64,000 bases of DNA. Origin: Xanthostigma xanthostigma (Eukaryota > Arthropoda > Insecta > Raphidioptera > Raphidiidae). Shown here one piece after another: positions 1 to 64,000 of this stretch. How positions within the stretch are numbered: the stretch's first letter is position 1; every line of letters begins with the position of its first letter. The stretch is taken from the NCBI GenBank assembly GCA_963575645.1, contig OY754464.1, positions 33,371,501-33,435,500 of the forward strand, written 5' to 3'. Below the pieces are notes generated by a model that saw only the letters and a program-made list of their open reading frames with translations, did no database searches and had not been told where the DNA came from. Position numbers and translations under genes: made by a program.

Positions 1-198
1 AAAATCTAAATATGTTTCAAATTCATTGTTTTAGTTTTGAAGCTGAAATTCCAGAGTTCTATAGTTTTCTATATCACCAAGGACCCATATATGTACATAT
101 ATTATATGTAGTTGTTAAAAAAGCAAATCTAAAACTACATACAATCTATAATAAGCCCAAATAGGTACAAAGCAAACGATAGTAATTACAGAACTTAC

Positions 199-252
199 CC
201 AAATTTACTAAACCTCCTGGCAAAAAAGGCTGTTGGACTTGAGGGACTCCCA
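199..252 (-). CDS. Atg16: Candidate Atg16 exon 5 (linker before WD40)
   Basis: A 54-bp stretch between TATTTTCAG and a strong GTAAGT donor. Entered in the phase left by exon 4 it reads NGSPSSPTAFFARRFSKFG, a Ser/Pro-rich and basic segment like the variable linker between coiled coil and propeller. It is short and not conserved enough to be sure; another exon could lie between it and exon 4. Confidence 0.42.
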
Positions 253-3200
253 CTGAAAATAAAGTGTTTGAGCAAGCTCGCTTTGAGAAAAAAGCTGTCC
301 AAGATGCTCATGTCCATACAGTCTTTCTGAATTAAATGAAATGCCACTAAGAAATTAGCAGTACAACAATATTATGTTAATGTGTTCGACAATCTACTCG
401 TTAAAGGTTTCAATTTCCAACTATATTATTAACACAGCTACTAAACTAATTAATTAGTTTGCCATAATGATCAAAATAAATTGTGTACGCCATAATAAAA
501 TTTCAACTACTCACACAAAATCGGTGCTAATTTTAGCAATGCTAAATAAATTATGAATACTTTAGATATCGGTTTATAAAAAGGTGTGACTGACGTACAT
601 TAATAAAGAATTAAATATTTGTCTAAAAAAAGGCACTTAAAATATTTTTTTTTAATCAATGCTTTGTGATGCAAAAAATTATAATATTTGTTATAAACGC
701 CAGTATACCTACCTAATACAAAGAATACACAAAATATCGTTAATATATTGTAATGAAAATAAACAACTTCAAAGTTAAAAGTGAAAACGAATTAGAGAAT
801 TAATATTATTAATTTTAGAAGTAGGTATATACGCAATTTGACGCACCAAATTATTTAATTATTGGTATAGTCGTATGGACATGTCTTAGAGACATTAAAA
901 TTTGTGTTCTTTTGGTCACAGTGTACAATTAAATGGCAAGCAAGACATTATTGATAACTACAAAATTGTATCTATATAGCTAAGAAAGTTAGTAACAACT
1001 ACCACTACAATTACACAAAAGACAAGATTAATAAAATCAATTAACCAACAGAGCCTTCCAGTGTTGAATTTTAAATGTGCAAGGTCATGGTCACTCAGTT
1101 TACACAATTTACAATATATAGCACCAAACAAGTTCCCTTCCAAAACCCCTTCCCAATTGAAATTCTAATATGACACGTAGCCAAATTCCAAGTTGAAGTT
1201 TTATGAAAATTGGTTCTGTTGTTATTGCGTTATCCTTATACAAACAAAGAAACAGATAGACAGAAATATAAATTTACAGTGTAAACTCTATATAGCGACG
1301 CTCAAGGGACTATGCAATTTGCGTCGTTAAACAGAAAGAAGAAATAATCCATTGATATTTTATTGCTATAATATGTATTTACTCACAATACATGAAATTT
1401 ACAACAATTAATAAAACTTTTTCGTCAATACACAAAGATTTTCTTTTACTCGCCATGTTCACAGTTTGTAAGTTTGTGGGCAACTGAGAATATGATAACT
1501 TATCGATACAAACAAAAGAACGAATTTCTTAGAATCTTCGGTTATATGCATGATGCCGACAACAAAGCAACAAAATAACAAACAAGGACTGTTTATTGCT
1601 TAATGATGACGTATTGTTGTCGTTGGAGTTTGTTGTTATATCGAGTGACGTTAAATGGAGTTTACACTGTATTTGAAGATTACTGATGGCATTGATTTAT
1701 TCCTTGCTTTACTATTCTCATACAAGAAGTTCATCAGTTTCTGAATGAATATTTTATAGAAATAAAACATAAATATTCCACATAGGTATAAACAAATAGT
1801 TGGCAAAACCAAAAGTGCACATCCGCAAGTTTTCCCCTGTACATATTATAATGAAAAAAAAACTGAGAAAACATTAAAAAAAATAATCAAAAAAATAAAA
1901 AAAAAATAAAAATATATGAGAAATTCAAATCTTTGATTAACGTCTGATTAGAACTCTTCAATAAATAAAATTAACGACCAATTTTTCAGACAATATATTA
2001 ACAAAAAAATATAATTAATACATTAACGTTTCAATCCGGATTTGGACCTTCTTCTAATTATTTTTTATATTTTTTAGATCAGTTCTGAAGAAGGTCCAAA
2101 TCCGGATTAAAACGTTAATGTATTAATTATATTTTTTTGTTAATATATTGTCTGAAAAATTGGTCGATAATTTTATTTATTGAATATATGAGAAATATAC
2201 AATACAGTATATAAACGCGTAAGGTGCACATAGGGAAATTAGCATTGGGAAAAAATACTTGGATCAGAGTTAGCCATGACTGCATTAATTGTTTATTCTA
2301 TTGAATTATCGTGGTAATCTTGAGGATTTCTATTTTATTTTGATTTATTTTTATTTTACTTGGCTTTTTTAATAATAAAAAGCTCTTATAAATCATTATT
2401 TTAATTTTTTTGTACAAAAATAAAACAAAAAAACAACTCCATCTGTTTGGAAACATTTCATTCAAAAATTGTCTGACTGGTATGACGTATGCGCGTTGGT
2501 AAATCAGTGACCCAATGTCTTTAGGTTCAACACGAATAGGCGGAGATATTTGATCTTGCACCATATTTAAGTATTTTTGGGAATTTAATGTCCCATTAAT
2601 AAAAAAAGTCCGATTATGTTGTAATTATTTTATATTTTCTTCGGTAGTATACACATTCAATTTGCAAAAGAATATTATCTGTCAAATTGAAAAACAAGAT
2701 TTAGAGGCTCACTCTGATCCAGTCATTTTTTCCCAATGTTAATTTCCCTATGTGCACCTTACGTGTTTACATACTGTATATTATATATATATATAATATA
2801 TAAATATCAAATGGAAATAAAATGGAATAGAAAAAAAAATTTCCAATGATGTTGGCAGGAATTGAACCCGACACCTTGCCATTACTGGCCTTACGTCTGA
2901 ACCGCTCAGCCACAACGCGCTTGCACTATATCGCTGTTATCGTCGTATAGAAGTATAGCACTTTAAAACTGTTTATAAAAATTAAACTACTGAACACATT
3001 TTAGTGAATTTAAATAGGGTTCTGGTCTGATAGTAAACAAAGTGAATAAAATATAACCCAAGGCAATCTGACCAAAATTACGATCTGTAGAGCCAGGACG
3101 TACATACGTACAGACCAACCGACAACTGCTGTTCGTGATTTTCAATTATAAATTTAGTAGTATTTATGAACTCGAATGGATTTAAAATGATTGTTTTACA

Positions 3201-6200
3201 GATCAGAATCTCCTCTTTTCAAAAAGCTTTAATTTGAATGGATTTCGTGTCAAATTAACTTAGATATAACTTGTTATATGAACGAAAGTCAGCTCTGACG
3301 CGCAAAGCGATAATAAAGCACATACCGCTAGGTTAGCGGTATGTGCAATATAATGGAGATTCAATCAACCAAATTCTGTTCAAAGTTTTGAAAAATATGG
3401 AATTTTAATGTAGATTCTGGACGGATTTTTTTTCAATGCAAATAAAAAACAGCAAAATTTAAATGCTCTACAAATAACTTAAAGAAGGCCGTATTATCGC
3501 ATGAGTTGGAAAATTTTTTCGAATACATTTTTTTTATGATATTGCGTTCAAGATGAACTATAGATCATGAAAATGCAAGTCGATAGCCGGAATCCTGACG
3601 ATATACTTTTGAAGGTATGATAATAGGCAAGCTTACATACATTTAAATTGTCTTTACTATGAAACTTCGTAGGATATTTTTAATCGGAATTTGACAACAA
3701 TATGGCAAAAATTTGTATGATACAAAAAATACAATTTTAGGTATTTTATTATTTAAGCAATTTCCTAACCAGTGCTTCATCCCGAACACAGTTTATTACA
3801 AAAATGTGTTTCGAAAAGTTTTTCTAACTCGTGCGCCGATGAGATCTGCACTAACAATACAAATTGAAAGGAAATACATATTATGATCTTAATAATTAGT
3901 ACTATCTATTAAAAAATGGAGTTTTTCATATTTTAAAACACAAATTTACAGATAAAACCGTGTAAATGTACTGTTCGGTAGCTGAACTAAAACTTTTAAT
4001 ATTATCATTGTTCAAAAAATAGATATACAATAATTTCTCCGTACCATTCAGACATATTGTACATATTATGATTATTTGTTTGATGGATTCGTTAACGTCA
4101 GTTGAAAATTTGTCATGTCTGTCTGCAAAACTCACACATCAAAACTACAAGTAGATTAATATTTGTCAAAAAAATGCGAATATAGAAGAATTATTCTCAT
4201 CAAATAAGAATATTTGAAAATAAAATTAAGCCATTTACGTTAAATAAATTATAACACTGCGTTACTTGCAAAAAATAAGTTAACTGCCACTTGTACCAAC
4301 AAAAATGTTTTGATTGAATATAATTCATATAAAAATTAAATGACACTATAAATAATAATATTTAAAAAATGATAAATTGCATATTATTAATTATCATTAC
4401 GAATTTCGTAATCTTTCAGATTTTTTTGCAGACTGACGACGTGTGGAAGAAGATTCCAATAAGCATTATTCCATTATTCATTCCGTAAACAAGTTATAGA
4501 CCTATGAAATTCTCAAAAATTGCTAAGCTTTTTAATGATTTGTTGTCACTAATTTGCTCAGAAAATGTCCACCTGCATTTTTCATTGCTATAAAGATGTA
4601 GCTTGTTATTTAATCAACTTTTCAAAGCACAGTAAATATAACTTTGTTGTAATTATTACTGTACCTATGTTGTTTTTTTTTTTAAGGTAAGGCAATAGTT
4701 GACATTCATTTAAAGAATAGCATAAAACAAAATCACATAAACTAAAAATGAAAGAAAAAAAAACGATTTTAAAAAATAAAAGTATCCCAAAAAAACGTTA
4801 ATGAAAAATTAAATATGGATACATCATGTAGATAAAAGTAGGTTCTCCAGCTTCCTTTCTAAATATTCACTTCAGTTGTTTAGCAAACGCGTGACGGATC
4901 ACATATATTTGTAACTCCAAAAGAAGACTATGTGAACTACATACCTAAACTTTTTTATCATAAGACTGACTCTTTTTAAATTAATTTCAGACAATCGTCT
5001 GTATTTTTAGATGCGTTACAACCCTCTGGAAAGAAATTATTTAAATCAACATTTTTTTACCTAGTAGATAATCATTTTTGCCTCTGGAGATTTTTCATAA
5101 GTTTCAAACCGTATGCTTGTTGTAATCATTTTTTTAAGCAGTCAATTTTAAAAAAATTTGAGAGATATTAAATTTTACCAAAAATATTTTTTCAAGTTAT
5201 TTACAACGAACACAAAAATCCACATTACTTGAAGTTATACCCATTCTTTGAAAAAATACGATTTTAGATAAAATAACGGATAGTGTTTTGAAAATATAAA
5301 ATTAAGTTAAATTTTTTTCATTCCCAAGATATTTTTTTTAATTATAAGACATGTTTAGACAACTAAGTTCATTAACAAATATTGTTATTGTAGTGTAAAT
5401 TCCAATAAATGCCACTGTTGGTGCAAGCGGTCATAAATGTGTGATTTGTGAATAGAAACAGTGTTGCAAATTAAGAAATACTACAATAATGCAAAAATAT
5501 TTTAATAAGATTAGCAAAAATCTACTGTTAGATATTATATAAGATCAACTACAAAAGGAATAATGTTTTGTAACTTTTGTTTTTGTGAAATTAAAATGCA
5601 AATTATTGAATACAAATTTTTTTGCATTATTTTTACTACTTAGTGCGATCACAAGAAAATCATAAAAATTCATGCTAAACAGAGAAAGAAAGACGGAAAA
5701 AAACGACAAGTTTGTACGTTTATCAACAAAGAATAGGTGACAGTGATATGTTAGTAAACAAAAAAAAAAAAGGAAAAATATACGAAAATATGAGGTACAC
5801 GTACTTCAGAAAATTTTCATTTTCTTCATTCATTTTATCAGCATCTTTAGATTTGTAGCGTATTAATCTTTCCACCAACTGACGATTTTCATCCTGTAAA
5901 CATAAATATGTATATGTATTACAAAACTCCTGCGCACAATAAAAATATAATCTCGGTGCGCTAAAATTTAACGATTTAAACGATTTCTTTTAGTTTCACT
6001 GTTAGTTATCTAACAAAAATCATCAAATATTGCAATTAATTTTTCATCCTGTTCGCGTTAACCGATTGAATTGAAATTTTGCACATATGTTTAGTTTCGA
6101 TGGCATATAATATTATGATAACTAGTTGACTGAGCCGACTTCGTCCAGATACAAAGCGCATGTAGGATTTTTTAACACAAGCAAATATTTATGTTATAAA

Positions 6201-9200
6201 ATCGATCAAGTGCAAGTTATAATTTATTTCACAATTAGTGTTCCTTGCCATACCCCCCCCCCCCTTGTGTATTCTATAAGCAAATTTTGTTTTTGCACTT
6301 ATAAAGAAATAAACAAACTGTTTATAGACAATTGTCGCGCTAGAATTTTTCAATTCTAATAATTTTTTTTGTCCTTCTTAGCCTTTCCGAATTTTTACTA
6401 AAAAAATATTAAATTCGATAAAGATTAAGTATATTATAAAAAAAAATACATTTTCGCCCGTGGGGCTTGAAACCACGACCCTGCGATTATAAGTGTTGTG
6501 CTCTATCAGTGAGCTAACCTAACTTGTTCTTACTGCTCGATTTACTGTATACCAGTTTCAGCTTTATTTATTAATCTAATAGATGAATGGACACCGAAGT
6601 GATTCCATTTTGCACGGAGCACTAAAAACGTATCAAGCTGTGTTGAAAGTGTATCATTTCTCCACTTGTGGAGTTTAAATGGTAAAAAAACGGACAACAA
6701 ACATTTATGATAGAATGAAGGCAAAAAAAATAAAACGAAATATAGAGAAACATTGTGAAAGATCATTGAACTGTTCATTGACAAGATGTTGAAAAATACA
6801 ATAAGAATACTTATATCTATCTGAAGTAGTAAAAATTTTTTTAGTTACTTACTTGCGCGCGTCGTAATTTTTCCTCGAGGGCTGCAAAAGCCAACTGCAA
6901 AGCTTGATATTCATCTCTTAAAACTTGATTCAACTGCTCCAATTCGCGTATATTATTACTATACATTTGAATTTCGGCTCGCAACGAAACTGTTACAGCT
7001 GAACATTCTGTTAAACTGTGAATTCAAAAGTTACTAATAAAAATCTTTTGTACCAAAAAAACAAACAGTAGAGCAAAATTAATTCCATATTTATCTATAA
7101 AATAAATATTTTTTTATTAACTAAAACGATTTTATTTTCATGAAAGTCTTACATAAATGTATTAAAAAAAAATAAATATATATATATATAAGCGTCCACT
7201 GACGGATTTGTACCAACGATCTTTTGCGTTCGAGACAGTGGTTTTAACTCGAAGCCACGTCCTTAGCTTACAGCTCTACAGTCAGTGCTTATAATTAGTG
7301 ATGTGCCGGATATCCGTATCCGCGGATATCCAAGGGAGAAGAAAGATCCGTATCCGTTAGTTTTATGGCGGATCTTTTACCTTATTAATTTTCAATTCAT
7401 AGATGAAATTTTATATATATAGGTGACTAGGTAATAATGAAAAACTGTTAAATTCCATTCAGATTATTTTTTATTTCTTAAAATCGCATTTGGCACCTTT
7501 ATATTGCAAAAATTTATCGTAGTGAGTACCATACGAATTATAGTACATAACTCAAAGGTACTAATAAAAAACTATCTTTATAATGAGATATTGCACATCG
7601 ATCTTTGGAAAGAGACAATCTGTTATGAGAGTTAACTCTTAAAGAAGTCAATAACTTTTTCCCATAACAGATAGTCTCTTTCCAAAGGTCGATGTGCAAT
7701 ATTTACCGCCGCGTACTCTAAGAAAGTTAAGATCCGTATCCGTATCCGCGGATCTTGAAACCAAATATCCATATTCAGATCCGTATCCGCGGATATGCAT
7801 TTTTAACGATCCGGCACATCACTACTTATAATATACGGTGTATGTACATTGCAACACGTTTCAATACAGTTTTAATCTCGTGAATCGATTTTACCCTAAC
7901 GTGCCACAAGAAGTTTTACTTCAATAATATTTATTTATATTAATAAATTATAACAGAGTTTACGATCCACGATTTTGTAGTTATTATGAACCTAAATTAA
8001 ATACCTACTACTTTTTCTTTTTAGTACAGTTATGCAAGACTTTTATGAAAATAAAATTGTTTTACTTAAATAATTTCTTTTATTTTATCATTTTATATAG
8101 AGTTTGTGCAGACCAAAGCAGCTTTTACACTGTTCAACGGTTCAATCCCACATTTTTTAACTTATGGTTTTCAGAGGACCCCTCAAGGTTTTTTTTATCT
8201 TATTATCTCTTTATAGCCATAAATAAAGATATTTTACTGTTGAATAAAAAAATAAAATCGTATTTTTTCTTAAATTGCTCACACGATTTCGATCATATTT
8301 CATAAATCGATATGTCACTAATGACTAGGGTTGCCAGGTGTCCCGATTTTCAGGGTCTGAGGACGCGTCCCGATTTGCACCTGATCGGAACGCTAAATGT
8401 CCCGATAAATGAATAAATTTATTAAAAACCCATTATTATAATTAGAATAATGAAAAATTACGCATCACATCACTATATCGAGTGCGACAATGCGTTTAAA
8501 ATAGCACGCATCCCATCACTAACGCTATAGGTATAGCTTAGTTTTGTTTTCTCTCTCGATCTTAAAGGCAGCAAAATCTAACGAAAAATATAATTTTAAT
8601 AAAAAATAAATTATTTAAACTTCTATTAAAGTCAATAATTACCTAATACTTAAACTACAATTTTATTGTAATACTTACCTATTTTTAAAATTCTACTAGT
8701 CCAACAAGTCTGACTATTATTATGTAGGATTAAATTCTGACATAGGCCTACTTGTAATGTTAGTTGCGAAACGCAATAAATAAAAGTTTTATTTAAAAAA
8801 CGTTGTTTTTTGTTTGTCCCGATCTACAACCCTAAATCCCGATTTGTTTTACCTTCTGCCCCGATTTAAAACAAATCGGACCTGGCAACACTACTAATGA
8901 CCCTCCACAACGCCGTCATAAATTTGGTTCTGAAATATCCAGACGGAATAGTTTACACTTTACTGACAAAAAAGTCAGCACAGTACCTACACATTTTTAT
9001 TTTTTTATAGTCAAAAACAGCTATCTTATGACAATATTAAATGTGTTCAATAAACGGTGGGATACGCTAGGTACAGAAATAGCCCCTGTACATTGACATT
9101 ACGAAAGAAATGTAAATATAGAAAAAATAATAACATATCTATATATTACATCAGTAATTTCAGTTTTAAACTTGTATAATACCTAAGTTCTTTGGCAGCT

Positions 9201-9799
9201 AGAAGTTTTTCTTTTTCTTGTAATTTCTGATTTAGATCTATAATTTGTTGCGCATTTTCACCCTTACGACGATGCAATCCCGTCAGTTCTTCCTGCTGTG
9301 CTAAAAGTTTTTGTTCAAGCAACTGTATACGTTCATTCGAAATCATATTACTTCCTCCGCTACTGCCAGAACTGCATCCGGCCACTCGCAGCTTTTCATT
9401 TTGTATCGATAATTGGAGATTTTCGCTACGTAATACATTTGCATTGTCAAATATACGATTATCTGCAATTAAAAAAAGTTTACGGTTATGTGAGGCGGCA
9501 AAATCAAATTCATGAAGCATGAACACTATTTTAAAAAATTCAAGGTTTACCGTAAACTGTATCAACTGAAAAAATACCAAAAAGGGTGTACATTGAATAA
9601 TAAATATACTTTTTGGAGCGTAATTATTATGGAATAGGTAGAAATTAGAATGTCACAGCAATATCAAGGTTAAGGATAATATTATTAATTTATACATACG
9701 AAGTGTAATTAAATCATAAAAGCAATTTCTCTGAAGGCGATCTCTTTCTTGAAGTTGATTTACTAAATTAGCTCTCCAGCTACCCTCCTCTCCGATCAT
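199..9799 (-). CDS. Atg16: Autophagy-related protein 16 (Atg16), N-terminal half
   Basis: Atg16 binds the Atg12-Atg5 conjugate and directs LC3/Atg8 lipidation on the growing autophagosome membrane. Coding exons on the minus strand are 9700-9799, 9183-9462, 6853-7015, 5805-5893 and, less surely, 199-252. The first four join in phase to give about 210 aa. Residues 8-31 contain the Atg5-binding helix with the family signature ERDRLQR; residues about 75-205 are heptad-rich coiled coil with EELTGLHRRKGENAQQIIDL, close to the same stretch of animal ATG16L1, and later LRDEYQALQLAFAALEEKL. The start at 9799 is the first ATG and gives the usual short lead before the helix. The WD40 repeats expected in animal Atg16 are not in the window and should lie to the left of base 1. 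Identification is from remembered family similarity; exon phases agree fully through exon 4. Confidence 0.92.
1957..2184. repeat. Large hairpin with hammerhead-like core
   Basis: Two arms of about 100 bp (1957-2059 and 2081-2184) are reverse complements with few mismatches, separated by about 20 bases. On the plus strand CTGAAGA (2085-2091) is followed by a stretch containing the self-complementary AATCCGGATT and AAAAC (2109-2113). On the minus strand the opposite arm keeps GAAAC (complement of 2028-2032) but lacks the leading CTG. The layout resembles hammerhead ribozyme cores reported in Penelope-like retroelements; here each strand is missing one core element, so activity is doubtful. Confidence 0.6.
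2205..2780 (-). mobile_element. Decayed mariner/Tc1-like element with ~70-bp TIRs
   Basis: Inverted ends share AAGGTGCACATAGGGAAATT (left near 2220-2240, right near 2740-2760) and the flanking ACAGTAT. Between them, on the minus strand (2298-2564), an open stretch reads VRQFLNEMFPNRW, which resembles the last catalytic region of insect mariner/maT-type DDE transposases where a conserved NE/FPxRWIG motif occurs. The remaining transposase is missing, so this is an internally deleted or decayed copy. Confidence 0.6.
2863..2935 (-). repeat. tRNA-derived (SINE-like) sequence
   Basis: On the minus strand an A-box-like TGGCTGAGCGG and a B box GGGTTCAATTCC have the spacing of a tRNA gene, but acceptor and anticodon stems are not complementary. 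It is flanked downstream by an A-rich tract. A SINE head or decayed tRNA pseudogene fits better than a working tRNA. Confidence 0.55.
5805..5893 (-). CDS. Atg16: Atg16 exon 4 (end of coiled coil)
   Basis: Acceptor TTTACAG, phase 0. It encodes DENRQLVERLIRYKSKDADK and a further Asn/Glu-rich segment, matching the [20 protein letters not shown] block of ATG16L1. The chosen donor is GTACGT at 5799-5804, giving phase 2 out; the exact 3' boundary is less certain than the other exons. Confidence 0.85.
5894..6852. other. Atg16 intron 3
   Basis: Intron between exons 3 and 4. It contains a fragment near 6045-6170 whose wording (GAATTGAAATTTTGCACATATG) matches non-LTR-type repeats seen again near 34890, a C11 homopolymer near 6256, and a tRNA-like sequence at 6462-6532. 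No coding potential was recognised. Confidence 0.6.
6462..6532 (-). repeat. tRNA-derived sequence with TAT-like anticodon loop
   Basis: The minus strand carries GGTTAGCTCACTGATAGAGC (A-box region) and GGTTTCAAGCCCC (B box), with TTATAA in the anticodon-loop position. The anticodon stem is weak and the acceptor ends do not pair, suggesting a SINE head rather than a functional tRNA. Confidence 0.5.
6853..7015 (-). CDS. Atg16: Atg16 exon 3 (coiled coil)
   Basis: Acceptor TTCACAG and donor GTAAGT. It encodes residues about 127-181 including LRDEYQALQLAFAALEEKL, aligning with the dimeric coiled coil of ATG16L1. It ends in phase 0. Confidence 0.93.
7296..7824. mobile_element. Non-autonomous hAT element with 8-bp TSD
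   Basis: Starts TAGTGATGTGCCGGAT and ends with its inverse ATCCGGCACATCACTA. It is flanked on both sides by the perfect 8-bp direct repeat CTTATAAT (7288-7295, 7825-7832), diagnostic of hAT insertion. Subterminal GATCCGTATCCGCGGAT motifs are repeated at both ends, and an internal inverted repeat spans about 7588-7700. It lies in Atg16 intron 2 and encodes nothing. Confidence 0.9.
8326..8893. mobile_element. Second non-autonomous hAT element with 8-bp TSD
   Basis: Ends TAGGGTTGCCAGGTGTCCCG and the inverse GACCTGGCAACACTA, with subterminal TCCCGAT motifs repeated several times. Perfect flanking duplication CTAATGAC occurs at 8318-8325 and 8894-8901. No transposase is present. It sits in the same Atg16 intron as the element at 7296-7824 but its ends differ, so it belongs to another hAT family. 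Confidence 0.9.
9183..9462 (-). CDS. Atg16: Atg16 exon 2 (coiled coil)
   Basis: Bounded by a TTGCAG acceptor and a GTATTA donor. It encodes residues about 34-126, a Ser/Gly-rich linker followed by coiled coil with EELTGLHRRKGENAQQIIDL. The phase is 1 in and 2 out, matching both neighbouring exons. Confidence 0.93.
9700..9799 (-). CDS. Atg16: Atg16 exon 1 (start codon, Atg5-binding helix)
   Basis: Begins with ATG at 9797-9799 and encodes 33 codons plus one base, ending at a GTATGT donor (9694-9699). The encoded amphipathic helix includes QERDRLQR, the best conserved part of the Atg5-interacting region. The last base C joins AT of the next exon to make His34. Confidence 0.92.
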
Positions 9800-10850
9800 T
9801 TTTCTTCTTTAAATATGATTAACACGTTGTAAAATTTAAAAAGTATTTGTTTTCAATAAAAAAACATTGCAAAATAGGTTAGGTCTTACGAAATGTCAAC
9901 CATATGAATGTTATCAATAATGACACACAGTAAAAACAAAAAAGAATATTAAACCGATATAATAACAGAATAATACGACTTAGTAAACTGCTAAATATTT
10001 GATAAATTAATGAAATTTCAAAGTAAGAAATTCACAACTTCTTAGTACTAGAGTGGTACTATCAAAATCAGCTGTTAAGGCCTCGCACACACAATATTCG
10101 TTAAAGTAATAAAATCTTTAAAAAAAATTATTTAACGTTCAAACTAAAACTCAATGCTGTTCGGATGTAACAATAATAAAATCATATGTGTGATAAGTTC
10201 CTGTTGAATTTATTGTAATTGCATAAAGAAATTATTATTTTTACGAAATTATACTATGGCATAGATATTTTGTGCGTCCACCTTTCCAGCGAGAATCTCA
10301 TTGGACAAATTATTTTGAAATAAACGGCTAGTAAATATGACCAAACAATATGGAAATAACTTGATTGTACGTTGTACCTTATGGTCTATATTTTTTCTAA
10401 TTATAAAGTTTACCTATAAGTCAGATAATGTTTATGTAGTCAGAAATTATGAAGCTATAAAGAGAGCAATTCAAATAAAAAAGATAACATTACGGAATAA
10501 TATCAGAAATAAACACATTTATTAATAGAAAAAATAAATTTATTTCTGTTAATAAAATGAAGAGAAAAAATCCAACAATTGGGCAACAGAACCATTCCAA
10601 CGCAGGTTAACGGCTTTGCAATTCGTTTGCATGGTTACATAATATGGTTTCACATGTAAAACTTAACCAAAGCATACTTATAGCTGATTGTTTCCATTTT
10701 ACCATTCCAACCCACAAGTGAGTACTATACTAATTTAGGTCCAAATTCACTTTCCAAAATTTTACAATTTTTTTCGTTTTGAGGTCGTCTGAATCCAAAA
10801 AACATATTTTTGGAAAAAGTTGGTGCATCTGTAATTTGAAGAGCTCTATT
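9800..10850. promoter_or_regulatory. Atg16 upstream region
   Basis: Sequence immediately 5' of the Atg16 start on the minus strand. I see no TATA box at a fixed distance from the ATG and no convincing exon. Near 10725-10850 begins repeat sequence shared with 54350-54540. The promoter position is therefore only inferred from gene orientation. Confidence 0.3.
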
Positions 10851-12733
10851 TTTGACGTGATAACGTCTTATAAATTGATGAATCACCAATCTTATAAATT
10901 GATAAAACACCGGCTGCATGTTCGAAAAAGTGTAACGCGTAACGTTCCGCCTGACCCTGTGCGTGCTTTTTGCTAATTTCTCGCTCAATTTAAATCAGAT
11001 CGGTTTGAAACCAGTCTTAAACGAAAGAGGAGAACATTTTACATAGATTTCGTATAACAGAATTTGCCTAAACAGTTTTTTTATACAAATTTATATAGAA
11101 AAATAGCTGTATAAATGCAACATGAAAACGGCTGAATTTCTAATGTTTAATTCAATTTTTTGACATTAGTATTCTGTGAAATGCAAAGCCTTCTAAGTTA
11201 ACTATTGGAATAACTAATTATTATTAGAACATAATACTTTGTAAGGCTCGTTTCACACTTATACGGTTCGATTCGGTTCGGTGCGTATTCGATTCGTTTT
11301 CGGTAGCGCCTAAAACGAATGAAAACTCTTCACACACATTCGGTTAGTATAAGGTTTGATTTCACGACCGAATCATCGAATACGCAGTACTGAATTTTTT
11401 ACTCACTTTTCCCACAATGAACTATGGAGAAAAGACAAATTTCTCTATAGAAGAATCAAAAAACGAAAGAGGAATAATCGACTTCACTGGGTACACCCTA
11501 TCCTCACCAAACGGGTGGAATTTGGTGCATTTTATACCCTTTTTCCGAAATTAAGGGAGCACTACACGTGATTGGACTGATGTAATCAGCCGCTCAATAT
11601 CAATGTCAAGTGAATCAGACATTGCCAAATGTAAATTATAAAATTTAAAATGAGAAAATGAAAATGAAATAATATTTTCTCTTGCCGAAAACGTGACCGA
11701 ACCGAAACTAAACCGTATGTGTGTAAACGACCAATTGCTTTTGTGAACTCTGGACCCGAATAGAAACCGAACGAAACCGATTCGTGTCGAGGGGGCTTTC
11801 GGTTCTATCAGTTATCTATTAGGTACCGAACACACACCGTATCACCGTTTCACACTTTTCCGGCAGCTACCGAAAACGAATCGAATACGCACCGAACCGA
11901 ATCGAACCGTATAAGTGTGAAACGAGCCTAAGTTGCAAACGTCACTTTTGACATTTCTTATCATTCCGACACCAAGGATAAGCGGATTGAAACCAAATTT
12001 TGGGAGGTTTAGGTTATGTATTACGGAATACGTTATCACGTAAAACTATCGTCCGTAAACCGACTTTACAGACAACCGATTTTTTTTTTTGACGTGATAA
12101 CGTCTTATAAATTGATGAATCACCAATCTTATAAATTGATAAAACACCGGCTGCATGCACGAAAAAGTGTAACGTTCGTAACGCGTAACGTTCCGCCTGA
12201 CCCTGTGCGTGCTTTTTGCTAATTTCTCGCTCAATTTAAATCAGATCGGTTTGAAACCAGTCTTAAACGAAAGAGGAGAAAATTTTATTTAGATTTCGTA
12301 TAACAGAATTTGCCTAAACAGTTTTTTTATACAAATTTATATAGAAAAATAGCTGTATAAATGCAATGTTGTCTAATGCATGGCGCGACGCGGTCGGTCG
12401 TCTTTGTTTGCCGTACATGGAAATTAGAAAATAACGTATGTCTTGTCTTAACATGAAAACGGCTGCATTTCTAATGTTTAATTCAATTTTTTGACATTAG
12501 TATTTTGTGAAATGCAACGCCTTCTAAGTTAAGTATTGGAATAACTAATTATTATTAGAACATAATACTTTGACAGTTGCAAACGTCACTTTTGACATTT
12601 CTTATCATTCCGACACCAAGGATAAGCGGATTGAAACCAAATTTTGGGAGGTTTAGGTTATGTATTACGGAATACGTTATCACGTAAAACTATCGTCCGT
12701 AAACCGACTTTACAGACAACCGATTTTTTTTTT
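10851..12733. repeat. Tandem duplication (two ~640-bp units)
   Basis: Segment X (10851-11241) recurs at 12087-12575 and segment Y (11932-12090) recurs at 12576-12733, so the order is X-Y-X-Y. The copies are nearly identical; the second X has about 85 extra bases (near 12366-12450) that the first lacks. Y contains the same ATTGAAACCAAATTTTGGGA phrase found near 54510, so the unit derives from a dispersed repeat. The first copy is split by the TIR element at 11245-11928. Confidence 0.85.
11245..11928. mobile_element. PIF/Harbinger-like TIR element with TAA duplication
   Basis: A 684-bp element with nearly perfect 65-bp terminal inverted repeats beginning GGCTCGTTTCACACTTATAC and flanked by TAA on both sides (11242-11244, 11929-11931). 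The 3-bp TWA-type duplication and GG-starting ends suggest PIF/Harbinger. The matching empty site is visible in the neighbouring duplicate near 12574. No transposase is encoded. Confidence 0.8.
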
Positions 12734-15700
12734 CTAAATAAACCGCGCTCAGCTACAAAGGCTCTATTGTTTTTGGGAAATTTGCAATATAGCAGTTTCG
12801 ATGCATGCACACTATCGTCTCTTCAACTTGTACCAATATGTTGGTTACGGGTGCTTTTATGAGAAGAGATACGGCTTGACCAGTTCATAGTGCATGGTTG
12901 AAGGTTTAGTTATATAACATTCTAACAAGTTTGAACAATTGTGTGGTTAAAACATTTTTTTTATTTGAATATCGAAAAATCCAATAAATGATTAATTAAT
13001 TATAAATAATAAAAAAAATTAAATTCTCTCTATAGCTTGTATGGCTTAGCTCTGAGAGTTTAACTGGCGGACGGACTGATTCCGGAGCGAGGTTATAAGT
13101 GTTCTGTTTTTTCAATTTCTAGGTACGGAACACTAAAACGAACACAAATTACAATCAAGAATAAAAATAACTTTTCAAAAATGCTGTTGAAAAATTCAAT
13201 GCAAAATTTATTAATAAAATTTCTCAGATAATGGGAATAACAAAATACGTATAAAAATGCAAAATACTCTTACGAGTACCTATGTATAATATTTGATACA
13301 AATATTTATATATAAAGTAAATATCACCTTTATGATGAATCAAAAACACACATAACTTTACATTTAGAATCTCATTAATATATTGATTTCTCTTAAGCTT
13401 CCCAGGCATTTTGATCCCAATTACATTATTAGTGATTGACAAAATGTAGTAAAAGTTGCGCTGAGTGTCAAATTGCACAACTGCTGCTGATGCCCCCTGA
13501 TTCACGAAGTTCTCTTGGTAATTAAAATTCATATGAACGCAAACCCGATTCGAGTTTGAAATTAAATAAACATAATATCAAAATAAATACTTACAGACTA
13601 ATTGTTTATTCAAGTGAAACGTGCTTCCTTTTCGAAAAAACACATTTTCAAGAGATATACAAAAGTTCCATCACTTGCCTAAATGCACTTTGCCATCACC
13701 CGAGAATCGCGCACGTTGCATTCAGATCAAGCATGATACGCGGTTAATGGCAATATTTCGTATTATTAGCAAGAAAACTATGAGAGAAGGAGACCAAACT
13801 AAAATGGTCGGGGTCAATGAGTTGGAGTCGATTGGGGTACGATGAAATAAAAATATGTTTCACATAGTCTTCTTGAGTCTACGTACATAGCTTCGAGTGT
13901 TTCTGTAGCAACAATAAAACAAACAATACTAACTGTTCATAACAGACATTCTTAAAATTATTTGGCCCACCATGGCCCCCACAATGGTGGGGCTGGTGCA
14001 ACTCTGGTAACAGGGCCCGGGCTCAGAGGGGGCCCTGGTTTTTTTATTCAAGAAGTGTTTGCAGTGGATCATAGCTTTATTAACAAAATAATTGAAAATA
14101 TTTAAATATAAAAACAGTTTAGAGTAAAATAGATATTAATTTGTATACAACAGCACGCACGGGCCCCACCTACTCCCTCTACTCTCCCCCACTTGTCCGA
14201 AGACAAAGAAAAATAGGCATATGTTGGGGGGGGGGGGCGACCCAGATCCTGGTTACAGGGCCCACAATCGAATGTGGGGGCCATGTGGCCCACTAACCAT
14301 TTTAGAAAAAAATACCCAAAGACCCCCCAACCCCCAGGATTTTGTATCCTTAGCGCTTCTACGGCCGGAATAGGAACCCTTATTATTTTCTTCATTTTTT
14401 ACACAACGGCAAATAAGATTTTTTTCCTTTCTCTCTAGCCTCCATGATGAGTACAGAATTTGCGTTCTTTTATGTATCTATTACCTATGAAACATTGTGA
14501 AGAAGATGGTACATACAACACCATGACGCTTAAATAATAAAATTATTTATTATAAGATGATTTAAGATCGGCTATGCAAAACGTTATTTTTCTTTATGCT
14601 TCCACCATCTCTTACTCCCTTTATTTTTATTCAGCTTCCGAGGATAGTACCGCCTTCTCTGGATAGGTTCAACTTTCCCAGGGAGGCGGAGGTGGCATCG
14701 CCTATTTTGAAGACACTGATTTACAAGTCTTTCTTTTACCAATAAAATAAGTGAGCAAACAAGAGGACTAGAGGGTAGAGATAAGGAAGACGAATGTATG
14801 CTCACAATTCACATCACCGTCATAATGTGCGAGGTGACCCCCAGCACTCAAGTTTGGCTTCCTTAAATTTTCTAGTCATCTTGATTATTAGTTAAGATTA
14901 ATTTCATTTCAAATTCATAATATAGAACAATAAATACAGAAATAATCGGATCCATGTTCATATATGCAAGTATTTGCTTATAACTCCGAGACCATGCTAC
15001 TTAATGTGTCGAGAGAACTTCTTTGAATCACAGCCTGTATATGGTTTATCATTAATTTCTGAGTCAGTGGACAGTGCTGTCATAAAAACTTGCAAACAAG
15101 AATTTAATTAATCTATATTCACAGTGCACGCTTTCCAGTCAGGGCTGCACTGTTGAGGATTACTATTGAATACCACTGAAAAATTACAAAAAATAATCTA
15201 GCTTTGGCAATCAAAATGAAAAATCAATAGTAGAATGAGACACCAAAGAAAAAGAAATTGTTAACAAAAATGCTAAATGCTACACTTGTTTACATAATTT
15301 TTTCTTGTACTTGATTTATCAAAAAATTATTTTGTATCCATAATTATGTATATCATATTATAATAAGTAAAAATTAATGCTGGCACTTTTTAATTATTTG
15401 ACTGGTTAACAGTCATACGTATCATAATATCATTGCGCCCGAGATAATGTATGTTTGTCTTACGCCCTACAAAATAGTTGCTTTTGTCTTCATTTTCAAA
15501 ATTTTTGACATCTTATTAGTAGAGCAAACTTGACTTCTAAGTTCTAATACATAATAGGATATACAGCTTTGAGTATTTAACTATAGACCAGTGAAGCTAG
15601 CATCGCATTTATTGTCAAAGCGCTCTAGCGACGCGATGTTCCAGTGGCAGCCAAGCTAAGCACTAAAACTTTAAAATATATGTATATAATATGTTCGTAG

Positions 15701-16450
15701 CGATTGGTAATTACTATATTATAATCTGTGTTTTTAAATGGAAGATATGTCGATTTTTTAAACGTCAAGTCATTGTCATTTTTGATAGATGCAATTTTTA
15801 AAATCATTAAAATCTAACCCACATAAATTTCAAAGTAAATCTGATTTTCAAAAAATACTTACTCAATTACAACAAAACAGTAATCAAAGTAACCATATAT
15901 GATACTTTAACAATCAAAAAAAGAAAAACGGACTATACAACTTCACAACTCTCGCTTCTTTGGAACATTGGGTGACGCTTACTGTACCAAAAACGTGAAA
16001 GATATTGCCGACGATCATTTTACATTGCTACTATGGGAAAATGAGGTGCAACTAGCTGTCCATTTCTAAATAGCCAAGGGGTTATAGATAGTCTTAACTC
16101 TAATATTTGTCATCTGCTTGAATATTACTTTCCTGCACAATGAGGATTTATTGTTTTGTATAACATTGTTAAAATGTCGTCTTAAGGTTCTTTTGTTTTT
16201 AACGCCGCCTATGATTGCCCCTGTAATTGCAAATCACGCCGCTACTGATCGGTCTGCCCACTACTATTTCTTCACATATCCCCCCCTGGCCACTCTCTTT
16301 TTAAACTAATTTACCATTATTATTGTGTAATGCATCACTTTACATGCATGCAAGCACACACAGGCGTGTAAAGCAGCTATTTTATAAGGGATAAGACAAA
16401 AATGTTATTAAAAGTGCTGACCTCCACTAAATTTCTGATTAAAAAGTATA
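12734..16450. other. Intergenic stretch without recognised gene
   Basis: No exon with splice sites and recognisable protein was found. Short GC-rich tracts occur around 13970-14340 (GGGCCC-rich, with a run of G near 14225). Short open frames here have no family resemblance and look like chance. Confidence 0.5.
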
Positions 16451-16454
16451 TATT

Positions 16455-17645
16455 ATATACCGGGTGTCCCATTTTAAAGGAACACCTTGAATAACTTTTA
16501 GTTTTCATTATATGGAAAAATGTCCCGAATAAAAGTTGTTTGGTTTGGAGGGGGACATCGTATAAAGACAAATACCACCCCCTACTCTCATCCTCTACGC
16601 AGGGATGAGGGTGACTTTGACTTTTTTAATAGGAATCCATTCAACAATATTAGCTGAAAATATTCAGATTTCCTCAAGAACTTATTCAATTTAAAAATAT
16701 AGTCAATCATGCTATTGTAAGCATTAAAATTGTCACTTACTTCCACATAATATAAAAATTATAGAAACGTTATTCCACACAAACAAAAATATGTAAAATA
16801 TTCAGTACAGAATAATACATTAACATTTTTACTTTTTTTAATAATCACATTACACAATGTTGGGCACGCACGCAATAGGTTCCGTAGACATTCTGACTAA
16901 CATTGAGTTTAGTTCTCTCTAAATTTTTCGAAAACTATTTTTGCTACTGTTCATTATAATTACCATTGAAAAGCTACATTCAGGATTTTTTAGACTTTTT
17001 AGAAATTAGAGGGATGAAGCGTATTGATAACGACTTTAAAAGTAAATATCTCGTGACTGAAGCCTGAAGACTTAAAATCAAAAGGTCTTGAAGCATTTTT
17101 GTTGTGTTTTAGTAGACCTATCTAGAGATACTCAATGGGATAAGTTACAAATATTTTTTTTGAATACTTCTCACTCTATAGAGGGGAGATCCAAAAAAAT
17201 ATTTTTTTCAAAAATCTAATCATTTCTGTTTTTGGGCCATAAAACTACCAAATTTCATAATACGTACTTACACATATGAGAGAATTAAAGGGTTGTGACA
17301 TAAGACAGACAGCGGGACAGACAGTCTGAAAGTGTTAGTGGTTCTATTTTCTACGGAACCCTAAAAAAAGAGAGGGAAACTAGTAGATATTTGTTAAACA
17401 CTCGAGAAATTAATTTCATACTAAATATTATTAAAGTTATAAAATACATTTTTAAAAAGTATCTATATGTTTTCCAAAAATACGTACTTTTATTCAGTAG
17501 ATTAAAAAAATTGTTCATTTTTATTTACATATTATAGGCAGACAGTAATATATCGTCCAATCAGTCTATGCATTATGAAATCATGCGTGAATTACATATA
17601 AAAAATAAACTGGGAACCTCCTTCTTTTTTTGAAGTCGGTTAAAA
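16455..17645. repeat. Mixed transposon remnants (TIR-type end and LINE-like tail)
   Basis: CCGGGTGTCCCATTTTAAAG near 16460 looks like the end of a TIR transposon; an inverted GGGACACCCTG occurs near 37208. From about 16875 to 17645 the text contains TTCTACGGAACCCTAAAAA and ends with CTTTTTTTGAAGTCGGTTAA, wording common in insect non-LTR retroelement tails. No open reading frame survives. Confidence 0.45.
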
Positions 17646-17649
17646 AATA

Positions 17650-19110
17650 TAATATATAATATTATAATGAGAAAAATACATAGCTCTCCTCTTCTGTCTT
17701 TTTCCAAGATATTTCTTAAAATTAAAAACCAAATACTTCACTAAAAGCACACAAATAGTGGTGGGGAATTGCACCGACTAGAGATAAGAAATTTTTTAAA
17801 ATAATCATTTACGATATGTATACTTATAGTGTATATTATATTCTAGGTTTTGACGCAAACCTATCATTTCACGAAGATAGTCCATTAATGCTAGAATTTC
17901 CTTTAAACTTTTACATACCAGACAGACAAAATAGCCATTTATTAAGAAGTTTCAGGCCCAAATCCAACATATTACCATTTACATCAAATGTACACAATAG
18001 AATTATTGATATATGATCTGCATATTACAATAATTTTCTTGCACACACTAACCACCCACCCTTAACGGAGGGTATTTTGTGCTTGTACACAACATGCATG
18101 ATGTCACGGGGGAGGGGGGGGGGTCGTGTTTTCGCACCAACTTATATATTTAAAATTTTGATTGGTATTGCGAAATCAAAATTCCTGTGGACTAATACTA
18201 CGATATGAACATTTTAAGACTATAAAATATAAGAATCAAATAGCCTATTGTTGTTATTTCAACGGCCATGGCTTTCAAATCTTCCAATGCGAATCTACTT
18301 TCGTGGTTAAATTAATTCTACTTAAGAAATTGATAAATCAAACTTTACCAAATTAACATTGACATTTGCGCCATTGTTACTGAAGTACATTCCGCTATAA
18401 ATCAGTACCCCATAAAGTTCCTGGAGTTGCACTCATGTGCTAGACAGAGATAATAATGAAATCGACCCGATTGATAGAAAATGATTTTAAATCTTACATG
18501 TTTCCAGTAACATTTACTTTAGCTTGCAATTTAAAAAATCACAACTTAACATTATAGGTAGGCCAAGAGCGGAGGATATAAATATCCTATGGATAAGATA
18601 CATGAACGACTTTGCGTGACTATAAGTAGCACTGCTACTGACCTAAATGGAGCCTCCTTTAGAATTGTCAAATTTTGCCAGCATAATAAAATATGACGCC
18701 ACTTCCGGTTATGTCATCGAATACATTGATGATATTTATACCAAAATGAAGCTTTCGAGGTGAAAAATAAAAATAGGCTACCACGCCTTAGTCATTCGCA
18801 ACCCTGTGGATGCTTCCATTAAAAGTTTTTTTTCTTCAATGTTTTCTTATATTAATATAATAATTTCTTATTCCTTAGTGTTCAATTTTACATTATATGT
18901 TATAATTTGTTGAGGATTTCCTGCACAGCTTGGTAGAGCTCCTGCCCTAGCTAGGGCGGAAGCTCAAAATCTAATATGTACAGACATATAATTATTATTA
19001 TGTTTTAAAATATTTAAAGTATAGCTACTGTTTGCTATATTGTTAAGAAACACCCATTGTTACAACGCTATATTAGAAAAATGTATTTCTCAAACAATAT
19101 TATATTTTAA
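17650..19110. other. Intergenic stretch, nothing recognised
   Basis: Unremarkable AT-rich DNA with a G-rich tract at 18108-18123. No gene, RNA or element boundary could be supported. Confidence 0.5.
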
Positions 19111-19111
19111 A

Positions 19112-19340
19112 TCTATACTAATATATAAAGCTGAAGAGTTTGTTTGGTTGGTTGAACGTGCGAATCTCAGAAACTACTGGTTCGAATTGAAACAACTTTT
19201 TTTTGTTGGATAGCCCATTCATCGAGAAAGGCTATAGGCTATAATATTACGCTACGATCAATTGGAGCGGAACATCAATGAAAAATGTTGCTAGATGTAT
19301 CTCAAAATTAATCCGTTTGTGTGTATTCAGTATTTTGGTG
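19112..19340 (+). mobile_element. Helitron 5'-end fragment
   Basis: Begins TCTATACTAATATATAAAGC, identical to the 5' end of the full element at 41711-42542, preceded by A as expected for A/T insertion. Homology continues through TTGGATAGCCCATTCATCGAG and then stops; no 3' CTAG end follows, so the copy is truncated. Confidence 0.75.
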
Positions 19341-19675
19341 CGTTATTAGCCACTTTTATTTTTTTTGTATGTATGTGTATTTGTTATGAATGACTAGAGA
19401 CAGCCCTGATACTTTTATTTTGCATTTCGAAACCTTCATATTGGTATAAATATCATCGATGTATTCGATGACAACAAAACAATCAAAATCACAACTGGGA
19501 GTGACGTCATATTTTATCATATATTCATATAGGCAAAATTTGACAATTTTAAAGCAGGCTCCCTTTAGGTCTGTGGTAGTATTACTTATTCACGCAAAGT
19601 TGTTCATGTATCTTACCCATAGGATATTTATATTCTTGGCTCGTGGACTATTATAATAACATTTATATAGTATAT

Positions 19676-20150
19676 TACACATCTAGGGAAGTAAAGTAAG
19701 AAATGTCTGAGATCACATATAATTGTTGGCCGAGGCAAAGCCGAGGTCAACAAAGATGTGATCTTAGGCTTTCTTACTTTACTTCCCGTGGTGTGTATAC
19801 TATTTTTTTGCTCGACATAGGCAGGAAGAGGCAACTTCGTTTAGCGCAGCGGGACGAAAGTTGACGCTTTCTGCCCGTCGAGCAAAAAAAAATTTATTTT
19901 CTTCATACCTCGATCGAAAGTACGTACTTTCGTCCCTTATAGCAGTGACGAAAGTTTGACATTTACTCCCTGTTATATATTATATTAAATGACAGCGGTA
20001 ACCCTAGTTACGAGTATAAATACGCATGAGAATTTTTTTCCTCCCGCCGTTCTCACTGGGAGTAAACGTCAATCTTTGATCCCTGCTGACGAAAGTACGT
20101 ACTTTCGAGCGGATATGAAGAAAAATCGTATACACCACACGGGCCTTAAA
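19676..20150. repeat. Foldback element with nested hairpins
   Basis: GGGAAGTAAAGTAAGAAA (about 19685-19703) recurs inverted at 19768-19786, forming a hairpin centred on GGCCGAGG...CCTCGGCC-like text. A second pair, GTATACACACCACGGG-type ends near 19796 and 20130, plus repeated AAAGTACGTACTTTCG palindromes near 19916 and 20092, indicate a composite MITE-like element. Confidence 0.55.
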
Positions 20151-20545
20151 AGTTGAATTTTCGGCCCTTGTGATGTAATATACTATTTTTGAATATGGCA
20201 ATCGATATTTTTTTTTTGAACTAGTTATAATTTTTTCTTTAGTTACGGAAACTTTTGTATATAAACGGAATGACCTCACAGTACTAAGTAGTGATGTTAG
20301 TTGTCAGTGTATTTTTATTGAAAGATAGCTGAATATTTAAACATAAAATCATAATAAATTTTTAAATCCTACAAATAATTATGTCTTTGAATAATATCAA
20401 AATTATTCAGTACATATACTCATTTTTTTTGTTTGTAAAAATGTTTGACTTGTTGAAGTTGGAATTCTGCAAAAAAACAATAGTATATTGACCCTATTTT
20501 ACTAGTGATAAGAGATCCCGAAACTCCTTTAAATACTTTTCTTAA

Positions 20546-21418
20546 GGGGGTCGTCTAGTGTGATTTCCGTATTTCTATGCTCTTTTTGGGTTTTTTTTTT
20601 GGGGACTCGTGAAAATGCACAGGTTTGAAAAATTTTGAAGATATTTATTCATGCTTTAAGAATGTTCATGAATTTTTCGACATCGATATTGCAGCGTCTC
20701 TACAAAATGTAAAAAGTAGATTGGCGGTATCCATGATTTCGCCTGTTCTGTGCATTGAAAACGAATAAAAAAAAATACGTTTTAATTGAGACACCTGAGG
20801 CTATAGCTGGAAGTAATTACAATTAGTAGAAATATTCAGATTTAAATCTTTGCCGAAACTACAAAAAAAGTGAGAAAATTCGTCTTCTTTTTCCAACTTT
20901 TTGATCTTGTAAAAAAAATATTCGATAAATCGCGAAAATGACTCGTCATGCCAAAACTAGAGGTTTTCAAAGCATGTGGTAAAATTTCAGCGAATTCAGT
21001 TCAGTACATCTTGAGATATCATAGGCAACAGGTCAAAAAATGGTAATTCGAGAAAAACGAGTTCAAATGTTCAGACGTATAGTATAAGTGAATTAGTCAA
21101 CTCGTCATCAATCTGAAATGCCTCCACCGTACAATAGACCTTTCTCTTCCCTGTAGAAGTCTTGCAAAAGCGATTTGAGTTACAGAAATATCAGGTACCC
21201 AAATCGTCGCCGGTCGACTCATATACAAAAGGCAGAGCAGCTGAGTGGTTGGACCGCTGTCGCCAAGCACCTGCTCTGCTCAAACTTGAGCATTCCATAA
21301 CAACCGAAAGAGCTTGAATCTTGAAAAAACCTCTTACAATCATGTTCTATATACATTTTAGCTTCGGTTTATGAAAAAAATTCGATTTTTTTTTCACTTG
21401 TGTCACTAGACGACCCAC
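20546..21418. mobile_element. piggyBac-like non-autonomous element (TTAA-flanked)
   Basis: Ends are GGGGGTCGTCTAGTGTGA and inverse TGTCACTAGACGACCCAC, and both flanks are TTAA (20542-20545 and 21419-21422), the invariable piggyBac target. The 873-bp interior has no transposase. It lies about 195 bp past the stop codon of the zinc-finger gene, so it may fall in or next to that gene's 3' UTR. Confidence 0.8.
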
Positions 21419-21612
21419 TTAATATTATTGCAGCTAATATTTACACATTTAAGTGATTACGTTTCAAAATTAGAAGGTACACAGACCAGTAACGTCAAAA
21501 TATCCAAATCATTGTTGTACTTTAAATTGAAATTCAATACATTGAATATACTTAAAACAGATGTCCAGTACAAAAATACAGTTCGCTTCTTATTTGATCA
21601 ACAAATTAATAA

Positions 21613-21812
21613 CTAAAGAGGTGGATGAATGTAGGTCAGTTGCTCTGAAAACATTTGGTTTTGATGATGTGGTAGAGAGAAATCTTGGTTCGGTGGTATC
21701 ATTACTTGATTTAGATGATTTTGATGGGCTGGTTGCGGCTGAAGTTCTGTTGTTAAAGTATCTGAATGTTGATAAGGAATTGTTAACCCCATACTGTTTG
21801 TTAAAACAGAAT
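21613..21812 (-). CDS. Zinc-finger gene exon 9 (Gln/His-rich C-terminus, stop)
   Basis: Acceptor ATTCATTACAG. In the phase left by exon 8 it reads through a segment rich in Gln, Pro and His (TTELQPQPAHQNHLNQ, SLPHHQNQMF) and ends at TAG 21613-21615. The biased composition, typical of zinc-finger protein tails, and exact phase argue it is real, even though the opposite strand is also open here. Confidence 0.82.
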
Positions 21813-24800
21813 CTGTAATGAATAATTTGTTTGATATTAAATTAAAAAAAGTGATAGAGTAGGTTAAAACTCAGATGCAAGAAATTATTTTTTTTTAGAC
21901 GGTTAGAAAGTAATTTCAACATTAGACCACGTTTTGTGCTTAAATACGCTTTAACTACAAAATAAAATGTGAGTAATTGGAACAATTTTGGAAAATAAAC
22001 TTACTAGATAAAAAATCAAATTGGTGAGTCTGCAAACAAATTCGCAGTTCATCCGGAGTACTCAAAGGAAAACCAGAATCATTACATCTTATAAAATCTA
22101 CCATAAGACTATCCATCACACCAGTTTGGAAATCAGGCAATGTTTGACTAACAGTTTGTTGATTGGTTAAAAACGGTAAAAGTGGTTGAGTGTCAATAAG
22201 GTCTGTTGTTGGCTGATTTAACGAAACGGAAATCCCTGTGTCTATTTCTTCCTTTGCTGCCTGTTCCTGTTTCGGTACAAGATTTAAGCCAGTCTTATGA
22301 TCAACTTTGTGTCGCCGACGTGTATGTTTTAACCAATTTGGGTAATTTGTAAACGATTTTTCACAATAATCACACTTAAATGGACGATCTCCAGTATGAA
22401 CATTGTTGTGTTGCTGTAAGAATTAAAAAACAGTATAAGTAATTGAAATGGTTTTTAAATAACCACTGGGTGAACAGTCAGAAAATAAGAACTATATGGG
22501 TTACATATACAATGAATTCTACATACATGTTTTTAGCTTCGTGTTATAAAAGTTTTCAAAGAAACGGTTCGATTTATGAAAATCGAGTTTTCATAACGTT
22601 TTGGGGTTCTAGGAAACTATTTTGACTACGTACTTTAGGATGGACGTCTATAGGTGTGTGTATGTGTGTAAACAAATTTTTGTATATTATATCTTTAGAG
22701 TTTAGAACAAATCAACCGACTGAGGTAGGGTTTGCTGTATTCGAAAGGGTTTATTGAGACTTAGATCTGATTACATTTTGGAGTCAATCGGTCAAGTAGT
22801 TTCAGATTTATTCAAAGACAAAAAACCAAAAATAACAGTTTTTCACGTTTTTGAAGAAATAGATAAAAAACAATTTAAAAACAAAATAAACAATAAATTA
22901 TAGAACTTTTTCTTATGATCCAGAAATTCTTAACTATTTTTTTTATAACCTTCTTTAATATATTATAAACACAGTAATATCAATTTATTGTAACGTATCT
23001 TACACATAGTAGGAAGTTATAGGGTTGGTCCCCAAGTCAATTGGTTGACAATTTACATATTTTTTCAATTTCAGCAGAAAAATTACATATAGCTCCGGTT
23101 TAAAAAACCAGCGTGCGTCATTTTAAGTATGTGTCAATCCAATAACAACATGAAACAAATTATTTAAAAGTAGGCTCGAAGCTCTGAAAAACATTAGCCC
23201 AAAGCAAAACACCATTATCTGTTCGCCCGAGTGCAAGTCGCTAGTTTTGCTCACTGTTCATCCTTTTTTGTCATAGCGTAATAATATATAGCCAATGTTA
23301 CACGTCAAAAAGTAGACTATTAAAAAGTGAAAGAAGAATGAAATCGGGTCAGTGGTACTTGAGTTATGAAGTAACACAGATATAAACTTCTTCTTTTATA
23401 TTATAATAGTATTATAGAAAACCAGGGTTGAAATTACCTTCAGTTTTGTACTGCTCAAGAAACCTTTATTACATTGAACACAAATGTGAGGTCTGCTCTC
23501 TGCGTGCACCTGCGAATGTACTTTTAAGCAACGTTCAGTCTTGTACATTTTTTTGCAGACCTCACATTTATATGGGCGTGTTTCGCTGTGAAAACTGTAA
23601 TGCCGAGTTAAATGGGATTTTTCAGCAAAACTGCAAGAAAAATATATTGAAAATCAATTAACGTGCCTTTTTTTACAAAGACATTAATTACTACATGTAA
23701 GAATATTTTCTTTTAATATTTCATACCGGGTGAGGCAAAAGTCCCGGAACGGTTGAATATCTCGCATACTACGCATCATATCAAAAAAAAAAAAAAATAC
23801 GTGTCAAATATTTTTCGCAAAACTATTTTTTGATACCACACATGACTCCCCACCCCCCACCCAGTTGGTGGGGGGAGGGGCAACTTTAAAATTTTAAATA
23901 GGAACCTCTATTTTTTATTGCAGATTCGGATTCTATGGGAAAAATTACATCAATTTTGCTTTTTTTCGATTCGCGACCGATGTCGCGGTAATCGCGAAAA
24001 ACTTAAAAAATCAATAATTTCCGGAAAAGTCGGATATTTTGCATATTACGCATAAAATCGAAAAACAAAAAAATACGTATCAAATATTTTCCGCAAAACT
24101 TTTTTTTGATACCACACATGACCCCCCACCCCCCAACCAGTGTGTGGAGGGAGGGGAAACTTCGAAATTGTGAATGGAATGTCATCCATTATTGCGAAAT
24201 TGGATTGATTTTTTAAGTTTTTCGCGATTACCGCGACATCGGTCGCGAATCGAAAAAAGTAAAATTGATGTAATTTTTCCCATAGAATCCGAATCTGCAA
24301 TAAAAAATAGGGGTTCCTATTTAAAATTTTAAAGTTGCCCCTCCCCCCACCAACTGGGTGGGGGGGGGTGAGTCATGTGTGGTATCAAAAAATAGTTTTG
24401 CGAAAAATATTTGACACGTATTTTTTTTTTTGATATGATGCGTAGTATGCTAGATATTCAACCGTTCCGGGACTTTTGCCTCACCCGGTATGTATTGTAG
24501 TACAAGATCCCGATTTGGCTCGATCTTCACCCACCGAGTTTTCTAAAGAAATTTGAATTTGTATTAATAAAGAAAAATTGATTTGGTTGCCATTCAATTT
24601 CTTGGCACAGGTATTATTAATAAAAAAATTAAAGTCGTTAATTTTATTTATTCAACACGCGTGAGTAATATGTAATTTCGGGGCCCTGCTAAACGTGGGA
24701 GAAATAATATATTACTTCACTATAGTGTAATAATGAATTTTCTGGCGTGGGAGAAATCATATATTACTTCACTAGTGTAATAATGAATTTTCTGGACCAA

Positions 24801-27800
24801 TAGAAACTCAGTAGCAAGCCCAAGCGCTAAATAATGAAAAAAACTGCAAGTAGCTTCTGGACCAATAGGAGCGTGGTAGGCGGTATTTATACTTATATGA
24901 AAACAGCATCGCAATTCAGCGAAATCATGGCAATCTTGTGTATACACTGACGGTGGTACGTCAATCAATGAAGTGATTTATTATTTTTCCCTCTTTTATC
25001 AGGGCCCCGATTACATATTACTCCTGCTAGTTGAATAAAGTATTATGTGCGACTATTGATCGAAGGAGAATATTCCACTCGCGTGTGTTTTACCGCACTC
25101 GCTGCGCTCGTGCGGCAAATTTCACGCTCATGGAATCTTCTCCTTCTCTCACTAGTCGCACAATATACTATTCTGAAATGTAGTTATCGAGTTTTCAGAT
25201 AAATTTATTACTAATCGAAAGTAAAGTTTGGTCGCCATTTTGAATCCTGGCACAAAACCAGGTAGACAGGCACCTTCGAATTAGTATTTTGCTGTTATAG
25301 GATTTTCTACATTGTCATATTGGCGATGCAAAGATTAAAATGATGAATCACGATTAAGTGAACAAATCTGTTGCTAATAAAAGTAGAAATAAAAAATATT
25401 GTTGTGTTCTTCAATGTAGTATTTATGGAAATTCAGAAATAAGTTCACATTTGTTTCCAAAAGATGTAAATATGCAGATAAAAATTGAAAATTGGTTTAT
25501 GATTAGGCAAACCGATTTCACCCGCAATGAGAGTTTGGTCTCATTTTTAGTCTTCGGACTATATTCCAAACAGTAAGTTTTTTTATTTTTTTTTTATTTA
25601 TGGAAAAAAAGTGTGTTTCGACTACCAGGGTTATTAGCACTACTGCCATAAGGCATATTATACAATAACTTGGATAACAATCATATCATACAATACGGTA
25701 TAGGATACATGTAAAGGCATGGTATATTATGGTTTAATTGTTTTTCTCGTCCTATGTGGACATAGAGCACGAAAGAAGCATAATATGGTTGTCAGGGTTG
25801 TGTTCAGAATATCCTACCCTAGACGCCCACAAGTTTCATTCATTTTGATGTATTCAGGTTCATAAGCTTCCCTTGTAAGTTTTTGTAACAATGAAAATAA
25901 ATTTTTGATCAATAAATAATTTAGCACGCAGTTGTATTTTTTTCATTTTCAAATATCAAAGTCATAATTAGATCCATACCCGTTTACTATTCTGTGAATC
26001 CTGCAGACGCTTTCATAACATCGATTATTGACAACATATTTATCGTCTTTGAGCTAGAAACCACATAAATTTAATTTACTTTCATTAATTAAGATTCACT
26101 GTGATATAAATTGTACGGAAATCTATCAAGTGGCGTTCTTAGGTAGCTTCAAAATTTAGACACTAGTGGCGCTAGTTAGAATATTTGCATCGCCATAGCA
26201 AGGAAAGTATTTTTGATACGCGACCTTTGCGCCATCTCGTGTTTTTTTTTTTTAATTCTGGTTCAGTCAAAGCATAGTGCCATATGTTTTACGTGGATTT
26301 TAACAAGGATTAATTGTTGAATAAAATGGAAAAAAATATCAAATCCTAAGTGATGTGTTGATGATTGTAAAAATACACCAACTAAAAATCCAGAATTACA
26401 ATTCCACCGTTTTCCTGGATTTTCTTATGAATTAGAGAGGAAAAAATGGATTGCAGTAGTATGTCATCAAGCGTAATAAAATTTTATTTTACGTCTGTAA
26501 TCATTATAGAGGAGTGGACTGGGAAAAAAAGCCTTGAATCTGGTGTGCCTCGAATCGAAAAATGTTTCCTACAAAAACTGTAGAGCCGAGCACCCCCGAC
26601 ATTTTGGTATAGTTTGTGACCCCATGTCGAAGGGGGTGGTGGAGGATATGACGCTTTAAAGTTCAGGAAAACCTACAAATATTGGAAAATGTGTAATTTA
26701 GTGAGTTTTCTTGAGAAGTTGTTACCCGATAATGATTGTGCCCCACATGTAGTGCTGAATACACCTCACGATTACTTAGTGCAATATGAAAAAATCGAAC
26801 GTAATGTAATTATCAAAACGCGCTTACCATTTTCCACACTTATCACATTTGTGGGGCCTCTCTCCTGTATGCTGTTTGACATGCTGCTGCATATTTACTT
26901 TCTGTGTGAAAGTTTTACCGCATTTGTCACACATGAATCGTCGGCCCAATTTATGAACATTCATGTGTGCAGTTAAACCGCCTCGCGTGTGGAGACTAAA
27001 ATAATACTTCGTGCTAATAATTTTCTTGATAATAAACAACAGATTACTTAATTTGCTTTATTAATTTATTTATACTTACACTTTTCTGCACACAGTACAA
27101 GGAAAATCTTCACGCTGAGTTGTGCGATGTTTTTCTAAATGAATGCCAAGACCGTTTTTTGTTACAAACGACTTACCACACTCTTCGCAAATAAATGGTT
27201 TCACAGCAGTATGACGAGCTAATGTATGTAATTTCAACATGCTTTTTAAACTAAAACCTTTGTTGCATGGTTCACATCTGCAAATATAAATATTCTATTA
27301 AAATTTGAAATAAATTTAGATTTTTCAGAATAAAACGAACAAAACTAAATCATTACAAGAACATTAATATTCATTATTTAAGCTCGAAACCGTCTATTTT
27401 AATAAAAAAAAACTGGTTTGATTCTTGTTTTCATTCCTTTAATAATAAATAGTAACTCTTTTACACGTTCTTTATTTTCCACTGGCTACACAGAATTATA
27501 CAAATTAAATTCAAATTATCTACATATTTATTTTCAAATTCAGGTCTGTGTACTTTCTTTCGTTATTAAAATTTTTGACACAACCAAATATCTTAAAAAA
27601 ACATTTTTATTACACAAAATACTTATGAGTAATTTGCATGAGTCACTTACTTGTGTCGATTTTCAGTAATGTGTCGATAACAGTGAGATCTAAAAGTTGT
27701 ATATTTGTTCACAGTTTTATTACAATAGGAACATGTATACACAGGTTCAGCTGCGTGAGTTTCGATGTAATGAGACTCGAATTGAGTTCTGTATACGAAA

Positions 27801-30800
27801 ACTTCAGAGCAAACATTGCATTTTACACCCCAATGTGCCTTCCATTCTTCATTTACAATTTTTTTCATTTCTTCATTTAATTCAATACCACCTAAAAATA
27901 GTAAACGGCATAAATCAATATTATTTTAGGATCTCATTTATTTGACGTTTCCCTTTAGGGACATAACTGGATCACAGCAAGTGCCAGACATATTTTTGAC
28001 TCCGTAATATCTCACAGATTTATTAAATCTTTAATTACTGGCAATTTCGAACTACTGAAGACTGGATTAGTGAAATTCTATTGTATTTAAAATAATCTTT
28101 TATTATTATTCTATTGTAATATGAAAATTTAAATGTAGCATTTAGGGATCGACTGATACGATTTTTTCCATTGATACCGATAATCGGCCGATACCGATAT
28201 TTCCATAGCCGGTATCGGTATCGGCCGATATTATCGACCATAGAAAATATTTTAAACTCAAAGCTCTATTTTACTTATTTTAATGCCTTTTTTTGAAGAA
28301 GACTCAATTTTTTTAAAAAGTTTATTTTAATCTTTTACTTTTTAGTGCTTCGCAATATGTAATTCACACGTCATTAACTTATTATCACCACCTTCTTCCC
28401 AAATATTTTAATACTAAATTAGAAAAACACTGCTGAACCGATTTAAGTTAAATTTATGTGTAACCCCCTTGAAGATATGCCCTATTAAACAGAAAAAAAA
28501 AATATATAATCAAAAACGGTCGATACATAAAAAAAAAATATTGTACCAATCCGTAAACATTCTGAAAAACATGGTGTAGAAATTTTTCAAATCAGTTAAC
28601 CTCTTGAAACGTTATTGAACAAACATAAATATATTATGTAGGTATTATAGGTGCCTATATGACAAATTTTTTTAATCAGTTAAAAATCGGTTCTTATGCT
28701 TCCTATAGAGTATAGAAACAATTTTCTTATGTGAACTCTGAAATGAGGACTTTAGAAATTTCTGTTTAATCAAAAAAATCTGTGACATTTTATTCATATT
28801 ATACATAGCATATAGCAGTTACAGCCATTTTCGCGTGTATAAACGATTTATTTGTGAGACCGTTATAAAACTAAATACTAATTTCTCCATTTAATGCTTA
28901 ATAAAAGTGTGATATTTAAGTACCTTAATTTTTTATTTACCTATTTTTATTAAGCATTAAATGAGAAATAATTAGTATTAGGCCGATAAGCCGATATCGC
29001 ACTATTTATATCGGCCGTTTTTGGCTGATAACCAATATGATATCGGCATTGGTCGATCCCTAGTAGCATCATCGGTGGACTAAAATCATACCTGTCAAAT
29101 TTCACATGATGAAATTTTCATTTTAAAAAAATTCAAATCTATCAAGTCAAAACGCAAATAAGAAGACGGGGAAGATTGTAGATAGTGATTAGTGAAGTAT
29201 TTGAGGGTAAAAAATATCTGTATATATTTTTTTAGATACCTGCTTCGCGTTTAAAAACTTTGTCTGTTTCCATATCTGGCACTCCATCATCACTGCCTTG
29301 ATCATCTTCAGTTTCATCATCTTTTTCAGATTCTTCATTGTCAATACCTTCATTATACAATTTCTCATTGGAATGCGTAAAATTTTCAACATCTGCGTTA
29401 CTTTGTGCAGGCTTTATATCTATAAGCTCATTAATTTCTGTACCAGATATAATTCCAAGATTGTAGTTCAGAACATCTTGACAAAACATTTCCTGTTGTG
29501 CATCTGGATTAAGAGAACTGAACGTTTCGTGAGTTATATTATCGCATCTCGATGAATTGTCATTAGATATTTCTTCATCTAAAACACGTTCGCATCTGTC
29601 TATTAAGTTCTTATTGTATTCATCATCTGACATTATAGACGCAAAATCGTCGTCATCATCTGGATTTGAATAAAATATTTCATTTTCGGCAAATGAATTT
29701 TTTTGAGGTTGTAAAGGTTTTCTTCTTGATCGTTTTTGTATATTTTGAAATGACGATGGTAGAAACACATCTTGATTGTTTAAATCACCTTAAAAAAGTA
29801 ACGAGTTCTTTAGTGTTCATTTTATTTTATTATCTAAATATATAAAATCAGCAGCTGAAAGAGATGAAACCAACTTTATATTCCCAAACAGCTCTGATTA
29901 CTTATAGATATAGATACTTTATTCCTCAAGAGACCTATTACAGGTGTAGAATCGTCAATACAAAAGTAAATACAAAGAATACCCAACAATATAGTTGTAC
30001 ATCATCAATTTTTAAAATTTAAATATTCTGATATGTCATAGAAACTATTATTTGCCAAAAATGTTTTTAATTTTCTTTTGAATGCATTTGAATTTTTAAT
30101 ATTTTTAATATATGCGTTTTCCTGAATCATATCATTATCAAAGTAATCAAAATTACGTTAGGAATGTAAATTAGTTTGAGCGAATTTTCCATTGCACAAT
30201 ATATATTATGACAAAATTGGAAAAATTACTTATGATCGGGTTCTATAAATGTTAAATCTTTTGAGTGACCTTTTTCGAAAGAGGTTCTATTTTTATTAAT
30301 GCACACACCATTAGAATTATATGCTCTATTAGTAAACTGACGTGGCACGCGAATCTGCTTATAAACGTTCGCATGCAAACGTTTCTAAGCAAATGCGCAT
30401 GTCATAAGTTTACTGACGGTTCAGGATCGTTGTGTAAATCGAGTTAATATCGTCTTGCGTGTAACTAGGTATATCTAGATCAGGGGCGGGCAAATCTTTT
30501 GATCGCCGGGCCACACAGCTGATGAAAATTTCACCGCGGGTCAAAAATTTCCTCACATTCTATTTCCGCATTTGGAAGCAAAAAAAAGATCCTCAGGTCC
30601 TATTTTCATCTGTTCTGGCCCTTGCTATTTCTTTACTATTTTTATAAAAATTTATAAAATGCTTCGCGGGCCGGACAAAATTGTGCTGCGGGCCGGATTC
30701 GGCCCGCGGGCCGCCATTTGCCCTAGATTAATTTTGCAAAAAATTGATTGAAATTGTAGTTTCTCAAAAAATTTAATCCTCAACAAAATGAAACTATTTT

Positions 30801-32106
30801 TAGACTGTTTCCAGTTCGTAATAATGAGAATCTAGAACAATAGTTGTAAGAAAAACAAACATAAGTTCACATAATAAGGCCACAATGCCTGTATTAAGCA
30901 AATACACTAAACTGTTGGCAGGGTTTGGTACTGTGATCCGAGTTTTTACTTATGGTTACCACAGTACCATATTAAATAGCAGTTAAGAATTTATTTTACA
31001 GCAGGTACGTAGCTACTGCTATATCAATGATACGGGGCCCCCGGGCTGCAGGGGCTTCGCCGCAGTAGGGTAGAAGCCCCCCCCCCCCCGACGCATTTTG
31101 TACAAGGATCGTCTAGGACTAGCTACGCCACTGGTTTACAGATGAATTTACTACTTGTTATACTAAAAAACAGTAGTACATTCCGGCTTCTATAGCTTAG
31201 TCGCTATTGTGTTTGCTTCATACGCAGAAATTTCTTTGTTTTTTTTTCAACTTTTCCATATACCACTTTGATTATATTTACATATATTTTTATTTACTCT
31301 ATTTAATTATTTCTTTATCATACAGTGATAGACTTAGAAGGGTATACACTTTTAGTTTGCCAACTAATTTATTACTAGACCAGGAAGAAATTTAAGTGAC
31401 TTAAGCAAATATTATATAATTCTGTCGAATTCTTCTTGACAAATCTAAATCGAAATCATTCAAACCAACCTACCCTTCGAAAAGTTAAGACCGAACGTTA
31501 AAAAAATATATAGGTATAATACCTACATGTCTAATTGGTAACCTTCGTTTTTTTTTTTTTTTAATTTTTACAAGATGATTAATAAACAATTTGATAAGAA
31601 AGGAAAACAATGATTTTTTTATGAAACAGAAGAACTTACTTTTAGAACTGGTTACAATAGAATCTAAACATTCATTTAAGGGTAATGTCAACTCATCTCG
31701 AATGTTAAAATCTTCAAAATCTTCCACTTTTAGGTCTTCGTCTTTAATGTCAATATCACAAAACTCATTTTTAACTTCAGCACTAAGCGGCAAAGACAAA
31801 TCAGTTTCTGAATGCCTCATTTCGAAATTTAAAATGTCTAAAAATAAAAGCGAGTAAACTGTAATAACCAATACAAATCATGGTATGCAATTCAAAATAA
31901 TAATAATATAACCAAACAAAATAAGCTAAAATATCATGAGAACATTAGAAAATAAGTACTACTAATAAATCTACAATAATAGCTACTGGTTTATAACTAG
32001 ATTATTTTGACTATGCAGATACGAAAAAATTGCCATTAAAATAAATAATAATATAATTACAAAAAGAATTATAAATTATGATTGTAAACAAACTTACCAT
32101 CGCCAT
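21613..32106 (-). CDS. Ten-finger C2H2 zinc-finger protein
   Basis: A nuclear, presumably sequence-specific DNA-binding protein of about 712 aa; target and pathway are unknown and I do not recognise a named orthologue. Coding exons: 31640-31820, 29240-29788, 27651-27891, 27080-27277, 26828-26995, 23438-23630, 22005-22413, 21613-21812; all junctions keep phase. Residues 1-243 are acidic and low-complexity (DDDDD, EESEKDDETEDDQ), residues 268-545 hold ten C2H2 fingers with TGERP-type linkers between some, and the tail (about 546-712) is Gln/Pro/His-rich, ending HIPPL-like (IHPPL). The exon 6/7 junction converts an apparent Trp codon to Cys, completing CDKCGKCF, which supports the splice. A non-coding or alternative first exon is proposed at 32098-32106. 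The acidic and Gln-rich ends resemble activation regions, which is inference. Confidence 0.9.
22005..22413 (-). CDS. Zinc-finger gene exon 8 (fingers 9-10 and linker)
   Basis: Acceptor TTCTTACAG, phase 0. It completes finger 9 (HNNVH), encodes finger 10 (CDYCEKSF...HTRRRH) and a Gln/Thr-rich linker. A good donor GTAAGT at 21999-22004 joins exon 9 in phase 1. If that donor is skipped the frame continues to a stop at 21955-21957. Confidence 0.9.
22414..23437. other. Zinc-finger gene intron 7
   Basis: Contains a fragment near 22560-22680 (TTTTGGGGTTCTAGGAAACT, then GTGTGTATGTGTGTAAAC) that resembles 61790-61870, so a shared dispersed repeat. Nothing else recognised. Confidence 0.5.
23438..23630 (-). 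CDS. Zinc-finger gene exon 7 (fingers 7-9)
   Basis: Acceptor TTTCTTGCAG, donor GTAATT, phase 2 in, 0 out. Its first base turns the split codon TG+T into Cys. It encodes the rest of finger 7, all of finger 8 (CEVCKKMY) and the first part of finger 9 (CVQCNKGF). Confidence 0.93.
23726..24488. mobile_element. Long foldback MITE flanked by TA
   Basis: Arms of about 285 bp (23726-24015 and 24203-24488) are close inverted copies, starting CCGGGTGAGGCAAAAGTCCC, with flanking TA dinucleotides as for Tc1/mariner superfamily insertions. G-rich GGGGG and C-rich tracts recur in each arm. No transposase. It lies in intron 6 of the zinc-finger gene. Confidence 0.75.
24666..25021. mobile_element. Short TIR element (TAATATGTAAT ends)
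   Basis: Ends TAATATGTAATTTCGGGGCC and the inverse GGCCCCGATTACATATTA. Internally a roughly 50-bp block with ATATTACTTCACTA and GTGTAATAATGAATTTTCTGG is directly repeated (about 24697-24796). Target duplication is not clear. Confidence 0.6.
25358..25572 (+). pseudogene. Broken THAP-domain exon 1
   Basis: The plus strand reads KKYCCVLQCSIYGNSEISSH, the C-x4-C start of a THAP zinc domain (here with an extra Cys), continuing to HLFPKD and later DFTRNESL. The expected C-S-x-H-F end is found only in another frame, as VWSHF then an in-frame TAG, then SSDYIPN. So there is a frameshift, a Cys-to-Trp change and a stop. A consensus GTAAGT follows at 25573. No ATG opens the frame. THAP domains occur in P-element-derived transposases and chromatin proteins; a transposon origin is likely. 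Confidence 0.6.
26354..26476 (+). pseudogene. Second THAP-like fragment
   Basis: Reads CVDDCKNTPTKNPELQFHRF then PGFSYELERKKWIAVV before a stop at 26474. This matches the first half of a THAP domain (C-x3-C, FHRFP, W in the basic helix). A stop codon directly precedes the first Cys and the C-terminal CxxH half is missing. It lies 0.8 kb from the other THAP remnant but differs in sequence. Confidence 0.5.
26828..26995 (-). CDS. Zinc-finger gene exon 6 (fingers 5-6, start of 7)
   Basis: Acceptor TATTTTAG, donor GTAAGC, phase 2 in and out. It completes finger 5, encodes CDKCGKTF with the linker HTGERPHK, and begins finger 7 (CDKCGK). Confidence 0.93.
27080..27277 (-). CDS. Zinc-finger gene exon 5 (fingers 3-4, start of 5)
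   Basis: Acceptor ATTTGCAG, donor GTAAGT, phase 2 in and out. It encodes CEPCNKGF, CEECGKSF and the two cysteines CTVC of finger 5. Confidence 0.92.
27651..27891 (-). CDS. Zinc-finger gene exon 4 (fingers 1-2)
   Basis: Acceptor TATTTTTAG, donor GTAAGT, phase 1 in, 2 out. It encodes CNVCSEVF and CSYCNKTV fingers, residues 244-323. Confidence 0.92.
28143..29062. mobile_element. Non-autonomous hAT element, 8-bp TSD (7/8)
   Basis: Starts TAGGGATCGACTGATACG and ends with inverse TTGGTCGATCCCTA. Flanks GTAGCATT and GTAGCATC match at seven of eight bases. Subterminal ATCGGCCGATA motifs repeat at both ends, and there is an internal inverted repeat around 28880-28975. It lies in the intron between zinc-finger gene exons 3 and 4. 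Confidence 0.85.
29240..29788 (-). CDS. Zinc-finger gene exon 3 (acidic region)
   Basis: Acceptor TTTTTTAAG, donor GTATCT, phase 1 in and out. It encodes residues 61-243: a basic KRSRRK patch followed by a strongly acidic segment. The basic patch could be a nuclear localisation signal (inference). Confidence 0.88.
30483..30727. mobile_element. Short GC-rich hAT-like element
   Basis: Begins CAGGGGCGGGCAAATC, typical of hAT ends, and ends with the degenerate inverse GCCATTTGCCC; repeated CGGGCC motifs lie near both ends. CTAGAT flanks both sides. No coding capacity. Confidence 0.55.
31012..31130. mobile_element. Possible short hAT-like MITE
   Basis: Ends ACGTAGCTACTG and inverse CTAGCTACGCCACTGG are partly complementary, with a C-rich core (C14 near 31078). 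Boundaries and target duplication are unclear. Confidence 0.35.
31640..31820 (-). CDS. Zinc-finger gene exon 2 (chosen start codon)
   Basis: Acceptor TTTTTAG at 31838; ATG at 31818-31820; donor GTAAGT. It encodes an acidic N-terminus with VKNEFCDIDIKDEDLKVEDF. Phase 1 out. Confidence 0.82.
32098..32106 (-). other. Possible first exon of the zinc-finger gene (ATGGCGATG before GTAAGT)
   Basis: ATGGCGATG is directly followed by a consensus GTAAGT donor, which looks like a 5' exon. Its phase (0) does not fit the next exon, which would hit a stop at once; a weak donor four bases later (GTTTGT) would fit phase 1 and give MAMVN before ILNFE. The ATG at 31820 was therefore used as the start, with this exon treated as mostly untranslated. 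Confidence 0.45.
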
Positions 32107-35100
32107 TTTAATACAACAAAAACACTGTGCTGCTTAGTCTAAGGTGCTGCTTGTTCCTATTTTTAAAGGAATTATCACGAATAGAAATAGGACGGAATTA
32201 CCGCTATTGATGGTAGTTGAGGTGTGTTTTGGAAAGTGCTAACAAGTTGGTCGTGAAGATTTCAATGCTTAGTTAAATTTTAAAATTGAGATTTTATAAA
32301 AAAGTAAAATATCGACACTTTTTTAAATTCGAATAAAGTAAGGAAAAAAGACTTGCACAAATCGAATATCTCCTAAAACTGTTTTGTTTTAAAATAAATG
32401 CTGGGAGACGTAGAATTTTATTTTTATTTCCCATTTTTAAACAGTGATTCACTACCTACCGCTGGGCTTTCAAAATAATTAAGTATCTTCAGTGATACGG
32501 GTTTTTAGTAATTATCCTTGTTTTCACAATTTGAGAAACTGTAGGTATACTATTTAGTACAGGATCCGAAGTAAGATCGCCCTTCATCTGCTTACCTGAT
32601 AAAAAGTTCAAGTCTGTGTTTTATTTATTTTTAGTAAGAACTTTATTTAGTTCTTACAGTATTTTTTTATCAAACAATATAATGTAAACAAATATACATT
32701 GCGAATGGGTTGTCTCATGAAATATGTCAAATGTCAATGGCTATCCTTAACTAAAAATACTGTCATCAATTTTTTTAAAAACATTTCACTCACTTGCCAC
32801 CAAACAAATTCAATATCAACCGAAAGTACTTAGGTATACTTATTGCCAAAATTAGGTTGCCTACCTTTTTCTGTTCTGATATTAGTAATTTGCACGCGGG
32901 CGGCACATTCAAGGGGCGGCAAATGGCCTATAGTTGTGTTATGTTTTTTGTACTGTATAGAAAAAATATATAACTGATATTATATCAATTTTATTTGCAT
33001 ACTCAAGCCTGCGTGAAAACTCTTACGAGTAGTTATTTATTTTTTAATGAAATTCGAAATCGAAATATTTCGCGCGCAGTTTTCGATTCGATAGTTAGTT
33101 CACATCAGCGCGTATAGACAGGGCGCCCCTATTGGGAGACTCCCGCGTATGTTTATATCTTGAATTTTCCTGTCGATTCCTGCAAGAGTGCGAGTGAAGT
33201 AAAGTATTTTTCAATCAACAAATACTTTTTCCTAATTGATAAACTAATGATTATTTTGACTTAAAGAATTCTCTCAGCTCAGCGGTGAAACTAAATTTTT
33301 CTCATTCATAAGTACGACAGGAGAAGAACGCAGTGAAAAATCGCACGGAGTAAACTGTTTTTGTAGAGAACAGTTTACTCCGCGGAGTGATTTTTTTAAC
33401 GTGAGAGAATTTTTGAAGTTCACTCTGTACGGAGTGAATTTTCAAAATTCACTGTTTAATGTGTTTCATTTTAATTGAATATATTCAAATTTATATAATC
33501 AAATTTAGCTCCATGTTTCAATGATTGTGTTTCGTTTTTGTGCTCGACTTTTTTAAAATCATTTTTGCTTAAAAATTATTTCATCCTGCTTTTGTCCTGA
33601 TTAAAAATTTGACTCGTTTTTACTTTTAGCCTATCATTTGTAAAGTATCTTTCACTGTTACATTTTTCACATTTTTATTTGTTTTCAAAAATTAATTATC
33701 TTATTAGTATTTTTACCTGTCCAAATCTTTTTGTAATGACGATGTGAAGTGAAGCATTGTTGCATTTAAGGAAAGTAATAAAAGAGAAAAAACCTTCGGG
33801 TGCACAATTTCGGCAACAAAATTAGGCAAGAAGAAAAAAACAAAATGTCTGATTCTATGAAGAAGTATTTGCACTTACAGTATCTATTAGTTATTTTGGA
33901 TTTTTAACGTTTTTCAATTTGACATATCGTCTAGTCATGAGTTTATCCCCAATAAGGGGCGTCAATTATGAATCCGCACGCGGGCGGCGTGAGGCCTTAC
34001 GAGGGCCCTGCATCTGCTTTCTCATTATATAAAAATAAAGTCTATGAAAAATACAGATAATATTAATTTTATGGCGAATACGGGGGTAGTATAGGCTGTG
34101 TGTACTAGCGCCGCTAGTGGGTAATAGAGAATTATTGAACTCACTTTTTATCATGTTTCTATGGTGATAAGCTTATACTTTTATTCTATACCGAGCATAG
34201 GAATAAAATCGCAACCGAACCATTAGGGTGCAAACATATATTTTTGTCTTTTATTATAAATAATGTGTTTACACTGACAGCGGAACGTCAAATTATGGCA
34301 CCAAATTGGCGCCATAATTAAGTAAGTAAATAATTAAGTAAAATAAAGACAATTGGCGCCGCCAAGTTTGCTCAAAAGTTAAATCCTAATTTACTAAAAT
34401 TTAAGTGAAAATTAGGTATTTTATAGAACATAACATGTATTTCCGACACAGTGGTATTAATCATCTGACGGGTAAATGTATAAACTCAGAAACACCCGTT
34501 TTATCATAATGTCTCGCCATAAATCATAATAGCTCCCATTATTACTGTATACAGAGTACTATATAAATACGCAAAAGGATATCCTTTCAGGGGGTGACCT
34601 GAACATAATTAATTAAAGTTATGAAATAAATTTTATAGAAACCATAAACAAAACAAGTAAACAATGAGGGGATTAATTAAAGTGGCCGGTACTGTCTCAC
34701 TTAAAAGTTGCAAACTCCAGACGTGGTCGGATCTGATTCATTTATCAAGGTAGTCGGATAACAGTGACCCGACAGAGAGTCCAATGAAAAGTTAATCTAT
34801 TTTTACAAGCTTTTATTTAGTTTCACCTGTTCCAGTGTCTGTCTGTCTGAAATCAAATCTTGCAAGTTAAATTTGCCCTACTTCCGGTTTCCGATTAAGG
34901 TGAAATTTTGCATACGTATGGTGTTCCGATGACAATACAATATAATAATAAGTAACTGACCGGTCCGGCTTTCACCCGGTTGCAAATAGCGAGTTTAAAT
35001 AAAGCACATGACACATCAAAAACTTAAAAATAAATAAACGATTTTTTTTAATAACCTTCTATAAGTTGTTAATAAGAAGGAACTAAAAAGCTGAAAATAA

Positions 35101-36605
35101 TTTTATTCCGAGTACCTAGAAATAAGCCGTTTTCAAATAAAATAGCGTGTTACATTTTAATAGCAAGAGAGAAGAAAAAGAGGGTGTAACAAGCTTTTAT
35201 TTGATTTGAAACTCTGATATAAAAATACTTTAGATTTGTTGTCTATTTTAATTGTAATTAATTTTGATTGAATTTCGTAATTCAAATAGTCATAAAAATG
35301 TTTCGTATTTGTTTTCACACTTTCGTTCAATAAAAATGTATCAAACATAATATTTTTTGATTGTTTGTTACAATTATTTATTTCTCCATTCAATTTAGCA
35401 TATTTTCGAGGCCTTGAATGTTAGGGGGCCCCTAATATCTTGGGGCCCTTGGGCCCGGTCGGCCCTCACTAAAAGACGACCCTGGACAACTCCTACACAA
35501 AATGGTTGAATAATATAATATATATTACGGTGCTATTCTGTATGGTCGATGTAAGAATAATTTTATAGGTAGTGCTGTTAAATTTTTGTACTTTCTGACA
35601 CTTTAATTAACATCACATAAGATAGAGTGAGACAGATTACAGAATAGGGCCATTAATATATGTTACTGCAGCTGTTATCCAATGTTAACTGATACATATG
35701 ACACGCCGTTTTGCCTAAAAATGAAATTAATTTTTTACTTGAAATCAAATTCGAAAATAATTAAAGTTGTGCGTGCTTATAATAAATTTTAATACTGTTG
35801 CGTGCCCTGATGGGACGCCTATGGAATTCGGTAGAAACTACTAGAATCAACAACAATGGAAACAGGTAAAGAACACCCGACCTTGGAGACACACATACAT
35901 GTAAAGGAAAGGAACTCGGTGCGTAAAGCAGATACCTAGCAATTTCTTAGAATCGCTTGGAGAGAACAATAGATGTACCTAATTCATAATTACTCAACTA
36001 GAGAGAGGCTACAAATCAGAACACCTAAACATAATTTATTACTTTTTGAACAAGGACCTGCATATTTGGGGCACAAATTGGCTAACGATATTAAGCAATC
36101 AAAAACACAAATAAGTGCTATTATAGCGATAGTGAATTTTTAAATGATGAATTTTGATTTATGTGTGTACCTACATTGTATTTGTTGACTTTTCAAAATG
36201 TATTTTGCATACATCGTTTGAAATAAAATAATTTTTTTTATTATTTATTTATTCTGTCGGAGTCAGATTTTTTAACCGGTTAGGAACTGAGTTACCCAAC
36301 TCTAGGTTGAGATAACGGTGACCAAATCAAATTAAATACAACGTCGTTGATTGGATTTTAATTTGTCGTTATTTCATACACGTAGATATAAGTGTTTAAC
36401 CAGTTATAAATTTGAACAAACACGGGTGACAATACTCAACGTTTGGAGTAAAATTGTGCGCTCTCGGGCTCGTATCGGGTGAATGATGTCATGGTTGCCA
36501 TAGTAACGGACGTTGCAAGTGAACGTTTTACAATCGTCGCACACGATTTTTCATTGTTGTGTTACATAACAATGAAAAATCTATACACAACTTGTGTATA
36601 GTAGA
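32107..36605. other. Intergenic region between zinc-finger gene and palindrome
   Basis: No exon recognised. Contains a hairpin near 33335-33400 (GGAGTAAACTG...CAGTTTACTCC), a non-LTR-like fragment near 34850-34990, and near 35805-35850 a TGTTGCGTGCCC...ACGCCTATGGAATT stretch that resembles the start of the LTR at 55245, so probably an LTR fragment. Confidence 0.45.
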
Positions 36606-37944
36606 AGAGCCGAACCTAAGTCGACCTTCACCGAGCTGATAACAGAATGAAACATATTTTATAATGAATTTAGTATATTAGAAAATGTATTAAAAATGGG
36701 TTGCCTAAAAAAATCCTGGACAGACTATTTTTAATTATTTTTTAAAAAATGATTTTTTATTAAATGTTGCAACATCAAGATAACAAGAAAATTTTGTCCT
36801 GACTTGAAGTATAAAACGTATAGAATGTGCAGCCGTTGGGTTGTCTATCATTTACCTGGACGAACTCTGGGTTGTCGGGTATAAACAGGTATGTCGATGC
36901 ACGTTACTTTCACTGGATTAATAATAGAAAAAAATTTATATCATCATAAGCGCTGTTTTATTGCGAACACGTTGATATAGGGTTGTCTGCGAAAAATTCG
37001 GTCCTACTAGGGGTTGGCGAATTTTAAAGATTTTAATTTTGACGCGCGTGGAAGTGTGTGACAGAGAGATCCGAGGTAAGTATACTGTGTAATAATAAAG
37101 GAAACTAATTTTAATTTGTGCACAAAGGGGGTACCTATCGACTAGCGAGAACAGAATTTTAATATGTTGCTTGAGTGAGGAGCTATCCTCCGCCCCCAGA
37201 CCGATGGGACACCCTGTATATATATTTATTTATTTATTTAATTGATGTTATACTGTTTTATATTTTAGTATTATATTAAATATATTTGAATATTATGTAA
37301 TTAATTATTTTCTTTTGCAACTCAAATGTCAGTTGCTCCAAAATAACGCGGACTGTTTACTTATGTGGAGGGTAGTAGAAGTAGGTACATACGCACTTTC
37401 TAATATTCAGGGTCCCATCACAAGCGACTGCGATGTTGGGTCCTTTATTATTACACAGTATACTTACCTCGGATCTCTCTGTCACACACTTCCACGCGCG
37501 TCAAAATTAAAATCTTTAAAATTCGCCAACCCCTAGTAGGACCGAATTTTTCGCAGACAACCCTATATCAACGTGTTCGCAATAAAACAGCGCTTATGAT
37601 GATATAAATTTTTTCTATTATCAATCCAGTGAAAGTAACGTGCATCGACATAGGTACCTGTTTATACTCGACAACCCAGAGTTCGCCCAGGTAAATAATA
37701 GACAACCCAACGGCTGCACATTCTATACGTTTTATACTTCAAGTCAGAACAAAATTTTCTTGTTATCTTGATGTTGCAACATTTAATAAAAAATCATTTT
37801 TTAAAAAATAATTAAAAATAGTCTGTCCAGGATTTTTTTAGGCAACCCATTTTTAGTACATTTTCTAATATAGATACTAAATTCATGATAAAATATGTTT
37901 CATTCTGTTATCAGCTCGGTGAAGGTCGATATAGGTTCAGCTCT
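36606..37944. repeat. 1.34-kb palindrome with ~490-bp arms
   Basis: Left arm 36606-37101 and right arm 37441-37944 are reverse complements with only scattered differences; for example TTGATGTTGCAACATTTAAT, GTATAAACAGGT and ACGCGCGTGGAAGTGTGTGA recur inverted. The spacer of about 340 bp (37102-37440) is not palindromic and contains a GGGACACCCTG transposon-type end plus a (TTTA)n run. No coding sequence was recognised. It is a foldback-type element or an inverted duplication, lying just downstream of Kal1. Confidence 0.85.
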
Positions 37945-38045
37945 TAGACTAGTATGTCACTTAAAATTACATTTGGTTGCGCGTTATAGCCTATAGGTAC
38001 ATTGAATTTATTGCAACTATATTAGAATTAGATTTAAATAGAAAA

Positions 38046-38065
38046 TTTATTTTTATATATTTATT
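38046..38065 (-). terminator. Kal1: Kal1 candidate polyadenylation signals
   Basis: On the minus strand two AATAAA hexamers (complements of 38060-38065 and 38046-38051) occur about 90-105 bases after the Kal1 stop codon, the first polyadenylation signals met by the transcript. Confidence 0.55.
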
Positions 38066-38153
38066 AGATGTATATAAAAATTGTTTTAATGGGAACTGCT
38101 ATGTACAGATCTCTTAAGAATTTCATCTAGTATAAAATTATGCTTTATAAAAA

Positions 38154-38318
38154 TTAAGAACACCGTGGTGTGTTTCTTCTCGACGAGTCTGCAACTGATT
38201 CACACGTCGGCGTTGTGAATGAAATGTACACTTCTTGATATGGATTAGATCCGATCGCTCCAACACTCACTCGATATCGACAATCGAACTGAAGATCGTA
38301 CAGATCAAAACGAGTTGC
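38154..38318 (-). CDS. Kal1: Kal1 last exon (FnIII domain C, C-terminus)
   Basis: Acceptor TTTTACGCAG, phase 0. It encodes RFDLYDLQFDCRYRVSVGAI and then FTTPTCESVADSSRRNTPRCS followed by TAA at 38154-38156. The sequence matches the F-G strands and the C-terminal region of the third anosmin FnIII domain. Confidence 0.9.
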   Translation of the reverse strand, partial: ATRFDLYDLQFDCRYRVSVGAIGSNPYQEVYISFTTPTCESVADSSRRNTPRCS

Positions 38319-41300
38319 CTGCGTAAAATGTAAGTTATTATCATTGGCTAAGATTTTATCACAAATGAGTACAAGGTAGTGAAATCATTTGCCAAATTGG
38401 TACAAGCGAAACAATATTATTTTTATAGACATACCGTATTATTCCAAGCGGCGGACGGAAAAAATGGTTTTATAAAGAACAAAACTTTTAGAAAATATAG
38501 TACTTATGTGTACTAACTTCAATCACTTGCCTAGGCAAGCCTGCAAGGATCTGATATAGCAGGGAAACACATCGCCGTTTTTACATGACAAAGCAAGCAA
38601 ACTGAGTTGCCATTATGTTTGATCATTATTTAAGACGGCAACTATGTATATTCCTAAAAAGCTCTAATACCGATCACCAAATTCATAAAAATGAAAAGCT
38701 CAAACTCCATGGAAATAGTAACTACATCACAAGGAATACCAAAAGTGGTGTTTCGCCGCTCACGGATTAGGTTCTTGCATGGTTCACCTAGGCAAGTTAT
38801 TGTAATAAGTAGTCTTTTCATTACAAAACTGGAACCATTTTTTACAGTCGCCGCTCCCACCATATGAAGGTTAGGTATATAGTTTAGTTCGTATTGCCTG
38901 ATACATTGATGTGAAAAAAAAAATGGACCGATCGGGATCACACATTAATTTAATTTATTTGTTTGTGCTCAAATTATTTCTTGTGCGAGGTCAGTGAACA
39001 TTTATCAATACATTGGATAGTGGACTCTACAATGAGTGAGGATTCTATCCCGGGGTTCGGAAATAGAAGGGGCCTACTGTAGTGAGCCGGCCAATTAACA
39101 GATGGGCAGAAAACATAAATCGAAGGGATAGGTAGGAGGGCCTGCTAAAGATCCCGGCCTATAAAAAAAATGCAAAAGAAATGTGGCGTAAAACTATCTT
39201 TACTGACCTTATATGTTAAAAAGATATTTTGTCTATTGGAATGCTAATATCAAAAATTTAAATACTGATCTTGATAACTGGTGTGTAGAAACATACCGAA
39301 GTGGTGGCAGCTTGCTGAAGTCTGGTGGCACTCCCATCAATTTGTTTTGTCAACCCCTTACATGTCCCCGTCCACCAGGTGACTGTGTAATGTCCACGAA
39401 TTGTCGACTTCCACACTATTCTCGCCATCAATCGCTTCCTTGACCAGAATATTCGCTGCAAATGCAAATCCTCCACTTTACTGGATTTACGGCCTTTCAT
39501 GAATGGTTCATTTTCTACTGATCTTGTTGATGACTCCGAAACTGTCATTAGAAATACGTTTCGGTATAAATAATGACTATAATAACGTAAAAGAATTTAC
39601 TGATTAGTCAACAATACAGTAGTGGGGTGTTTATTGTTCAAAAACGTATAATCCGCATAATAGCTGCTATATCCAACGAGGTTTAGATACGAAGTATAAA
39701 AGTATCACTGATAGGAAAGAGAAGGCGATAAACACGGTACAATGTACATACGAGTATATTATGTAAATCTCTTTCCGGCGTTTACTTTTGGCTCTTTATC
39801 ATCGACGCGACGGGACGTTAAAAAAACTCAAACAACACGTTTTTATGAACTAAAAAATGCAATATAATTTGGCAACAAAATTAGCTTTAATAAAAAAAGC
39901 GTGGGGTGTCTGATATCAGCAGTCATACATTTTTCGCTTCTAGCTATTTGTAAAAGTAAAGCCATTATGAAAATTTAAGTAGAGAAGTGAGTTGTGCGCG
40001 CGCCTGCGAAGGTTTCTGACCCAAAAAAATTAAAGTGTATATGCACATTTTTTTATGTGGCATTGTAATACGGTGGAGCCAAAAGCTTGACTACTGCTGT
40101 CGCTGCAAATGGCGCGTAGTCTTGTGAAGCAAGACTGTAATATGGTGGAGCCGAAAGCTCCACTACTGTTATCGCTACCGTGTTCCATCTCAGTCGCGTG
40201 CTATTAATTTATATAAATTAGTTATATAAATTATAAGACTAAAAGGAAACAACCTTTTAAAGCTAGAACATATAGACGGACGAATAGACAGCATGAGCTT
40301 AGTAATACGAAACCCTAATGAACAGATAGACAAGAAAACTAGTTAATATTGAATTGTCATCCAGTTCTCAGCTATGTTGAAAGTTTCAAGTCTATCCGGG
40401 AAGTTGGTTTAAAATCAATTGCAAAATTGGTACCGAACAGACAGACAGACAATCTTGGACATTTTAAACAAAAATTATAACAACTCACTATCTGTGTCAT
40501 TTGTGGTATTCAAAACAATCGCAGCTTTTTCTCCTTTGAGGCGATCTCGTCCAAACTGAGACAGCGCTTGCACTTGTAAAAAATATTGTGAGTTTAGTTG
40601 TAAATTCTGCAGCAAAAACCATGTTTGATCCTAGAACAAATAAAATTTTTAAAAAGATGCAAATACTAAAAATTAGTGGAAATGAATTTTCCTTCCGGCA
40701 ACATAGGGAAAATTTTAAATAAACACAACATAAAAATTACAATTGTTCTGAAAAAATTTCAAGTAGTTGTGTTGAATAAAACTAAAATCCATAAGTATTG
40801 AAAATTGTTAATTATTAGCTATTAAAAAAAATTGACATTTTAAATCTAAAAATGATTTTTTATAGTGACAAATTGGACCCTGTATAATGAACAAACAGAA
40901 AAAAGTAACAGATTAATGATGAAACGGAGGAATGTGCAATAAATTACATTTTGGTAATATATAGAAATTATTAGTGTCGTGTTTTTAATTTTAAATTTTG
41001 ATTTCAAGTTGTCGCATACTGATATTCACCTTGTATACCTATTTATTTTTTTTATTTTTATTGATTATAGAGCCGCGAAGATCTTTCAAATTGGAGACGA
41101 AATGTTGGCAATAAAAATAAATATATTGTACGGACTGAAGGTACCATTTTTTTCCGTTATCATATCATCTTTAAATCACATAAGAGACACGACTACAATA
41201 TTATAACTTACTGAATTAAAAAAATGCTATTTATGTTTACCTTAGTGTGAAATTATTATTTTTTCGTTCTGTACCTCAGTATGAGTATCGACATAATATA

Positions 41301-44300
41301 TTGCATACGCTTCAGAGCTAGGGTTATCAGAATGAAAAAATAGTTTTTCGAGGAAAAATTCTGATTTCCAAGAAAATTCTCTTTCATTTATCGAACGATA
41401 GTTTAAAAGATGAGTTTAAATCAACATATAATTTTGCAGGGAATCGTAAGCTCTGTAAAATAATTGTTAACCGTTGTAATTCTATTGATAAATAATGACA
41501 AATAATTTGACTGAGGTCAATATATAGTTGCTTATCGCTGCTATATAAACTATTTTTATTTAAGCAAAATTGAATTCAAATTTTGTTAGAATCCAATTGT
41601 CTCCGTTTCTAATCGTCAATTAATTTATATATTATTGGTATAACCACGACCAAAGAATTAAGGGCTCTTTATGTTGGCATGTCTAAAAATACGTACCCGG
41701 TGTGTATTTATCTATACTAATATATAAAGCTGAAGAGTTTGTTTGTTTGGTTGAACGCGCTAATCTCAGGAACTAGGTACTAGTTCAAATTTAAAAAAAA
41801 ATTTTTTGTTGGATAGCCCATTTATTGAGGACGGCTATAGGTTATATAATATCACGCTACAACCAATAGGAGCGGAGCATCAATTAAAAATGTTGCAAAA
41901 TGTATCTCAAAAATAAGCTTCTATTCAGATGAAATGCCCTGATTAAATGTACCAATATTAGCGTTGTAGGTTTAAAAGCCCGGCCGGCTTAGTCGGTAGC
42001 GCATGCGTCTGTTAATATTAGGGTCGTGGGTTCGAGCCCCACGTAGGGCAAAAATATTTTTATTTTTTTTTTATTTTCTACATTACTTTATTCTAAGGCC
42101 TAGTTTATATGAGAGGCGTTCAACGCGCGTTGGGCCAACGTGCGTTGAACGCCTCTCATATAAACTAGGCCTAAGGCTCACATTTAAATTTATTTTAATT
42201 TTATTTACGACTAATAAAAATTAAATAAATCTAATTAATAGCTCATTTGAAAACTGTTATAACTATAGGTACCTATATAAAAAATATTTTCCTGCAGAGT
42301 TTTTAATTAAATATTTATTATATTTTATTAATTACAGTAATTATTGATTAAAAGGAATTTATTGCTTCAAAAAACTATAAATACTGCTTTTTATCGACAA
42401 AAACTATCGAACGGTAACTCCGATCATTATGAAATTTTGACACAACATTGATCTCGGTAAACTAAGATAAATGTGCGTGCTCATATCCCTCCCTTCCCCA
42501 TTCGTTCTTTTACACCCGGGTGAAACCGGGCGGGACCGCTAGTTATTTTATAAAAACCTTTAGGATTTATGTACATGGTTTCAATTTGATCAATAGTTTC
42601 AGAACGTTAGAATTTCACATGTAGCTCTAATAATACGTAAGCATTACCTGCATAACTGACAACAATAGAATATTCCTGGAACAAAGTATATAAAAAAGGA
42701 ACATATCTCAGGACGAAAATAAACAACATTATGAACGTGAAATCTATCATTGTTATCCTGTTATTTGTCACGATTCATGAATGAGCCATTATAAAAATTA
42801 ACACCCAATATCATAATGGACATCTTTTGTTTCGCGACAGTATAAAATACTGAAACATTTCACTTTTCTTTCAGTATCCATTAAAAGATCAACCGGGATA
42901 CACACAATTCGATAGAGATGGTTTGTTTTAACATTTTAAAGAATGTAAGTACATAATAATCATTTTTATTTACATTATTTTATTTTTTAAACCGCATTGA
43001 TTTTAAATTTTTCTCAGTACTATAGATGTCCGTCCGTCTTCGCACGGGTGTACTCGATTCGCTCGAATTTAAACATAATTAATAAATATATTATTACCTC
43101 GTTCGTCTGAATTCATATTTAATTAATATATATACATTATTCATTCGCTTAGCTCGCTCGCTTGACATTCTAAATAATTAATACATTACCCACTTGGTTC
43201 GCTTGTTCGCTCGAATTTATAATCAACTCACTGTGACTTATTATTATTATTGGGAATAATATATTTCACAACGCTTTTGACACTTTGATTTTAATTCATC
43301 TTGAAATCAATCTCATATGCACCCGGGCAAAACCGGGCCGAGCAGCTAGTATAATTCAGACTTTCCTCAAGAAATAAGCTATCGAATAGTGAAAATCGCT
43401 TTCAACTCTGTTCAGTACAGGGAACACAATCCAATTTTCTCCTGGGCGAAGTAGGATCGGACAGTTGTTGGAATAAAATGTAGTCTATATTATGTTAACG
43501 GAGAGTCTTAGGAACATATTGGTGGCAGTTTCATCAAAATACGTTCTGTAGTACCTATTTGAAATTAGCCCATACAAACCACACGAACGTTCCGATATAG
43601 AAAAAAACCGTATTTCTTAATGCGTATTCTGTCAGTAGTAGATTTTCCCAAACAAATTTACAGTTTTAAGGGTTCCGTAGCCAAATGGCAAAACAGAACT
43701 ATATTTCGTCATGTCCGTCTGTTTGTTCGTATGTCACAGTCTTGTAACTCTGCCATCTTTCCATCGATTCGGATGAAATTTTTTATTTGTAATATCGGAA
43801 ACAAACAAAAAACTTGAAATAAGACATGTTTATTTTAATTTTATTATAATTTTCTTTCTAGATATGCATTTTCATTAAATTGTTATTAACAATTTTCTAA
43901 TTAATGATTGTATTAAATTGTCTCATTCCGTCTTTGTGTTCCATTTGATCATCGTTTCAGCAATCTTATGGCGAAGGGGAGGGGAGGTGGTCAATGAGTA
44001 GGATAAAGCGGATTGAAGTAATATTGCAATATTTGGCTTTATTGGACTAACATAAAAAATAATACCAAAAATGTATTGGAACGTTTCCAAGAAGGAAATG
44101 GTAGAGGGAAGTCAGGTCGCATTAATTTAATATTTTAAAATCATTTTATAAAGACATAATATCACTAGCTCTTGCCAGCGACTTCACTCGACTGAAATTC
44201 GAATTTTCGATATTGCATGACCCTCCTCGCTATTTAAAATTTTGAGTTGATGATATCGTTGGCGCCAACTTTTAATTTCAAAACAAAATCTTCAAAAATG

Positions 44301-47300
44301 GTTTATGTAATAAGATTTTGTCGCAATTTTATTTGAACTCTGTAACATAATTTATTCAAAAGTGAAAAGATGGAAGGAACTCCTTAGATGCGCACTTTAC
44401 ACAAAGTAGGGGTTAGAGTACGATAACTGGTTGTGCAAAATGCAGTTCATTGGAAATAAACATTTTTTTTTTAAATACAAAATGCGCTCAGTTACAAAGG
44501 CTATATGCGCGGTTTGAAGTGCGAATGCAAGAGTAGGTGCTGAATGAAATGTAAATGGTTTGTTCAAATAATTAAAACTATCAACATATAACAGTGTTAT
44601 TAGCCGTTTGATTTTTATAAATTCATTTGGGAGGGGGGGGGAGATCTTAAAAAACAATTACAGGGTCGTGTCGATGCGATGGCGTTTTTTTTGCGCAGTG
44701 AAAATGGGGTGACGTTTGTGGGAAATTCTTTAAAAAACCATTACAGGGTTCGTGTATATAAAGTGAAATGGTAATACAGTTATTCTACACCAGTTGCTAT
44801 GACATATGTGATTTCTGATTGGTTAGATTAAAAAAATGACAGTGAAAGACGAAAAGTTTTGTCGTATTTTTTGAGGAAATTTGTGAATAATCCGCAAAGT
44901 TTTTTTTTAGAACGTCGAAATTTAGCGTTTTCTTTGACTTAAAAAAAAGTTAAAATTTGGACAGTTATCGTATTGGACCCCAAAGTAGGTATCTAGAATC
45001 TATATGTTATAAAAAGACGTACCGTTTTGGAGACACAGGTCTTTCAAGTTCGTTGTGTAATTGTTTGGATCATGACGTCACGCTTTTCGAGATAGTCAAT
45101 AAACGGTCATATAAAATTCGCTTTATAGACACGAAACAATACCAAATATGTCCAGAACGTGATGTATGTTATTATTACAGGCGAGTGAATGACATTATGT
45201 CGAAACGAGGGTCAGCAAGTTGCAACAGTCACGGGAGCCATAAAATCCTCATATCACAGATATACGTTACATTTCTTGCACGAAACTTCTATAAAATAGT
45301 TGATTTTCACTTTATTTTCAAAATTTTTCACCGTTTCATTTTGAATAAGTTCACTTCTAATAGTAAGCTGCAGCGTTTCTTTTACTTTACGCAACTTTAT
45401 ACCAGCAGAAGACTTCATTTATGTATCTGTTACGGTAAATGTAAACTCTTGGGAAATGTACACTTTAACCGTAAAATGTGCCGGAAAATGTGTACATTTG
45501 CCGCAATATCTACATTTAATGTACACATTTTACGGTAAAAGTGTACATTCCCCAAGAGTTTACATTTACCGTAACATATCCATTAAAACACCTGAGATCA
45601 AAATTGGCAGTGTGGATTTTATTTTTTGTATATTATTTTTATTTTGTACAAGTCAATCTCAGTTAAGTATATTTTTATTCTATTTTATATAATGTTATAG
45701 TGGTTAATATGGACACTGATTTTTCGTCAAGTCATGTCAATTCGCCAACTATCTCTCTCAAATAATCGCCGATGGAAGGACTTTGTACAATATAGGAGCG
45801 ATCCAGTTATAGACAACCCACAGAGCTATGAAAACAACCGCAATACTGATGACGAAAACTCTTGCAATGGCTTGAGTCAATGCGACTTCAATGAGCAGCG
45901 CCACCTTAAAATTATTCCCGCTAATCCAATATTTCCACAGAACATTTTTGTAGACGAAGTAGAAGAAATGCCAAGTAAAAGAAAACATTCGAGGCTACAT
46001 GGTTCTAATGCTGAAGATTCATCATCGGTAAGACAATTATAATTTTGCTTATCATGTTGATATTTTTAATAGTTGATCTATATTCATTTTTGTGGACATT
46101 TATTGAAAGCGAGTAGTAAACGGTTGTAAAATTATACATTTCATGGTAGGTAGGGTAAAATTACTTTATTAGACTGAAAAATGTACTTAATGGACTGTTG
46201 GAATTCTAAAAAGTATGGAACAAGAAAATAGCCGTGCCCGTATGCCACCTACCCCAACAAAACAGTAGGCACATTTTAACAGTAATAAGCTTTAGGGAAA
46301 AGTGCATCACGCTATACATGTAGAGGGCGCCATATGACCATATACAGGGTGTTCAAATCGACGTTGGCTAACATGGGTAACTTTGTTATTAGTGGAGATA
46401 AAAAGTCGGTTAAATGGACAAAGTAGTGCAGAAAATTGTGCTTATTAACGTCCCGTCAAAAAAACAATTGAAACGTGGTATTTTTGTTATGTGGAATGCA
46501 GGCGCAAAAATATCGTATTTCTTTAAATTTGAAAATGCTTGAGCCATTTAAGAGTGTCAATTAAATACAACTAATTAGCAAAATCGTAGAGATTGCTTGA
46601 CAGGTTATTAAACTGTTGGTATTCCTTGTTTCAACAAATTTTGTTTTACACGGCACAATCTGATCAGTATGGATAACGTCAAAAAGATATTTTGATCAGT
46701 TTTGTAAATTTGTTTTCGTTTAGATACCTATAGGATATAATATATCAAATTAATCAGAATAATAAGCAGAATTCGAATATCTAACAATCCAAAATGGCGT
46801 CCATAAGAAAAACCAAAGTTCATGCCAATATTTCATTATGTAGTGGATGTAAATAAAATAAAGCTATGCCACTGAAAAGACTTAAAAAGATATAAAAAAA
46901 ATCAATCATAAATAAAAAAGTTATGGCTAGTTTTCAAGAACGGCAATTTTCACTATTATCTAAATAAATTCATAGGGTGTCAAAATTCAATTGTTTTTTC
47001 GACGAGTCGTTAATGAGCACAATTTTCTGCACTACTTTGCCCATTTAACCGACTTTCTATCTCTACCCATGCTAGTCAACATCGTGTATGTGGTGGCATA
47101 CGACCACGGTTATTTTCTTGTTTCGTACATTTTAGAGCGTGATTTTGCCGTAGTCGGGTTCTAGTTTTTGAACTTCCTTTTTATTTAAAATAAAATAAGA
47201 TACCTTGGTATTATGGTATGATGAAGTTAACGGGATACAAGGCTAAATTTTAAAACAATATTTATTTAATAGCACTTCATTTAATAGTCAACGTTTCGGC

Positions 47301-50300
47301 AAACAATTATTGCCCTCTTCAGGACTTTAACTTGTGACTTTTAATAGACATTTTTAAAGTCCTGAAGAAGGCAATAATTGTTTGCCGAAACGTTGACTAT
47401 TAAATGAAGTGCTATTAAATAAATATTGTTTTAAAATTAAGCCTTTTTATTTAAATGATTTTGGGGTTATAATTTCGTGATTATTCCCAATTATCGGGTG
47501 CATGCAAGCAAAGCCACGAGCAACAGCTAAAAATATATATATTTTTAAATGTGTTAATTGAGCCCTTACGTTTGAAACCTAATACGGCATCATTAAAACA
47601 ATTTGTTTCTTAGTTTATGACTTTAAGTCCTCTAGAGGGCGCTATATTTAATTTAATGTAACGTGACATAGCCTATAACCAGCGGTAGATCTTTTTAATT
47701 GAACTCAAAATTTTTGTGGAAACAATAAAATCAAACACAAGTAAAAATTTTTTATATATTGCTCGCAAAAATCGATTTTCAAAGAAAACTGAATCCATAT
47801 ATCAACCATCTTCATTGAGATTTTCCTTAACAAAAACGATGGTTTTTTAGACAATGATCAATTACATTATCAACTTGGATGATCACGAAACTGTTCATCA
47901 TATTCTAATTGCGCGTTATTTACAGCTACTTTATAAGTGTATACTTAACATTATTTTACGAAAAAAAGTGACGAAATAACAGAATATTCGGTACACATAA
48001 TTCCTAAATTATATTTTTAGCTCAAAGACACAATATTTTTGTGACCAATGCCTAACTAATTCTCATTTGTACAAAATGCACGATTATACAATAATATACC
48101 TAATGTGATAGAATAATCGTTTTTAAAATGATAATATTTTCGAAATTGATTTTATGATCTGAACTAAAACCAATATTAAAATTACAAATTAAACTTAAAT
48201 CACTGCTGCCGAAATATATTCGCAGTTCAGTTTAAATCTAACGGGCCTTTTATAAACCACTTAGCCTTTCCCATGTAACTTTACGTGGCGTTTAAGTCTA
48301 GACCACTTTAGAGAGGGTATAGACAGCGAGAGAAGTCAATTATAACCGGAAGCCGCCATTTAAAATAAAAAATGCTAGACAGTAATTTTGATCGATTATT
48401 CGGATCATAAAAGTAATTACTAAAACTTACTTACTAGTTTTGGAGACAGCAAGTTTCATAAAATTTTTAATAATAACCATATCTAGTTTTCACTCATACC
48501 TACCATTAACATTTTTGTCGTTATTCAATTATGTCAAAAATTGCGTTGTACTGATTGCAAAAATCCATTTTATGTGCAAAAAATTATATTTATAATATGC
48601 TAAAAGAATCTCTCATTAATATAAACCAATATTTATCGCGATGGAATAAATTATTAAAAAAAAAAATATATTGTTTAATGGCAGCAGGACTATCCCTGCA
48701 GAGATTACATTTTTAAATTCTTAATATTGTAATCAGCCTTTACAACACTATTTCATTCTTCCAAAATTTTTACCATGAGCGAATACTTAACAAATTCTAA
48801 AATTTTAGCCGATAGTCCAATCAATGAATAGCTCCAAAGGGGGTGTAGAGTGCGTGAGCAGGCCCCTAAGCGATTTATTCAGAAACTTGTTCAGGGTGAT
48901 TAGGGAGTAAACATACCAAAAGTCCTGACGTTTAGGAGGTGAGCCGGAGGGAGGGTAGCACCAAGAAGGTAACACTTTTAGGGTTTCAGCTTAGGACTCA
49001 AAAACGGTACGTCGCATGGGAAAAAATTCTTATGTAAAACTAGCGGTCCCGCCCGGTTTCACCCGGGTGCAAAAGAACGAATGGGGAAGGAAGAAAAAAA
49101 ATTTAGGGGTGGACTACCCCTAACATTTAGGGGGATGAAAAATAGATGTTGGCGAAGTGACACCTGTAGACATCTGGCGGGGATAACTAATTAAATGACG
49201 ATTGATCAGTTTTCGACCGGAGAGGAAAAATGATTAAATTACTAAAATGGCTATTAAAAAATAAGGGTTGATCGTAGAAGGGTGAAAATTGAGGATTGTA
49301 TGTATTTTTGTATGTTGTATCATAAAAAAATAGAAATTAAAAATTTTGTCTAAAAAATAAAAAAAAAAATTTAGGGGTGGACTACCCCTAACATTTAGGG
49401 GGATGAAAAATAGATGTTGGTCGATTCTCATAGATACCGGATAAGCACAAAAAATTTCATCAAAATCGGTCAAGCCGTTTCGGAGGAGTATGGCAACAAA
49501 AACTGTGACACGAGAATTTTATATATTAGATTAAAGCTCATAAAATTTTATACAGCTTTTGTTCTATATACTTTTTTCAAATACACAACCGTTCTTGAGC
49601 TACACGCCCCATAAAAGTGAAAGTTTTCGAAAAAAAACTTTTACCGCATATTTTTCATCAAACAATCCGCTTCAAAATTCGGAACGTGGTTTAGAAGAAG
49701 TAAGCGGAGAAAAAGACAACTGCAGACAGCGACTCTATTTTCTAATATGTAGTCTTTGACAAAACACCGTCGTAGTTCAGCAATATTGTCAAAAATATTT
49801 ACAAATTATATACACTAACGTTCCTGATCGTTTATCGCTCTTTCCATTGATGAAAACCGTTTCAAAATCCGGAACGCGCTTTAGAAGAAGTAAGCGTAAA
49901 AAAAGACTCCCTAAGGACCCTGAACAAGTTTCTGAAGAAATCGCTTAGGGGCCTGCTCACGCACTCTACAACTTCTTTATTCACTGGACTACGATATCTT
50001 AGTTGTTTTATGGGGTACGTTTCAAACATTTTCAACTTGACGCAGCAAGTAGCCCTGGCAAATTACTTGTCAGAGTAAAGGCCATTTTGTTGATTAATTT
50101 TTCACGGAAATTTTGGAAACGCTGACATACATGTAACATGATACAAAACACAACAAAACTATGGCGTAACCATGGCAACGGATACAAATTTTAGGTAGCA
50201 TATGGAAGACATTTTAAATGGCGGCAACCGAACAGCGATCGACTGTGTGTTGGTTATACTCATATGCATGTGCTCTCTCTTAGATATGAGCGCCGATGGG

Positions 50301-53300
50301 CAAAGGAGCGGCGGCGGCGCGCCGACTTTTTGAGGTCGGCGGCGGCGGCGTAGTCGGCGGCGTGACCTTAGGAGCATTTTTAATGATGGGCAGGATACAA
50401 TAAAACAAAACATGTAGTTTAACAATCAGAATTATTATTTAACACAAATTATTTTTATAAGGAAATGGTTTCTAGCCTAGAGCTAAAATATTTTTGGCAC
50501 TTCGATTGGCAGAAAAAAATCAACGTTGTCATAAAGTTCTAATAACAATTAACAAGAAAATAAATCTTAGAAAAAACAAAGATGTTTCTTTTAAGTCATA
50601 AAAAAATATAAAGTAGTCTTTAAAAATATGTTTTCAACATTTTTAGCTTTCGTTTAAACATATGCCTTTACGGTCGGCGCGCCGTTACATTTTCACGGCG
50701 GCGGCGGCGGGGGGGAATCGTCGGCGGCGACGGCGCGCCGGCGCGGCGCTCATATCTACTCTCTCTAGACCACTTCTCCCAGTGCAGTAGCGAATCATAG
50801 TTTTTTCCGATATGTTATTGATAGTACAGTCATTTGGTGCCGATAAAAGAGGTTACCTGGAAAGTTTTCCAGAAGTTTTGAAAATTGATGATTTTATAGT
50901 TTTCAATGTGATCTTTCCAAATTTCTACTTTGCCATCTTGTATCTTTGCCGCTAGCGCCGCCATATTGAAAAAAATGGCGCCTTAAAACAATTTTTTGAC
51001 AATATCTCCTTCCCGACTCATTTTTAGAAAAATATGAATCGCGCCATTGGAAAGAATGGAAAATTTTACGAAGGAAACATGTCTAACATGTATTTTTCAC
51101 ATGAAATTCAAGCGAGCAGAAAGTTAACACAATTTGACACGCGTTGATCGCCTGTTCAGATTGCAATAGGCTTGTGAGTCCGCGCGCTGTACGGAAATGG
51201 CTGTAACCAATTGCAGATGAAAAATTATGATTTTCTTGAAGTTTTACGTGTGTTCCAAAGCATTTTGTAGCTCTAAATTGGTGCAAAGCAGAAATTCGGA
51301 AAGAGCACATCGAAATCTATAAAATCACCAATTTTCAAAACTCCCGGAAAACTTTCCAGTTTAAACTACCAAATTACTGTACCTACTATGATATCGTTAG
51401 TATAAATAGATGTACCAAACACAACACGCATTTTACTACTATTGGCGATAAAACAAGTAAAATAATAACTTGCACACCTGTAATGTAATGCAACGGTAGC
51501 TACAAAACGTAATTTAAATTCATATTTGGATTCGTACGTAAAACTATAGACTACACTTCCCTACACATAGTCCAGCAAGTCTTTTACAGGCAACCCGGTT
51601 TATGGAAAGTCCCTAATTGATTTAGGAAACTTATGCGCAATTTATTTATAGTCATAAAATTATGAAATAATAATAATAGTATAGAAGTTGTGCAACATAT
51701 TTTTTAGTACGGTGGTGTGGAAATAAAATTACCAGGAGGTTACATCCGTCCCTACTTCCAGTCGAGCCAACCGCCTCCGTGCACCTGCGGCGTTCAATAT
51801 AACCTGTTCGATCTCGGCCCGTTGTATTACCCGCGTTATTTGCCGTCCGTCAATTGCACGGGCGACCTGTGCTGGGGAAGTCTTTATCGCTGCAAAGAGA
51901 AACATTACAAGTTGCATGTGCTCAAACGAAAGGACGATGTCACAACAGCGGGCGTAGGAAGTGGAGACTTGCTGAACGATGCTCCGCCACCGGTCAATCA
52001 ACACGGACCGCAGGTACCGGAAGTGCTACGCAAGGACTGGACGTTTGCACCGTTCACGGTGACGGTTGCCTGTGAATGTACGCCATGACGACGTTCATCT
52101 TCTAATCTGTGTCCATCTGAACTTAATTATTACTAATATTACATGAACACTAACTTCGAGAGTTATCCAACTCGAATTTCTAACTATGCGTAACGTAAGC
52201 TATTTCAATGGTAATTTTTCGTGTTTTAAATAGGCGCTCTGTTGTTTCAACTTGATTGATTCCAAAAGTCGACTTCTGTTTAGAAAACTTATAATATACA
52301 AGATAGGTGTTTGTCATTTGTTAACAGTTCTAGATTGTCAAATGTTCAATATAAGATATTATTTAGCAAAATATACAGAATGTGTAAAATTCAACGCCAC
52401 ACCAGATTATTGATAAAATACACGAAAAATCGTATATTCGAATAGGCAGAAATATTAACAGGTGTATTAAGCAACTGTGGCTTGATATGGGAAATAAAAC
52501 AAAACCTGAGCAATTACATTTTTTACGACTAACAATTCCCAAATGCTAGAGTTATACGAATGTAGTGCCAGTTCATATTTTCATTTTTTAACTAGTGTTA
52601 CCGTACAAATTGTAGTATTAATGGATATTGATCGGAATATATTGTAGTAAAGTACTAACGGTACAAGCCTGGAAAATACTTACACATAATAAAGTATATA
52701 ATTCAAGTTCTAAATTCTACGCTATACCTGAGTGCGAGAGAGATGCAACTAGCTATAGAGCTTGTAACTAGTTGTGCCTCTGTCGCACTTATCAGCAGCA
52801 TGGGATTTCTGCGAATTAAAAAACAAGAGTCAAAATGAAAAAAAAATATAAAATTACTCTTGGGAATGATTGTTCAGCGCAGATGAAACAAAAAGTAAAA
52901 AATAGTAGCTGATCACAAATATACTTGTTTAACGTAGTGGAAAACAGAAAAGTGTAGATATGTATTTTCAAATTAAAAAAAAATTAATACCTACTCGAAA
53001 ACCATTGATCATTTTTGTCTCGCAATTGAACAAAAAAAATTGTTCAAACAACCGCATCTAACATGCATTTTTATGATTAGAAAACGATTTTCCAAAAATA
53101 CTGAATACGAATAATTTTTTATGCAAGTGCGCTGATTCCGCCTGAACTACTAATATCAAGCGAAGAGTGCATAAAAATAAAATAATAATTATTGGTTATA
53201 TGAATGGACGTGCATTAAATTAATTAATTAAAATTGGTTCAAGTGATTTCATATTATAGAAAAAAATGTTTCATTGGTTTCATTGTCATAAAGGCGCGGA

Positions 53301-56300
53301 AAAAGTCCGGTAATGGTCCGAAATATTCTTTGGGTAGGTTTTCGTGAAAAAAGTTTTGAACAAAAGTTGCTCAACTTAGAGGGTGAAATCGTTTGCACGC
53401 AAATCTCACCGCCTTTTGCAGGGGGTTGGGGTGAATAAAAAATTTTAAATGGTAACTTACATTTTTTTCACGAATTATGATTTTCCGAAGAGAAAAATCA
53501 AAATTTTGTTTTAAATTTTTTTATCCGAAGCTTCCCTGCAACGCTCTTGAAAATTCGTATTCCGTTATTTGAGGTTCACCTCAAACACTCGCCCATGAGG
53601 CTAAGTTCTAATATCCATCATTCTGTGGAAGAATATTTATTTTGCATATTTTCCGCAAAAATTTCGAGCGGAGATAATGTTGTCAGCTAAAATGTTTTAA
53701 GATTTTTGGAGATAACGAATTTTCGACAGCATTCATTTGGAGGTGCAGGGGAAGCTTAGGATAAAAAAACATTTTCGGACAAAAGTTTCTTCTCTTCGGA
53801 GAAACATAATCTGCGAGTAAAATTGTAGATTTCCATTTAAAACTGTAGATTCACCTCAACCCTCTGCGACGAGGTGGGGGTGAGTTTTGCCTACAGACGA
53901 TTTCATCCTCCAAGTTGAGCAAATTTTGTTCGAAACTTTTTTCACGAAAACCTACCCTTCAGGAAATTTCGGACATATATACCTAATGTGGCTATGTATT
54001 TTTATTTTAAAAATTATTCATAAATCAATGTATGTATTCATTATATTTAACTGAAAGCAGTTTGTAAGCGTGTAATCTGTTCTTTGGAGTCAGTAAAAAT
54101 ACAATTAGAAATTTATAATGTACCTACTGATAATGTAATTATTTTATATAAATATATGCCTGTTACTGTAATCAAATTAACGTTAATAAAGTATTATGCA
54201 AGAACATTCTAATACTACTTTTGTTATTCGTTCCTTGGTTTTCATTTACATGAACAATTTGTAAATAGATTTAAGAGCGATTTACCGTTAAAAAGGTTTA
54301 AAGAAAGTTAAAGTGGTAACTGCCAACAGCATGTGGAATGTTGATGGTACTAATTTAGGTCAAAATTCACTTATCAAAATTTTACAATATTTTTCGTCTT
54401 GAAGTCTCCTGAATCCAAAAAACACATTTTCGGAAAACTGTGCGTCTGCTTGTTAGTCTATTTGTCTGTGAGCACGATACACGTCAAACGGATGAACGGA
54501 TTGAAACCAAATTTTGGGAGGATGTTTGATACACAAATATGAAGAGCCCTATTATTTTTGGGGAAAGTCGGCGCATGCGCAAAAGAGATATATGCTATAT
54601 AGCGGTCCCTCCCGGTTTCACATGGGTACCATAGATTTAATTGTGCAAAATGTATTTCGATTGCGTCCCGGCGTGTGAACTAATAGTTTTGAGCAAGTTC
54701 TAACATATGTCGCTATTTGGTACTAAAACAGTTTTAGGTCGTTTGCTTCTGAGCTTAGTCTGTGAGACAGACAGGAGATCGGCTTCCTACTCCGTGGTGC
54801 TTATTGGATGAGAGGTGATAATTGATCGATTAATAATTGATAAGTTATCAACCACATTATAACAATCGAACTTTCTGTTTTCACTGGGTTTAATACATAA
54901 AAATTGACCGTTATATTGCCCTCTTGCAACCCTATTGCGCATCTGTGAATGACAGTAAAAATACTAATATCGCTATTAAAAAATAGGGGTTGGTGGTAGA
55001 ACAGTGAAAATTTAGGGTTATAAGTATTGTTTAGTGGCAAATCATAAAAAAATAAAAAAAAACGTTTGGCCAAAAAATAAAAAAAAAATCTGGAGAGGGC
55101 TACCCTTATCACCTAGGGGTATAAAAAATAGCCTAAGACCTATTCTCAGACCTACCAAGTATACAGAAAAAATTTCGTGAAAATCGGTCAAGCCGTTTCG
55201 GAGGAGTTCCATAACAAACACTGTGACACAATTTTTATATATATTGTTACGCATTGTTACCCCATAATTCTACGCCTATGGAATTTCTAGAAAACTCCAT
55301 AAAACGCTCGAAGGTCAACGAACAAACAATAAAGGCAGGTAACGGATTTCCGACCGTTAGAGGCGCCCACGCATGCAACAGAGAATGCAGGTAGTCAGCA
55401 GTGGGATATAGGAGACTCGGACGCGTGGTGAGGCAAGGGAATGGCTTCTCGAACGTTCTGGAACATACGTCAAAATCTATAAAAAGGCGGCCAGAGGAAG
55501 GGAGTCAGTCAGTTGAGTTCAGTCAGTTACAGCGTGTTAACAGCGAGTGAACGTACAGCTAACTGTTTTACATAAATTGTGCGTGTTCTGGCATTACAAT
55601 ATAAATTTTGTTACAGTATTGAGAAAATAAATATAACTCTAGTGAGTGCGGTAGTAAATAAATAACTTATACTGTGTTTGAATAGACAATTGCGCTGATA
55701 AACTCTGTGTTGTGTTTTAGTGTGAATTGAATATTTCTTTGTATATAATTCTTTATTCTTTGTTACTTAGTCTTACGTTGTATAAATTAGAACTATTAAT
55801 TTTATTTCTGTTAAAGTTACCTATACGTTTTTGTGTGTGTGTTTTTACTGTTTGTTAAACAGTTAATATCTTAAATAAATACTTTCCGCTACAGACTATA
55901 TAGCAGTTTTGTTACAATATAGATAAAGAATAGGGGTTGGTGGTAGAACGGTGAAAATTTAGGGTTATAAGTATTTTTAATGGCAAATCATAAAAAAATT
56001 TTTAAAAAAATTATTCCAAAAAATAAGATAAAAATTCTGAAGAGGGCCACCCTTATCCCCTAGGGGTATAAAAATAGCGTAAGACCTATTCTCAGTCCTA
56101 CCAAGTATACACAAAAAATTTTATAAAAATCGGTCAAGCCATTTCGGAGTAGTTGGATAACAAACACTGTGACACGAGATTTTTATATATTATAGCGGTC
56201 CCGCCCGGTTTCACCCGGGTGCAAAAGAACGAATGGGGAAGGAAGGGACATGAGTACGCACATTCATCTTAGTTTACCGAGATGAATGTTGTGTCCAAAC

Positions 56301-58416
56301 TTCATAATGATCGGCGTTACCGTTCAAAAGTTTTTGTCGTTAAAAAGCAGTATTTATACTTTTTTTAAGTAATAAAATTCTTTTAATATAATAAATATTT
56401 AATTGAAAACACTGTAAGAAATTTTTTTATATAGGTGCTTATAGTTGTAACAGTTTTCAAATTGGCTTTTAATTAGATTTATTTAATTTTAATTAGTCGT
56501 AATAAAATTTTAAAAAATTGAAATGTAAGCCTTAGAAGAAAGCAATGTAGAAAATAAAAAAAAAAAAAACATTAAAAACATATTCAATCATTGTGGGGCT
56601 CGAACCCACGACCCTGAGATTAAGAGTCGCGCACTCTACCGACTGAGCTAACCGAGCTGGTACGTGCGGCGCTAATATTGGGATATTCAGTTAAGGCATT
56701 TCACCTGAATATAAGTATATGGTGAAAAATGTTGACTGACATTCTGCAACATTTTTCATTGATTTTCCGCTCCTATTAGTCGTAGCGTGATATTATATAG
56801 CCTATAGCCTTCCTCGATAAATGGGCTATTCAACAAAAAAAAAAGTTCAATTCGAACCAGTAGTTCCTGAGATTAGCGCGTTCAAACAAACAAACAAACA
56901 AACAAACTCTTCTGTTTTATATATTAGTATAGATATAGATTTACGTATGTGATACAAACACTGGATATATGTATAAATAATAATAATCAGTAATTAGATT
57001 TTCAATCTCGATACTTGTACAACGTACATGTGCAACGTACATTTGCAACGCACATTTGCAACGCACATGTGCAACGTACATGTGCAACGTACATGTGCAA
57101 CGTACATGTGCAACGTCCATGTGCAACGTACATGTGCAACGTACATGTGCAACGTACATGTACATATTCCTGATGCGAAATAAATAAAAATATGACTTAC
57201 TTTGGGTACTGTCTGATGTCTAACCACAACTGAGTTTAATACTGTGACCGCACCTTGCAGCCGATGACTCCAAAACACCTTGTAACGCTGAATAGGCAAA
57301 TCAGATGCCGGAGGATTCCATCGCAATTCACCACATAATGATCCATTCTGTAGCCATAATGGTCCGACTGTCAAATTATTAGGAGGATCTGGTTCTCGAG
57401 GATCTAAAATTTTGCTAATTTCACTTTCGAAGTTAAAACTTTCATGATTTATTAGTTTTAAAACTTTTGTATTTTAGACCAGAGTTATCCATTAAAAAAT
57501 AGCAAGAAATAAAATAAAAATGGGTTTTTAATTTTTAGTAGCTACAAATAAATTAGCAGCCGATATCGTGTGCATCGTTTAAATATATATACCTACTATA
57601 ATATCGCCCTGCTAAAGATCGAATGATGTGTTTAAAGAAAGCTAGTGACCCACAGAAAACAATAACCTTTTTTTTTAACCAGCCTGTCTTAGCGAGTTTG
57701 ACGCCCCTGGAGATATTTTTTTAGATGCATTCACCCTTAAAAATATTTTTTTCAATGATAGATTCTCCTATTTGTTTTAGTAATTTTATGGAGTCAATTA
57801 TTAAAATCACTGCAGAATAGCTTTTGAGTATATTATGATGTTATGACGTTATGACTATTAAATAGGCATATTATGTTTAATAGGTTTGGCTTTACCAACG
57901 ATTTTGATCCGTGATTAAAAAAAAACTTTTCTTCTGTCGCTGCCCGGGCCTGGCTCCTTTAACGGCTGCCCGACCTTACCCAGTTCCCCTAAAACTGGTA
58001 CTGTCTCCATTTTCCTTACAGAAAAAACTGAAAATATTTATAAAACTTAAGATTTTTTAATAATTTACCATGCTGTGTTACGAACGGTTTAGAAGGTTCC
58101 GAATATCCCTTCGATCCATTGACACTGACCGCGGCTACACGGAATTGGTACCAGCGCCCAGGCTTCACCACTTCTCTTACAACGACTGATATTTTTGGTG
58201 TACCGCGTTGACGTACCTTCCAAGCGCCTAATCGCGAAGGTGCAAAATGTTTTCCAGCATGGTGTCGTTCCTCGACGACATATAAAACTGGGTATAAAGA
58301 AGTTGTTTCCGCGGTCTTATACAGCTGTTGCTGATTGACATTCCATCGTACGACGACGCCATTACCAGACCGGCGTCGCTCTGTTATTGTTATGTTTGTG
58401 GGTACGTCAGGCAAAT
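38154..58416 (-). CDS. Kal1: Kal1/anosmin, C-terminal part with three FnIII domains
   Basis: Anosmin is a secreted, matrix-associated adhesion protein; it acts in cell migration and axon guidance. Exons: 58069-58416, 57201-57403, 40489-40630, 39297-39541, 38154-38318, all in phase, giving 366 aa to the natural stop. FnIII domain A is one exon (RWYQFRVAAVSVNGSKGYSE); domain B is split over 57201-57403 (LRWNPPASDLPIQRYKVFW) and 40489-40630 (NSQYFLQVQALSQFG); domain C is split over the last two (WKSTIRGHYTVTWW; FDCRYRVSVGAIGSNPY). Domain borders fall at phase-1 introns and within-domain splits at phase 0, a classic FnIII pattern. Cys in the last domain (TTPTC) fits anosmin. The signal peptide, Cys-rich and WAP domains must lie beyond base 64000. 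The intron 40631-57200 is 16.6 kb and contains another gene on the other strand. Confidence 0.92.
38319..39296. other. Last Kal1 intron
   Basis: A minus-strand open frame of 95 codons (38654-38941) has no family resemblance and no ATG context or splice sites that would make it an exon. Nothing else seen. Confidence 0.5.
39297..39541 (-). CDS. Kal1: Kal1 exon (FnIII domain C, first half)
   Basis: Acceptor CTAATGACAG, donor GTATGT, phase 1 in, 0 out. It encodes a Ser/Lys-rich linker, then ARIVWKSTIRGHYTVTWWTG, strands B-C of a divergent FnIII domain. Confidence 0.85.
39542..40488. other. Kal1 intron between FnIII domains B and C
   Basis: Contains a short direct repeat near 40067-40180: GGTGGAGCC followed by AAAGCT and ACTACTGCTGTCGCT-like text occurs twice about 74 bp apart. 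No coding exon seen. Confidence 0.5.
40489..40630 (-). CDS. Kal1: Kal1 exon (FnIII domain B, second half)
   Basis: Acceptor TTCTAG, donor GTGAGT, phase 0 in, 1 out. It encodes LLQNLQLNSQYFLQVQALSQ, the E-F-G strands with the conserved Tyr. Reading past the donor would stop at 40475-40477 after four extra residues. Confidence 0.92.
41978..42050 (+). repeat. tRNA-Lys-derived sequence inside Helitron
   Basis: Exactly 73 nt with GCCCGG at the start and GGGC near the end, AGTCGGTAGC in the D arm and GTCGTGGGTTCGAGCCCCAC as the T arm, matching metazoan tRNA-Lys. Anticodon position reads GTT and the anticodon stem does not pair, so this is a relic, not a working tRNA. Confidence 0.8.
42097..42171. 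mobile_element. 75-bp perfect-hairpin MITE (TAA duplication)
   Basis: GGCCTAGTTTATATGAGAGG is followed by an almost perfect inverse ending CTATATAAAC-type arm and GGCC, flanked by TAA (42094-42096 and 42172-42174). The ends and 3-bp duplication suggest PIF/Harbinger type. It is nested in the Helitron. Confidence 0.8.
42841..42875 (+). promoter_or_regulatory. TATA box and initiator of the Trunk/PTTH-like gene
   Basis: TATAAAA at 42841-42847 and the arthropod initiator TCAGT at 42871-42875 are spaced so that the initiator A is 32 bases after the first T, the canonical distance. The predicted start codon follows 45 bases after the initiator A. Confidence 0.6.
42918..42944 (+). CDS. Trunk/PTTH-like exon 1 (start of signal peptide)
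   Basis: ATG at 42918 encodes MVCFNILKN and ends at a consensus GTAAGT donor in phase 0. Joined to exon 2 it yields a typical signal peptide, and it lies 45 bases after a TATA/initiator pair. Only nine codons, so the support is context rather than similarity. Confidence 0.6.
42918..52088 (+). CDS. Trunk/PTTH-family secreted cystine-knot ligand
   Basis: Expected to be a secreted ligand of the receptor tyrosine kinase Torso. Exons 42918-42944, 45701-46027 and 51708-52088 join in phase 0 to a 244-aa precursor. Residues 1-22 form a signal peptide with hydrophobic core WLIWTLIF. Residues about 23-142 are a pro-region with basic KRK at 102-104. The mature domain has seven Cys at 143, 145, 168, 173, 180, 240 and 242, with PPPCTCGV, DLGPLYYPRY, YRCKEKHYKLHVLKRK and FTVTVACEC, matching the PTTH/Trunk pattern including the odd seventh Cys and a sequon (NCT, 167-169) at the place PTTH is glycosylated. 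A 28-residue loop before LRKDW is longer than in lepidopteran PTTH. Whether it is Trunk or PTTH cannot be settled here. The gene lies wholly within a Kal1 intron on the opposite strand. Confidence 0.85.
42960..43347 (+). mobile_element. Decayed Helitron-like copy (3' end)
   Basis: Ends CACCCGGGCAAAACCGGGC then CAGCTAGT, the Helitron 3' hairpin and CTAG. Upstream (43020-43230) three roughly 60-bp units with TTCGCTCG and AATTAATAxATTA text recur imperfectly. The 5' end is not clear. It lies in the first intron of the Trunk/PTTH-like gene. Confidence 0.5.
45429..45575. mobile_element. 147-bp hairpin MITE
   Basis: GTTACGGTAAATGTAAACTC at the left end is repeated inverted at the right end, with arms of about 65 bp. 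It ends 125 bases before the acceptor of exon 2 of the Trunk/PTTH-like gene. No clear target duplication. Confidence 0.7.
45701..46027 (+). CDS. Trunk/PTTH-like exon 2 (signal core and pro-region)
   Basis: Acceptor TAATGTTATAG, donor GTAAGA, 109 codons in phase 0 at both ends. It encodes WLIWTLIF, then a polar pro-region with two Cys (64, 70), NPIFPQNIFVDEVEE and basic KRKHSR. An ATG at 45734 could serve as start if exon 1 is wrong, but then the hydrophobic core would be lost. Confidence 0.72.
46206..47134. mobile_element. Foldback/TIR element, ~930 bp
   Basis: Outer arms (AACAAGAAAATA...GTATGCCACC) and inner arms (AAGTCGGTTAAATGGxCAAA, GTAGTGCAGAAAATTGTGC) are both inverted between 46206-46480 and 46970-47134. 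CAGGGTGTTCAAATCG near 46347 looks like a TIR end. No transposase seen. Confidence 0.65.
47241..47443. repeat. Hairpin with two head-to-head hammerhead-like cores
   Basis: Arms of about 90 bp surround a 30-bp spacer. Plus strand: CTGAAGA (47362-47368), stem GGCAA/TTGCC (47370-47374/47382-47386), GAAAC (47387-47391). Minus strand: CTGAAGA (complement of 47316-47322), the same stem, GAAAC (complement of 47293-47297). This is the CUGANGA-stem II-GAAAC order of hammerhead ribozymes; a clear stem III and cleavage triplet were not established. Similar motifs are known in Penelope-like retroelements. Confidence 0.6.
48838..49972. mobile_element. TIR element interrupted by a Helitron
   Basis: About 70-bp inverted ends: TGTAGAGTGCGTGAGCAGGC at the left recurs inverted near 49955-49970, with CTTGTTCAGGGT also inverted. 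A Helitron occupies 49040-49530, so the TIR element is the older insertion. No transposase recognised. Confidence 0.7.
49040..49530 (-). mobile_element. Non-autonomous Helitron (short family)
   Basis: On the minus strand it starts TCTAATATATAAAATTCTCG after A and ends ...GGGCGGGACCGCTAG before T, with the same CCCGGGTGAAACCGGG hairpin end as the longer family. It shares CGGCTTGACCGATTTTGATG with copies at 54600-55244 and 55921-56191. Confidence 0.85.
50281..50758. mobile_element. GC-rich hAT element with CTCTCTCT duplication
   Basis: Ends TAGATATGAGCGCCG and inverse CGGCGCTCATATCTA, flanked by CTCTCTCT on each side (50273-50280, 50759-50766). The ends are packed with GCGGCGGCG repeats, strikingly GC-rich in this AT-rich region. 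The interior is AT-rich and non-coding. Confidence 0.85.
50821..51385. mobile_element. TIR element upstream of ligand exon 3
   Basis: Inverted ends of about 60 bp: GTACAGTCATTTGGT and CTGGAAAGTTTTCCAGAAGT at the left recur inverted at 51330-51385. The interior contains GCCGCCATATTG. It ends about 320 bases before exon 3 of the Trunk/PTTH-like gene. Confidence 0.65.
51708..52088 (+). CDS. Trunk/PTTH-like exon 3 (cystine-knot domain, stop)
   Basis: Acceptor ATATTTTTTAG, phase 0; ends at TGA 52086-52088. It encodes all seven conserved cysteines and the diagnostic PPPCTC, DLGP, PRY, CKEK-Y, VLKRK and VACEC motifs. The first codons YGGVEIKLPGGY come before the first Cys. Local GC content is clearly higher than the flanks. 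Confidence 0.93.
   Translation, partial: YGGVEIKLPGGYIRPYFQSSQPPPCTCGVQYNLFDLGPLYYPRYLPSVNCTGDLCWGSLYRCKEKHYKLHVLKRKDDVTTAGVGSGDLLNDAPPPVNQHGPQVPEVLRKDWTFAPFTVTVACECTP
52089..53315. other. Region downstream of the ligand gene
   Basis: Presumed 3' UTR and flank. AATAAA hexamers on the plus strand occur near 52493 and 52689; either could be the polyadenylation signal. A short inverted repeat (GCGAGAGAGATGCAACTAG near 52734 and CTAGTTGTGCCTCTGTCGC near 52770) lies just after the second. No exon seen. Confidence 0.4.
53316..53974. mobile_element. Foldback element, ~660 bp
   Basis: Left GTAGGTTTTCGTGAAAAAAG and AGGGTGAAATCGT recur inverted at the right end (53880-53974), with further inverted pairing inside. 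No coding capacity and no clear target duplication. Confidence 0.7.
54350..54560 (+). repeat. Dispersed repeat shared with 10725-12650
   Basis: TACTAATTTAGGTCAAAATT... and GGATTGAAACCAAATTTTGG recur, with small changes, at 10725-10850 and inside the duplicated unit near 11985 and 12630. The two places are over 40 kb apart, so this is a dispersed family, probably a non-LTR or Helitron-like repeat. Confidence 0.6.
54600..55244 (-). mobile_element. Helitron copy, short family, degenerate
   Basis: On the plus strand it starts AGCGGTCCCTCCCGGTTTCA (complement of the Helitron 3' end) and runs to CTGTGACACAATTTTTATAT next to the LTR, sharing AAATCGGTCAAGCCGTTTCG with the other copies. Confidence 0.7.
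55245..55916 (+). mobile_element. Solo LTR (Gypsy-type) with ATAT duplication
   Basis: A 672-bp segment starting TGTTAC and ending GTTACA, flanked by ATAT at both sides (55241-55244, 55917-55920); the 4-bp duplication is typical of Gypsy elements. Within it TATAAAAA (55478-55485) is followed about 30 bases later by TCAGTCAGTT, a TATA/initiator promoter, and AATAAA-like signals near 55627 and 55658. No internal retroelement genes adjoin it, so it is a recombined solo LTR. Confidence 0.85.
55921..56191 (-). mobile_element. Helitron copy, short family, 3' truncated
   Basis: Shares AATAGGGGTTGGTGGTAGAA and GGTCAAGCCATTTCGGAG with the copy at 54600-55244 in the same orientation, and ends TTTTTATATATTA directly at the next Helitron. 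Its 3' hairpin end is missing. Confidence 0.7.
56192..56933 (-). mobile_element. Non-autonomous Helitron with tRNA-Lys-derived module (second copy)
   Basis: On the minus strand it starts TCTATACTAATATATAAAAC and ends with the CCCGGGTGAAACCGGGCGGG hairpin; the 3' terminus reads CTAT rather than CTAG. The tRNA-like module (56583-56660, complement) is about 270 bp from the 5' end, as in the copy at 41711-42542, so the module belongs to the family. Confidence 0.85.
56583..56660 (-). repeat. tRNA-Lys-derived sequence inside Helitron
   Basis: Minus strand shows GGTTAGCTCAGTCGGTAGAG, an anticodon loop with CTCTTAATC as in tRNA-Lys(CTT), and GGGTCGTGGGTTCGAGCCCC. The acceptor stem does not pair, so it is a relic. 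Confidence 0.8.
57015..57163. repeat. 13-bp minisatellite in Kal1 intron
   Basis: About eleven copies of ATGTGCAACGTAC with few substitutions, 40 bases from the donor of the Kal1 exon 57201-57403. Because 39 bases (three units) is a multiple of three, one strand gives a periodic open frame, which is not a gene. Confidence 0.9.
57201..57403 (-). CDS. Kal1: Kal1 exon (FnIII domain B, first half)
   Basis: Acceptor AATTTTAG, donor GTAAGT. It encodes PREPDPPNNLTVGPLW and LRWNPPASDLPIQRYKVFW, strands A-C' of an FnIII domain. Phase 1 in, 0 out; the split codon makes Asp. The following intron is 16.6 kb. Confidence 0.94.
58069..58416 (-). CDS. Kal1: Kal1 exon (FnIII domain A)
   Basis: Acceptor ATGTTTCAG, donor GTAAAT, phase 1 in and out. 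It encodes LPDVPTNITITERRR, a long loop, then RWYQFRVAAVSVNGSKGYSE. It contains an N-glycosylation sequon (NIT). Confidence 0.93.
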
Positions 58417-58560
58417 CTGAAACATATTATAAGTATTGTTTAGATAACAATTTTTTACCATTATAACTCAACAAATGAGGAATGATACCCACTAATTTTA
58501 AAAATTTTAAACATTTTTGATTTTGGGGTTCACCGTATCAAAAAACATATTTTTAAAAAT

Positions 58561-59620
58561 CGTTAGTCTGTTAGTGCCTTATGCTATTAAAATTTCAGCG
58601 TTAGTATCGTAAAATTGTAGCTAGATGGGGCTTCCGTAAAAACTACTTTTAAATTTTTTAACGCCAATCGTTAGTGACGAATACGTGTCGTGTGTTGTTA
58701 AATTTTCAGTGTAAGTGCCGGAAAATTGTAGAAAATATGGATGGTTTTCGGTGTCCCATTCAACTTGACGTAAAGCTAGATGGTACTTCCGCAAAAAAAC
58801 GATTTTAACATTTTTTAACGCCAATCGTTAGTGATGCATCAGTGTCGTGTACTGTTAAAATTTCAGTATTAGTGACCGAAAATTGTGGAAAATATGGAGG
58901 GTTTCTGGTATCCTATCCAACTTGACGTCAAGATAAATGGGACATCCCTTAAAAAACGACTTTTTAAAACTTTTTCAACGCCAATCGTTAGTGCTGCGTT
59001 AGTGTCGTATATTTTTAAAGTTTCAGCATTAGTGCCGGAAAATTGTGGAAATATGGAGGGTTTCTGATATCCCATCCAACTTAACGTCAAGCTATGATGG
59101 GGCACCTCTTAAAAAACTACTTTTAAAAATTTTTGACGTTGATCGCAAATGCTACGTTGGTGTGGTATACTGTTAAAACTTTAGCATAAGTGCCGGAAAA
59201 TTGTGGGAAAAAAGTAGACCAAGCTGGATGGGACACCAGCAACCCTCTATTTTTTCTACAATTTTCTGATACTACCGCTAAAATCTTAACAGGGTACGGT
59301 ACTAATGCAGCATTAACGATTAGAGTTAAATTTTTTTAAAGGGATGTTCCATCAAGCTTGAAGTCACGTTGAATGAAGCTAGTATTAAAATGATAACAGT
59401 ACACGGGAAAAAAGTACGGAAGTTGTTTTTTTTTTTTTTGGGTGTCCCATTCAGCTTGACGTCAAGCTGGATGGAATGCTAACAATTGTCTCTATTTCCC
59501 ATAATTTTCCGACATTAACACTGAACTTTAAACAGTATAAAGCACTAACGCAGCAATAACGACTGGCGTCAAAAAAATTGTTTTTTAATGTTGTCCTATC
59601 TTGACGCACATGAAACAAAG
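58561..59620. repeat. ~158-bp tandem repeat with strand switch
   Basis: Marker ACGCCAATCGTTAGTG recurs at 58661, 58818, 58978 and, degenerate, 59136, giving a period near 158. Each unit carries GTGCCGGAAAATTGTGGAAA and CATCCAACTTGACGTCAAGC. From about 59217 to 59620 the same motifs appear on the other strand (for example CAGCTTGACGTCAAGCTGGA, a palindrome at the switch region). It lies in a Kal1 intron. Confidence 0.85.
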
Positions 59621-60810
59621 CGAAATATAATAACTGTCACTAACATGCCATGATATGTTAAATAAAAGCATAATTTAATTGAACAACTACTATGAAAAGT
59701 GATTTTTGTCAAGTTTCATGGTAAATTAAAATTTCTTATAAATAATAAAATAAAAACCTACTGCAGAAGGTTCTTATAAAAGTTCGTACTGAAAACAGTG
59801 CTATACCTGCAGCACTTTTTCAAAGTTCAAAAAACACCAATTTTTGTGTCAAGAACTCCTTTTAGTGGTGCCATTATCGCAAGTAAATCTGAGAAGTTTG
59901 CCAAAATAAGATCAGTTCATGGCCAGCGTAGGATGTCTTGACAAATTTAAAGAAAGAGACGACATCAACTGTAAAAATTCGATTATTTGTAATCTCGTAA
60001 GTTTTAAAGTTTTAGATCCCTTCGACTTGGAATTGACGAAGTTTCATTGTATAATGTTCGTTTTTACTTGATTTTTATTTTTTTCTTTGTGGATAAAAGT
60101 ACTAGTGAGAATGGTTTTTTAAAAATTCTTAAAGGAGAAATTTGGCAACGTTTGTGGGCATTTTAAGAATACCACTGATAACAACCCCTACTACGTCTAT
60201 TAATAAACAGGATGTTGGGCTTAAAGTAAAAATGTTTTACATTATTGTCAAAAAAATGACAGAGTCCCTATAATAATATTATTGTGATCTTTCAATATCT
60301 CACATGTACTTCCTTCCTTTAGCTTCCTTCTGAACTGTACAAAACTTCACTTATTTGTAAGATAGTTTTGGAACATAACTTAAATAAAAATAATGTAATA
60401 AAAACCTCTTGCATTTATTTAAAACTAATCATGTTACCAAAAGGGTTCTTTAAAAGTGTTATTAAATTTCAATGACCGGTATTAATAATTAATTATTAAG
60501 GCCCTGAAGACTCCGGTTTCTACCCTCGTTTATTTATCATCGAAAACTGGTATTCTATATTTATATAATATAAAACGAAGCATAATGAAGGCACATCGAA
60601 GGTATAAAATTACATTTACCTTGACTTACTACTTGCTTTGGCACACTTGAGACTTGTCCACAACTTTAAGTAATGTGAAGTATGTACAACTGGACATTAC
60701 TTTTGTATTACCCACAATAACTATTAAACATGCACAATACAATGGTGCATTTTGTGTCAAACTAAAGTATATGTATTTTTTCTTTTGACAAATTAACATA
60801 AACTTTACAG
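59621..60810. other. Kal1 intron, nothing recognised
   Basis: AT-rich intronic DNA. No exon, RNA or element boundary was supported. Confidence 0.45.
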
Positions 60811-61238
60811 TTAAGAGTATTCTTCCCTGCAAATCCCCCCTGCACCCTTCATCCCAAATCTTTTCCCCTCGACTAAAAACGGTTCGCGCTCTCCCGACGC
60901 TATTTTTAAAGCTAGAGGGTTCTGGTAAACGCCAAATGAAAGACAGAGAATCAGACTACAGATCCTTCAGGCGAATTTTTTGACAAACAGTTTCGCCTAC
61001 GTGTGAAATATTACGTAACTTATTATTTATTTCAAAAGGTTGTAAGTTTTTTCAGGAATTTTTTTTCAAAAAATTCGCCTGAAGGATCTGTAGTTTGATT
61101 CCTTGTCTTTCATTTGGCGTTTACCAGAACCCTCTAGCTTTAAAAATAGCGTCGGGATGGCGCGAACCGTTTTTAGGCGAGGGGAAAAGATTTGAGATGA
61201 AGGGTGCAGGGGGTATTTGCAGGGACGAATACTCTTAA
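60811..61238. repeat. Inverted repeat, ~175-bp arms
   Basis: TTAAGAGTATTC and CTTCAGGCGAATTTTTTGA at the left (60811-60985) are matched inverted at 61066-61238, with most of the arm (for example CTAGAGGGTTCTGGTAAACG) near identical. The spacer is about 80 bp. A foldback MITE or local inverted duplication. Confidence 0.8.
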
Positions 61239-63120
61239 GGATGTTGGCGAAAATTCGGAATTTGTAGACATTCTTTGAAATCATTACCGCGAAAACTAAG
61301 TTTACACGCTTTCTCGACGCTTTCGCCGCGAATAACGACTGTACCGAATATAGGAAATCCATTTATAAAAATGCCCTAATTAAACGATGATCTATATCAA
61401 TAATTGAAAACCACTGTCAAATACATATATAGAAGTTTTTTTTGTGACTGACACTTCTTTTTGCGACTGAGACTTCTTTTTGCACCCAGGGCGGAATTGT
61501 TATTTTTAACAATAAATATCTAATTTTAAAAGAAATTGATAACAAACCACAATAAAAAACATAATCTTATGCCTCAATATACAATATAGTGAACCCTCAG
61601 TTATGAGTATTTCTCAAGTTAACGTGCTTGGACAAAAAGCATCGTTCAAGGAATTAATAAATGTTCTTTAGATTACTAGAGGAACTTTTTAACTTCCCGC
61701 TACAAAAATAAATCTTTTTTTTTCAAAAAATCGGGAAGTTATTGTTTTCACCCCGATTTTCGAAAATCAAGTTTTCGCCAGACCTCGACGTTTTGAGGTC
61801 CTAGGAAGCTATTCTAACTATTTTGGCGATGATCTCCATAGGGCTGCATGTGTGTATGTAAACCTCCTATATCTTTTAAACAGAGTGTCCGATTGATACG
61901 CGGTTTGCGGCATCTGACGTGACCTTGCTGAACTTACATTTCCTGAAAATTTGGAATGATTCGGCCCAATAAATTTTGAGAAATCTCAAAAATACAAGTT
62001 TAAAAAATTTTTAGAAATTTGTTTTTTTGGAATTTTTTCTGAAGTGCCAAACCGATTAATTCCAAAATATAGTCAACTCTTCTCTTTAAAAAACTGCGGT
62101 GATTTCCGCAAATCGCATCAAAAGTGGTTCATTTGTTCCCGAGATATCATGAACGAAATATTCGTAAAAAAGTTTTTTTTTTAATTACACGTCTTATCAG
62201 ATTGATTTTTTGTTATAAATACTTTCTTAGATAAGAAAAATTCGAAAGAAAATGTTTTTTTTTTTTTGAGCTCGAAGAGCTAAAAAGTACTCTTCTTGAT
62301 ATATTTTTGAGCGTTTTGAACTAGAAAATAGTGGGAAGTTTCAGGGATGGTGTGCGGGGTCAAATTACATTTCAAATTTTTTATTCAGTATAGAATAGGC
62401 ATCCGCAACGCGTGTCAAAAAAAATGTAGAGCTCGATGATTATTTTAACTTTGATTCCCTGTGACTTCTTATTAAGATATTGATATGGGATAAATTGTAC
62501 GATTTTAAGTGTTTATTATTTAATGAAAAAATGTATTTAAAATTCGATTACAAAAAAAAAACAAACAAAACAGAACTGCTGAAAATTAGCACAACATGCT
62601 AATTTAATGCATTATTGTCATTAATGCTTTACCTGAATACAATGTTAAACTTTCCGCGTTTTTGCAAGGTCAATTTTGGCAGAAAATTGTACCCTGGGAT
62701 TCTCTACACTGAGCTTGTTTTTTTATTTATTTATTTATTTTACTGACAGTCTTTCCATGGGATGAATTGGCAGAAATTATTTTTCCTACAACTAGGACGT
62801 CCCCTAGATGCTGTTCAGTCATTTTCTGCAATTTTGACTATACTGAGGCGTACGATGTTTTATATCGTAGCACTGGCACTCGGACTGTATCTGATTGTCA
62901 ACTTCCCCGAATATTTGTCTAACCCTAATATTTAAACCGCCCGACCCACCAAGTACCTCTGAAAACTTACGAGATGGATAATTGAAGTTCTCGAATATGC
63001 TACCAACAACGCAAACACACACACAGTACAAACGGATTAACAGTTAAATATTAGTTAAAACTATACCTATATTTAATTAAATAGTTCTTCTTTTTTATTT
63101 AAATAATTTACGTTTTATTA
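61239..63120. other. Kal1 intron with simple repeats
   Basis: Contains the dispersed repeat near 61720-61870 shared with 22560-22680 and a (TTTA)n run near 62719. A minus-strand open frame with several Cys at 62819-63031 shows no WAP or FnIII pattern. No exon recognised. Confidence 0.45.
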
Positions 63121-63142
63121 TTATTATTATTAGGGTAATTCC

Positions 63143-63536
63143 GGGGGAGATGGCCTTACGGGAGAGATGGCCAATAGAAAAAAGTCTAACTAAGAGTAAA
63201 CAAATGACTCTATTTTCAATATAGTTTGCTTCATTTCACGACAAGCAATAAGTGTTAGTGGATTTGTGTAAAAAAAAGAAAGGAAAGTTGAGTAATTTGA
63301 CTTTGATTTTTTAAGACATGTTTGTTATTAATTAAGGGTTTGACATATTAAGTGATCTTAAAGGGGTTTTGAAAGTTTTGTTATTTTTTTGTACTTTCCT
63401 TGTGAGGATAATCATTTTCACGTGTTCTAACCTCAAAATTTATTCAAAAATTTATACGCTGCTTTAATTACCTAATGTAACCATCTCATCCGGACAATCG
63501 GGAGAGATGGCCACATTTTTTCCGGGACAGATGGCC
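63143..63536 (+). repeat. Repeated GGGAGAGATGGCC motifs
   Basis: Near-identical 13-mers occur at 63143-63155, 63160-63172, 63500-63512 and 63524-63536 (with GGGGGAGATGGCC and GGGACAGATGGCC variants). They border the transposase remnant and may be subterminal repeats of the same transposon. Confidence 0.6.
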
Positions 63537-63551
63537 ATAAAATAGGGCATA

Positions 63552-63977
63552 CAGCGCAAGCGCAATCAGTTTCAAATCCAGGCCCAAGTACGTCCAGTCA
63601 GACGATGGATCAACCAACACCAACAAAAGCACTGAACAAAGTATCTCCTCTGCCTGTAAAACTCAACAAAGTCCGCAAACGAGTCAAGGAAGTAAGCATC
63701 CTCTTGACGTCTGAAGAACATATTAAAAAACGAAAAATATAAGAAAAAGAGAAAGAAGAAAAAGAAGAGAAATCTAGAAAACCAAAGATAATCAAAAAAG
63801 AAATTAAGACCGATACATTTAAGCAAAACAAGAAACGTAAGGTTATTCGCAGTATCTCAGATAGCAGTTGCGAAGAAACTCTCATGGATTTCAGTGACAC
63901 CTCAGAAAGTGAAACTAAAGACAGAGAGGAAGAAAACTGCAGAGGTTGTGGTGACAACTATCATAAGAAAAAATAAT
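63552..63977 (+). pseudogene. Pogo-type DDE transposase C-terminus with internal stop
   Basis: A plus-strand frame reads AQAQSVSNPGPSTSSQTMDQ and then ALNKVSPLPVKLNKVRKRVK up to TAA at 63740-63742, and continues in the same frame with a Glu/Lys-rich stretch, RKVIRSISDSSCEETLMDF and ENCRGCGDNYHKKK before a double stop. Pro-rich L-P linker, acidic-basic tail and CxxC-GDxY end are typical of pogo/Tigger-like transposase tails in insects. The catalytic part is missing, and one in-frame stop breaks the tail. Confidence 0.6.
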
Positions 63978-64000
63978 AATTGAAGATTGGATTTAGTGCA

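Follow-up and report, generated by a model that had tools for sequence, protein, structure and literature searches.

In Xanthostigma xanthostigma, an intron-bearing gene for a Torso-type ligand of the Trunk/PTTH family very probably lies wholly inside and antisense to a 16.6-kb intron of the ~90-kb Kal1 (anosmin-1) gene, as an independent transcription unit whose nesting is most likely neutral. Both gene structures and their interlocking are supported at the sequence level, with splicing predicted. The window, that is, the whole stretch of 64,000 nucleotides that was analysed, comprises bases 33,371,501-33,435,500 of an 84.2-Mb contig in an assembly of 623 Mb and 28 contigs; 12 contigs exceed 20 Mb among the 20 seen of the assembly's 28. 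A first-pass annotation had placed the ligand gene antisense in a single Kal1 intron, and we find its predicted exons at 42918-52088 of the plus strand, within an intron that runs from 40631 to 57200 on the minus strand. The whole coding sequence of the model is contained in one host intron, as expected of a nested gene, with exon 1 being tentative. Of the span of 42841..52088 given in that annotation, 52088 is the end of exon 3, and 42841 is the first base of a TATA box and not the start of an exon.

The host gene is represented in the window by five minus-strand exons, all with acceptor and donor sites and with mutually consistent phases. The exon at 58069..58416 encodes the first FN3 domain, enters and leaves in phase 1, and matches anosmin-1 in tblastn at E 4.3e-11. 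The second FN3 domain is divided between 57201..57403, which encodes its first part (splice sites, phase and anosmin-1 alignment; tblastn E 6.2e-4), and 40489..40630, which encodes the rest (splice sites, phase and alignment; tblastn E 0.002 with a long query and 1.1e-4 with half of the domain). A C-terminal FN3-like region follows at 39297..39541, with splice sites and phase and, within the joined protein, collinearity to anosmin-1, and the last coding exon with the stop codon lies at 38154..38318, placed by splice sites, phase and the match of the joined protein to anosmin-1. Together the five exons yield a product of 366 amino acids that is collinear with residues 186-508 of human anosmin-1 (1zlg_A; E 6.7e-41). 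The boundaries previously assigned to the two exons of the second FN3 domain are exact, with AG acceptors and GT donors. Their predicted join, in phase 0, reads from ...VRHQTVPK into DQTWFLLQNLQLNSQYFLQVQAL..., the human alignment passes the 57201/40630 junction without a gap, and the joined exons give a Pfam fn3 match across the junction at E 7.6e-8. When the second half of the human second FN3 domain was searched by tblastn against the 192.8 kb surrounding the locus in six frames, the sole significant place was 40627-40502 on the minus strand, the runner-up having an E value of 3.2. With the long anosmin query, four exons score between E 4.3e-11 and 0.002, namely the one for WAP, the one for the first FN3 domain and the two that share the second FN3 domain, but 39297-39541 and 38154-38318 alone have no match up to E 10; these two exons and the first exon of the gene are predicted from phase and from the joined protein. 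In a search of the assembly in which ten candidates were scored, these five exon matches were returned and no others at E 0.001 or better, so that a single Kal1 locus is detected in the assembly.

Kal1 extends past the window. At 21 kb from the window edge there is a WAP pattern, in a minus-strand exon that occupies 85161-85359 in window numbering; the donor phase of this exon fits the Kal1 exon that begins at 58416. About 64 kb beyond the window, at 127845-128060 in the same numbering, there is a signal-like candidate exon that fits in phase before the WAP exon, joins it without any intermediate exon, and is likely the first exon of the gene. Given these positions, Kal1 spans ~90 kb. The extended product of 505 amino acids contains WAP (Pfam E 5.1e-9) and fn3 (E 7.3e-16) domains and matches anosmin-1 (1zlg_A) at E 1.1e-51, with WAP followed by FN3 domains in collinear order. 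The annotation had named as its own refutation the case that the Kal1 exons belong to two separate genes; the continuing frame through the WAP and first exons, and the match to anosmin-1, speak against this. Exon 1 is the weakest part of the model; the anosmin-1 match starts close to the end of this exon, which has no tblastn match to the long anosmin query. A further cysteine-rich exon was not found between 85.4 and 127.9 kb with one regular expression, by which a small exon could be missed. The predicted protein shares with Drosophila DmKal-1, as described in PMC1629024, a cysteine-rich start, a WAP domain, two FN3 domains and an FN3-like C-terminus; that description of the fly protein agrees with the two clear FN3 domains and weak third region seen here, and human anosmin-1 has four FN3 repeats according to the same source. 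Unlike anosmin-1 and DmKal-1 as described, this Kal1 is a ~90-kb gene with long introns.

The hosting intron (40631..57200, minus strand) is 16,570 bp long, splits the second FN3 domain in phase 0 and encloses the ligand gene model in full; its donor GTAAGT ends at 57200 and its acceptor TTCTAG is at 40631. Within the intron and at its edges there are six pairs of inverted repeats of at least 25 bp lying within 400 bp of each other, three of which have arms of 41-92 bp with 92-98% complementarity. These repeats are consistent with enlargement of the intron by mobile elements. An open reading frame of 194 amino acids at 44954-45538 overlaps an inverted repeat and gave no hit in Pfam at E 0.01 or below.

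The ligand exon that carries the family signature is exon 3 (51708..52088, plus strand), which encodes the cystine-knot domain and the stop codon. Its product matches the Bombyx PTTH chain 5aoq_L at E 1.2e-7 (phmmer), and its seven cysteines follow the order of Bombyx PTTH, with six of them aligned in register and another offset by one residue, in keeping with a published description of the family in which six cysteines form the knot and one more makes the dimer bond (PMC11121662). The earlier assignment to the Trunk/PTTH type is upheld by this match, and at the level of sequence the last exon is related to PTTH. Common to the ligand and to Trunk/PTTH proteins are the seven-cysteine order, a PPCTC-x7-DLG-x4-PR core and a VAC-x-CT end, and likewise the knot would lie C-terminal behind a pro-region. 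The identity to Bombyx PTTH is ~35%, and in the ligand the insert ahead of the last strand is longer. A Pfam scan of the ligand assigned no family up to E 1, and a single-sequence structure model of exon 3 (pLDDT 44) is too poor to be informative on the knot fold. By eye, the N-terminus is hydrophobic, and the pro-region contains basic pairs and no clear furin site (RxxR). From its sequence the protein could be either a Trunk or a PTTH. Each of the two is able to activate Torso (PMC6303783); in Tribolium, PTTH sets the time of metamorphosis, and Trunk acts to promote growth (PMC10703416). The split between them has been dated either to the base of Holometabola or to the ancestor that Holometabola share with Hemiptera, and since PMC6303783 and PMC10703416 disagree on this date, naming of the ligand should await a tree.

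Upstream of exon 3 the gene model rests on signals of several kinds. A putative TATA box (TATAAA, 42841..42846) lies 30 bp upstream of an initiator-like TCAGT (42871..42875), the putative start of transcription. A tentative exon 1 follows, whose coding part at 42918..42944 (MVCFNILKN) has an ATG, a GTAAGT donor and phase 0; these nine codons are proposed from promoter logic. Exon 2 (45701..46027), with splice sites and phase 0, would encode the rest of a putative signal sequence and the pro-region. All joins of the three plus-strand exons are in phase 0, for a product of 244 residues, and with the phase-0 join of Kal1 this bears out the claim that both models are internally in phase. The first AATAAA/ATTAAA past the stop codon, a candidate poly(A) signal, is at 52493..52498, with further ones at 52688, 52815 and beyond; stop and poly(A) signals are inside the Kal1 intron. 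Pairs of TATA box and TCAGT alone occur four times on the plus strand (two of them sharing one TATA box) and never on the minus strand, with 0.6 expected per strand. The full combination of TATA box, initiator, ATG and phase-0 donor occurs once on plus and never on minus, against an expectation of 0.05 per strand that was obtained from 40 first-order Markov sequences in a test devised after the site was seen. The codon score of exon 2 is exceeded by 5 of 131 other open reading frames of at least 80 amino acids, in a comparison restricted to frames that lie clear of ten listed intervals at and about known genes and elements; this lends the exon modest support. The score was trained on 1,723 codons from the Kal1 exons and from stop-to-stop frames of the neighbouring ATG16, zinc-finger and ZP-like genes, a set that is unclean because one training frame (29235-29789) has no Pfam match. 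That the gene keeps its introns argues against a processed retrocopy. Its three exons differ from the single-exon coding sequence reported for a planthopper PTTH (PMC11121662).

Two other readings of the ligand gene need to be weighed against this model. Exon 3 might be the only real exon, either as a relic, as a shorter gene, or as the end of a gene with its real upstream exons at some other place, perhaps beyond the intron, in which case the two genes would overlap rather than nest. Exons 1 and 2 are without homology support and the codon score of exon 2 is surpassed by several other frames, yet exon 3 is fully open with all of its cysteines, the three exons join in one phase at consensus splice sites, and a promoter coupled to a phase-0 exon is rare by chance; we regard this reading as unlikely. 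Even less probable, to our mind, is that the protein is a divergent Noggin-like protein, which may act on BMP signalling, instead of a Trunk/PTTH ligand. Noggin and Noggin-like proteins are relatives of Trunk and PTTH, and the Noggin-like protein of the pea aphid is reported to act in both pathways (PMC9071555). With a profile built from two sequences, PTTH being one of them, noggin comes up at E 0.09, in a comparison made with solved noggin only; the PTTH score of this profile is circular and was therefore excluded as evidence. However, the single-sequence search that detects PTTH returns no noggin up to E 10, so that the ligand is not closer to solved noggin than to PTTH, and its C-terminus, V-x-V-A-C-x-C-T, agrees with PTTH.

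Searches of the assembly bear on the number of such ligands and on the pathway. Exon 3 finds itself only at E 0.001 or better, and the ligand core finds itself only up to E 10. Bombyx PTTH finds this gene at E 4.5e-4 and one unrelated place at E 9.1 (C1:22353371), which was rejected by eye as a second PTTH-like place as it is without the C-x-C, DLG and C-K motifs. No second Trunk/PTTH-type ligand was thus detected in the assembly, with one or two candidates scored per search; as so few were scored, and as a knot split by an intron could be missed, the absence of a second ligand is not established. A search of the assembly for MACPF (Torso-like) gave no match. Conducted exon by exon, it could miss this domain and allows no conclusion on Torso-like, and with no match a full Drosophila-type pathway is not established.

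Taking the nested Trunk/PTTH-type gene as the preferred model, we infer that the ligand is transcribed as an independent unit from its own TATA/initiator promoter and ends at its own poly(A) signals. Its product would be a secreted pre-pro-protein with a C-terminal cystine knot carrying seven cysteines as in PTTH; the knot would dimerise and activate the receptor kinase Torso, and Kal1 would be spliced past the ligand gene. The nesting itself would most likely be neutral, an unrelated gene being hosted by a long intron, with at most a mild avoidance of simultaneous transcription. An arrangement kept by selection, in which antisense interference or shared intronic enhancers make expression exclusive or coupled, appears improbable. 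In C. elegans, there is one nested gene by which the host is induced in neurons, and pairs nested in opposite orientation are on average less co-expressed than neighbouring pairs (PMC12274878); in Drosophila, expression of kal-1 is described for embryonic morphogenesis and for male gonadal precursors (PMC1629024), and an overlap in tissue with Trunk/PTTH is conceivable. Among 752 host-nested pairs of the fly, however, there is no significant correlation of expression, and conservation across Drosophilidae extends to only 20-34% of such pairs (PMC3786989). This published base rate speaks against assuming coupling, and prior evidence favours neutral nesting. It is very unlikely that the nested gene is the animal's only Trunk/PTTH-type Torso ligand and an old resident of Kal1, selected via mutual silencing and tying Torso signalling to anosmin expression. 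Nothing in the window links Kal1 to the timing role of PTTH or the growth role of Trunk.

In D. melanogaster, trunk and Kal1 are on different chromosome arms. Among the titles and abstract beginnings listed, we found no literature in which a Trunk/PTTH gene is paired with Kal1/anosmin. Nested genes as such are well documented: about 6% of D. melanogaster genes are reported to be nested, mostly in introns and frequently antisense, against ~2.1% in C. elegans (PMC3786989), and another source counts 567 opposite-nested pairs of protein genes in C. elegans, 5% of its protein-coding genes, some of them strongly co-expressed (PMC12274878). The closest parallel is 2mit within timeless2 of Drosophila, likewise a multi-exon protein gene in opposite orientation in an intron of an unrelated host; the conservation of that pair across fly species is established (PMC3786989). 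Because genes nested in introns are common, this pair is mainly of use as annotation, and apart from its gene models and its value as a synteny marker it is an ordinary nested pair. The models of both genes, a probable Torso ligand and its Kal1 host, are now corrected and open to testing, and the position of the ligand gene, between the exons that share Kal1's second FN3 domain, gives a clear synteny marker for which any insect genome can be checked. Work that knocks out one of the genes, or tests its enhancers, must allow for the other.

Exons of the autophagy gene ATG16 lie at 5726-9652 on the minus strand, where Pfam ATG16 matches (E 4.9e-13 and 3.2e-9, with a third piece below the cut-off) are joined by a PDB match to ATG16-1 (E 1.2e-6). 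On the same strand, exons of a C2H2 zinc-finger gene extend over 21958-27294, with a Pfam zf-C2H2 match at 27079-27294 (E 1.2e-8) and a weaker one at 21958-22422. Beyond the left edge of the window, at a distance of ~11.3 to 9.8 kb, two plus-strand ORFs of 271 and 194 aa presumably resemble a ZP-domain protein.

Three fold-back repeats surround the exons of the Trunk/PTTH-type ligand gene: at 42093-42175 (arms of 41 bp, 95% complementary), ~670 bp upstream of the putative ligand TATA box, at 45418-45586 (63 bp, 92%) and at 47239-47445 (92 bp, 98%). Two tRNA-like elements, at ~41981-42050 and ~56590-56670, look by eye like SINE copies; ARAGORN called no tRNA across the window.

Tandem arrays occupy two successive introns of Kal1, the anosmin-1 gene. 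One, of 3.8 copies of a 157-bp unit, spans 58619-59211; the other, 11.5 copies of the 13-bp unit TACATGTGCAACG, lies at 57012-57161 in the intron that hosts the ligand gene, a short way past the donor at 57200. The Kal1 reading frame runs without a stop past this donor and across the 13-bp array to ~56997, and therefore retention of the hosting intron would append a repetitive Cys/His-rich tail to the Kal1 product.
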